DNA of 64,000 nucleotides from Siphonodentalium dalli (lineage: Eukaryota > Mollusca > Scaphopoda > Gadilida > Siphonodentaliidae): assembly GCA_032622095.1 (NCBI GenBank), contig CP136068.1, positions 158,049,465-158,113,464 of the forward strand, read 5' to 3'. A program made the translations under genes and the position numbers. The notes under the pieces are model-generated. The model did not search any database and was not told where the DNA came from. It saw only the letters and a list, made by a program, of their open reading frames with translations. Shown one piece after another: positions 1 to 64,000 of the stretch (its first letter is position 1; every line of letters starts with the position of its first letter).

Positions 1-3000
1 TATAGTATGACCTTCATCAGTGGGTAGCTTAAATGGTATGCATCCTGAGAGATAAACCGATTTCCTGTATTATAGTATGACCTTCATCAGTGGGTAGCTT
101 TAAATGGTATGCATCCTGAGAGATAAACCGATTTCCTGTATTATAGTATGACCTTCATCAGTGGGTAGCTTTAAATGGTATGCATCCTGATAGATAAACC
201 GATTTCCTGTATTATAGTATGACCTTCATCAGTGGGTAGCTTAAATGGTATGCATCCTGAGAGATAAACCGATTTCCTGTATTATAGTATGACCTTCATC
301 AGTGGGTAGCTTTAAATGGTATGCATCCTGAGAGATAAACCGATTTCCTGTATTATAGTATGACCTTCATCAGTGGGTAGCTTAAATGTTATGCATGCTG
401 AGAGATAAACCGATTTCCTGTATTATAGTATGACCTTCATCAGTGGGTAGCTTAAATGGTATGCATCCTGAGAGATAAACCGATTTCCTGTATTATAGTA
501 TGACCTTCATCAGTGGGTAGCTTTAAATGGTATGCATCCTGAGAGATAAACCGATTTCCTGTATTATAGTATGCCCTTCATCAGTGGGTAGCTTCAATGG
601 TATGCATCCTGAGAGATAAACCGATTTCCTGTATTATAGTATGACCTTCATCAGTGGGTAGCTTCAATGGTATGCATCCTGAGAGATAAACCGATTTCCT
701 GTAGTATAGTATGACCTTCATCAGTGGGTAGCGTCAATGGTATGCATCCTGAGAGATAAACCGATTTCCTGTATTATAGTATGACCTTCATCAGTGGGTA
801 GCTTAAATGGTATGCATCCTGAGAGATAAACCGATTTCCTGTATTATAGTATGACCTTCATCAGTGGGTAGCTTTAAATGGTATGCATCCTGAGAGATAA
901 ACCGATTTCCTGTATTATAGTATGACCTTCATCAGTGGGTAGCTTTAAATGGTATGCATCCTGAGAGATAAACCGATTTCCTGTATTATAGTATGACCTT
1001 CATCAGTGGGTAGCTTTAAATGGTATGCATCCTGAGAGATAAACCGATTTCCTGTATTATAGTATGACCTTCATCAGTGTGTAGCTTTAAGTGGTATGCA
1101 CCCTGAGAGATAAACCGATTACCTGTATTATAGTATGACCTTCATCAGTGGGTAGCTTTAAATGGTATGCATCCTGAGAGATAAACCGATTTCCTGTATT
1201 ATAGTATGACCTTCATCAGTGGGTAGCTTAAATGGTATGCATCCTGAGAGATAAACCGATTTCCTGTATTATAGTATGACCTTCATCAGTGGGTAGCTTT
1301 AAATGGTATGCATCCTGAGAGATAAACCGATTTCCTGTATTATAGTATGACCTTCATCAGTGGGTAGCTTAAATGGTATGCATCCTGAGAGATAAACCGA
1401 TTTCCTGTATTATAGTATGACCTTCATCAGTGGGTAGCTTAAATGGTATGCATCCTGAGAGATAAACCGATTTCCTGTATTATAGTATGACCTTCATCAG
1501 TGGGTAGCTTTAAATGGTATGCATCCTGAGAGATAAACCGATTTCCTGTATTATAGTATGACCTTCATCAGTGGGTAGCTTCAATGGTATGCATCCTGAG
1601 AGATAAACCGATTTCCTGTATTATAGTATGACCTTCATCAGTGGGTAGCTTCAATGGTATGCATCCTGAGAGATAAACCGATTTCCTGTATTATAGTATG
1701 ACCTTCATCAGTGGGTAGCTTTAAATGGTATGCATCCTGAGAGATAAACCGATTTCCTGTATTATAGTATGACCTTCATCCTGAGAGATAAACCGATTTC
1801 CTGTATTATAGTATGACCTTCATCAGTGGGTAGCTTTAAATGGTATGCATGCTGAGAGATTAACAAATTTCCTGTATTATAGTATGACCTTCATCGGTGG
1901 GTAGCTTTAAATGGTATGCATCCTGAGAGATAAACCGATTTCCTGTAGTATAGTATGACCTTCATCGGTGGGTAGCTTCAATGTTATGCATCCTGAGAGA
2001 TAAACAAATTTCCTGTATTATAGTATGACCTTCATCAGTGGGTAGCTTCAATGGTATGCATCCTGAGAGATAAACCGATTTCCTGTATTATAGTATGACC
2101 TTCATCAGTGGGTAGCTTTAAATGGTATGCATCCTGAGAGATAAACCGATTTCCTGTATTATAGTATGACCTTCATCAGTGGGTAGCTTTAAATGGTATG
2201 CATCCTGAGAGATAAACCGATTTCCTGTATTATAGTATGACCTTCATCAGTGGGTAGCTTTAAATGGTATGCATCCTGAGAGATAAACCGATTTCCTGTA
2301 TTATAGTATGACCTTCATCAGTGTGTAGCTTTAAGTGGTATGCACCCTGAGAGATAAACCGATTACCTGTATTATAGTATGACCTTCATCAGTGGGTAGC
2401 TTTAAATGGTATGCATCCTGAGAGATAAACCGATTTCCTGTATTATAGTATGACCTTCATCAGTGGGTAGCTTAAATGGTATGCATCCTGAGAGATAAAC
2501 CGATTTCCTGTATTATAGTATGACCTTCATCAGTGGGTAGCTTTAAATGGTATGCATCCTGAGAGATAAACCGATTTCCTGTATTATAGTATGACCTTCA
2601 TCAGTGGGTAGCTTAAATGGTATGCATCCTGAGAGATAAACCGATTTCCTGTATTATAGTATGACCTTCATCAGTGGGTAGCTTAAATGGTATGCATCCT
2701 GAGAGATAAACCGATTTCCTGTATTATAGTATGACCTTCATCAGTGGGTAGCTTTAAATGGTATGCATCCTGAGAGATAAACCGATTTCCTGTATTATAG
2801 TATGACCTTCATCAGTGGGTAGCTTCAATGGTATGCATCCTGAGAGATAAACCGATTTCCTGTATTATAGTATGACCTTCATCAGTGGGTAGCTTCAATG
2901 GTATGCATCCTGAGAGATAAACCGATTTCCTGTATTATAGTATGACCTTCATCAGTGGGTAGCTTTAAATGGTATGCATCCTGAGAGATAAACCGATTTC

Positions 3001-6000
3001 CTGTATTATAGTATGACCTTCATCAGTGGGTAGCTTTAAATGGTATGCATCCTGAGAGATAAACCGATTTCCTGTATTATAGTATGACCTTCTTCAGTGG
3101 GTAGCTTTAAATGGTATGCATCCTGAGAGATAAACCGATTTCCTGTATTATAGTATGACCTTCATCAGTGGGTAGCTTTAAATGGTATGCATCCTGAGAG
3201 ATAAACCGATTTCCTGTATTATAGTATGACCTTCATCAGTGGGTAGCTTAAATGGTATCCATCCTGAGAGATAAACCGATTTCCTGTATTATAGTATGAC
3301 CTTCATCCTGAGAGATAAACCGATTTCCTGTATTATAGTATGACCTTCATCAGTGGGTAGCTTTAAATGGTATGCATGCTGAGAGATTAACAAATTTCCT
3401 GTATTATAGTATGACCTTCATCGGTGGGTAGCTTTAAATGGTATGCATCCTGAGAGATAAACCGATTTCCTGTAGTATAGTATGACCTTCATCGGTGGGT
3501 AGCTTCAATGTTATGCATCCTGAGAGATAAACAAATTTCCTGTATTATAGTATGACCTTCATCAGTGGGTAGCTTCAATGGTATGCATCCTGAGAGATAA
3601 ACCGATTTCCTGTATTATAGTATGACCTTCATCAGTGGGTAGCTTTAAATGGTATGCATGCTGAGAGATAAACCGATTTCCTGTATTATAATATGACTTT
3701 CATCAGTGGGTAGCTTTAAATGGTATGCATGCTGAGAGATAAACAAATTTCCTGTATTATAGTATGACCTTCATCGGTGGGTAGCTTTAAATGGTATGCA
3801 TCCTGAGAGATAAACCGATTTCCTGTATTATAGTATGACCTTCATCAGTGGGTAGCTTTAAATGGTATGCATCCTGAGAGATAAACCGATTTCCTGTATT
3901 ATAGTATGACCTTAATCAGTGGGTAGCTTAAATGGTATGCATCCTGAGAGATAAACCGATTTCCTGTATTATAGTATGACCTTCATCAGTGGGTAGCTTT
4001 AAATGGTATGCATGCTGAAAGATACACCGATTTCCTGTATTATAGTATGACCTTCATCAGTGGGTAGCTTAAATGGTATGCATCCTGAGAGATAAACCGA
4101 TTTCCTGTATTATAGTATGACCTTGATCAGTTGGTAGCTTAAATGGTATGCATCATGAGAGATAAACAGATTTCCTGTATTATAGTATGACCTTCATCAA
4201 TGGGTAGCTTTAAATGGTATGCATCCTGAGAGATAAACAGATTTCCTGTATTATAGTATGACCTTCATCAGTGGGTAGCTTTAAATGGTATGCATCCTGA
4301 GAGATAAACCGATTTCCTGTATTATAGTATGACCTTCATCAGTGGGTAGCTTTAAATGGTATGCATCCTGAGAGATAAACCGATTTCCTGTATTATAGTA
4401 TGACCTTCATCAGTGGGTAGCTTCAATGGTATGCATCCTGAGAGATAAACCGATTTCCTGTATTATAGTATGACCTTCATCAGTGGGTAGCTTTAAATGG
4501 TATGCATCCTGAGAGATAAACCGATTTCCTGTATTATAGTATGACCTTCATCAGTGGGCAGCTTTAAATGGTATGCATCCTGTGAGATAAACCGATTTCC
4601 TGTATTATAGTATGACCTTCATCAGTGGGTAGCTTCAATGGTATGCATCCTGAGAGATAAACCGATTTCCTGTAGTATAGTATGACCTTCATCAGTGGGT
4701 AGCTTCAATGGTATGCATCCTGAGAGATAAACCGATTTCCTGTATTATAGTATGACCTTCATCAGTGGGTAGCTTAAATGGTATGCATCCTGAGAGATAA
4801 ACCGATTCCCTGTATTATAGTATGACCTTCATCAGTGGGTAGCTTTAAATGGTATGCATCCTGAGAGATAAACCGATTTCCTGTATTATAGTATGACCTT
4901 CATCAGTGGGTAGCTTAAATGGTATGCATCCTGAGAGATAAACCGATTTCCTGTATTATAGTATGACCTTCATCAGTGGGTAGCTTAAATGGTATGCATC
5001 CTGAGAGATAAACCGATTTCCTGTATTATAGTATGACCTTCATCAGTGGGTAGCTTAAATGGTATGCATCCTGAGAGATAAACCGATTTCCTGTATTATA
5101 GTATGACCTTCATCAGTGGGTAGCTTTAAATGGTATGCATCCTGAGAGATAAACCGATTTCCTGTATTATAGTATGACCTTCATCAGTGGGTAGCTTCAA
5201 TGGTATGCATCCTGAGAGATAAACCGATTTCCTGTATTATAGTATGACCTTCATCAGTGGGTAGCTTCAATGGTATGCATCCTGAGAGATAAACCGATTT
5301 CCTGTATTATAGTATGACCTTCATCAGTGGGTAGCTTTAAATGGTATGCATCCTGAGAGATAAACCGATTTCCTGTATTATAGTATGACCTTCATCAGTG
5401 GGTAGCTTTAAATGGTATGCATCCTGAGAGATAAACCGATTTCCTGTATTATAGTATGACCTTCATCAGTGGTAGCTTTAAATGGTATGCATCCTGAGAG
5501 ATAAACCGATTTCCTGTATTATAGTATGACCTTCATCAGTGGGTAGCTTTAAATGGTATGCATCCTGAGAGATAAACCGATTTCCTGTATTATAGTATGA
5601 CCTTCATCAGTGGGTAGCTTAAATGGTATCCATCCTGAGAGATAAACCGATTTCCTGTATTATAGTATGACCTTCATCCTGAGAGATAAACCGATTTCCT
5701 GTATTATAGTATGACCTTCATCAGTGGGTAGCTTTAAATGGTATGCATGCTGAGAGATTAACAAATTTCCTGTATTATAGTATGACCTTCATCGGTGAGT
5801 AGCTTTAAATGGTATGCATCCTGAGAGATAAACCGATTTCCTGTAGTATAGTATGACCTTCATCGGTGGGTAGCTTCAATGTTATGCATCCTGGGAGATA
5901 AACAAATTTCCTGTATTATAGTATGACCTTCATCGGTGGGTAGCTTTAAATGGTATGCATCCTGAGAGATAAACCGATTTCCTGTATTATGGTATGACCT

Positions 6001-7216
6001 TCATCAGTGGGTAGCTTCAATGGTATGCATCCTGAGAGATAAACCGATTTCCTGTATTATAGTATGACCTTCATCAGTGGGTAGCTTTAAATGGTATGCA
6101 TGCTGAGAGATAAACAAATTTCCTGTATTATAGTATGACCTTCATCGGTGGGTAGCTTTAAATGGTATGCATCCTGAGAGATAAACCGATTTCCTGTATT
6201 ATAGTATGACCTTCATCAGTGGGTAGCTTTAAATGGTATGCATCATGATAGATAAACCGATTTCCTGTATTATAGTATGACCTTCATCAGTGGGTAGCTT
6301 TAAATGGTATGCATCCTGAGAGATAAACCGATTTCCTGTATTATAGTATGACCTTCATCAGTGGGTAGCTTAAATGGTATGCATCCTGAGAGATAAACCG
6401 ATTTCCTGTATTATAGTATGACCTTCATCAGTGGGTAGCTTTAAATGGTATGCATGCTGAAAGATACACCAATTTCCTGTATTATAGTATGACCTTCATC
6501 AGTGGGTAGCTTAAATGGTATGCATCCTGAGAGATAAACCGATTTCCTGTATTATAGAATGACCTTGATCAGTGGGTAGCTTAAATGGTATGCATCATGA
6601 GAGATAAACAGATTTCCTGTATTATAGTATGACCTTCATCAATGGGTAGCTTTAAATGGTATGCATCCTGAGAGATAAACAGATTTCCTGTATTATAGTA
6701 TGACCTTCATCAGTGGGTAGCTTTAAATGGTATGCATCCTGAGAGATAAACCGATTTCCTGTATTATAGTATGACCTTCATCAGTGGGTAGCTTTAAATG
6801 GTATGCATCCTGAGAGATAAACCGATTTCCTGTATTATAGTATGACCTTCATCAGTGGGTAGCTTCAATGGTATGCATCCTGAGAGATAAACCGATTTCC
6901 TGTATTATAGTATGACCTTCATCAGTGGGTAGCTTTAAATGGTATGCATCCTGAGAGATAAACCGATTTCCTGTATTATAGTATGACCTTCATCAGTGGG
7001 TAGCTTTAAATGGTATGCATCCTGAGAGATAAACCGATTTCCTGTATTATAGTATGACCTTCATCAGTGGGTAGCTTTAAATGGTATGCATCCTGAGAGA
7101 TAAGCCGATTTCCTGTATTATAGTATGACCTTCATCGGTGGGTAGCTTCAATGTTATGCATCCTGAGAGATAAACCGATTTCCTGTATTATAGTATGACC
7201 TTCATCATTGGGTAGA
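1..7216. repeat. 70/71-bp satellite array, about 102 units
   Basis: A head-to-tail array that fills the left end of the window and continues beyond it. Each unit carries TATAGTATGACCTTCATCAG, then a GGTAGCTT(T)AAATGG variant segment that makes it 70 or 71 bp, then GCATCCTGAGAGATAAACCG. Units differ by a few substitutions. Rare variants recur at fixed distances: a unit with GTGTGTAGC at 1077 and 2321, and a truncated unit with CTTCATCCTGAGAG at about 1775, 3301 and 5672. These show that blocks of 1.2, 1.5 and 2.4 kb were duplicated inside the array. The array decays at about 7205-7216. No sustained open frame is present and no link to the neighbouring gene was seen. Confidence 0.97.
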
Positions 7217-7299
7217 TTGGACCTTGGATTACTGAGACCTACCGATATATATGATATCTACCGATGAAAAGCTGAGTAATTGAACATATTATGCTAATA

Positions 7300-7366
7300 A
7301 TATCTGTACAAGAAATACATATCAAGGCGCTTTTGGCGCCGCGATCTGTATTTCTTGTACAGATAT
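7300..7366. repeat. Perfect hairpin, 20-bp stem
   Basis: Arms 7300-7319 and 7347-7366 are perfect inverted repeats built on ATCTGTACAAGAAATAC and its complement. The loop contains a second small inverted repeat, GGCGC-TTTTG-GCGCC (7326-7340). It may be a minimal foldback element or a transposon end; no target duplication was identified. Confidence 0.8.
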
Positions 7367-7672
7367 CCAAGCTGGTTATGACATATTTATAAACCGATTC
7401 ACACCCAGAGGAAAGAGGAATTGAGCCACATTCAATACGATTATTACCTATCAATTACCATTCAATCAAAGGTTAATTTAATGGTTTGTGGTGTTACACA
7501 TTCCTGTTGAATATTTAGTCAAATGCTCGTTGTCAATCGGATCACTTGCGTCTGCATTATATATCAGCATTGATAAACCATTTTGTCTCCGAATTTTGAG
7601 AATGTTTTTATACCAATAACGTGTTTCTTGTTAAAACAGATTCTTCCTTGTGATAATAAACTGTTTCGGCTG

Positions 7673-8041
7673 TTAACCCTTTACCCAACAAACCGGCCAA
7701 AACCGGCCAAATAAAGCTTCAACAGCCTAAAATATCTTCGGTCTGTCTCAATAGAACCATACAAATATGGATATCATTGGAACCGGCTCCTTGACCACAT
7801 TGTGATAGTTACAGTTATGCCCTGTGCCAATGCATTCTCTTATATATGCGAGTCGACCATAGATCGCCTCGCATATATAAGAGAATGCATTGGCCATTTT
7901 TTCTTACATTCTTTAACAATTTTATAATTTTTAATGTGTTAAGCCAATGCATTCTCTTATATATGCGAGGCGACCTATGGTCGACTCGCATATATAAGAG
8001 AATGCATTGGCACAGGGCCCTTCTGTTTGGTAAAGGGTTAA
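7673..8041. mobile_element. piggyBac-like MITE with TTAA target sites
   Basis: A TTAA at 7673-7676 is followed by CCCTTTACCCAACA. The right end carries TGTTTGGTAAAGGG followed by TTAA at 8038-8041. The two 14-bp ends are inverted repeats with one mismatch, and both abut TTAA, which is the piggyBac-superfamily signature (TTAA duplication, CCC-starting termini). The internal 361 bp have no transposase frame, so this is a non-autonomous miniature element. Its right two thirds consist of the palindromic unit at 7819-8018, which also occurs outside this element at 14261, so that part is probably a nested insertion. It lies in the 3' flank of the GCNT-like gene. Confidence 0.75.
7819..8018. mobile_element. 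Double-palindrome foldback element, copy 1
   Basis: The element starts with GCCCTGTGCC and ends with GGCACAGGGC. Each end is itself a near-perfect palindrome of about 68 bp (GCCAATGCATTCTCTTATAT, a CGAGTCGACC-type centre, then the complement), at 7826-7894 and 7943-8011. The whole is therefore an inverted repeat of two inverted repeats around an AT-rich core of about 48 bp containing TTCTTTAACAATTTTATAAT. The small open frames on both strands are a consequence of the symmetry and are not genes. Compare 14261-14628. Confidence 0.85.
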
Positions 8042-8467
8042 GGTTATTTTTCACCTTGTTGTCATAATGGAATTATCGTTCAGAACACAGGAGAAAATGT
8101 TCTGGTAGTGTTCGGACTCCGACGGGAAACTATTCCACATTGCATGAAGTTTGTGTGATGAAATGTCACCGACAAAAGACTTAAGCAAACATGTGTACAG
8201 TGACTGTATTAATCGCATACATGCATGTATATGTGGACAGTTTGTTAGAATTCGTTAGGCGCATCGTTAGAATTTCACACCTACCGTTCCGATCTCCTTT
8301 CAGCTCACTCACTATCCAATTAATGTCAATTTCTGTGTGATATTTAGCTCAAGTCTATATTTTGGCCCCGTCGAAATACAGAATCATAAAAGAAATATTG
8401 TTCAGAATTGGAGCAATTTGATTGGCCGATGGGTGTGAACCGATTTATAATGTTTAGTACAGACGGG
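8042..8467 (-). other. Probable 3' flank/3' UTR of the GCNT-like gene
   Basis: About 430 bases lie between the stop codon of exon 3 and the MITE. I see no other gene. No AATAAA was found on the minus strand here, so the polyadenylation site is unresolved; it could lie further on, past the MITE. Confidence 0.4.
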
Positions 8468-8772
8468 TTAAAATTTATTTTTAACAAAGTCTAAGTGTCT
8501 ATAGTAAGAGTCATTGAAGTTCTTGTTTCCATGGTAATACTCCCTTGTCTGATTGAAGTTCCACTCTTCTAGACAATCATAAGCATAGTGCTGTAAATCA
8601 TAGTAGAGTTTATTCACGAACAGTTTCTTGGATGTGTACAGTTTCGGAAGGTCTCTAATGCCGTTGACGCACACCGAATGAACAAGTTTTCCTCCGCAGT
8701 TGCGGTACCATTGCTTGTAGCGAGCCACGAACGGCTTTATAGAGTAATCTCCCATAGTTGTCTCCGAGAAAC
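8468..8772 (-). CDS. GCNT-like glycosyltransferase, exon 3 (C-terminus)
   Basis: Terminal exon encoding residues 363 (split codon) to 463 and the TAA stop at 8470-8468. It begins after a good 3' splice site (pyrimidine-rich tract ending GATTTTAG at 8773-8780). It carries the C-terminal GT14 signature: FVARYKQWY, then a cysteine at 388, the block HSVCVNGIRDLPKL, then KKLFVNK and DCLEEW. These correspond to vertebrate FVKW, RSVC-FGAGDL, LFANK and the last disulfide cysteine. The lysine of LFVNK (417) matches the leaving-group-binding Lys401 of mouse core 2 GlcNAcT-I. The residue matching Arg378 is His394, a notable change. Sequons at 436 (NQT) and 449 (NDS) lie in a tail slightly longer than in GCNT1. 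The internal ATG at 8755 is not the start; the frame continues upstream to the splice site. Confidence 0.9.
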
Positions 8773-8774
8773 CT
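8773..8774 (-). promoter_or_regulatory. 3' splice site of intron 2
   Basis: On the minus strand a pyrimidine-rich CCTTTTTTCTGATTTTAG precedes GTTTCTCGG. The AG at 8774-8773 gives exon 3 two leading bases, which complete the codon left open by exon 2 (G + GT = Gly363). Confidence 0.85.
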
Positions 8775-9012
8775 AAAATCAGAAAAAAGGGTTAATGCCG
8801 GATCTCTGCATTAAAGCCGGATCAGTCAGGGCGTGGTTAAGGGTGGGGTGTTTACCTTGGAATTTCCAGTTGTTTTTGTCTAAAAACTGACACAATTTTG
8901 GCTTAATTTGGCCAAAAATGACAATGTCGGTCGGCATAAGATAAATACAACAATAACATAGTTTACATCTAACTCATTGAGATAAAACACATCTCTAAAC
9001 ACACTATGCTAT

Positions 9013-9120
9013 TATTGTATATATATATTATATTATATTATATTATATTGTATAATATTATATAATATAATATAACATAATATTATATTATATTGTATTA
9101 TATTATATTATATTATATTA
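9013..9120. repeat. AT-rich low-complexity tract (TATTA)n
   Basis: Short irregular repeats of TATTA/TATAA with TATAT. It lies within intron 2 of the GCNT-like gene. Confidence 0.85.
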
Positions 9121-9755
9121 CTAGCAGGGTTACCCGGCGTTGCCCAGGTTAAAGTGATGTGAAACCCTCTGCATGCTGTGGATATTTAGGTCGGAATAGA
9201 GGATATGCTTGCTCAAAATGTTACACGTATTTTCATAAATTGTAAATCCAAATAGCATCACAAAACTTTATTCTTACACATGGAATGTAAGTAGTAGCTC
9301 ACCTTGTCGGATCGGAGCGATTGTCATTGTGTTTATCGAGATTATTCCGTCCACTAATAAAGAAGTATTTATATATTTACAACTGTGTATACTTCAGACG
9401 TTATGACATGATACATGAACAGCATAAACACATTAGTTCGCAAAAAATAAAAGACGACTATTGGTTTAACATCGAGATGTATCAATCAATCTAGCGGGTT
9501 AGACTAAGCTTTTGAGGACACCTGGTTTTTATATATCTCCATGAAGATACAATTTTTCAATTTATTGGTATATACTCGTCGTCGTTTTGACATATAGAGT
9601 GGAACATATACAGTGTTAAATTTCAAAATATTTATGAATTGTGCATGAGTGCAGTGAATAAATGTACGACAATATCATATGGGATATGTGGTCAGTAATC
9701 AGTGGGTCAGTAATCAGTGGGTTTGGGTCGGTTTTAGTAGTTGTTTTGGTGTGCC

Positions 9756-10280
9756 TCAGGAGATCCTCGTTATTGATTTGGCTTTCTTAATAAATAGAGC
9801 AAGATTAGTAAGCGTTCGTTTGTTACCGCTATTAAATATGTCGGTTAGCTTCAATGTATTGGGTCTTTTGTAGTAATATTTCTTTATATATCTTGATCTC
9901 AGCTCTTTCAAGTTTGGGCATACTAATATGAAATGGAATTCATCTCCGATTCCCTCTCCACATAACGAGCATAATAATCTCTCGTTATATGGTGTGTTTG
10001 TCCAGGAACCAGTCTCCATCGGCAAGCGGTGGTTTCTGGACCTGAACCTCACTAATGGCATAACAATATTGTTGTTGTCAATACAGAGGAATTTAGGTCG
10101 TGTAAACTCTTTTCTAATATACCTATAAAAAGTTAATTTATTTGAACTAGTCATAGATCCATGCCAGTGTTGTGCATGTATTTATATATATGCCATGTAA
10201 GTCCGTCAGCTTTTGTTTCACAGCCGCTGAGAAAATCTTCACACTGTGGACCGACTGAGTCGTCCAGATATACAGATGTT
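9756..10280 (-). pseudogene. 3' end of a non-LTR retrotransposon ORF2, frameshifted
   Basis: The minus-strand frame 10154-9756 (132 codons) reads MTSSNKLTFYRYIRKEF, then RFRSRNHRLPMETGSW, then a zinc-ribbon-like CSLCGEGIGDEFHFILVCP. This is the C-terminal cysteine/histidine region typical of LINE ORF2 proteins of molluscs and other invertebrates. Upstream, another frame reads SVHSVKIFSAAVKQKLTD (about 10265-10205), and the original frame resumes near HWHGSM just before the first ATG. The two are joined across a TATATAA run around 10175-10200, so at least one frameshift has occurred. The reverse transcriptase and endonuclease domains are absent: a dead 5'-truncated copy in intron 2, same orientation as the host gene. 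Confidence 0.8.
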
Positions 10281-11039
10281 ATAAAGAAATGTCCAGGCAC
10301 TCCTCTGTTCATGGTGCTATATACTGGCTAATTATTATCAGTTTAAAAGAATTGTTGCTATGCACGTATATCAGCTACATGTGCCAGACACAGAGCGATA
10401 TTTTGAGATGTGTGTTATGCGATGAGTCTGTTAAAAAAAATAAAAAATCCTCTGTATCGGGCAGATATAACGTTGTTAGATGTCATTATTGGAGGATTCT
10501 GAAAAGTCATGTGCCAATGACGCCGTTTTATTTATCTCCGAAGAAACTATAATTGACTGCACACTCTGACCACTATTCTATACATTTCCATATCTCTTGA
10601 CAAATTGTAACTTTTTTGTGGAAACTATATTGAATGGGGTAGACTCAACTGTGTTATAATATAAACATAAGCTATTCTAATATGGAATCCTCTGACGGTT
10701 CAATGTCCTGTCCCTCAGTTTGCAATAATACATGTATCTCTTAAACAGAATGATAAATATACTTTTAATGTTTTCTTCTATGTATCTGTTTTGCTAGCTC
10801 ATTATATGAATGCCCTGATTCCCATCCCCATATAAATATGACATTTGAGAAGATATAATTGTTCATGTGACTAATTTGGGTCACCATCTGTCGAGATTGT
10901 GAACATTGAACGCCAAAACTCCTTAGAACCATATGGAGATGGCCTGGGAGATGACTATCTATAACTTTGGTGGATATCGGCGGATAGAACAATCTTATCA
11001 ATGCTAGTGCTTCTCATCTCGCCATCCATAACCCAAACG
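10281..11039. other. No gene recognised
   Basis: Intron 2 sequence with only short frames on either strand. A pyrimidine-rich stretch ending TTTTTTTTTAACAG on the minus strand (near 10424) resembles a splice acceptor, but the following bases have no useful frame. Confidence 0.5.
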
Positions 11040-12245
11040 ACACAAAATGTGATTTAATTCATCGTAGCATTAGAGAAGAACGTACATGAATTTGGTAAAA
11101 ATTAGTGCTAAATATATTTTTATCAGCTTTGGTTCAACTCCCCTCCTCATGTATGGCTTAAACGGTGCCACTTTTGATATATTTAAACCACGCCCATTAG
11201 ACTCGTGCATGCATGATATAATGGAGATGGTTATTTATTAGTTTGGTGGTTATTAGCAACAAAACCAATTCTTATCATATATATACCCCCACCTCTCACC
11301 CAAACGGCACCAATTTGGCGTCTTAAATCACACCCCAACCAGTGCACCCTGACTCACTTTAGAACATATTAACCCACACCATTATCTTCCTCGTAAATAG
11401 TTACCCCTGTTAGACCGCCTTGGTGCCATCTCGATTGTACCCCGTGAAGTTATATCTAGAACGCATACAGACAGACAGATATATCTAGGCAACAAATGTG
11501 GCGTTTTTAACACGCACGATTTGATTCCTCGTATCATTTGAGAATAACGTGTACGAATTGATGGTAATTGGCACTAAACATTTTTGGTGACCCTCCCGTC
11601 CCTATTTTTAAACAGCATTAAACCACACACTTAGACTCATTATGGAGAAGAATATAAATAAAATTGGTGAAAATTGACGAGTATACAAATTTGTATCAAA
11701 TTTAGGGCCCCCCATATCTCTCACCCACACGGCACCAATTTGGCGTATTATATTCCTCGTATCACGGAGAATAATATGTATCAATCTGGTGAAAATCGTT
11801 TGACATTTTTAAACCACATAATTAGACTCCTGATATCATGGAGATGATTATTTATAAGTTTGGTGCTAATCCGCGACTAAACAAATTTTTATCAAATTTA
11901 GCCCCTCTCCCCTTCCGTGCATCACTGACTCTAACGGCGCCACTTTTGACATATTTAAACCACACCATTAGTTTCCTCATATCATGGGGTGATTATATAT
12001 AAGTTTGGTGGAAATCGGAGACAAAACAAAATTCGGCCCCTCCCCCTTTTCTGCCCCTGACAAAAACGGCGTCCCTTTAGACAATTCTAACCCGCACCAT
12101 TATCTTTCTCGTAAAACGTTACCCCTGTTAGACCCACATGCTGCCATCTAAATGGTCCCCTGTGAATTTCTATAGAACACAGACAGACAGGCAGGCAGAC
12201 AGGCAGGCAGACAGGCAGGCAGACAGGCAGGCAGACAGACATTCG
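11040..12245. repeat. Degenerate internally repetitive element ending in CAGG/CAGA repeats
   Basis: Several diverged copies of a module recur, with phrases such as ATATTTAAACCACACC, TCATGGAGATGATTATTTAT, AAGTTTGGTG and CGGCGCCACTTTTGACATAT. A block of about 100 bp starting at CCCACACCATTATC (11373) and running to CAGACAGACAG recurs about 718 bp downstream at 12091, where its tail expands into a microsatellite. It looks like a transposon-derived (for example LINE 3' UTR-like) repeat with tandem duplication; the family was not identified. Confidence 0.6.
12176..12241. repeat. Microsatellite of CAGGCAGA-type units
   Basis: Alternating ACAGGCAGGCAG blocks, about 66 bp, at the end of the preceding repeat. 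Confidence 0.9.
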
Positions 12246-12299
12246 CAAATATAGATATAGATAGTCATCGTTTTCTAACCTCGGCATTGGTCACTAATG

Positions 12300-13400
12300 G
12301 CATGGTCACTATGTGTGGGCATATATATATATATATATAAGACGATGATCATTGTGTTATCAACTAATACGGACGACCGATCGCACACAAAAACAAAAAC
12401 TACATGAGAATATACGCCGTATTAGATTAGAACGAACGACTTTTGATGTATACCCTGGATATATACATGTATAATAAACAATATTCATGCATCCCGACGC
12501 AAGTCTCTGTAAATTATGTGCGTTGTCATTATACTCCCTTGGTCAAGTGGTCCTGCTAATTTTCTATGATGCTGTTTGTCCTGTTGAATTGCTATGATGC
12601 TGATAGGGCAAACTGATGCCGTTACGAAAAAGTACCGTTATTTTTTTTCAAGTTGTCATTTTCGCGGTATTTGGCTAACCCGAGAGATTTGAGAAAAAGC
12701 CAGTGTGTGTATGAAACATTCAAGAAGATATATATTGTTTTATGGTTTATGCCAATATGACAAAGGGCTGTCAGACCTGATAACTTAGGGCAAGATATAC
12801 AAGCACCACACCCATAATAGCATAATAAAATACGTATATTACCCATAATAGCATAATTAAATACTCAGTCCATTACCCAATATACAGTAGTGCCCTGAAT
12901 AATCGAATCCTTAACCACAGCAGAATTATGGGTAATTGTTCAGGATTTAGTCGGAAATATGGCTTGTTGCCATTCATCGGAAAGCTCCCCCCGAGTTCCT
13001 ACCACACCTCTATATGCACCTACCATTAATTACACTACACGTACGTGTGCCAAACCACAACTATACAACTATAGACGTGGTCATGGTCGCTTGTAATAAG
13101 CGTTGACGCCCCGTTCCTACTACACCACTGTATGTACACCTAACATTTTATTCACGATTCACCAACCCCCATTAACCGGACATGGCTCGTTCGAACCAGA
13201 ATGCTCGTACAGGAAATGCAGCTTAGGGCTACACACGGAATTTTGGTACTTTCATAAAAATCATTGACTTGTCTACATTATCTATCGGCTATCGATATAT
13301 CTGGTCTTGAAACGAAATGCATGTTTTCAAGAAAGTGACAATTCAAGCAAAGAGGGATGATCTAGATTTAATTGTAGTTCAATGTATTTCTAAGTCCAGG
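12300..13400. other. No gene recognised
   Basis: Intron 2 sequence; a short TA dinucleotide run (12319-12339) and otherwise unique, stop-rich DNA. Confidence 0.5.
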
Positions 13401-13409
13401 CAATTCTTC

Positions 13410-13506
13410 AAGGATTGTCCACTTATAAACGGACAATCCTTACCTAAGATGGTCATTAATAAATGGACAATCCAACCACGCGTGGCACGCGAGCTTGGGA
13501 TTGTCC
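13410..13506. repeat. Cluster of inverted GGATTGTCC / GGACAATCC motifs
   Basis: AAGGATTGTCC (13410-13420) pairs with GGACAATCCTT (13431-13441). GGACAATCC (13465-13473) pairs with GGATTGTCC (13498-13506) around the palindrome CCACGCGTGG (13476-13485). These are two adjacent hairpins sharing one motif. Confidence 0.75.
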
Positions 13507-13615
13507 ACTAAATGAAGACATTTATAGCTAATCCTGCATGTTAGCTTCATATTTAATATGAAGGGCAATAACTCTATAAAGAATGTTAATTTACTAAATA
13601 ACGGTGTTTGTATGA

Positions 13616-13700
13616 GAAGAAGTGTTTTTGACGAAATAACGGAGATATTTGAAGAAGAGTTTTTGACGAAATAACGGAAATATTCGAAGAAGTGTTTTTA
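13616..13700. repeat. 35-bp tandem duplication, 2.4 copies
   Basis: Unit GAAGAAGTGTTTTTGACG followed by AAATAACGGAGATATTT, at 13616 and 13651, with a partial third copy from 13686. Confidence 0.85.
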
Positions 13701-14260
13701 TAGAGCGCATTAGGTGCTAAGTCTCGTCACATAGATAGCAATACAATTGAGATAAAGTTAATCTTCCCTTGACCAATAATTGAAGGTGATTCTCGTATCA
13801 TCGACTTTATGAACTCAAATAGAATGGAACCTATTCACAGACTCATTGATGCCCTATATGCAGGGTACTTAAATCATTTGCTGCGTTTAAACTAATCTAG
13901 GTGTTTCCTGTCTAGAATAAGTCCTTTGGTATCAAGTAATATACATGTAGTGTATGGCTGGCTTCTTAAGTCTCATTCTCCCGAAAATCTGACGGAAACT
14001 CACACATATATAAGCGACGGCACCTAGCGACATATTCTATATATACACAATGACAAAATATATTTTAAAGGGGCACTGTATTCAAATGTTGTTGTTTGTT
14101 TCTATGTTCTATGTTTCGTAAAATAAGGTAACCAGCTTTATATTATTTGACTGTCTGCATGCTGAGTACGAAGTAATGTTACAGGTGGCATAAGGGAACT
14201 CATCATTGAGTATTTGTGACCCGCCATATCAAATCCAGTCGTAAGTCGGGATTTATTTTA
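13701..14260. other. No gene recognised
   Basis: Intron 2 sequence; no long frames, no repeats noted. Confidence 0.5.
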
Positions 14261-14628
14261 CCCTGTGCCAATGCATTCTCTTATATATGCGAGTCGACCA
14301 TAGGTCGCCTCGCATATATAAGAGAATGCATTGGCTTAACAATTTTTTACAATTTTAATAATTTTTTCTTGTATTCTTTAACAATTTTATAATTTCACCC
14401 ATACAGAGCCCCAGACAAATATGAGCAGACGACACTCTTCTATATGCTTCTATATATGTGTGGGGCTCCCTGCAGGGTAATGGATGTTTTTTATGTTATG
14501 TCCTCAAAATTGTAAGAAACATTTATTTAAAAAAAATGATAACAAATTGTTAGGCCAATGCATTCTCTTATATATGCGAGGCGACCTATGGTCGACTCGC
14601 ATATATAAGAGAATGCATTGGCACAGGG
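14261..14628. mobile_element. Double-palindrome foldback element, copy 2
   Basis: Starts CCCTGTGCCAATGC and ends GCATTGGCACAGGG, with each end a palindrome of about 70 bp as in copy 1 (7819-8018). The core keeps TTCTTTAACAATTTTATAAT but contains about 160 extra bases, including an inverted GAGCCCCA/TGGGGCTC pair (about 14407 and 14462). Unlike copy 1 it is not inside a TTAA-flanked MITE, which shows that the palindromic unit is a separate element. No clear target duplication. Confidence 0.85.
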
Positions 14629-14949
14629 AATGCAAAAATAGAACGCTCGTCATTGAGAATTATTTGTACAATATTCAGGCAAATGTATCAACTAAATGTT
14701 ATATGATATGCATAATTCATAGTCCCCGATACCACGCTTGTCATCCTATAATACCCGCTACGGGCAAATATTGAGTAAACCCCGTTGCGGGCACGAGTGA
14801 AGAGTTTAGGTAGATTTCTTTTGAGGGAAATTTGGTTATTAATTGTTTTTCTTCTGACACGAGTCCGGATCCACGAGGTGCATGATGAACCCATCTTCAA
14901 CCAAATGTTAACAGTTCGACGAATAAAGCTCCATAAAGTGACGAAATGC

Positions 14950-15154
14950 GATATGTCCTTCATGTAAGAATACACTAACCCTAAATCTAACTCTAACCCT
15001 AACCCTAACCCTAACCCTAGTCCTAACCCTAGCCCTAACCCTAACCATAGCCCTAACCCTAACCCTAGCCCTGAACTTAACCCTAACCTGACACATATGG
15101 AGAATGGAGGGGGTGCGCGCGTGGTTTCGTATATTCTTACATGAAGGATATATC
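14950..15154. repeat. Inverted repeat enclosing an interstitial telomeric tract
   Basis: Arms 14950-14972 and 15132-15154 (GATATGTCCTTCATGTAAGA and its complement) match at 22 of 23 positions and bracket the telomere-like repeats at 14975-15088. Confidence 0.8.
14975..15088. repeat. Interstitial telomeric repeat (CCCTAA)n, degenerate
   Basis: About 19 hexamers of CTAACC(C) with variants such as CTAGCC, CTAACT and CTGAAC; the complement is TTAGGG, the usual animal telomere repeat. It is internal to a gene intron, so it is not a chromosome end. The glycine/leucine-rich open frames here are repeat artefacts. Confidence 0.9.
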
Positions 15155-15471
15155 CCGAAATGCTCGATGAAGTGTGAGAATAAGCTTCCATGTTTCAATT
15201 TTGTGTGTTTTCAGCTCCAAGACGAGTGCGTTGTGATAAATTTGGACCACGTTGTTAACGTTCCATTGGCATATATAGTTTAGGAAACTAAATCTACATT
15301 TACATTGGAATTTTATGTATTTAAGTAGGAAAATATTGACAATTGCATGTGACACTCCACGTTGCCGGAGTAAACCACAACAAGGGCAATATTTTTGCCC
15401 GCGTCGGAGTTTACTCCTGTCCACATTACAATTTACTTTATCGATGTGCGGTATGTTTGGAAAGATGTCTT
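15155..15471. other. No gene recognised
   Basis: Intron 2 sequence with a weak inverted pair around GTTGCCGGAGTAAACC (15363) and CGGAGTTTACTC (15405). Confidence 0.4.
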
Positions 15472-15472
15472 T

Positions 15473-15527
<55 letters not shown>

Positions 15528-15528
15528 T

Positions 15529-15602
<74 letters not shown>
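15472..15602. repeat. (GA)n microsatellite, about 130 bp
   Basis: Nearly pure GA repeats with a few interruptions (AGGG, AAAG, GATAGC). The serine-leucine and arginine-glutamate frames on the two strands are artefacts. Confidence 0.97.
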
Positions 15603-15607
<5 letters not shown>

Positions 15608-16140
15608 AACGGTGACAATCTGTATTTTATTAAAATGTAACATGCGACTGAGCGTCAGAGCGACTCGCTCCTGAATAAAGATGATTAGACACCCTTCGCA
15701 TAATGAACTACAACAGATAATGATATCGAATAAGGTACTACGTCACTGGAATTTGTGTTCTTTCTATTCGTTGTCGTTTTTCCATATTCGTTGTTGCGAT
15801 TAAGGTTTCGGATTCTCAACAAAACTCATAAATACATGATGCAGTAGTAATACGTTCGTTTCTCAGCTCCTCAATATTGAAAATGATTATGAGATTATGT
15901 CCATAAATTGTGAACGACATGCGGCCTTAATTTTTAACTAATATTTCGTCGTCGTGAAACGCGATAATCTTGTCAAACACAAAGTGTTAAACGTTGACCT
16001 GATAACAACATAATTACTTAGAGTGGCAAGCACGATTGTCTTAAAAACAGAATCGTAGTCGTCTATTCTGGGAAAGGTTATTAGCTATCCGTAATGTTTA
16101 TCTTTCGTAGTTCATTATGATAAAGGTGTCTACTGATATA
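15603..16140. other. No gene recognised
   Basis: Unique intron 2 DNA between the GA tract and the 62/63-bp minisatellite. Confidence 0.5.
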
Positions 16141-19100
16141 GGTTTCCACACTACACCCACCTGTATAGGATCACGGAACCTTTAGACGTATTAACATGAC
16201 AGTGGTCTCCCCACTGCACTCACCAGTATAGTGTCCCGGAACCTTTAGACCTATTAACATGACAGTGGTTTCCCCTCTACACCCACATTTATAGGATCCC
16301 GGAACCTTTAGACGTATTAACATGACAGTGGATTCCCACTACACACCCACCTTTATAGGATCCCGGAACCTTTAGACGTATTAACATGACAGTGGTTTCC
16401 ACACTACACTCACCTTTATAGTATCCCAGAACCTTTAGACGTATTAACATGACAGTGGTTTCCACACTACACCCACCTTTATAGGATCCCGGAACCTTTA
16501 GACGTATTAACATGACAGTGGTTTCCCCACTACACACACCTTTATAGGACCCCGGCACCTTTAGACGTATTAACATGACAGTGGTTTCCACACTACACCC
16601 ACCTGTATAGGATCCCGGAACCTTTAGACGTATTAACATGGCAGTGGTTTCCACACTACACCCACCTTTATAGGATCCCGGAACCTTTAGACGTATTAAC
16701 ATGACAGTGGTTTCCCCACTACACCCACCTTTATAGGATCCCGGAACCTTTAGACGTATTAACATGATATTGGTTTCCCACTACACCCACCTTTATAGGT
16801 TCCCAAAACCTTTAGACGTATTAACATGACAGTGGTTTCCACACTACACCCACCTTTATAGGATCCCGGAACCTTTAGACGTATTAACATGACAGTGGTT
16901 TCCACACTACACCCACCTTTATAGGATCCCGGAACCTTTAGACGTATTAACATAATATTGGTTTCCCACTACACCCACCTTTATAGGATCCCGGAACCTT
17001 TAGACGTATTAACATGACAGTGGTTTCCCACTACACTCACCTTTATAGGATCCCGGAACCTTTAGACGTATTAACATGACAGTGGTTTCCACACTACACC
17101 CACCTTTATAGGATCCCAGAACCTTTAGACGTATTAACATGACAGTGGTTTCCCACTACACCCGCCTTTATAGGATCCCGGAACCTTTAGACGTATTAAC
17201 ATGACAGTGGTTTCCACACTACACCCACCTTTATAGGATCCCAGAACCTTTAGACGTATTAACATGACAGTGGTTTCCACACTACACCCACCTTTATAGG
17301 ATCCCGGAACCTTTAGACGTATTAACATGACAGTTGTTTCCCCACTACACTCACCTTTATAGGATCCCGGAACCTTTAGACGTATTAACATGACAGTGGT
17401 TTCCCACTTCACACACCTTTATAGGATCCCGGAACCTTTAGACGTATTAACATGACAGTGGTTTCCCACTACACCCACCTTTATAGGATCCCGGAACCTT
17501 TAGACGTATTAACATGACAGTGGTTTCCCCACAACACCCACCTTTATAGGATCCCGGAACCTTTAGACGTATTAACACGACAGTGGTTTCCCACTACACC
17601 CACCTTTATAGGATCCCGGAACCTTTAGACGTATTAACATGACAGTGGTTTCTCACTACACCCACCTTTATAGGGTCCCGGAACCTTTAGACGTATTAAC
17701 ATGACAGTGGTTTCCACACTACACCCACCTTTATAGGATCGCTGAACCTTTAGACGTATTAACATGACAGTGGTTTCCACACTACACCCACCTTTATAGG
17801 ATCCCGGAACCTTTAGACGTATTAACATGACAGTGGTTTCCCACTACACACACCTTTATAGGATCCCGGAACCTTTAGACGTATTAACATGACAGTGGTT
17901 TCCCACTACACCCGCCTTTATAGGATCCCGGAACCTTTAGACGTATTAACATGACAGTGGTTTCCAACTACACCCGCCTTTATAGGATCCCGGAACCTTT
18001 AGACGTATTAACATGACAGTGGTTTCCCACTACACCCCCTTTATAGGATCCCGGAACCTTTAGACGTATTAACATGACAGTGGTTTCTCACTACACCCGC
18101 CTTTATAGGACCCCGGAACCTTTAGACGTATTAACATGACAGTGGTTTCACAATACACCCGCCTTTATAGGATCACGGAACCTTTAGACGTATTAACATG
18201 ACAGTGGTTTCCCACTACACCCGCCTTTATAGGATCCCGGAACCTTTAGACGTATTAACATGACAGTGGTTTCTCACTACACCCGCCTTTATAGGGTCCC
18301 GGAACATTTAGACGTATTAACATGACAGTGGTTTCCCACTACATCCGCCTTTATAGGGTCCCGGAACCTTTAGACGTATTAACATGACAGTGGTTTCTCA
18401 CTACACCCACCTTTATAGGATCCCGGAACCTTTAGACGTATTAACATGACAGTGGTTTCCCACTACACCCACCTTTATAGGATCCCGGAACCTTTAGACG
18501 TATTAACATGACAGTGGTTTCCCACTACACCCACCTTTATAGGATCCCGGAACCTTTAGAGGTATTAACATGACAGTGGTTTCTCACTACACCCACCTTT
18601 ATAGGATCCCGGAAACCTTTAGAGGTATTAACATGACAGTGGTTTCCCAGTACACCCACCTTTATAGGATCCCGGAACCTTTAGAGGTATTAACATGACA
18701 GTGGTTTCCCACTACACACACCTTTATAGGATCCCGGAACCTTTAGACGTATTAACATGACAGTGGTTTCCAAACTACACCCACCTTTATAGGATCCCGG
18801 AACCTTTAGACGTATTAACATGACAGTGGTTTCCACACTACACCCACCTTTATAGGATCCCGGAACCTTTAGACGTATTAACATGGCAGTGGTTTCCCAC
18901 TACACCCGCCTTTATAGGATCCCGGAACCTTTAGACATATTAACATGAGAGTGGTTTCCCCACTACACCCACCTTTATAGGATCCCGGAACCTTTAGACG
19001 TATTAACATGACAGTGGTTTCCCCACTACACCCACCTTTATAGGATCCCGGAACCTTTAGACGTATTAACATGACAGTGGTTTCCACACTACACCCACCT

Positions 19101-22100
19101 GTATAGGATCCCGGAACCTTTAGACGTATTAACATGACAGTGGTTTCTCACTACACACACCTTTATAGGATCCCAGAACATTTAGACGTATTAACATGAC
19201 AGTGGTTTCCCCACTACACCCGCCTTTATAGGATCCCTGAACCTTTAGACGTATTAACATGACAGTGGTTTCCCACTACACCCACCTTTATAGGATCCCG
19301 GAATCTTTTGAGGTATTAACATGAAAGTGGTTTCCACACTACATCCACCTTTATAGGATCCCGGAACCTTAAGACGTATTAACATGACAGTGGTTTCACA
19401 ATACACCCGCCTTTATAGGATCCCGGAACCTTTAGACGTATTAACATGACAGTGGTTTCCCACTACACCCACCTTTATAGGATCCCGGAACCTTTAGACG
19501 CATTAACATGACAGTGGTTTCCCCACAACACCCACCTTTATAGGATCCCGGAACCTTTAGACGTATTAACATGACAGTGGTTTCCACACTACACCCGCCT
19601 TTATAGGATCCCGGAACCGTTAGACGTATTAACATGACAGTGTTTTCCACACTACACCCACCTTTATAGGATGCCGGAATATTTAGACGTATTAACATGA
19701 CAGTGGTTTCCCACTACACCCACCTTTATAGGATCCCGGAACCTTCAGACGTATTAACATGACAGTGGTTTCCACACTACACCAACCTGTATAGGATCCC
19801 GGAACCTTTAGACGTATTAACATGACAGTGGTTTCCCACTACACCCACCTTTATAGGATCCCGGAATCTTTAGACGTATTAACATGACAGTGGTTTCCCA
19901 CTACACACACCTTTATAGGATCCCGGAACCTTTAGACGTATTAACATGACAGTGGTTTCAAAACTACACCCACCTTTATAGGATCCCGGAACCTTTAGAC
20001 GTATTAACATGACAGTGGTTTCCCACTACACCCGCCTTTATAGGATCCCGGAACCTTTAGACGTATTAACATGACAGTGGTTTCCCCACTACACCCACCT
20101 TTATAGGATCCCGAAACCTTCAGACGTATTAACATGACAGTGGTTTCCACACTACACCCACCTTTATAGGATCCCAGAACCTTTAGACGTATTAACATGA
20201 CAGTGCTTTCCTACTACACACACCTTTATAGGATCCCGGAACCTTTAGACATATTAACATGACAGTGGTTTCCCCACTACACCCGCCTTTATAGGATCCC
20301 TGAACCTTTAGACGTATTAACATGACAGTGGTTTCCCACTACGCCCACCTTTATAGGATCCCGGAACCTTTAGACGTATTAACACGACAGTGGTTTCTCA
20401 CTACACCCACCTTTATAGGGTCCCGGAACCTTTAGACGTATTAACATGACAGTGGTTTCCCACTACACCCACCTTTATAGGATCCCGGAACCTTTAGACG
20501 CATTAACATGACAGTGGTTTCCCACTACACTCACCATTATAGGATCCCGGAACCTTTAGACGTATTAACATGACAGTGGTTTCCCACTACACCCACCTTT
20601 ATAGGATCCCGGAACCTTTATACGTATTAACATGATATTGGTTTCCCACTACACCCGCCTTTATAGGATCCCGGAACCTTTAGACGTATTAACATGACAG
20701 TGGTTTCCCCACCACACCCACCTTTATAGGACACGGAACCTTTAGACGTATTAACACGACAGTGGTTTCCCACTACACCCACCTTTATAGGATCCCGGAA
20801 CCTTTAGACGTATTAACATGACAGTGGTTTCCCACTACACTCACCTTTATAGGATCCCGGAACCTTTAGACGTATTAACATGACAGTGGTTTCCCACTAC
20901 ACCCACCTTTATAGGGTCCCGGAATGTTTAGACGTATTAACATGACAGTGGTTTCCCCACTACACCCACCTTTATAGGATCCCGGAACCTTTAGACGTAT
21001 TAACATGACAGTGGTTTCCCACTACACCCGCCTTTATAGGATCCCTGAACCTTTAGACGTATTAACATGACAGTGGTCTCCCACTACACCCACCTTTATA
21101 GGATCCCGGAACCTTTAGACGTATTAACATGACAGTGGTTTCCCACTACACCCGCCTTAATAGGATCCAGGAACCTTTAGACGTATTAACATGACAGTGG
21201 TTTCCCACTACACCCACCTTTATAGGATCCCGGAACTTTTAGACGTATTAACATGACAGTGGTTTCCCACTACACCCACCTTTATAGGATCCAGGAACCT
21301 TTAGACGTATTAACATGACAGTGGTTTCCCACTACACCCACCTTTATAGGATCCCGGAACCTTTAGACGTATTAACATGACAGTGGTTTCCCACTACACC
21401 CACCTTTATAGGATCCCGGAACCTTTAGACGCATTAACATGACAGTGGTTTCCCCACAACACCCACCTTTATAGGATCCCGGAACCTTTAGACGTATTAA
21501 CATGACAGTGGTTTCCACACTACACCCGCCATTATAGGATCCCGGAACCTTTAGACGTATTAACATGACAGTGGTTTCCACACTACACCCACCTTTATAG
21601 GATGCCGGAATATTTAGACGTATTAACATGACAGTGGTTTCCCACTACACCCACCTTTATAGGATCCCGGAACCTTTAGACGTATTAACATGACAGTGGT
21701 TTCCACACTACACCAACCTGTATAGGATCCCGGAACCTTTAGACGTATTAACATGACAGTGGTTTCCCACTACACCCACCTTTATAGGATCCCGGAATCT
21801 TTAGACGTATTAACATGACAGTGGTTTCCCACTACACACACCTTTATAGGATCCCGGAACCTTTAGACGTATTAACATGACAGTGGTTTCCACACTACAC
21901 CCACCTTTATAGGATCCCAGAACCTTTAGACGTATTAACATGACAGTGGTTTCCCACTACACCCGCCTTTATAGGATTCCGGAACCTTTAGACGTATTAA
22001 CATGACAGTGGTTTCCACACTACACCCACCTTTATAGGATCCCAGAACCTTTAGACGTATTAACATGACAGTAGTTTCCACACTACACCCACCTTTATAG

Positions 22101-25100
22101 GATCCCGGAACCTTTAGACGTATTAACATGACAGTTGTTTCCCCACTACACTCACCTTTATAGGATCCCGGAACCTTTAGACGTATTAACATGACAGTGG
22201 TTTCCAACTTCACACACCTTTATAGGATCCCGGAACCTTTAGACGTATTAACATGACAGTGGTTTCCCACTACACCCACCTTTATAGGATCCCGGAACCT
22301 TTAGACGTATTAACATGACAGTGGTTTCCCCACAACACCCACCTTTATAGGATCCCGGAACCTTTAGACGTATTAACACGACAGTGGTTTCCCACTACAC
22401 CCACCTTTATAGGATCCCGGAACCTTTAGACGTATTAACATGACAGTGGTTTCTCACTACACCCACCTTTATAGGGTCCCGGAACCTTTAGACGTATTAA
22501 CATGACAGTGGTTTCCACACTACACCCACCTTTATAGGATCGCTGAACCTTTAGACGTATTAACATGACAGTGGTTTCCACACTACACCCACCTTTATAG
22601 GATCCCGGAACCTTTAGACGTATTAACATGACAGTGGTTTCCCACTACACACACCTTTATAGGATCCCGGAACCTTTAGACGTATTAACATGACAGTGGT
22701 TTCCCACTACACCCGCCTTTATAGGATCCCGGAACCTTTAGACGTATTAACATGACAGTGGTTTCCAACTACACCCGCCTTTATAGGATCCCGGAACCTT
22801 TAGACGTATTAACATGACAGTGGTTTCCCACTACACCCCCTTTATAGGATCCCGGAACCTTTAGACGTATTAACATGACAGTGGTTTCTCACTACACCCG
22901 CCTTTATAGGACCCCGGAACCTTTAGACGTATTAACATGACAGTGGTTTCACAATACACCCGCCTTTATAGGATCACGGAACCTTTAGACGTATTAACAT
23001 GACAGTGGTTTCCCACTACACCCGCCTTTATAGGATCCCGGAACCTTTAGACGTATTAACATGACAGTGGTTTCTCACTACACCCGCCTTTATAGGGTCC
23101 CGGAACATTTAGACGTATTAACATGACAGTGGTTTCCCACTACATCCGCCTTTATAGGGTCCCGGAACCTTTAGACGTATTAACATGACAGTGGTTTCTC
23201 ACTACACCCACCTTTATAGGATCCCGGAACCTTTAGACGTATTAACATGACAGTGGTTTCCCACTACACCCACCTTTATAGGATCCCGGAACCTTTAGAC
23301 GTATTAACATGACAGTGGTTTCCCACTACACCCACCTTTATAGGATCCCGGAACCTTTAGAGGTATTAACATGACAGTGGTTTCTCACTACACCCACCTT
23401 TATAGGATCCCGGAACCTTTAGAGGTATTAACATGACAGTGGTTTCCCAGTACACCCACCTTTATAGGATCCCGGAACCTTTAGAAATATTAACATGACA
23501 GTGGTTTCCCACTACACACACCTTTATAGGATCCCGGAACCTTTAGACGTATTAACATGACAGTGGTTTCCAAACTACACCCACCTTTATAGGATCCCGG
23601 AACCTTTAGACGTATTAACATGACAGTGGTTTCCACACTACACCCACCTTTATAGGATCCCGGAACCTTTAGACGTATTAACATGGCAGTGGTTTCCCAC
23701 TACACCCGCCTTTATAGGATCCCGGAACCTTTAGACATATTAACATGAGAGTGGTTTCCCCACTACACCCACCTTTATAGGATCCCGGAACCTTTAGACG
23801 TATTAACATGACAGTGGTTTCCCCACTACACCCACCTTTATAGGATCCCGGAACCTTTAGACGTATTAACATGACAGTGGTTTCCACACTACACCCACCT
23901 GTATAGGATCCCGGAACCTTTAGACGTATTAACATGACAGTGGTTTCTCACTACACACACCTTTATAGGATCCCAGAACATTTAGACGTATTAACATGAC
24001 AGTGGTTTCCCCACTACACCCGCCTTTATAGGATCCCTGAACCTTTAGACGTATTAACATGACAGTGGTTTCCCACTACACCCACCTTTATAGGATCCCG
24101 GAACCTTTAGAGGTATTAACATGAAAGTGGTTTCCACACTACATCCACCTTTATAGGATCCCGGAACCTTAAGACGTATTAACATGACAGTGGTTTCACA
24201 ATACACCCGCCTTTATAGGATCCCGGAACCTTTAGACGTATTAACATGACAGTGGTTTCCCACTACACCCACCTTTATAGGATCCCGGAACCTTTAGACG
24301 CATTAACATGACAGTGGTTTCCCCACAACACCCACCTTTATAGGATCCCGGAACCTTTAGACGTATTAACATGACAGTGGTTTCCACACTACACCCGCCT
24401 TTATAGGATCCCGGAACCTTTAGACGTATTAACATGACAGTGGTTTCCACACTACACCCACCTTTATAGGATGCCGGAATATTTAGACGTATTAACATGA
24501 CAGTGGTTTCCCACTACACCCACCTTTATAGGATCCCGGAACCTTTAGACGTATTAACATGACAGTGGTTTCCACACTACACCAACCTGTATAGGATCCC
24601 GGAACCTTTAGACGTATTAACATGACAGTGGTTTCCCACTACACCCACCTTTATAGGATCCCGGAATCTTTAGACGTATTAACATGACAGTGGTTTCCCA
24701 CTACACACACCTTTATAGGATCCCGGAACCTTTAGACGTATTAACATGACAGTGGTTTCCAAACTACACCCACCTTTATAGGATCCCGGAACCTTTAGAC
24801 GTATTAACATGACAGTGGTTTCCCACTACACCCGCCTTTATAGGATCCCGGAACCTTTAGACGTATTAACATGACAGTGGTTTCCCCACTACACCCACCT
24901 TTATAGGATCCCGGAACCTTCAGACGTATTAACATGACAGTGGTTTCCACACTACACCCACCTTTATAGGATCCCAGAACCTTTAGACGTATTAACATGA
25001 CAGTGCTTTCCTACCACACACACCTTTATAGGATCCCGGAACCTTTAGACATATTAACATGACAGTGGTTTCCCCACTACACCCGCCTTTATAGGATCCC

Positions 25101-27104
25101 TGAACCTTTAGACGTATTAACATGACAGTGGTTTCCCACTACACCCACCTTTATAGGATCCCGGAACCTTTAGACGTATTAACACGACAGTGGTTTCTCA
25201 CTACACCCACCTTTATAGGGTCCCGGAACCTTTAGACGTATTAACATGACAGTGGTTTCCCACTACACCCACCTTTATAGGATCCCGGAACCTTTAGACG
25301 CATTAACATGACAGTGGTTTCCCACTACACTCACCATTATAGGATCCCGGAACCTTTAGACGTATTAACATGACAGTGGTTTCCCACTACACCCACCTTT
25401 ATAGGATCCCGGAACCTTTATACGTATTAACATGATATTGGTTTCCCACTACACCCGCCTTTATAGGATCCCGGAACCTTTAGACGTATTAACATGACAG
25501 TGGTTTCCCCACAACACCCACCTTTATAGGATCCCGGAACCTTTAGACGTATTAACACGACAGTGGTTTCCCACTACACCCACCTTTATAGGATCCCGGA
25601 ACCTTTAGACGTATTAACATGACAGTGGTTTCCCACTACACTCACCTTTATAGGATCCCGGAACCTTTAGACGTATTAACATGACAGTGGTTTCCCACTA
25701 CACCCACCTTTATAGGGTCCCGGAATGTTTAGACGTATTAACATGACAGTGGTTTCCCCACTACACCCACCTTTATAGGATCCCGGAACCTTTAGACGTA
25801 TTAACATGACAGTGGTTTCCCACTACACCCGCCTTTATAGGATCCCTGAACCTTTAGACGTATTAACATGACAGTGGTCTCCCACTACACCCACCTTTAT
25901 AAGATCCCGGAACCTTTAGACGTATTAACATGACAGTGGTCTCCCACTACACCCACCTTTATAGGATCCCGGAACCTTTAGACGTATTAACATGACAGTG
26001 GTTTCCCACTACACCCGCCTTAATAGGATCCAGGAACCTTTAGACGTATTAACATGACAGTGGTTTCCCACTACACCCACCTTTATAGGATCCCGGAACT
26101 TTTAGACGTATTAACATGACAGTGGTTTCCCACTACACCCACCTTTATAGGATCCAGGAACCTTTAGACGTATTAACATGACAGTGGTTTCCCACTACAC
26201 CCACCTTTATAGGATCCCGGAACCTTTAGACGTATTAACATGACAGTGGTTTCCCACTACACCCGCCTTTATAGGATCCAGGAACATTTAGACGTATTAA
26301 CATGACAGTGGTTTCCCACTACACCCACCTTTATAGGATCCCGGAACCTTTAGACGTATTAACATGACAGTGGTTTCCCCACTACACCCACCTTTATATG
26401 ATCCCTGAACCTTTAGACGTATTAACATGACAGTGGTTTCCCACTACACCCGCCTTTATAGGATCCCGGAACCTTTAGACGTATTAACATGACAGTGGTT
26501 TCCCACTACACTCACCTTTATAGGATCCCGGAACCTTTAGACGTATTAACATGACAGTGGTTTCCCACTACACCCACCTTTATAAGATCCCGGAACCTTT
26601 AGACATATTAACATGACAGTGGTTTCCCACTACTCCCACCTTTATAGGATCCCGGAACCTTTAGACGTATTAACATGACAGTGGTCTCCCACTACACCCA
26701 CCTTTATAGGATCCCGGAACCTTTAGACGTATTAACATGTAACATGTGGTTTCCCACTACACCCACCTTTATAGGACCCCGGAACCTTTAGACGTATTAA
26801 CATGACAGTGGTTTCCCACTACACTCACCATTGTAGGATCCCGGAACCTTTAGACGTATTAACATGACAGTGGTTTCCCACTACACCCACCTTTATAGGA
26901 ACCCGGAACGTTTAGACGTATTAACATGACAGTGGTTTCCCACTACACCCACCTTTATATGACCACGGAACCTTTAGACGTATTAACATGACAGTGTTCT
27001 CCCACTACACCCACCTTTATAGGATCCCGGAACCTTTAGACGTATTAACATGACAGTTGTCTCCCACTACACCCACCTTTATAGGATCCCGGAACCTTTA
27101 GACG
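16141..27104 (-). repeat. 62/63-bp minisatellite copying the exon 2 donor, about 175 units
   Basis: Each unit, read on the minus strand, contains CGTCTAAAGGTTCCGGG and ATCCTATAAAG, then GTGGGTGTAGTG, then a GAAACCACTGTCATGTTAAT segment. The first 28 bases (from CGTCTAAAGG to TATAAAG) are identical to the last 28 bases of exon 2, and GTGGGT is the start of intron 2. The array is therefore a tandem amplification of the exon-intron junction. The exon encodes VPGS here, a motif conserved in the protein family, so the exon copy is ancestral and the array derived. Length variants come from CCCAC (62) versus CCACAC or CCCCAC (63). Many units have GCGGGT instead of GTGGGT. A block from about 17050 recurs 4.80 kb downstream from about 21850. 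Repeated 21-residue frames such as MLIRLKVPGSYKGG are by-products. Confidence 0.97.
27075..27076 (-). promoter_or_regulatory. 5' splice site of intron 2, inside the first minisatellite unit
   Basis: The minus strand reads TCCTATAAAG then GTGGGTGTAG, a good donor. Cutting here leaves one base in phase with exon 3. The same site is present in most of the roughly 175 units downstream. Confidence 0.85.
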
Positions 27105-27300
27105 CGGATTATGGTTGAGAGTTGAGAAGAACGTTTCATCTGGTGTCGTGGTCTTCTCCACCCATTTAAGAAGATCTATAGCCGTTTGGTTGTGTAGGAC
27201 GTAGTCAACATAGCCCCGGCTAGCTACGATGTGTACAGCTCCCTTTGTTGGAGTTATTCCCCTTGGTGGTTTACCTCGATAATTCCATCGACCTACGTTT
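27077..27300 (-). CDS. GCNT-like glycosyltransferase, exon 2 (catalytic segment)
   Basis: 224-nt internal exon encoding residues 289-362 plus the split codons for Arg288 and Gly363. The reading includes NVGRWNYRGKPPRG, then KGAVHIVASRGYVDYVL, LLKWVEK, TPDETFFSTL and LKVPGSYK. These match the family blocks GSAYFV-SR-YV-YVL, W, SPDE-LWAT and VPGS. Glu343 in TPDE corresponds to the catalytic base Glu320 of mouse core 2 GlcNAcT-I. A sequon (NQT) is at 325. The segment before KGAVH is about 17 residues shorter than in vertebrate GCNT1. The exon has no upstream ATG of its own and is found only by homology and phase. Both its borders are formed by minisatellites: the last 28 bases belong to the 62/63-bp repeat and the acceptor is the last unit of the 30-bp repeat. 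Confidence 0.9.
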
Positions 27301-27302
27301 CT
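27301..27302 (-). promoter_or_regulatory. 3' splice site of intron 1, at the edge of the 30-bp array
   Basis: The minus strand reads GACGTTATCATTACCATTCCAG then AAACG. The region that should contain the branch point and pyrimidine tract is the terminal, slightly diverged unit of the minisatellite. The AG yields the one leading base required by exon 1. Confidence 0.8.
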
Positions 27303-30300
27303 GGAATGGTAATGATAACGTCATACACTAATGTATCGGTAATGATAAATTCACGCACTAATGCATTGGTGATGATAAATTCATGCAATAATGCATTGGT
27401 GATGATAAAGTCATGCACTGATGCATTGATGATGATAAAGTCATGCAATAATGCATTGGTGATGATAACGTCATGCAATAATGCATTGGTAATGATAAAG
27501 TCATGCACTAATGCATTGGTGATGATAAAGTCATGCACTAATGCATTGATGATGATATAGTCATGCAATAATGCATTGGTGATAATAAAGTCATGCACTA
27601 ATGCATTCATGATGATATAGTCATGCAATAATGCATTGGTGATGATAAAGTTATGCACTAATGCATTGATGATGATATAGTCATGCACTAATGCATTGGT
27701 GATGATAAAGTCATGCACTAATGTTTTGATGATGATATAGTCATGCAATAATGCATTGGTAATGAAAAAGGCATGCACCAATGCATTGGTAATGATAAAG
27801 TCATGCACTAATGCATTGATGATGATAAAGTCATGCAATAATGCATTGGTGATGATAACGTCATGCAATAATACATTGGTAATGATAAAGTCATGCACTA
27901 ATGCATTGGTGATGATAAAGTCATGCACTAATGCATTGATGATGATATAGTCATGCAATAATGCATTGGTGATGATAAAGTCATGCACCAATGCATTGGT
28001 AATGATAACGTCATGCAATAATGCATTGGTGATGATAGCGTCATGCACTAATGCATTGGTGATGATAAAGTCATGCAATAATGCATTGGTGATGATAAGG
28101 TCATGCAATAATGAATTGGTGATGATAAAGTCATGCAATAATGCATTGTTGATGATAAAGTCATGCACTAATGCATTGATGATGATAACGTCATGCTCTA
28201 ATGCATTGGTGATGATAACGTCATGCACTAATGCATTGGTGATGATAGCGTCATGCACTAATGCATTGGTGATGATAAAGTCATTCAATGATGCATTGGT
28301 GATGATAAAGTCATGCACCAATGCATTGGTGATGATAAAGTTATGCAATAATGCATTGGTGATGATAACGTTATGCACTAATGCATTGGTGATGATAAAG
28401 TTATGCACTAATGCATTGGTGATGATAAAGTCATGCAATAATACATTGGTGATGATATAGTCATGCACTTATGCATTGGTGATGATAAAGTCATGCAATA
28501 ATGCATTGGTGATGATAGCGTCATGCACTAATGCATTGGTGATGATAAAGTCATTCAATAATGCATTGGTGATGATAAAGTCATGCACCGATGCATTGGT
28601 GAAGATAAAGTTATGCAATAACGCATTGGTGATGATAACGTTATGCACTAAAGCATTGGAGATGATAACGTTATGCACTAATGCATTGGTGATGATATAG
28701 TCATGCAATAATGCATTGGTAATGATAAAGTCATGCACTAATGCATTGATGATGACAAAGTCATGCTCTAATGCATTGATGATGATATAGTCATGCAATA
28801 ATGCATTGGTAATGATAAAGTCATGCACTAATGCATTGATGATGATATTGTCATGCACTAATGCATTGTTAATGATAAAGTAATGCAATAATGCATTGGT
28901 GATGATAAAGTCATGCAATAATGCATTGGTGATGATAACGTTATGCTCTAATGCATTGGTGATGATAAAGTCACGCACAAATGCATTGGTGATGATAACG
29001 TCATGCACTAATGCAATGGTGATGACAGCGTCATGCACTAATGCATTGGTGATGTTAAAGTCACGAACCAACGCATTGGTAATGATAACGTCATGCTCTA
29101 ATGCATTGGTGATGATAACGTCATGCACTAATGCATTGGTGATGATAGCGTCATGCACTAATGCATTGGTGATGATAACGTTATGCGCTAATGCATTGGT
29201 GATGATAAAGTCATGCAATAATGCATTGGTGATGCTAAAGTCATGCACCAATGCATTGGTGATGATAAAGTTATGCAATAATGCATTGGTGATGATAACT
29301 TTATGCACTAATGCATTGGTGATGATAACGTTATGCACTTATGCATTGGTGATGATAACGTTATGAACTAATGCATTGGTGATGATAACGTCATGTACTA
29401 ATGCATTGGAGATGATAAAGTCATGCAATAATACATTGGTGATGATATAGTCATGTACTTATGCATTGGTGATGATAAAGTCATGCAATAATGCATTGGT
29501 GATGATAACGTTATGCACTAATGCATTGGTGATGATAAAGTCATGCAATAATGCATTGGTGATGATAAAGTCATGCACCAATGCATTGGTGATGATAAAG
29601 TTATGCAATAATGCATTGGTGATGATAACGTTATGCACTAATGCATTGGTGATGATAAAGTCACGAACCAACGCATTGGTAATGATAACGTTATGCACTA
29701 AAGCATTGGTGATGATAACGTTATGCACTAATGCATTGGTGATGATAACGTTATGCACTAATGCATTGGTGATGATAACGTCATGCACTAATGCATTGGT
29801 GATGATAAAGTCACGCACTAATGCATTGGTGATGATAAAGTCATGCAATAATGCATTGGTGATGATAACGTTATGCACTAATGCATTGGTGATGATAAAG
29901 TCATGAACCAATGCATTGGTAATGATAACGTCATGCACTAATGCATTGGTGATGATAAAGTCATGCAATAATGCATTGGTGATGATAAAGTCTCGCACTA
30001 ATGCATTGGTGATGATAAAGTTATGCACTAATGCATTGGTGATGATAACGTTATGCACTAATGCATTGGTGATGATAAAGTCACGAACCAACGCATTGGT
30101 AATGATAACGTTATGCACTAAAGCATTGGTGATGATAACGTTATGCACTAATGCATTGGTGATGATAACGTTATGCACTAAAGCATTGGTGATGATAACG
30201 TTATGCACTAATGCATTGGTGATGATAAAGTCATGCAATAATGCATTGGTGATGATAACGTTATGCACTAATGCATTGGTGATGATAAAGTCATGCACTA

Positions 30301-33300
30301 ATGCATTGGTGATGATAACGTCATGCACTAATGCATTGGTGATGATAAAGTCATGCAATAATGCATTGGTGATGATAACGTTATGTACTAATGCATTGGT
30401 GATGATAACGTCATGTACTTATGCATTGGTGATGATAAAGTCATGCAATAATGCATTGGTGATGATAACGTTATGCACTAATGCATTGGTGATGATAACG
30501 TCATGCACTAATGCATTGGTGATGATAACGTCATGCACTAATGCATTGGTGATGATAAAGTCATGCAATAATGCATTGGTGATGATAAAGTCATGCAATA
30601 ATGCATTGGTGATGATAAAGTCATGCAATAATGCATTGGTGATGATAAAGTCATGCACTAATGCATTGGTGATAATAATGTTAAGCAATAATGCATTGGT
30701 TATGATAAAGTCATGCACTAATGCATTGGTGATGATAACGTTATGAACTAATGCATTGGTGATGATAACGTTATGAACTAATGCATTGGTAATGATAAAG
30801 TCATGCAATAATACATTGGTGATGATATAGTCATTACTTATGCATTGGTGATGATAACGTTATGCACTAATGCATTGGTGATGATAACGTCATGCACTAA
30901 TGCATTGGTGATGATAAAGTCATGCAATAATACATTGGTGATGATATAGTCAAGTACTTATGCATTGGTGATGATAAAGTCATGCAATAATGCATTGGTG
31001 ATGATAACGTTATGCACTAATGCATTGGTGATGATAACGTCATGCACTAATGCATTGGTGATGATAAAGTCATGCAATAATACATTGGTGATGATATAGT
31101 CATGTACTTATGCATTGGTGATGATAAAGTCATGCAATAATGCATTGGTGATGATAACGTTATGCACTAATGCATTGGTGATGATATCGTCATGCACTTA
31201 TGCAGTGGTGATGATAAATTCATGCAATAATGCATTGGTGATGATAAAGTCATGCTCTAATGCATTGATGATGATATAGTCATGCAATAATGCATTGGTA
31301 ATGATAAAGTCATGCACTAATGCATTGGTGATGATAAAGTCATGCACTAATGCATTGATGATATAGTCATGCAATAATGCATTGGTAATGATAAAGTCAT
31401 GCACTAAAGCATTGATGATGATAACGTCATGCACTAATGCATTGGTGATGATAAAGTCATGCACCAATGCATTGGTGATGATAAAGTCATGCACTAATGC
31501 ATTGGTGATGATAAAGTCATGCAATAATACATTGGTGATGATATAGTCATGTACTTATGCATTGGTGATGATAAAGTCATGCAATAACGCTTTGGTGATG
31601 ATAACGTCATGCACTAATGCAGTGGTGATGATAAATTCATGCAATAATGCATTGGTGATGATAAAGTCATGCTCTAATGCATTGATGATGATATAGTCAT
31701 GCAATAATGCATTGGTAATGATAAAGTCATGCACTAATGCATTGGTGATGATAAAGTCATGCACCAATGCAGTGGTGATGATAGCGTCATGCACTAATGC
31801 ATTGGTGATGATAGCGTCATGCACTAATGCATTGGTGATGATAACGTCATGCACTAATGCATTGGTGATGATAGCGTCATGCACTAATGCATTGGTTGTG
31901 ATAAAGTCATGCAATAATGCATTGGTGATGATAATGTCATGCACCAACGCATTGGTGATTATAAAGTTATGCAATAATGCATTGGTGATTATAAAGTTAT
32001 GCAATAATGCATTGGTTATGATAACGTTATGCACTAATGCATTGGTGATTATAACGTTATGCACTAATGCATTGGTGATGAAAACGTTATGAACTAACGC
32101 ATTGGTGATGATAACGTCATGCAATAATGCATTGGTGATTATAAAGTCATGTAATAATGCATTGGGGATGATAAAGTCATGCAATAATGCATTGGGGATG
32201 ATAAAGTCATGCAATAATGCATTGGTGATGATAAAGTCATGCAATAATGCATTGGTGATGATAAAGTCATGCACCAATGCATTGGTGATGATAAAGTTAT
32301 GCAATAATGCATTGGTGATGATAACGTCATGCACTAATGCATTGGTGATGATAAAGTCATGCAATAATGCATTGGTGATGATAAAGTCATGCAATAATGC
32401 ATTGGTGATGATAAAGTCATGAAATAATGCATTGGTGATGATAACGTTATGCACTAATGCATTGGTGATGATAAAGTTATGCACTAATGCATTGGTGATG
32501 ATAAAGTCATGCACTAATGCATTGGTGATGATAAAGTCATGCACTAATGCATTGGTGATGATAACGTTATGCACTAATGCATTGGTGATGATAAAGTTAT
32601 GCAATAATGCATTGGTGATGATAAAGTTATGCAATAATGCATTGGTGATGATAAAGTCATGCAATAATGCATTGGTGATGATAAAGTCATGCAATAATGC
32701 ATTGGTGATGATAAAGTCATGCAATAATGCATTGGTGATGATAAAGTTATGCACTAATGCATTGGTGATGATAAAGTTATGCAATAATGCATTGGTGATG
32801 ATAATGTCATGCAATAATACATTGGTGATGATAACGTTATGAACCAATGCATTGGTGATGATAACGTTATGCACTAATGCATTGGTGATGATAACGTTAT
32901 GCACTAATGCATTGGTGATGATAGCGTCATGCACTAATGCATTGGTGATGATAGCGTCATGCACTAATGCATTGGTGATGATAAAGTCATTCAATAATGC
33001 ATTGGTGATGATAACGTTATGCACTAATGCATTGGTGATGATAAAGTCATTTAATAATGCATTGGTTATGATAAAGTCATGCACCAATGCATTGGTGATG
33101 ATAAAGTTATGCAATAATGCATTGGTGATGATAACGTTATGCACTAATGCATTGGTGATGATAACGTTATGCACTAATGCATTGGTGATGATAACGTTAT
33201 GCACTAATGCATTGGTGATGATAACGTCATGCAATAATACATTGGTGATGATAACGTCATGCACTAATGCAGTGGTGATGATAAAGTCATGCAATAATAC

Positions 33301-34030
33301 ATTGGTGATGATATAGTCATGCACTTATGCATTGGTGATGATAAAGTCATGCAATAATGCATTGGTGATGATAACGTCATGCACTGATGCAGTGGTGATG
33401 ATAAAGTCATGCAATAATGCATTGGTAATGATAAAGTCATGCAATAATGCATTGGTGATGACAAAGTTATGCACTAATGCATTGATGATGATATAGTCAT
33501 GCAATAATGCATTGGTAATGATAAAGTTATGCACTAATGCATTGATGATGATATTGTCATGCACTAATGCATTGTTAATGATAAAGTCATGCACCAATGC
33601 ATTGTTGATGATAAAGTTATGCAATAATGCTTTGGTGATGATAACGTTATGCACTAATGCATTGGTGATTATAACGTTATGCGCTAATGCATTGGTAATG
33701 ATAACGTTATGCACTAATGCATTGGTGATGATAGCGTCATGCTCTAATGCATTGGTGATGTTAAAGTCACGCACTAATGCATTGGTGATGATAAAGTCAT
33801 GAACCAATGCATTGGTAATGATAGCGTCATGCACTAATGCATTGGTGATGATAACGTCATGCACTAATGCATTGGTGATGATAAAGTCATGCACCAATGC
33901 ATTGGTGATGATAAAGTTATGCAATAATGCATTGGTGATGATAACGTTATGCCATAATGCATTGGTGATGATAAAGTCATGCACTAAGGCATTGTTAACG
34001 ATGACGTCACGCACTCATGCGATGGTAATG
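27303..34030. repeat. 30-bp minisatellite, about 224 units
   Basis: Unit ATGCATTGGTGATGATAAAG followed by TCATGCAATA or TCATGCACTA; common variants are AACG for AAAG, TTATG for TCATG and GCG for AAA. A few units are shortened (near 30829 and 31345). Local higher-order blocks of 120-150 bp marked by GTACTTATGC recur at 30836-31110. Because 30 is divisible by three, frames stay open on both strands for up to 589 codons (ALVHDFIITN-type and CTNALVMIKS-type decapeptides); these are not genes. The array fills most of intron 1 and its right-hand (low-coordinate) end forms the exon 2 acceptor region. Confidence 0.97.
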
Positions 34031-34040
34031 TCGGCAGTAA

Positions 34041-34394
34041 GTGGACCGCATATCTGATGATAAATTATAAGTCTGGGGTCCGTACATATGATGATAAATT
34101 ATATGTCTGGGTCCGTACATATGATGATAAATTATAAGTCTGGGGCCCGTACATCTCATGATAAATTATAAGTCTGGGGTCCGTACATCTTATGATAAAT
34201 TATAAGTCTGGGGCCCGACATCTGATGATAAATTATATGCCTGGAGCCCGCCATCTGATGATAAATTATATGTCTGGGGTCCGTACATCTCATGATAAAT
34301 TATATGTCTGGAGCCCGCCATCTGATGATAAATTATATGTCTGGGGTTCGTACATCTGATGATAAATTATATGTCTGGGGTATGTACATTTGAT
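34041..34394. repeat. 34-bp minisatellite, about 10 units
   Basis: Unit GATGATAAATTATATGTCTG followed by GGGTCCGTACATCT, moderately diverged; contiguous with the 30-bp array and inside intron 1. Confidence 0.92.
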
Positions 34395-34536
34395 AGCTCA
34401 GTCAGAGAACTTAATATTAAGAGCGTTTTCATTTTAACTATCATGAAACTCAACAATCGTTGCATGTCTTATATACATGTATTGTGATGGGTATATAGAC
34501 ACAACAGTGATTGAAGTGGTCGGTCCAGCGTATATA

Positions 34537-34666
34537 TAGCGATGGGACATAACTCTGTCTTGGAGTTTGTGATCAGCCCAGCGTAGCGAGTAGACATAAC
34601 TCTGCCTTGCAATTTGTGATCAGACAGGCATAGCGAGGGAACATAACTCTATCTTGCAGATCAGTA
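34537..34666. repeat. 47-bp tandem repeat next to the exon 1 donor, 2.8 units
   Basis: Units start TAGCGATGGGACATAACTCT (34537), TAGCGAGTAGACATAACTCT (34584) and TAGCGAGGGAACATAACTCT (34631). The last, shortened unit ends about 10 nt from the 5' splice site at 34675. It is the third tandem array in this gene that abuts a splice junction. Confidence 0.9.
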
Positions 34667-34673
34667 TATCTGT

Positions 34674-34675
34674 AC
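34674..34675 (-). promoter_or_regulatory. 5' splice site of intron 1
   Basis: The minus strand reads GGGAACAGAAACAG then GTACAG, a strong donor match. The open frame runs on for 34 more codons but loses all family similarity after this point. Confidence 0.85.
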
Positions 34676-35538
34676 CTGTTTCTGTTCCCCTCAATATCAT
34701 TAGCTCCATTATAAGCTTTGAGGATTTTCGCCAGCTCGTAATTGGTTTTCAGCGGGAATTCTTGCCCCGTCAAGTTGATGAAGTATTTCCAGTTTCTCCC
34801 GCGTTTCCATAACTCTCTCATACAAATAATCTCCGGCAACAAGACAGAAAACTTTCCCCAGATTACAGAAACCGAGCGTGGCGCTAGAAAAACGTTCTCG
34901 AAACATCCAGAAATGAATGATAATTCTGACTTGAAAGTCTTTGATGTTCTTTTCTCAACGTGAATACAGTATAAATGGTTTGGTCTGTATATAGCTCGGA
35001 GTAACCGTTCGACCTGAACAATGTCTTTGTAGACAAGCAAGGAAAACGCTATTGGCATATCCCTCTCCTCTGATGATAAGTTGTCCGTTATGTATCCCCT
35101 CGATTTAACAAAATCTGAGCACGACTGAGAATGAAGCACACGCGTAGTTGATTTGTTGATTGCTACGGTTGTTGCTTTTTCATGTTTCAGTGTATTATTC
35201 ACTAACAACATGTATGATTTCCTCGTCTCTTTCTCATCTCCCTTGAATAGCAGACGACAGTCAACGCCATTGACCTTTCGATCGGTCATTTGCAGAGCGC
35301 GGTTGACAACAGATCTACCTTCGTGTATGAACTTAAATGAATCTGGAACGTTTTTATCCTTGCGTATTTTTGCATTACCCCATGGCATTGTTGGCATCAT
35401 AAACAATAAACAAGAGCACGTGATCATGAGATATAAACAAACAAGCAGACGACACCTGTACTGTCGAATCATCTTGATTAACTGCATGAAATATGAATAT
35501 TCCATGGTCTCACGAAGAAGATCATTGGCAGCATCCAT
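34676..35538 (-). CDS. GCNT-like beta-1,6-GlcNAc-transferase, exon 1 (N-terminus)
   Basis: Encodes residues 1-287 plus two bases of codon 288 of a Golgi type II membrane enzyme expected to transfer GlcNAc from UDP-GlcNAc in beta-1,6 linkage onto mucin-type O-glycans or related acceptors. A single signal anchor (LLVCLYLMITCSCLLFMM, about 31-48) is followed by a stem with sequons at 114 and 128. The catalytic domain starts near 140: MPIAFSLLVYKD, RLLRAIYRPNHLYCIHVEK, GCFENVFLAPRSVSV, then NWKYFINLTGQEFPLKTN. These align with vertebrate FPIAYSIVVH, YCIHVD, NVF and FPIKTN. Thr257 sits where GCNT1 has its free cysteine Cys217. Two starts are possible: ATG at 35538 and ATG at 35505 (residue 12) in the much better context ACCATGG, giving 463 or 452 residues. 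A possible 5' UTR splice acceptor (CTGATTTACAG) ends at 35580. Exact acceptor specificity cannot be told. Confidence 0.9.
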
Positions 35539-35766
35539 GGACGGTGCGATATTGACGATTTACACTGCGTCATTTACATCTGTAAATCAGAATATATCGA
35601 AATAAATTCAAAACCGCGTTACCGAGAAATTAAATCTCACATCGTTAAACCAGACCAGCCTCCACAAAGAGCTAAATTAAGTTTTAAGAAGATCAAAAAG
35701 ATGTCAGAAATGTAGGCTGGTATCGATTTTAATGGATCAACCCATTAGTTGGGTCAACATAATATA

Positions 35767-35917
35767 CAGTTGTCGCCCGCGATTGAGTGAGACACGGGTA
35801 TTTGTCGCCCGCTCAAGACCTGGAATGTCACCCGAGGGCTGCCAGGCCCGTGGGTGACATTCCAGGTCGAGAGCGGCGACAAATCCCCGTGTCTCACGAA
35901 AACAAGGGTGACAACTG
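35767..35917. mobile_element. Foldback element, 151 bp
   Basis: Ends CAGTTGTCGCCC and GGGTGACAACTG are inverted repeats. Nearly the whole element folds on itself: GTGAGACACGGG with CCGTGTCTCAC, TTGTCGCCC with GGCGACAA, ACCTGGAATGTCACCC with GGGTGACATTCCAGGT. It lies 230 bp upstream of the GCNT-like start, so it may sit in its 5' UTR or promoter region. Confidence 0.85.
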
Positions 35918-38900
35918 TTTTGTTATCTGACATAGGAGTACACACGAACCTTCTTATAATGGTATGCATATGTACGCAAGTATATTCCTTAATCCAGCTC
36001 CAAGAGTTAATTTTATGTTGGAATCCTCGCTTTTTAGAAAATGAAACGTTCACATTTTGTATCAATTGATACACCCACCATTTGCGGAGCTATTTTCCGG
36101 TCAGTTTGCTGGTCGCATGGTGAGAATCGGTTCACGGAAGGAGGAGTAAAGCAATTTCGAAGTAGAGTATAGCCATGCGGCGAAATGTTCGGTTTCGCTT
36201 TAAATGATCGTAAAGACGCAGGTAGATGTGTTAATTTCGACAACGCTAAAATGTGAAACTAACACGTTCTAGTGGTTCCAAAAGAAATTGACAACTGTTA
36301 CAGACTCTTACGCAACATAAGGGTATTCCTGTGAAGTCGGAGGAATGTATAGCCGAAAGTAAATTGTCGATTGATAAACAGTAAAGAGAGGTTATTTGAT
36401 ATTTAGAGCTTAGTACAGAAACGTATTTGTGACGTAGGTACATCGTGTGTGCAATTGTCTACAGTACATACCAACTGCTTCATAAGGTTTATCTATTTGT
36501 TCCACGGTATTCATTATTGATATAAAAGGGTCCAATATGAACATTACACCTTATAAGGGATTTATGTCCGTGATAACACCATTTATACATAGCGTAGTTT
36601 AATTGGAAATTAAAGAGAACAATTATGCAAATTAGCAAACACCACAGTTCGCGGTTGTTACGAAACAGTTGGGTTTATAAAATGCGTGTTTTCGGAAAAT
36701 ACTAGAGATCTGTGATGTAATCTCTGCACGTTGAGTTCTTCGTGGTTCTATGTTTACTGGTAATAGCTGAGCGGTCAACAACTGCCGAAATGTTACCCTC
36801 GAGTGTAACAAGTTATTTGCGGCCCGCCATGTGACGCAACCTCAGCCAATCAGAAGAGAGGAAAATGGGATGAAGATAGAAATACTACTTATTTCGATAA
36901 AATAACTGTTTCCAAAAAGTATTGTTGACTTTTTAATCGCTGCCACAAATGGCGCATACCAATTATCTGAAACCAATGTTGTATAAGACAAAGAATGCTT
37001 TATTTTGCCCTTCGCGGGTTCGGTAAGAGATAGGGAAAGAATATTTCTTGCCAGAAAGAAATATACGCCGAATGGGCTGTATTTGTGTACAAATCAAATA
37101 ATTCCGGAGTTCGAGTTCGATAACTCTACTTCATTAGGTGTCGCTTGTTTAATTAATTGTGCATTAATAGCAATCAACGCCGATATGATTGGCTTCTGAT
37201 CTGGTAAAGGCACCCAATTAGATATCGCGCCAAAATTCTATTATGGGTCACTTTTGACTTGTCCAGCCTGCGAAGCGGCAATATTTACTTTTGAAGAATT
37301 ATATTTTTCCTCACCACCCACCAAGAAATTTTTCTAGTCAATATGATAGGGTATGCATATGCTACATCTGGTCCTATTGTTAATGAATTAACATATTCAC
37401 AAGTATATCATTGCTTGGTTTTTATCAAGCCTTAATAGAACCAATCTAGTAATACTTGGTTTTGATAGTCATTAAGGTGGCTAGAATGCTTATTAAACTA
37501 TTCCATAATTGTCATCAAACAGTTGGAGGCTTGGCCTCCCTTCTAATTAAACAGTAATTTAATCTTCCATCATTTGAATAGAAGTAAATTTCCGTATTTG
37601 TTTGATTTGTTTATACATGTTGTCTGCATGTGTATCCATGTTCTTGTTTACATGTGTCTTTGTAATGTATTCATCATATTATGTTTGCATGTATTTTATG
37701 TCATGCTAGTCTTATGTCAGTACGTTTGTCGCTTTGCATGCTTACACGTCAACCCGCAATAAATCATTAAGTGTCATTTGTGTTTCTCTGAACCCAAATT
37801 CCGGAATTTCACTCGATTGTAAAGCATCTATATTTAGTAGTTCATTATTTTTTCTCAATTTTCTATAAGAAGTTCTGGCAACTCAAAACTTGGTGTGTGG
37901 TTTAGTCACAAGAAAACACAGGTTAAGTTCGAATTTCCGTTCGAACTTCAGTACTGGTATTCGTTTTGTGCGGCTTAGAACTTGGTATGACAACACAGGC
38001 CAGGTTCGAATATGGGGTAGGTCCAGCAAATACCCAGATACCCAGGATTAAGGCGGGAGGGGAGGGGTGGTGACACATTATTTCAGCCAAACCTTGGCTG
38101 TTTATGTCACAGTGGTTTCTGGGATGATCTGTGTGTCGACTGAGAACCTGTGTGTCGACTGCCGGAGAACACATGGAGGATTTGTGTAAATGTTAGCCCA
38201 AACTACATTTCGAAGTAACGAGGGCTTTGTTGTTTATTTCGAGGAATAATACCGCATCAGATGAATTCAGCCCAAATATATTGACATGTGTCGAGGGTCT
38301 AACTCTATACTGAGCAATACAAAAGTAATATAATAAATACCGAGTATATTTAATTTACCGCCAATGGGTCGTTTCTGTGCGTTTAAGAGTGTATTTATGC
38401 CTAAAGCAAAGGGAAATAACGATCTTAAAATGAATTGGCCGGTATATTATATTAGTTATCAGGGTTACCAGGGTCGTAGTTGCATAAATTACAATATATC
38501 TTATTTTTATGCTAAGATAACTTGATCGGTATTGAGGTTAACACAAATCCCATATATGGAAATTCCAAATATGGAAAGTGACTTGCGCATGCGCAAAACA
38601 GATACAATGGTCTTACTAAAAACGAAGCAATAAATGATTGATAACAACAAACACCGACCCAGTTAAATAACGACATTAAATGACGGTGTATTGCGTTTTT
38701 AAGAGTGTGTTGATGTCTCTATCATGTGATTAACTAATTAAAAATTATTTCGCCTACATATTTCGATAATTATCAGGTCCGCAGTTCGATTATGAAACGT
38801 TAAGATTATTGCTTGGTATTTGTTTCAAATCAGATAGCTGCATCTCGGTTATCTTGAGCAGATATATTTATAGCGTCGAAGCGAAGAAATGTTGTCAAAT

Positions 38901-40099
38901 TCCACGTCTGAATACGCGTCTTATTCTCACTTATACCGTGTTTATATCAGTTTTATTCTATGTGTTGTTGTGTATTGTATTACTTTGATCAAGGTTGCGC
39001 TTTTGTTATTCTCACAAAAGGTAAATTTGATGCGTGTTTGATGCGTGTTTACATTTCAAAATTGCGTCTGCCGGTACAGTCTGCGACGGAATTCCACATG
39101 TCCGAGCGCCATTGATTCCTTAATTACGAGACTAATTTCTCGAATGAGGTCAAATTTTCGCATATAACAAGACTCGTATGTTATTCTGCACCATTCTGAC
39201 GAGTGCCGACTTTCATTTCGCATTATTTTCGTTTTTATCGAAAAATAATCGTTCTCTATGGAGATTCCCATGCAAATTTTTTCAACCAAAAAAATTCATT
39301 GATTTGCCAATTTCAAGCTAGTTTATAGCATGGTCATGGCATAATTTGGCCTAGCGAGTGTCGGTAGACGTTCCTTGAGTGTGCACAACAAATTTTGGTC
39401 CCAACGAAGCAGGCTAAAATACTGAAATTTGTCAATTTTACTTTGCGTGTGAAGAAAATATTCATTTAAACTTCCAAAATTGGTTGAAATATGCTCAACA
39501 ACATTCAGTTGAATGGTGACATTATTTATAGTCACCGACTAACTTCCACGATGAATCAAATTTGCTTTTATTGGTGACAATTATGTCGCGAGAGATAAAA
39601 ATTAAAAAAAATTTAAGAAAATGTTAAATTTTAGCTTATTTTAAGACTTTAATTGCTTGTAGATCGGTGTTAATTATCTTCGTCAATGATGTCATGTCAC
39701 GCTTGTTAATAATTCATTTGTTCGGAAATACTTATTGGGGGTCGAAATGTATAAAATTGAACTACCACCACTTCCAAAAACAACACCGATAAACAATAAC
39801 ACTCTTTTCTGTTCCATGCAATGGAAATGGCTATTTATTGTCCTGATATCAGTGATATAAATGAATGCCTAAAATTAGTATTATCCTGAAATAAATTTAT
39901 GCCACTTTGGCGAACATGGGAACCACGGTACAATTTATGCCATTTAGGCACACTTCAGAGTGAAATCAGGGCTTATATTTCGGCGAGAATCCAAATCTAG
40001 ATTCTCGTAAATATTCTCGCAAATTACCCTGGATTCTCGTGAAAAAGTATATATGGATTCTCGCAAAATCAGATGAAATATATGCCCTGGAAATATAGC
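35918..40099. other. No gene recognised, 4.2 kb
   Basis: Only short unrelated frames, on both strands. The promoter and any 5' non-coding exons of the minus-strand GCNT-like gene should lie in the left part. I cannot identify a promoter with confidence. Confidence 0.5.
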
Positions 40100-41070
40100 A
40101 AATCGTTTAATGCTTTAGAATTTTTTTTTTCGGAGATTTATATATATGCTTAAAGACATATTATGGACTTGTTATGGACTTTTTCGGGTGCGAGAAATTG
40201 ATAAGTTAGTGCTCAGGCACTTTGCCAACCTGGGGAATGTTATCATTCTACTAACATCACTGAAAATTTCCAAAAAAATCTACCACACCACTTCATAGAG
40301 AACATCGTCTGAACTACTCCAAATTGTAAATATTTACATCTCGATTCGGGGCGCAACTATCGGCTATAATTAAACAAAAATGATTTCGCCATCGAGAGTC
40401 ATTGCATTTAACTAATATATAAGAATGACGTTGTGTATCATCCATTTGGATTAATATTCGTAACAAATAACTACTTTGAGAAAGATTATTCTTAATTTCT
40501 ATTTGATCACTCTGCCCGGTGTCTGCCGGAGTGTTTCACATCACTTTAATCAAGGAAGACTGTTCAGAAAAACTGCATTTCAAGAAATCGTTTAATGCTT
40601 TAGAATTTTTGGTTTCGGAGATTTATATATATGCTTAAAGACATATTATGGACTTGTTATGGACTTTTTCGGGTGCGAAAAATTGATAAGTTAGTGCTCA
40701 GGCACTTTGCCAACCTGGGGAATGTTATCATTCTACTAACATCACTGAAAATTTCCAAAAAATTCTACCACACCACTTCACAGAGAACATCGTCTGAACT
40801 ACTCCAAATTGTAAATATTTACATCTCGATTCGGGGCGCAACTATCGGCTATAAGTAAACAAAAATGATTTCGCCATCGAGAGTCATTGCATTTAACTAA
40901 TATATAAGAATGACGTTGTGTATCATCCATTTAGATTAATATTCGTAGCAAATAACTACTTTGAAAAAGATTATTCTTAATTTCTATTTGATCACTCTGC
41001 CCGGTGTCTGCCGGAGTGTTTCACATCACTTTAATCAAGGAAGACTGTTCAGAAAAACTGCATTTCAAGA
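40100..41070. repeat. Recent tandem duplication, two 485-bp copies
   Basis: Copies at about 40101-40585 and 40586-41070, both starting AATCGTTTAATGCTTTAG and ending CTGCATTTCAAG. They differ by scattered substitutions and a T-run length. The frame of 75 codons in the second copy is broken in the first, arguing against coding. Confidence 0.93.
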
Positions 41071-41142
41071 TCACCAAACAACTTTCCTTTTTAGGGCCAC
41101 CACATCTTTCCAAAGATGTATTTCTTCCATTTTGCTATCAAA

Positions 41143-41430
41143 GACCGAAAAATGTCGTTAAACTAGATATCCAAATACCCACTAAGGGCCCCTATATCTT
41201 GAAATATTAAAGACCGAGAATGTCGTTAAACTATAAAGACCGAAAAATGTCGTTAAACTAGAGATCCAAATACCCCCTATATCTTGAGATATTATAATGA
41301 CCGAAAAATGTCATTAAACTATTAAAGACCGAAAAATGTCGTTAAACTACAAAGACCGAAAAATGTCGATAAACTAGAGATCCAAACATCCCCATCCCCT
41401 ATTTTTTAAGACAATAAAGAACGAAATATG
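41143..41430. repeat. Degenerate short repeats of AAAGACCGAAAAATGTCGTT
   Basis: About six copies of this motif followed by AAACTA and, in some, GAGATCCAAATACCCC; spacing irregular, 25-80 bp. Confidence 0.8.
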
Positions 41431-42987
41431 TCGTTACACCATTAATACATAATTTGTGTTTATGAAAGTCTGGCACCCATTAGCAGTTTGTTTTCAGTAC
41501 ATTTTAATATTCATTGGAACGTAAACAATTATTCGCCGACAGAAATCATGTTAATATCGCCTTTCGTTACTGGTTTCCTCGACTCAAATATTTCTCACTG
41601 CTCAATACTTATAATTAAAAAAAATGTTCTGTGTTTTGTGTCACTTCTTAATAGCATTATGTATTCTGCTATTGACACGAAAAAAAGTTGCAGTATACCT
41701 TAAAGGTACGGAAGGCCTTGGTGGGTATCCTGTGAACATATTTCCACCTGTCAAAAACCGCTACAAACGAAAATAATATTCAAATATAGACATACTTTGT
41801 TAATATACAAATGAGAAATATATCATAAACAGTATGTTATTGTCGTAAATTTGACGATTGTTATGTAAACAAAGCATAAAAAGTTACTTTCTTGGTGTTT
41901 CTTTATATTATGATGGTAAACATAAAGAGCGTTCTTTGTTGCTCAATTCCTTATTTGGAAATAATAAAGAGCGTTTATACCATTTGTGTGTGATTAGCCA
42001 GTAGCATTGTGCTGCCTTCTATAACACAATCAGACTCTTGTTTAGGTAAAATTTAGTAGGTCTTTATGTAAGCATGATGTTTACGCGATAGTGATCGTAT
42101 ATTTGAACCAAAATGTATGCGTTTTAATATTTTTCTGTTTACGGTGTTTGGAACAAATATGAATATTTTCGTCCCTTTAATATAATTAATTTAACATCCC
42201 TCATCCAATAATCTCCAAATTGCATATCTAATTTCAATCCTAGTTACACGTCACGCCGCCCCTCATCATTTGCCAATTGTACACCCTTTTTTTGCTGCTG
42301 CTGCAACTGTTCAATTTCTTTAAAAATTATTGAAAAAATGGCCTTCCCGCCCGCCGACATTTACCTCTGATTTTTTTTTTGATCATCGGTCCGCACCAAA
42401 ATTGAGCAAACGTTCCAATATAATATACCTATTTAAACCGAGTATACACGGTGGTGTAATAGATCAACCGTTAATTTAACCGTTTAGGTAGCATATTTCC
42501 ACGTATACGTTATCTGTTATCACGACAAATCCCTGCTGATCTGTTATCAATGAACCAAACAATTAACATGTCAACACACTCTGGCCCGCCAATGCTACAG
42601 TGTATAAACGTAAAGGGGCAAATATGCACATTATATTGGCAGCTAACGAGAACATTCATCACCAGCAATCTGCTCACCCCTTTTAGCCGATACGATAGAA
42701 ACTAAACGATTTGTTACTTCTAATTACCCGTACTTAATTACACTACTTACGTGTTAATAAAGTACGACCCCATTACCGCTAAAGGTGAAACATGGGATTT
42801 AGAACATTAATATTCACTCTTACATAGTTCCACATTCAAGGTTCGTCTTGTGTAATCGTATGTCAGTTGTAACGTTGTGCAACCGAACTGAATTATTCTA
42901 TGCTAAATAGTTCATGGCTGACCGGATGCATGCATCTTAGTTTTCTTGTATATCATGCCATGAATCTAATCTGGCTTACATACACGA
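41431..42987. other. No gene recognised
   Basis: AT-rich unique DNA without convincing coding potential. Confidence 0.5.
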
Positions 42988-43396
42988 GATCATATTCCAC
43001 CCATTCAAAACGTGGACATTTTTTTATGTTTATTGATCTGGTCTGATGTGGAACTTTATAACATTGAAAAAAACAACAAACAATGTAGGTAATGTATCTC
43101 TTATATTTCACAGTAGGTGAAGGGAATAGTTCGAGATTGCATGATTTAAGCGACTTTTAAGCCTATTTCACGATAAACATTGCATTGATTACCCAGAAAA
43201 TTTGGTAATATTGTATGCCACGCAGAGCGAAATTGGCTCACAAAAGTTGCATAAGTCATGCAATCTCGAACATTGATCTTCACATACTGTGAATTCCAAT
43301 CTTAGCCTTCGTTATTTTTTCAATGTTATAAAGTTCCCCACCAGAACAGGTCTAAATAAAAAGTTAAGAGGTTTTAAATGGGTGGAATATGATATC
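42988..43396. mobile_element. Foldback/MITE-like element with long imperfect inverted arms
   Basis: ATCATATTCCACCCATT (42989-43005) pairs with its complement at 43377-43393. Further in, GGAACTTTATAACATTGAAA (about 43050) pairs with TTCAATGTTATAAAGTTCC (about 43318), and GTTCGAGATTGCATGA (about 43129) pairs with TCATGCAATCTCGAAC (about 43257). The arms are about 170 bp each. An inner piece (GGCTCACA, AAGT-GCATAA, TCATGCA) recurs at about 48930-48962. No coding capacity; superfamily unassigned. Confidence 0.75.
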
Positions 43397-43632
43397 TTCG
43401 AGCGTAGTCAGAGTAGAGATTGGTGGTATGATCACGTGGTATGGTGACACCATAATGCCACTTGCACACACTGATATTTTGTTTTGCAGGCATATCGTTA
43501 CAGAAAGCTATACAATGTGCCAGAAAACGAATGAATGCCTATAAAATACATCTGTACCACACATAACTATACAAGTAAACACCATGTAGTGCCACCGACA
43601 TTTGCTTGTAAATAGCATGAAATTATATCGCA

Positions 43633-44124
43633 AGAATCAATCATACATGGTGCATGGCAAATATTAGAATCAATCATACATGGTGCATGGCAAATATTAG
43701 AATCAATCATACATGATGTATGGCAAATATTAGAATAAATCATACATGATGCATGGCAAATATTAGAATCAATCATACATGATGTATGGCAAATATTAGA
43801 ATCAATCATACATGGTGCATGGCAAATATTAGAATCAACCATACATGATGTATGGCAAATATTATAATCAATCATACATGATGTATGGCAAATATTATAA
43901 TCAATCATACATGATGTATGGCAAATATTATAATCAATCATACATGGTGCATGGCAAATATTAGAATCAATCATACATGATGTATGGCAAATATTAGAAT
44001 CAATCATACATGATGTATGGTAAATATTAGAATCAATCATACATGGTGCATGGCAAATATTAGAATCAATCATACATGATGTATGGCAAATATTAGAATC
44101 AATCATTCAATGGCAAATATTAGT
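43633..44124. repeat. 33-bp minisatellite, copy A, about 15 units
   Basis: Unit CAATCATACATGATGTATGG followed by CAAATATTAGAAT; each unit contains the near-palindrome CATACATGATGTATG, or CATACATGGTGCATG in the alternative type. Divisible by three, hence an 11-residue repeated frame (MIDSNICHTSC) that is not a gene. It is followed at 44111-44289 by 179 bp that are also found after copy B. Confidence 0.93.
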
Positions 44125-44289
44125 TGCGCTCTTTTTCATCTTTCCCTGGAGAGATATGGCACGTCGGTTATTTTAGATAAGACCTGCATTTTTTAACGTG
44201 ACCGAGCTAACCTTTAGTACAACTTCTTGCAAGTAAAGGTCGAAAAGTTGGTGTTCATACGTTTAGTATGCCACGGGATAGCAACTTGC

Positions 44290-45402
44290 AACTAATGAAG
44301 ATCTTATTGACTTTTTTTCTCTTCCTTCTTTGATGATCTCATTTATAAAATATATTTTTTGAATTTTGGATTTTATTAATTAAGATATCTTGGTGCGTAC
44401 GTTCAATTTTTTTTCCAAATTTAGTAAAACCGCTCCGGGCCACTGCTCTCCATCCTACATTTATGACAAGTGAACGAGGAATCAAGTATCTGCACAAAAT
44501 TGGGTCACTGTTCCCTTATTTTATTATTACCCCCCTATTTTCATATGCCTTGCAGATTCCCTCTTCTTTGTCTTGTTATCCATACATTTGGCACCAACTT
44601 CACTTGGTTTTCCATGACGGCCATGGTGATCGCTGCGTGAGGGAACGGAAGTCCTACACATGAACAACGCATTGATGGCACGTCATATGTCAGGATGTAC
44701 TTGTGTACGAAATGTGAGGACATCTGCATGAAATAACCGAAGTAGTGCCAAGTTTGACTTAACTGGCTACCCTGAGGATGAGGGCATTATCACAATAAAT
44801 TAGTTATGACAAGATATTAGAGTTCTTTGTTTGTTGAGGAGCACCAGGGAATGCATTTCTTAATGAACAATTCCAATATCCCCATATGACGTACCCAGTT
44901 AAATTTGTGTCGTACGTTTGTAAATCTTCAATGTTGATGGCGGTTTTGGACGCCATCTTAAAACAATTATCAAATATGGAGTGTCCGATTCTGTATATAT
45001 CGTCATGTGTGTCTAGTGTCACAAAATGCGCCACAAAATAAGAAAATATATCCCTGTAAAACTTGAGTCTCATTCATCAGCCTTTGGTACAAAAATTCAA
45101 ATAAAAATTGAAAAAATAAGAAAAAGATTACAAAGAAGTAATCATGTGAGGTGTTATGAATTAACAAATTCTGGACCAGTATCCTCGCATAATTTTTCCA
45201 TACCCCTAACAAAATTTAATCACAATGTTGTAAAATTACCATTTTCCCCCTAATTTTCATCTTAGAACACTTTCGGATAATGTTGTTTATAATTCCCCTT
45301 CAGCAATCTCTACACTGTTTCATTGTATGCCCATGAAGCCTTCTTTGCATGCGGCATTCTAAGTGTAAACTATACAATTCATTTTTCTGAGAAAATTATA
45401 TT
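44290..45402. other. No gene recognised
   Basis: Short frames only. The minus-strand frame at 45073-44804 (89 codons) has a fairly protein-like composition but no domain I recognise. Confidence 0.5.
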
Positions 45403-46054
45403 TTAGGGGTGGGGTCAAGTTTATGCCCACAACGCATTTTCAGAGAAATATAATTGGCAAATATTAGAATAAATCATACATGGTGCATGGCAAATATTAG
45501 AATCAATCATACATGATGTATGGCAAATATTAGAATCAATCATACATGGTGCATGGCAAATATTAGAATCAACCATACATGATGTATGGCAAATATTATA
45601 ATCAATCATACATAATGTATGGCAAATATTAGAATAAATCATACATGGTGCATGGCAAATATTAGAATCAATCATACATGATGTATGGCAAATATTAGAA
45701 TCAATCATACATGATGTATGGCAAATATTAGAATAAATCATACATGGTGCATGACAAATATTAGAATCAATCATACATGATGTATGGCAAATATTAGAAT
45801 CAATCATACAATGGCAAATATTAGTTGCGCTCTTTTTCATCTTTCCCTGGAGAGATATGGCACGTCGGTTATTTTAGATAAGATCTGCGTTTTTTAACGT
45901 GACCGAGCTAACCTTTAGTACAACTTCTTGCAAGTAAAGGTCGAAAAGTTGGTGTTCATACGTTTAGTATGGCACGGGTTAGCAACTTGCCATATGTTAG
46001 GGGTGGGGTCAAGTTTATGCCCACAACGCATTTTCAGAGAAATATAATTGGCAA
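45403..46054. repeat. 33-bp minisatellite copy B bracketed by 58-bp direct repeats
   Basis: Perfect 58-bp direct repeats lie at 45403-45460 and 45997-46054 (starting TTAGGGGTGGGGTCAAG, ending ATAATTGGCAA). Between them are about 11 units of the 33-bp minisatellite (45456-45826) and the 179-bp downstream sequence (45812-45990) that also follows copy A at 44111-44289. The arrangement looks like a duplicated segment of the copy A locus inserted with a long target duplication or by break repair. Confidence 0.9.
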
Positions 46055-46189
46055 TCGATCATCCAAATTGTATTGGTAGGTCTTTGTGCCAATTTTTGAG
46101 ATATGCCGCGCGTCAATAGCCCATGTGTTTCACAAGTTATAGCCAATGATATGTGACACTATTTTTTTCAAAATCCAAGTAATTTTTCA

Positions 46190-47658
46190 TAGTGAGTGGC
46201 TATATGGCCATGGGTGAGGTGCATATGCATACATGGAGTGACTGTACTGACATGGCTGGGTGTATTAGTATATCTTGGGGGATACAGGGAGTGACATGGC
46301 CGATGGTGAGGTGAATGTGTGTATGGTCACGTGAAGGAGTATACCAGGTGCCATGAGTGAGAGTATATGTGCATGAAGCGAGTGGCTATATGTCCATTAG
46401 TGAGGTCCATATATATATTTGGAGTGACTCTGTGGTCATTGTTGTGGTGTTGATGTATATATTGAATGTATATTGGACCATGTGTGGTGTGGAGAATGAA
46501 TAGGTATACAGGAAATGACCGTATGGCCAATGGTGAGGTGAATGGATATACATGGAGTGACTATATGGTTATGGGTCATGTTTAGGAATATACCCGGTGT
46601 GCCTGCATTGTGACTAATTGATGTATGGTCACTCGTGGTATGTACGGGTATAACCAAGTATGGCTGTATGGTCATGGGACAGGTGTACGTTTATAAAGTG
46701 GGTGACTATATTGTTATGTCAGTGGTGTCTATGTATATATGGAATGACTGTGTGGCAATGGGTGGCTATCGCTTTCCACGTTTAACGTTCCCCCCATTGT
46801 ACATAAACACCATCAAGATGGAGAACTCTCTGACATGACCTCTCTATTGATTAATATATCCTTGAGTTATTGTGGAAAGCGATAGCCACCCAAGGTACAC
46901 ATGGACAACCCACCCATTACCTCAGTCACTCCATATATGTAGATAAACACCACACATATGACAATATAGTCACCAACATTATACACGTACACCTGACCAT
47001 ACAACCGTACTCACAACCACTCATAAGTTCCACACTTGCATATACACCTCACACATGACAATTCAGCAACTCACTGTATACTCATACACGCCATCCAGGA
47101 TCGTACAGCTACTCCCTATACACCACCCATGATAAATTATCATTGATAATACATCCACAACATATATGAATATATGTTCCACCCGTTACCAAAAGGGCAC
47201 TCCCTATATACCCACACGATCATCAATGACCATTCAGCTCACTCCAGGCATGCATATAGACTTCAAACATGACCGTAAAGTCATCCCATGTACACCTATA
47301 CATATTAACCATAACCATAACATCACTCCCTGTTTATCTACGCACTCTACCCATGATCGTACAGACAGTACATATATACATATACACCCACCTAACATAA
47401 TACAGTCACACACGGTACACATATACATACCACCCACGGCCTTACAGTCACTACATATATATACATAAAAAACACACGGATGACCATGTAGCTACTCTCG
47501 TTATGTCCATACACCACACCGATGCCCATATGGTCACATCGGCCACACACAACCATACACCGTACAATCACTGCATGTATGCCAATTCACCTCACACATG
47601 ACCATACAGCCACTCCTTATATTCCTATATATCTCACCATGGACACCCCACTCATAAC
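46190..47658. repeat. Head-to-head degenerate minisatellite palindrome
   Basis: To the left of the hinge, diverged units read like TGGCCATGGGTGAGGTG and CATGGAGTGACTGTA (46190-46760). To the right the same type of unit is in reverse orientation, reading CACCTCACACATGACCATAC and GTCACTCC (46892-47658). The hinge is a perfect 20-bp inverted repeat, 46760-46779 against 46872-46891 (GGGTGGCTATCGCTTTCCAC). Right-hand units resume at 52037-52150 after the hAT insertion. Confidence 0.8.
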
Positions 47659-48094
47659 CATATAGTCAGTGTTCGCGCTGTCTGTGTCCAAATTGGCCAA
47701 TGGCCAATCTTTTTTGAATTTGGCTAATACAAATTTAATTTGGCTAAAATTTTGGCTAAACTTTTTTGAATGGTTGTACTATTCCGCAGACAAACTAATC
47801 TGGAATAAGACTAGACAAAGTTATATAATTCATAAAAGTCAGACCTTGACTTTTCATCAGTATATATGGAACAATACAGAGCGTCCCTCATTCCTTTTGT
47901 CCTGATGTGACAAGACCGTAAAGAGCGTTCTCTCGCTTCAGAGTATTACTTTGGCATGTTCTTTCAGAGAATATGAATCTAGTCTATCAATGTGTATTGT
48001 ATTTATCGGCCTACATTACTCCATTCCATATTTGTGACATGTCATAATTGTGGGTCTAAATTTGAGTTATAGTTAGCCATATATGTTTAACCCT

Positions 48095-48340
48095 TCCATC
48101 AATGGAGCCTCCTGAAATTTTGCGAAATATACTATCCTGTCGAACTCAACTGAGTGGTTGGAAGTTTTATGAATAGGATGATCCCCAGCGAACGTTGAAT
48201 GTTTCAGTTTTCAACCAGTCTTTCAACAAACGTACTGTATCAGATGGAACGTTTCACTCTTGAAAAATATCGAATAACTATGCATGATTAGCTCGATCAA
48301 ATGCCTTGCTTGCGTCCACAAAGCACACAAAGCGGCGGTA
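48095..48340 (-). pseudogene. Reverse transcriptase fragment of a non-LTR retrotransposon
   Basis: One minus-strand frame, interrupted by four stop codons, reads VCFVDASKAFDRANH (48328-48284), then VRLLKDWLKTETFNVRWG (about 48234-48181), then VRQ. These are the palm/finger motifs of LINE reverse transcriptases (F-DASKAFDRVNH, VRLL--W, VRWG, NGVRQG). The catalytic YADD box and everything downstream are missing. It is nested in the hAT-like element. Confidence 0.75.
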
Positions 48341-51300
48341 TCATTGGAGACATAATGCCGAATGGTTTTTTTCAATGCGCATATGCACACCCATCTGTCA
48401 AATGGTTCCGTTTGAATCCGAATTGGTTGTCCCCCCCCCCCCACCAACCCCATCCCCCGGACGAAATCTATACACATGGCTGCCAAACTACGCCAACATT
48501 TCTTATGAATACACAAATATCCCGTTTACTTCACAATATATTCATATATCCATATATATCATTGTGTATTGTATGTACTATAACACATCTGTTCTCAATA
48601 TGTATTGTTATACGATGAGAGTATCAAATAAATTGAATTGAAATTGAATTGAAGAATTCAGATTGTGATGTATTTTCGACAAAAATGCTAGCATTTTCTC
48701 TGCAACTAAATATGTGTGACAACCAATGATGTTAGTATTTCGTGGTTTGAAAGCTTGTGATTAAATTATAGTACTGTAACAATACCTGTTTACCATCACA
48801 ATATGATAAATATGTTCTAATCATGTATACCAAAAGTGGCTTTATTAATTAAGTATTCCACAGCAGGCGACGTTTTGAGCCGATTTGGCTTTCAGTCGCT
48901 TACACGGGTAATAAATACATGTCTATCGCAAAATCGGCTCACACAAGTGGCATAAATCATGCAGCTATGTGATCGTGGCGTGGCGTGATCTAAATATACT
49001 ATACAATTGGCCCAAATTTCACTCATACAAATAGCCAAATTACGAACATGCCAAAGATTTTAAAAAATATTTGACTGAATAAATCAGTCGTTATTCTGAT
49101 ATAATGATAATTAATAACTTTCATAGAAAAAAACTTGTTTAGTTCGCTGTTATATTGTTGTTTCCGGTTTTTTTTAATTTTTACAGATTATCTTAAATGC
49201 ATGAGAAATAAGACCCTCTACCCTGCCTGATGCATGCTCAAATGAATACACTATACATGTAATACATTTGGGTTCATATTGAATACCGGGAATTTCCACA
49301 CATATACCCATATAGATAGCAATTTATTTAAATATAGATACTTATATACAATGTGTATTTTTGCATTAACTTTTAGCGGTCGACCACAACATCAATGCGG
49401 TTACAATCAATACAAAAAACAACCACTTAATGAAATTCTCTTAAATGTATCGTATATGTTGGATCACTGCATTACCGTCTATACCGACACAACAAGGGCG
49501 TGCACCCAAATTACTAAACTCCTCAATATGTCTCGTGCAGAGCAGAGCTTTAGAAGCATCTTGAGTTTGACACAAAGTTAATGGCTCTCCGACTCGTTTT
49601 CTTGAATGTCTTAGTGCGATGAATTTTTCACCTCCAGACAAGACACTCCATATGGAACAGTATCCTTATTGAACTCTGACTTCCGTGGTGACTTTCTCGT
49701 CTCCTTTATATTTTCATTTTGAATGTCGAGAGGCTTCTTTGATTTTCGTTTGTTTGCAAGTTCAACCTTGTGAATATTGGTGCACATCATAGTGCACATA
49801 TAAAACAAACAATAGCCAGTGTATTTCTGTGATAAAATAATACGTGACACTTACAGTTTGTTGTGTGTGCACGAGAATTAGTTAATGGGGTGTCCCACAA
49901 AAAATCTGTTTTTATATAATAATATTAGGATTCATTGTGGAAGTTGGCAGTGACCACCGATATTTTTTTCCAAATGATCTGTGATGAGACAGACAGGGAC
50001 GTACGATATGGATTCTAAGTGGGCGGTGTCCACCTGTGAATTTACGTCCGCACCCCCTGCAGCGCCCTAGTTTTTAGACTACCCCCATACAACACCTAGA
50101 TGTCACCAAAAATCCGTTTGCTTGGATTGTTACATGATATGTTAAACAGTGTGAATAAACAACAATCACTGGCATTCTATAGTTGGCAAGTTCAAATACC
50201 GAATTTACTTTAGGAATAATCTCCGTTTTCCCAATGAAATTACATTTTATATATCGCGAGATTAAGTTTGTATATCCTGATAATTGCCATGGAATGTCTA
50301 ATATCCCTTTAAGATCGGTACCAATTCAGAAATGGAACAGTCAATGTAGATTATTCATCTAACTCACAAGAAGTGGCTGCTCGAATTTGATAATCTTCAG
50401 AGACACAAATCAGAAATGATATAGCTATAAACGATATATATAGCTAACAATGTGGTAACAATTTCAGTAACTCGATGCTGCACAAAAAAAAGCCATATAA
50501 AGGTACTGGCAAACTAGTGACTCCACTCTACACATAGTTTTAGTTTTTCCTATTTAAAACAATATCATGCATCAGAGAAGTGATCATTGTAAATATATGT
50601 GCTAATTGCTTTTTTCCCCTCTGTTCTCACCCAACTGTAATCCACCAGTTCACTAATCTTCTCATCATGCTCTGTATCTCTTCCTCTTACCTAATCTTCT
50701 CTTCCACTTCTCACTGACCACTATATGTAATCTGTTCTTTTCTGAGGAGATAGCTCTATATAAGCATCTGATGCTTGTTGTCAAATCCTCTCCCCTTCTA
50801 GTGTTCTATTCATACATGCGTTTTGTGTTATAATTATATTTTTTTGGGAAGAAATAATTATTGTTTAAACCAAAAAGCGCTGAATAGATCGACATTCAAG
50901 ACGAAGTTAGGCGACGAAAGTATTTCGTATTCCGAAATATCGTACCGTAACGGTCCAATAAATATGCAGATTTGTGTTTATACGCGGTCGATGACACCGA
51001 CTATGTAAACATGTATACTTTGAAGAGAGTTGTTATCAATGAGCACAATTATTACCTAGACTAGTGATGACGCTGTTGTTTTATGGAGTATTTTTGTAAT
51101 GTCCAATACATTGGCGGATCGGAATAGTATCCATCATTCACATTCACTGCACATAATAAAACATCACGAGACAGCAACATGTAAGCTCTAACATATAACC
51201 AGCCTAATCGTCAAAACGCTTAATCAGTACACTGGTTATTTAATATTTTGTTGATTAGGCAGGCTGTAAGATAAAACACCTAAATGCATTGTTCCTTAAT

Positions 51301-51929
51301 TGGAAGTACAGGCGAGCAATTCTTAACTCAATGGTTACGTATTAACGTAATGACAGTTGTGTCATTAAATGCACCCCGTCTAATAGCCACCTGGCTTCAC
51401 ATCATAAAAGGTTTGAAAACAATATATATTCAACAATTATCACCTTGCTATAATAAGCAACAGTTAACGACCGGCATGGTGTCAGCGACATAGAGCTATT
51501 GCAATAGGTTTAGCGGATTTATGTGATTATAATTATATAGAATGTTAGTTTAATGTTTGCGAATTTTGTTTCCGGTAACAACTCCCATAGTGCATTTGCA
51601 CAAAATAATGTTGAAGGAGAGTAAAAACATGAAGGAGATACAAGTAACAACCATAGCCAAAGCATAACAGTCCATCGCCTCCGCGATGAACAATTTCTGA
51701 CTTTGATTTTCACTGCGCTTTTTGCAAATGGTTGGATGTGAAATCCCGCCATATTTTGTATTAATGCTTTATATGAATTGATCTGTCTGTGCGATATAAC
51801 GAATAAACATGTTCGTATAATAGTGTTGTTAAAGTTGTTTAGTTATGTTTTTATTCTGAGTAACAAATAAAGTTTAAAACAAATATTTTAGTCATTAATT
51901 GTGAAGCGCCGAGAAAATGGGGATTTATT
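48341..51929. other. Interior of the hAT-like element, no gene recognised
   Basis: Contains a poly-C run (about 48430-48443), a diverged copy of the inner part of the 42988 foldback (about 48930-48962), and only short frames. Confidence 0.5.
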
Positions 51930-52036
51930 TGGCAAAAGTTTATTTAATTTGGCCAAAGTTTTTTTCATTTGGCTAATAACATTTTCTTTTGGCTAAACTT
52001 TTTGCCACAAAAAATTTCGGTCCAGCGCGAACACTG

Positions 52037-52150
52037 CATATAGTCACTCCGTGTATACCTATTCACATCATTCATGGCCGTACAATGACTCCCTGTATAC
52101 CTACATGTATTCACCTCACCTATGATCATAAGTTACTCCCTGGCTGCCAT
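52037..52150. repeat. Continuation of the right-hand minisatellite beyond the hAT insertion
   Basis: Units such as CATATAGTCACTCCGTGTAT and GCCGTACAATGACTCCCTGT resume immediately after the transposon's target duplication. Confidence 0.75.
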
Positions 52151-52524
52151 CTTGGCATCCACCCTGTGTCCAGTTGATCAATTTTTATCATAATGTGTTA
52201 GAATAGCCACATATCATGGTTCATATCAGTTCCGTCTCCAAGTTCTGCCCATTTCCTTTCAATAATATGGCCAAAATCACAAAAGAGGTTCTCCTCAAAA
52301 TTCCATACTACATCTTTAAAATGAATTTGTCATGCCCCAATGGAACTGGGACAAACAGAATAGAAGTCACTTGTCAGTTAATTAACTAACACGTATAATA
52401 ACCAAGTGAGTCACAACTTGCTAACTTTTCGGAAAACGCAGAGAATAATGTTCTGGATATATGTAAAAGATTAACTTTTAACAAATTTGGTTGCCATTTT
52501 GGAAGCCATCTTGAGCAATTTGGT
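52151..52524. other. No gene recognised
   Basis: Sequence next to the inverted repeat copy; some of it may belong to the same repeat family. Confidence 0.4.
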
Positions 52525-53520
52525 CTATAAACACCGTAGTGTGACACATTTAAGATAAACCAAAACAATAAACACCTTTGATACCAAAGATAGTTCCATT
52601 TTACTTGAAAAAATGGTCCAAACCTGAAAAGTGAATTTTTGCCGATATTTATGTCAAGTTTGTGAGAGAAAAATCCAATATTTCTGGTGATGTCAGTGGT
52701 GACAATAGTAACAATGATCCATAGTGCATCATACATGTTAGTATTCAATGTATAGAATGCAGAATAGCCAATTTTATACATCAACCACAACTTGTAAGCG
52801 ATTGCAGAACACGCTGGGGCAATATTTACCATTTTCCATATTTTGGCGGCCATTTTGGCAGCCATTTTGAGCCAAAGTAAGAATTTTGGTTCAAGTGAGT
52901 TGGAATGTTCATAGGTAATGATATGCCTCACTTATATTACAAAGTTCTGTTCATTTCTTGTTGAAATATAACTGGAATCCCAATTGTGATTTTTTGTGAA
53001 ATTGTATACCGCGTTCTGTAAAATCGAATTTTTGAGGGATCAGAAGGGGCTAGGACCCCAATAATGGCATATATAATTGCTCCAATGATCAGTTAATATA
53101 CAAAACACATAATGAAGTCATATTACTCAACTAGTTCCAAACAGCATGAACTGATTTAGAAGATATGTGTGAAAAAACGTCATATTTTCAACTTCCGGCG
53201 GCCATTTTGGCGGCCATCTTGATTGGTGAGTTAAATTTTGCCTCAAAAAAGTGTCATTATGTCTTAGCTTCAGGAAAATATATACATTAGTATACATTGT
53301 ACTAGATTTTCCCGCTATAATTTGCATAAAACCGACTTAGGGTCTGAAAAACGGCCGCCATGATGGACGCCATCTTGTCTGGAGTCTATACAGCCCCTTT
53401 TTTTTCTTGTTAACATTGTTTAAAAGTTGAAGGACATATTAAGGAACAAAATGAGTGGGGTGAAGTTAAGTCCCGGGGGGGGGGGGGGTGCAAGTGTACC
53501 CCTATTAGCTCCCGGACTGT
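52525..53520 (-). mobile_element. Dispersed repeat with AAATGGCCGCC motifs, inverted copy
   Basis: About 1 kb that matches 59330-60345 in opposite orientation: GGCCGCCATGATGGACGCCA (53351), AACTTCCGGCGGCCATTTTG (53191) and GGCGGCCATTTTGGCAGCCA (52845) all have counterparts there. The minus-strand frame of 181 codons (52931-52386) contains KMAAKMAAKIWK, produced by the GCC-rich motif. It is shared with the partner copy only in part, and the partner frame is shorter, so I treat it as transposon-derived and non-coding. Confidence 0.7.
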
Positions 53521-54337
53521 TAAAAATGCACTAGTAAAGTAACACATTTCATTAACGTCCCTATTTCTCGATTTTTCTTCTAATTCCAGTGTGTACAGCG
53601 AAGGGGAACACCCTTCGCCTACGGCACTGTCATTAGAAGCCGAGAACTCGCAATGTTCGCGAACTGTGTTACTTTTCTGTCAAAATACTTTGTGTACCTC
53701 CTTGACTAAGACCCAGGTTCGTGGGGAATCTGGCTACCCTGGGCCCGTTGTAACTTTGGTCCACCCCTCCTTGGCGGCCTCTATGGCGGCGTCTGGCCAA
53801 CCCCGGGCTCGTGGCCAATCTGGCCCACCCCCTCCTCCTCGACTCGAATTGATATCGGAGAAATGCAAACGAGCTGCATAGTGATATGATAATGAGGGAA
53901 TTCCAATTGAAACTGGAAAACACCAACGAGTATGACGTAATTTGGTGGTATTTGAATTCGAGTCGACGAAAGTGCGACGTTTGTTTCAAATTAAATGCGA
54001 GTAGACGCACTAAATAAATATTTATTCCGTTTGGATATACCCCGCTACTATGCATGGACGTGTGCAAATTTCACATCAACGATGGGTTGAAATAGTTCTT
54101 GTAATTTGATTTTCCAACAATGACATATTGGGGAATTTGTTGTTTTTCGACCAACATTTGCATATTTTCCTACTTGTGGTTCAACATTTTGACTGAAATG
54201 GCCATCAGTCGGGAAGCTTTTGTCCTGGTCCCTCGTGACCCCCGTGGCCAGCCAAAAAACTGCTAATTATTTTCCTTTGCTTTTGTTCAAAATTATGAAC
54301 TTAAATGGTCATCAGTTGGAAATGTTCCAACCTTCGT
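53521..54337. other. No gene recognised
   Basis: Contains a GC-richer stretch (53690-53850) with a 96-codon frame of low-complexity character. A motif CGACGTTTGTTTCAAATTAA (about 53968) recurs near 55030. Confidence 0.4.
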
Positions 54338-54412
54338 GGGGGGTGTCAGGTTGGAAATTTCCAACACTTGGAAATTTCCAACACTTGGAAATTTCCAACA
54401 CTTGGAAAGCTT
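54338..54412. repeat. Palindromic 18-bp tandem repeat
   Basis: Three to four copies of TTGGAAATTTCCAACAC; each contains the perfect palindrome TTGGAAATTTCCAA. Confidence 0.9.
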
Positions 54413-56120
54413 GAGGCCAGTCTAGATGCTATATGTTTTTTGCGATTTTCATGTTCAGATTTCCGCCCAGTGCATGATCACAAGTCTACTGATCCATTCA
54501 GTATAGGCTACCATCCAGGCATGTGAAGGAACAGCCAAGCGAAGTGCAAATTGAATTACGCAAATTTATTAGCCCTCCCCCAACGGAGACCCTCTAGCTA
54601 TATGTCCCTGTCCGCCATGTTTATTTTACCACGTGGTTGTAGATATGCATACTGACGCAATATAGTGTTATACCGCGTTGACCTCAACTTGCTATTAAAT
54701 TGTTAAAAAGGAGCGTTTTCGTATAACAAGTAAACTGGACCTGATTTCTTTCGGACAGGTTCAGAGCAAAATACCACATAAAGAATCATGTCCGACCTAA
54801 AATATGTGTCAAATACCTGCGAAATATAGCGATATAAAACCAATAATTTCCACTCCTCAGAATATTAACATTAATTTCGTCGCTTGGAAGTCAAAAGCCA
54901 CATTTTCTCACAAAAGTTTACGTTTTAAATTGATATATAACTTCATATTTTAGCCGTTTTGACCAAAACCCTCATTAACGCTTTATGTAATTTTAAGAAA
55001 TCATTCAGATTCGTCTTGAATTAAATGCGACGTTTGTTTCAACAGAAGAATTTAGAATTAAACTCGAGTTTAATTCGAATTGAATTCGAGTCGTCGGTAG
55101 TGCGATGTTTGTTCCAAGGGTACCGTCACAAAATGGTCACGCGTAGATATACAGGCCTATATATAACCGGTATGTTATACATATTTCTTAAAACATAGTA
55201 TAAATTATGTATATGTATGTGCGCGATTGCAGCGCGAATAATGTACACATGTATATGAGGATGCATATAGTACTTATAGGTTTATAATATCCTAGTATTA
55301 AATCCTATAAAATAATAAAAAGTTGCCAGATACATTTATTATATTTAGTACGGAACCAGTAGTGCTGTTTAATATATTGATTTTATAATACACACATATT
55401 AAGTACTTTCATAGTCTTTATTAAAGGCCAACGGCCACGGGCCCTTTGGACCCCGGATTAATCTTTATATGAAGCAATTAGACAAAAGTTGCTTCTGGCC
55501 TATAATACTGTATGCAGATATAGGTGAAAACACATATATATCTCCACAATACATGGAACACAATCATGTAGTCTATATATAAATCCCCAACAATGATTGA
55601 ATCAGTCACTTCAAAAAATATTTATTCTGTTCGTCATATTTAATATTATAACAAAGAGTGTTTTGTGATGCTATGTACTATACTATTATTTGGATCCCGA
55701 GAGTATACCATGTACTGCCAGTGACAATACATTATTAGTATAGTAGTTGAACAAGTAGTAGTGATACGAAATATTAAATAGAAAGCATATACTATAGTGC
55801 GGCAGTATACTTAAAGTACTATAGTTGTGCATCTGGTGTAGTGGTGGGAAGTAGCACGGAAAAGCGAAATTAAATACGTAGTATATATTCTATATTTGTT
55901 CATATCTGTCATTATTTTCTTCTGTCATGTTATCCCGTAATAATAAAATATTGTCAGTGTGTGCACGTGTCCGCTTATTTATTTAACATTGGGAAAGAGA
56001 GCGTGCGACATATAAGTTCATGTGGGTATTTCCGCAAATATGGGGAACTCCCTCATCATATCATTATCAGTTCATTTGCATTCGGAACTTCGGCAGCTTT
56101 CGGTTTTTATGGTAACATGT
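54413..56120. other. No gene recognised
   Basis: AT-rich DNA with a local palindrome CTCGAGTTTAATTCGAATTG (about 55063) and no convincing frame. Confidence 0.5.
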
Positions 56121-56240
56121 ATTAGATTCGAATCGTCAAAAATCCGTCGTATAAAACAAAGACAGATTTCAGACGCATCACTGACGAAGATTCGTCTGAA
56201 TTGGACGGATTCGTCTATGTGCGTCTGACACGAATCTAAT
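56121..56240. mobile_element. Small foldback element, 120 bp
   Basis: Ends ATTAGATTCG (56121-56130) and CGAATCTAAT (56231-56240) are perfect inverted repeats. Internal pairs TCAGACGCA (56169-56177) and TGCGTCTGA (56220-56228), and GACGAA/TTCGTC around 56183, extend the fold. No target duplication seen. Confidence 0.65.
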
Positions 56241-56339
56241 TGTTTCATCCGTCGCATCTTTGGCGCATTTAATAGCAGCTTGAATTATTTATTTATTTCA
56301 GTTACGTATTCCTTATTTGGGAATATGTGGCAAATGGCA

Positions 56340-57050
56340 TTGGAAACGTTTTTAGTAAGGTGAGATGAAATTTCCTGTGAAAAAAAAAATTGGGGTCAAA
56401 AGTTCAAAAATGCCTCGAAAATAGACAAAGTACGAAAATAAACGGAAATTGTCCGAAACAAGTTATGGGTCATAAATGGCCACCTCGGCCAAAATTTTTG
56501 TATCGAGTAAAAAAAAAGTGGGTCGGATTTCAGTTTTCGCTCTGTTCGGTCCGGAAAATTTGGGAAAATGTGGCAAATGACCATGGCAACGTCTTTAGTA
56601 ATGTGGGGCGAAATTTCCTGTGAACAAAAATCGGGGTCAAAAGATCAAAAATGCCTCGAAAATAGGCAAAGTCCGAAAATAAACGGAAATTGTCCGAAAC
56701 AAGTTCTGGGTCATAAATGGCCACCTTGGCCAAAAACTTTGGGCCGAAAAATGTTCGGGTGTGTCCAAAACAGTGGGTTCAAATTTCAGTTTTCGTCATG
56801 CTCGGTCCGGAAAATTTCGGAAAATGTGGCAAACTGTCCCATATTCATAAATGGCCACCTTGGCCAAAAACTTTGGGCCGAAAAATGATCGGGCGTGTCC
56901 AAAAAAGTGGGTTCAAATTTCAGTTTTCGTCCTGCTCGGTCCGGAAAATTTCGGAAAATGTGGCAAACTGTCCCATATTCATAAATGGCCACCTGGGCCG
57001 AACTTTTTGAGCCGAAACTTTTTTGGGCCGATTCCGAAAAAGTGGGTCTA
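56340..57050. repeat. Nested tandem duplications, 241-bp then 134-bp periods
   Basis: A 241-bp unit marked by GGGGTCAAAAG and ATGCCTCGAAAATAG occurs at 56392 and 56633. From 56712 a 134-bp unit marked by CATAAATGGCCACC repeats at 56712, 56846 and 56980, with TTTGGGCCGAAAAATG. Frames such as NFGPKN are repeat products. Confidence 0.9.
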
Positions 57051-57194
57051 ATAGAAATTAGTACTATTGGTTGGTAATTAATCGATTCCGATAACTAAAG
57101 TGTCATTTGAAGAAATGTTATATTTCGTGACGGGACGTCTTCCGCTTCACAGCATCAGAAAGAATGTCCACAAAAGGAAGCACAGGCAGACAGA

Positions 57195-57275
57195 TTGGAC
57201 CACCCAAACACTGTGGACTCACACTCTGGTCCCTGGCCAGAGTGGGCATCCCCAGAGTTTGTGGTGGCCAGATTG
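57195..57275. repeat. Imperfect hairpin around CACTCTGG-TCCCT-GGCCAGAGTG
   Basis: Core arms CACTCTGG and CCAGAGTG, with flanking partly complementary sequence (GGACCACCCAAACAC against GTTTGTGGTGGCC). Confidence 0.7.
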
Positions 57276-57949
57276 GTCGCACATACTAATTATGTTGCAT
57301 GAGGGAATCTTATTATCCACTGCAGCGTCACTGTGCGACCAACAAGTAAAGTGAACACGGGAAACTCGAGTCCAATTTACTATTTGCGTCAACAGTTGTG
57401 GAATAGATGTGAATTTGGCTTGCCGAACATATCAACATGTAATACTTACATAATTATGTCGACAGACAGTGAGCCATCAACGTAAAGACAATAAAAACCC
57501 GCAACATCAGAAACGATACCATAGCTCAATTCCAGAGAAAGTGATTTAACAAACAGGTAACGATGCCGTTTTCTTGCTGATTATTCAGAACATGTGGCAC
57601 TAATTAACATACACAAGTAGACTTGCAGTTGAAATCAATAAATGTTTGAATAGGGGAAATATTGAAATGACTGTTTGCGCTAATTGCTCTGCATGCATGG
57701 CCACATATTGCCCGTAAACCTTTGTCAGCTTACAGCCTAATGATAAACTAAAGGGTAACATGGTTACACGAGAACAGTAGAGGCTCGTATGTACTCCCGT
57801 GTGCATTTTGTGAAGAAATATTAATCTAGCGACTATGCTATTGACGTTGCTTGATATCTCAAGCGCCTGAAAACAAATGTTTGACACCTGGGGGTCGCGA
57901 CTGGTTGGATTTATGACGTTATCAAGATGGGCGCCATCCACAATTTCAG
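57276..57949. other. No gene recognised
   Basis: The minus-strand frame 57941-57600 (113 codons) shows no recognisable domain. Confidence 0.4.
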
Positions 57950-60345
57950 AGTATGCACTGAGTTAGTTTGATTAATAGCTACTAGTTAATTTATGCTATA
58001 AAATTGAATATCTCACCACTGATGTGAAACCAATACACCATACTTCCACTTGGCAGGAAAAGTGGCCACTATAAACTAAGATGGCCGCCAGAATGGCGAC
58101 AGCAATTGGGAAAATTGATGATTTTTCACACTTTCCTCTTGAATCATTAACTGATGTTTGAAATTTGTAGCTAATAGTGACCTAAATTTGAATTAATTCT
58201 AGTATCCAACCATTTCGACAACATACTATTCCATATTTCTCATCTCATTCCTGCCAACTACATGTATCTTTAAAATGTGATTTCAAAAATGTGCTATGAA
58301 AGTTAATCAAAATTTAAATTCGGTGATTCTAGCCTAGTGTTATACAGAAATTAACTGAATTTGATGAAGATAATGTAAAACTGTTTTAAATATGTGGAAT
58401 TGCCATATAATTACACTGAAAATAATGCATCTTCGTTTAAGATGGCGGCCAAGATGGCTGCCACAATGGAGAAATCACACGAATCTGTCAAATTTTCATT
58501 GCTATCACTCATGTGCTGGGGAAAAGTTAATATATGTGAATATATGTGCTCCCTGTTCGTGGAAGACCATGGACTTATTGTATAAATTGTAAAGTTGGTG
58601 AACCATAGCTTTTTATACCCGAGAATTCAACATAATTATACCACGAAAATTAGATCAAATCATCATCATGACAACCCCAAAGAATGGGCACTGAGTGAGG
58701 AAGAAAATGTAACACAGAAAAAGGTAAAATATTTCTACATCAACGATGAAATTGCACGAATCTTCCTATTGAAAGAACAAAATTGATTTAAAAAACCCAA
58801 AATGGCTGTCAAAATGGCGACCGAAATATAGACATTTGTCGATTTGGCACACATGCCCCTTACATCATTTTCGGTTATTTGTAAACTGTGGCAAGTAGGA
58901 CTTGTCATTTTTTATCATTTATGACATCTAGTACTTCGGATAACATATATGTTGTAATTTGGGTCTAATTGTTGTCCAGACTCCGAAAAAATGCAAATTA
59001 AAAAATGCGCTTTGTAATTTCATTAAAAAACTTGCTTCTCGAGGTTCTAGATTAACCTTGGACATAAATAGGCAGAATAAAATGATCAAAAGTGTACACG
59101 GTTTCAAATATAGTTAGTCCAGGAGATCGACACCAAGAAATAACAAATGTTGCTCATTTTGACGGACAAGTGCTATTCAGTCCAATTTTGTAGTAAAATA
59201 TATGTAGATTACGAAAATCTATGATAGCAGTGGTGAATTTGTAGCTTAATTGGCGAAAAACATGTTTGTATTGACCTACCCGACGACCGAAAATAGAAGA
59301 ATTTTCCGGCGACGTCATAGTACTACTAGTATTCCGGGAGCTAATATGGGTACCCTTGCACCGCCTGGGACTTAACTTCTCCCCACTCATTTTGTTCCTT
59401 ATTATGTCCTTCAATTTTTAAGTAATGTTAACAAGAATAAAAAGTGGCCATATAGACTCCAGACAAAATGGCGTCCATCATGGCCGCTGTTTTTCAGACC
59501 AGACTCTAAGTCAGTTTTATGCAAATTATAGCGGTAAAAATCTTGTAAAATGTATACAAATGTATATATTTTCGTGAAGGTAAGACATAATGTCACTTTT
59601 TTGGGGCAAAATTGAAACTCACCATCCAAGATGGCCACCAAAATGGCCGCCGGAAGTTGAAAATATTACTTTTTTTTACAAATATCTTCTAGATCGATTC
59701 ATTCTGTTTGGAACTGGTTGAGTAATGTGACTTTATTTTGTATTTTTTATATTAACTGATCATTGGGGCAATTCAATATGTACTTTTTGGGGTCCTAACC
59801 CCTTCCGTTCCCTCAAAAATACGAATTTACAGAATGCGGTATAAAATTTCACACACAAAAATCACAATTGGGATTCTAGTCATATTTTAACAAGAAATGA
59901 ACATAACTTTGTAATGTAGGTGATGCATATGATTACCTATGAAAATTCCAACTCAATGGACCCAAAAGTCTTACTTTGGCTCAAAATGGCTGCCAAAATG
60001 GCCGCCAAAATATGGAAAATAGTAAATATTTCCCCAGCATGTCCTGCAATCGATTACAAGTTGTGGATGATTTACAAAATTGGCCATTCTGCCTTCTGTA
60101 CATTGACTACTAACATGTCTGATGTACTATGGTTAATTGTTACTATTGTCACCACTGACATCACCAAAATTATTGGACTTTTCTCTCAAAAACTTGACTT
60201 AAATATCGGCAAAAATTAACTTTTCATGTTTGGACTATTTTTTCAATTAAAATGTAACTATCTTTGGGTTGAAATGTGTTTATTGTTTTGATCTATCTTA
60301 AATGTGTCACACTGCGGTATTTATAGACCAAATTGTTCGCCCGAT
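57950..60345 (+). mobile_element. Composite dispersed repeat with AAATGGCCGCC motifs
   Basis: GCC-rich motif pairs (AAGATGGCCGCCAGAATGGC type) recur at about 58080, 58440, 58800, 59470, 59640 and 59985 in AT-rich surroundings. The part from 59330 to 60345 is the inverted partner of 52525-53520. A similar motif appears again at about 63008. It is probably a non-autonomous transposon family; the ends and superfamily are not resolved. No transposase recognised. Confidence 0.65.
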
Positions 60346-60349
60346 TTTG

Positions 60350-61330
60350 ACAGAACTGTATACTCTCATTAAGTAGACATGGATAAACTTTTTATATGCA
60401 GCCTGTGTCAGGGAGGATGCAGTTATATAGGAGTGGGTGTAATATAGTGTGTCATGTTGACGTATTTCTCGATCGGTTAATATATAATGCTATGCTAATT
60501 ATGGTCTGAAATGACTAATATCGAGATTTCTGGTGACCATTCAACGTTTGATACCATTTGATGTCCCGATGGGGTATATTCTTGGAGTTCTGACATGTCA
60601 CGAAGCTTCGGTACATGTCACGAAGCTTCAGTACATAGGATGAAAAACCGCCACAGATTTGGGATTAATGATGCAAGGTCACATTTTTCGCCAGATTTCG
60701 ACAGAACTATATACTTTCATTAAGTAGACATGTGTACATGTATTGTATGTAGCACTGTGTCAGGGCTGAAGCAGTTATATAGGGTGGGTGTAATATAGTG
60801 TGTCATTTTGACATAATTACACCATGGATTAATATATATTTCTATTATAGTTACGATCTGAAATGACTGATATCGAAGTTTATGGTGACCATTCAACGTG
60901 TGATGCCATTTGACGGTACGTGTCACGAAGCTTCGGTAAATTGGATGAAAATTTGCCACAGATTTGGGGTTAACGATGCGAGGTCACATTTTTCACCAGA
61001 TTTTGACGGAACTGTATAGTCTCATTAAGTAGACATCGATAATCTTCTTACATGTAGCCCTGTGTCAGAGAGGGAGCAGTTATATAGGGGTGGGTGTAAT
61101 ATAGTGTGTCATTATGACATATTCCTCGATGGGTTAATATCAATGCTAATTATGATTTGAAATTATTAATATCCGGGTTTCTGGTCACCATTCAACGTTT
61201 GTTATCGGTGCCATATGATGTCCTGTTGTGGTATATTCCTGGAGTTCTGACACGTCACGAAGCTTCGGTACATGGCACGAAGCTTCGGTACATTGGATGA
61301 AAATCCGCCACAGGTTTGGGTTTAAGAATA
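60350..61330. repeat. Tandem repeat of about 305-350 bp with CGAAGCTTCG palindromes
   Basis: Three and a partial units, marked by CTCATTAAGTAGACAT (60364, 60717, 61020), AGTTATATAGG (60421, 60773, 61078) and GTCACGAAGCTTCGGTACAT (about 60600, 60920, 61254), the latter doubled in two units. Each contains the perfect palindrome CGAAGCTTCG. One more isolated copy, inverted, lies at about 61601. Confidence 0.88.
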
Positions 61331-64000
61331 CATTGTAAATCTTTTTTGCCACAGCGCTGGGGGATAAGTACCCAGGGCCAAATGATTCTTCTTATTTCGA
61401 TATTACTGTATACTGTTATTAATAACGATACACCTTGATTAACATCATGTTGAATGAAGCAGTCACAGTATAATTTTCTATTATTGAACATTTAACTTGA
61501 ATGTCACGAATAATCGGTACATCCGTGTTTTTGTTTCGACGCCGACTGTATGCATACATCTGCTTTAAATATAGTAATATATGAATAATAATTAATGTAC
61601 CGAAGCTTCGTATCCATAGGTAACAAACACCTAATTATTTTCCATAGATGACAGTGTTAACTAAAAGTCCCGCCGGCCATGGGTTAAGCCTATTTGAACT
61701 TCAAGTGGTCAATTTTTCTTTAAAACGTCATCCGTTGCACCAGTATGTGACAACAAACGCGCCCTTTTCGGTATTTTTTTCAAACGATAATCTTGCATTT
61801 CCACAACTACCCCATTTACTGCACATAAATCAGCAACATAATATCCAGACTCCTTCAATATTTCCCTCAATGATAATCAACCAATCAACAGCCAAATATT
61901 TTGTTATGCTGACTCGAGTCAAGAAGCGTAACTCTATATAATTAGTTGCTTGTAACATATTGTAAAGAAAATCGAACTTTGATCGTGTAAACCACGCCAA
62001 TTTGACAAAAACAGCTTTACTGTGATACGATAGAAATATAGGAGTCATTGGACATCCTATTATCTCCCAGTGGTCCTTTAACCCACATGCTCCGTTTTAA
62101 GTTTGGGTAAGATATAACACCGATACTCTATTCCTGATAACTCTGGAAGCACAGTTTAGTAGAAAGATACTAATGTCTCATGTCATGCTTGTCATATACA
62201 TATATACTGCACAGTGCTGCACAGTGTCGCATGCCCCATGTCCATCCGCTCTCTAATGGGAATATTATGACCACAAATGTGATCACACCCAAAATTCAGG
62301 GTTATTCATCATAATTTAATTTGTAAAATCCGACTCGCGTGCACAACGCACAGGATAGAAAGGCATATGTATAAGTTTTGAAAACTAGTTACGTATATCT
62401 ACCATACGCCTTAAGAAATTGATCTAATTTTGAACAGTACAATGTTTAATTGGATTTGAATTAGACCCCCCTCAACTTAGAAAACAAGTAGAAACCTTCT
62501 TAAATCCATTTAAAAACATTGTAGAAGACAAGTTGTAAATTATTTAACACTATTAAAATAATTAATGGCGAATTTAACCATGAAAATCATACTAAGATGA
62601 AAAAATGGTTGCAATTTGGACGATTTTGCGTAAAAAATAAAAAAAAAAATGGTAAAAAAAAAAAATAAATTGAAATTCTTCAATTTTTTTTAACACGATT
62701 AGTTATTTAACATTATTAACACAATTACTATTCAACTTAATCACCAAAATCATACTAAAATTAAATGGTTACAAATTGAAAAATAAAATTGAAAAATTTG
62801 GGCTAAAAACGTAGAAAAATGCCCAAAAAATCGCAAAAACCAAAGAAGGCTACAAATTTGTTGTTGCTATCATAATTTTTCTTCATTACCATACATAAAA
62901 CATTAAAAATAACATGGTCGCAGCTTGTCCGTCAATATGAGCAACACTACCTCCCGATCTCCTGGACTAAGTCAGTTTACACTCGACATTGATCTAGTTG
63001 ACCCCAAGATGGTCACCAAAATGGCCGCCAAAAACTCACAATTTTAAAATTTGACAAATGTTTATATTCTCAAATGGCATTTAGCAAAGGAAGTGGATAT
63101 ATTCCCCCCAAAAATAATTTTTTTTTAAACCGAGAATATATAAAAATGGTTTCTTAGAAACCTAACATGAAATTGCCCAATATAATTTAAATGATCATGC
63201 CCGTTTTGGGAAGGAACTCAAAGCGTATATGTGCTGACTGTATCGCTATAAGAGCATAACTAGTACTCGAATGCAAAAGAATCTATGTAGTCATAATACA
63301 GAGAGAAGTCCAACATTGCGGCTATATTATTTCGTTTGGGGCAGATCTGCTTTATTCGTTGTCTATTCTTGATGAATAGTTGGCCACGTTGAATTCGTCA
63401 GGCCACAAACATTTAGAATATTCAGGGGCAATATCACAACTTGACTGCATCGATGTCGAAGTCTTTATTGCTATCATACTGCCACCGGGGAATACAATTG
63501 CTCAACTTAGAAATACCAGCGACACACAGGTCTGACATAGTTTAGTGCAAAGCACTAGAACCTCATTTCATATCTAATTATGAGACAGTTGTGTATAATA
63601 AGTTACATTAAAGGTAAATGGCATTTTTAAGTTTCTTGGTTTGGCATATCTGTGTTTCGTCACCCGAAAATCGTTTGAATTATAAACACATCCAGAAGGC
63701 TAACAGCAGAGCTCCTCGGAAAATTCTCCGACAGCATATCAGATATATGTTATAGCAGGTTTGCTTCGGTGTGGCATGACGAGTCTATAATACAGATTTA
63801 TGAATTAAATATCAATACAGCCACTGACTTTATAGCAGATACATTGCAGATTCACTTCGCTGTAGACTACAGCCTGTGGTCTAATAGAACTGGGCACATA
63901 ACCGAGTTCATGCTTGTCAGTCTATTTTAAAATATAACCAAAAACATCAGTATTGGGCAAAAATAACCTAAGATTTGTCATTGTCCATGTCGAGTACAGC
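61331..64000. other. No gene recognised
   Basis: Includes A-rich low-complexity DNA (62630-62830) and a fragment of the AAATGGCCGCC repeat (about 62960-63045). The 97-codon plus frame at 61648 has no recognisable domain. Confidence 0.5.

Follow-up and report, generated by a model that had tools for sequence, protein, structure and literature searches.

A very large mirage-type minisatellite extends from the end of exon 2 into intron 2 of a glycosyltransferase-like gene of Siphonodentalium dalli

Minisatellite-like duplications of exon-intron boundaries, called mirages, have been described in amphioxus globin genes and, earlier, in Adh3 and other loci (PMC3087553). The globin genes concerned are BflGb6 and BflGb9, with BflGb6 haplotypes of 6 and 3 units; the data are reported to suggest that regular splicing is undisturbed, and the copies could act as cryptic sites (PMC3087553). 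Either border of an exon can be affected. A paper on lancelet PGBD5 added repeats in TnC and PGBD5, and reports that the PGBD5 repeats leave splicing intact (PMC3902484). In these papers, the cases called mirages are cephalochordate.

The minisatellite of human IFI6 (G1P3, 6-16) reportedly has a short unit and is located at the end of exon 2, and the isoforms made with its downstream donors are said to read on into the next exon. A later article states that donors in two of the downstream repeat units are used and that three mRNAs result (PMC4526556, citing Turri et al. 1995). Tandem repeats at exon-intron boundaries have also been described in human segmental duplications and duplicated genes, where they can create new splicing patterns (PMC2812944). 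An intronic VNTR of ABCA7 is described as altering splicing (PMC5954066).

Here we describe an exon-intron boundary array in a 64,000-nucleotide window, the whole stretch of DNA that was analysed, on contig CP136068.1 of the scaphopod Siphonodentalium dalli. The window is free of N. The best overall reading of the locus, which we regard as probable, is an outsize, mostly neutral minisatellite of the mirage type that grew out of the exon-2 end, with its first unit, unit 0, supplying the donor used.

The minus strand of the window carries a Core-2/I-branching (GCNT-type) glycosyltransferase-like gene with three exons. Exon 1 (34676-35559) has a frame open from position 35559 and the donor CAG/GTACAG; it holds 12 in-frame ATGs, and the one at 35505 was provisionally taken as the start. 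Exon 2 (27077-27300) is 224 nt long, with the acceptor CCATTCCAG/A and the donor AAAG/GTGGGT, and encodes a segment ending in NHNPRLKVPGSYK(G). Exon 3 (8468-8772), with the acceptor GATTTTAG/GT and a terminal TAA, encodes the C-terminal part of the glycosyltransferase. The borders were placed by phase, splice consensus, and homology, from the sequence alone. Joining exons 1, 2, and 3 gives fitting phases and a frame open to the TAA, and we infer the three-exon model with strong confidence. The joined protein matches the Pfam family Branch (PF02485) at 9.2e-37 over profile positions 1-247 of 250, a domain-wide match that places it in the Core-2/I-branching family. It also matches the solved structures of a beta-1,6-N-acetylglucosaminyltransferase, 3otk_A (8e-58), and 2gak_A (1.5e-57), both of which we take to be mouse C2GnT1; in this alignment, KVPGS at the end of exon 2 lies opposite EVPGS of 3otk and 2gak, with VPGS in frame and in register, and the exon-3 part corresponds to the C-terminal region. 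Among the blastn and tblastn matches listed, copies of the gene or its exons in the window comprise the gene itself, short array matches, and one weak tblastn match at 36969-36856 (34% over 38 columns, E 0.075); the blastn listing for exon 2 left out short matches at the exon end, where array units are expected. The window yielded no structured RNA at gathering score and no tRNA, and none of 10 ORFs chosen from the 41 listed (one being the exon-3 ORF alone, part of the gene) matched a Pfam family at E 0.01.

Intron 2 measures ~18 kb, made up of a 10.9-kb array and 7.4 kb of other sequence. The array (16141-27104, minus strand) starts inside exon 2 and runs downstream through the intron. Tandem Repeats Finder (TRF) reports the interval 16141-27104 with a period of 62/125, 175.8 copies, and 94% matches, and wraparound alignment in the gene direction resolves 176 units, the last partial: 108 units of 62 bp, 63 of 63 bp, 2 of 61 bp, one each of 64 and 65 bp, and a 48-nt end piece. 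Unit 0 (27043-27104, minus strand) spans the exon-intron boundary of the modelled gene, comprising the last 28 nt of exon 2, CGTCTAAAGGTTCCGGGATCCTATAAAG, and the first 34 nt of intron 2, GTGGGTGTAGTGGGAGACAACTGTCATGTTAATA. It agrees with the array consensus at 28/28 exon bases and 32/34 intron bases. The 175 full units have a mean identity to the consensus of 97.4% with insertions left out; 28 are exact over the 62 columns, and 15 are exact with insertions counted. All 28 exon bases are intact in 89 of the 176 units, and exact VPGS codons are kept in 120. Distance to the consensus is roughly level along the array (1.5 to 2.6 in bins of ten units, with 2.1 in the exon-side bin) except at the far end, where units 170-175 score 1, 4, 3, 3, 9, and 18 and unit 175 is partial.

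The end of exon 2 is the most likely origin of the array, a conclusion that we hold strongly. The exon copy reads VPGS, the family motif, aligned with the VPGS of a solved family member, and it is this motif, rather than comparison with an outgroup, that points to exon 2 as the likely source. The 12-base VPGS core GTTCCGGGATCC, allowing at most 1 mismatch, has 162 matches in the window, all inside the array (100 shuffles gave a mean of 0.12 and a maximum of 2). It is very improbable that the array instead came first, in the intron or from elsewhere, and that one of its units subsequently replaced the exon-2 end. Conversion from the array would likewise make the exon bases match the consensus at 28/28 positions, but the exon copy has the family motif in the expected position and frame, and the core with up to 1 mismatch has no copy outside the array within the window. 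The first-pass annotation is borne out on most of these points, namely that the 3' end of exon 2 is the first unit of an 11-kb array of about 175 units of 62/63 bp, that the exon copy encodes VPGS, a conserved GCNT-family motif, and that exon 2 joins exon 3 in phase; its view that the array grew from a functional exon-intron junction is likely, given the motif in frame and register. The span it gave, 16141-27300, starts correctly but runs too far, the array ending at 27104 and 27300 being the first base of exon 2.

Growth of the array from exon 2 would have begun when a segment running from the last 28 bases of the exon through the first 34 bases of intron 2 was duplicated in tandem, and a working splice donor with it. 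Unequal exchange or slippage may then have enlarged it to about 175 units. Unit 0 would still mark the genuine end of the exon, kept in place by coding selection, while the remaining units would be intron, evolving mostly neutrally through concerted turnover; we infer the neutrality of the units beyond unit 0 with moderate confidence.

The array contains a large internal duplication (17007-26232, minus strand), comprising units 14-84 (26232-21808) and units 92-161 (21369-17007). The two blocks differ at 17 mismatches in 4299 gap-free columns, with 190 gap columns; 18 consecutive units are identical in the two; and the inter-unit distance, followed over lags 1 to 119, drops sharply only at lag 77 (1.68; next lowest 3.58; overall 3.91). 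Since the blocks are near-identical, a stretch of ~4.4 kb would have been doubled late, by recombination or by an assembly that joined haplotypes. That the array is real but owes part of its length to the assembly, with the 4.4-kb duplication representing two haplotypes placed end to end, is a tentative possibility on the unlikely side, and one compatible with the preferred reading. Allelic copies could look as alike as these blocks, down to the 18 identical units, but a recent true duplication predicts the same picture, and no comparable match is present for units 0-13 at that lag. As a separate observation, the duplication is a hint, from one sequence only, of the length instability between haplotypes or cells that is a trait of mirages.

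The units retain donors in many but not all copies, with GT in 137 of 176, GC in 37, and GG in 2. The first ten units read GT throughout. The 9-base donor AAGGTGGGT is present in 100 units, unit 0 included, and units 1, 2, and 3 share it with unit 0. Pairing with the U1 5' end was calculated as a simple duplex energy, not with a splicing model, from what we take to be the U1 letters. The predicted energy is -11.8 for the true donor and -7.2 for the exon-1 donor; 111 of the 176 units, including unit 0, are no weaker than the true donor, and 11 are stronger. The gene strand has 2182 GTs outside the arrays at 1-7215, 16141-27104, and 27307-34394, and by the same measure none of them is as strong as the true donor. 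The array thus shares with IFI6 a row of units that resemble donors, one of which is the true donor. The units had been pictured beforehand as a long row of near-identical donors, and the U1 pairing of the 111 units agrees with this, but the 37 GC and 2 GG units and the variability of the donor columns qualify it.

Specifically, the T of the donor is the most variable column of the unit (22%), with 37 of the 175 full units reading C. Variants average 5.5% in the donor columns vs 2.2% elsewhere, and 6.1% vs 3.2% when only the 76 distinct aligned units are counted; 3 of 62 nine-column windows are as variable as the donor, the donor's own window included. The column counts give no sign of selection keeping the donors intact, the donor columns being more variable than the rest. 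A mutable site, or selection favouring weaker decoys, could also produce such variability, though the GT in all of the first ten units speaks against selection of that kind.

Within the preferred reading, splicing would use the donor of unit 0, which is transcribed first, lies nearest to the exon-2 acceptor, and gives the shortest exon. We consider use of this donor most likely, with moderate confidence, and, by analogy with amphioxus, normal splicing is probably left intact. The nearest downstream donors are equally strong, and some use of them is quite possible; competition among a long row of donors after exon 2 is plausible. Reading through from exon 2 adds GGCSGRQLSC and then meets an in-frame stop beginning 29 nt into intron 2, upstream of the unit-1 donor at 62 nt. 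Because the stop precedes that donor, every downstream donor would yield the same truncated protein lacking the exon-3 part. Sizeable use of downstream donors, producing exon-2 isoforms of stepwise increasing length as in IFI6, is unlikely: units 1-3 carry the 9-base donor of unit 0 and predict exons of 286, 348, and 410 nt in place of 224 nt, and IFI6 offers a precedent for the use of downstream units, but all isoforms of this kind would stop 29 nt into the intron, and amphioxus mirages are reported not to disturb splicing.

Pseudo-exons inside the array are unlikely to judge from its acceptor content, because the downstream donors have at best poor acceptors nearby. The array has 178 YAG sites; the 15 positions before them contain 4-7 pyrimidines in 170 cases, 9 in 7, and 10 in 1, and the longest pyrimidine run is 5; for AGs of any kind, 2 of 540 reach 11 pyrimidines. 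The real acceptors have 11 of 15 pyrimidines for exon 2, a weak site with a longest run of 4, and 13 of 15 for exon 3.

U1 protects introns from premature cleavage. An array with about 110 strong donors, few acceptors, and no poly(A) signals could be a U1-binding platform that shields the 18-kb intron, or a poison switch, sending the transcript to decay when a downstream donor is used. The 111 units, unit 0 included, whose U1 pairing is no weaker than that of the true donor and the stop 29 nt into the intron fit such a role, human TERT and ABCA7 are described as having intronic repeats able to change splicing, and the array holds 0 AATAAA and 0 ATTAAA in its 10.9 kb vs 14 such hexamers in the other 7.4 kb of intron 2. 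We nevertheless give a regulatory role little credence. The donor columns are the more variable ones, as expected without selection, and a hexamer missing from one repeat is missing from nearly every unit, so its absence counts as one observation and not as 175. A 71-bp array outside the gene also lacks both hexamers; a 30-bp array in intron 1 has one.

This 30-bp array (27307-34020, minus strand, 224 full units; the alignment version starts at 34030) fills most of intron 1 and ends 6 nt before exon 2, which is thus walled on both sides. Intron 1 also contains a 34-bp array of 10 copies (34052-34394, minus strand, TRF) and a 47-bp tandem repeat of 2.6 copies (34536-34658, minus strand) that begins ~17 nt inside the intron, after the exon-1 donor. 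The last unit of the 30-bp array supplies the bases immediately preceding the exon-2 acceptor. In the final 24 nt of intron 1, 21/24 positions agree with a stretch of the array, whereas for 100 shuffles the best agreement averaged 13.4 and never exceeded 17; because 18 of the 24 bases already lie in the last array unit, this match shows that the region above the acceptor is array sequence but does not show that the AG was copied. For 3 of the 4 splice junctions, the nearest array edge is no more than 30 nt away, a proximity matched by 20 of 20,000 circular shifts in a post hoc test that used 26 arrays hand-merged from 40 TRF rows and a 30-nt limit that includes a 27.5-nt case. Exon 2 might be an island between two arrays made from its own splice borders, with 224 units on the acceptor side and 176 on the donor side, the donor array acting as a U1 platform that protects the long intron; we consider this distinctly unlikely. 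If it were true, the pre-mRNA would hold a single real 3' splice site and a single real 5' splice site amid hundreds of copies, decayed or intact, and would be a natural experiment on how the spliceosome picks the first donor.

The locus holds a real, very large minisatellite of the mirage type, an extreme case of a known, little-studied structure. The initial impression that no such case had been described does not hold as to kind, the amphioxus mirages and human IFI6 being of the same kind; the scale stands out among the cases consulted. An array of this size was not met in the literature searched, which lay outside most subscription papers, including the Adh3 mirage and IFI6 papers. If the gene is expressed, the array would directly test whether donors of equal strength are chosen by order and distance and nothing else, since 110 competing sites are no weaker than the true donor in U1 pairing.

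Comparison with the described systems places the array closest to the mirages. Like them, it consists of tandem units across an exon-intron boundary that contain both exon and intron bases, many with a splice signal, and that undergo concerted turnover. It differs in scale, with 176 units over 11 kb against unit lengths of 10-160 bp and the 6 and 3 units of BflGb6, and in its evidence, normal splicing being reported in amphioxus whereas this array is known as genomic sequence. In IFI6, minisatellite units likewise serve as repeated donors, but here every downstream donor brings a stop codon in place of isoforms that read into the next exon. The repeats of human segmental duplications share the boundary position, but the variable ones average 30 bp x 4 (PMC2812944). 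The VNTR in intron 6 of TERT is likewise an intronic repeat array but is described as lying >1 kb from exon-intron junctions (PMC3948165), and the ABCA7 VNTR resembles the present array in lying within an intron. The array agrees with the idea that boundary duplication can lengthen introns and, as proposed for the amphioxus globins, can give rise to new ones.

Exon 2 of the glycosyltransferase gene is walled in by tandem repeats on both sides: the 62/63-bp donor array, which begins inside the exon, and, in intron 1, a 30-bp array (27307-34020) whose 224 units stop 6 nt short of the exon. Farther out, a 71-bp array of about 100 copies occupies positions 1-7215, downstream of the gene, its start coinciding with the first base of the window. 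Two arrays with a common 33-bp unit are located at 43633-44106 and 45455-45810, each having one open minus-strand frame of MIDSNICHTSC-like repeats.

Inspection by eye revealed a palindromic element, ccaatgcattctcttatatatgcgag..., present as two copies 3′ of exon 3 (about 7830-8010) and as one copy in intron 2 (14557-14625); the element is perhaps a small inverted-repeat transposon. An open frame on the minus strand (9756-10181), which by eye we take to resemble the C terminus of a protein from a non-LTR retrotransposon, had no match in Pfam at E 0.01. Also within intron 2, at 14975-15088, the telomere-like hexamer CTAACC, which is a rotation of CCCTAA, recurs in 19 imperfect copies.
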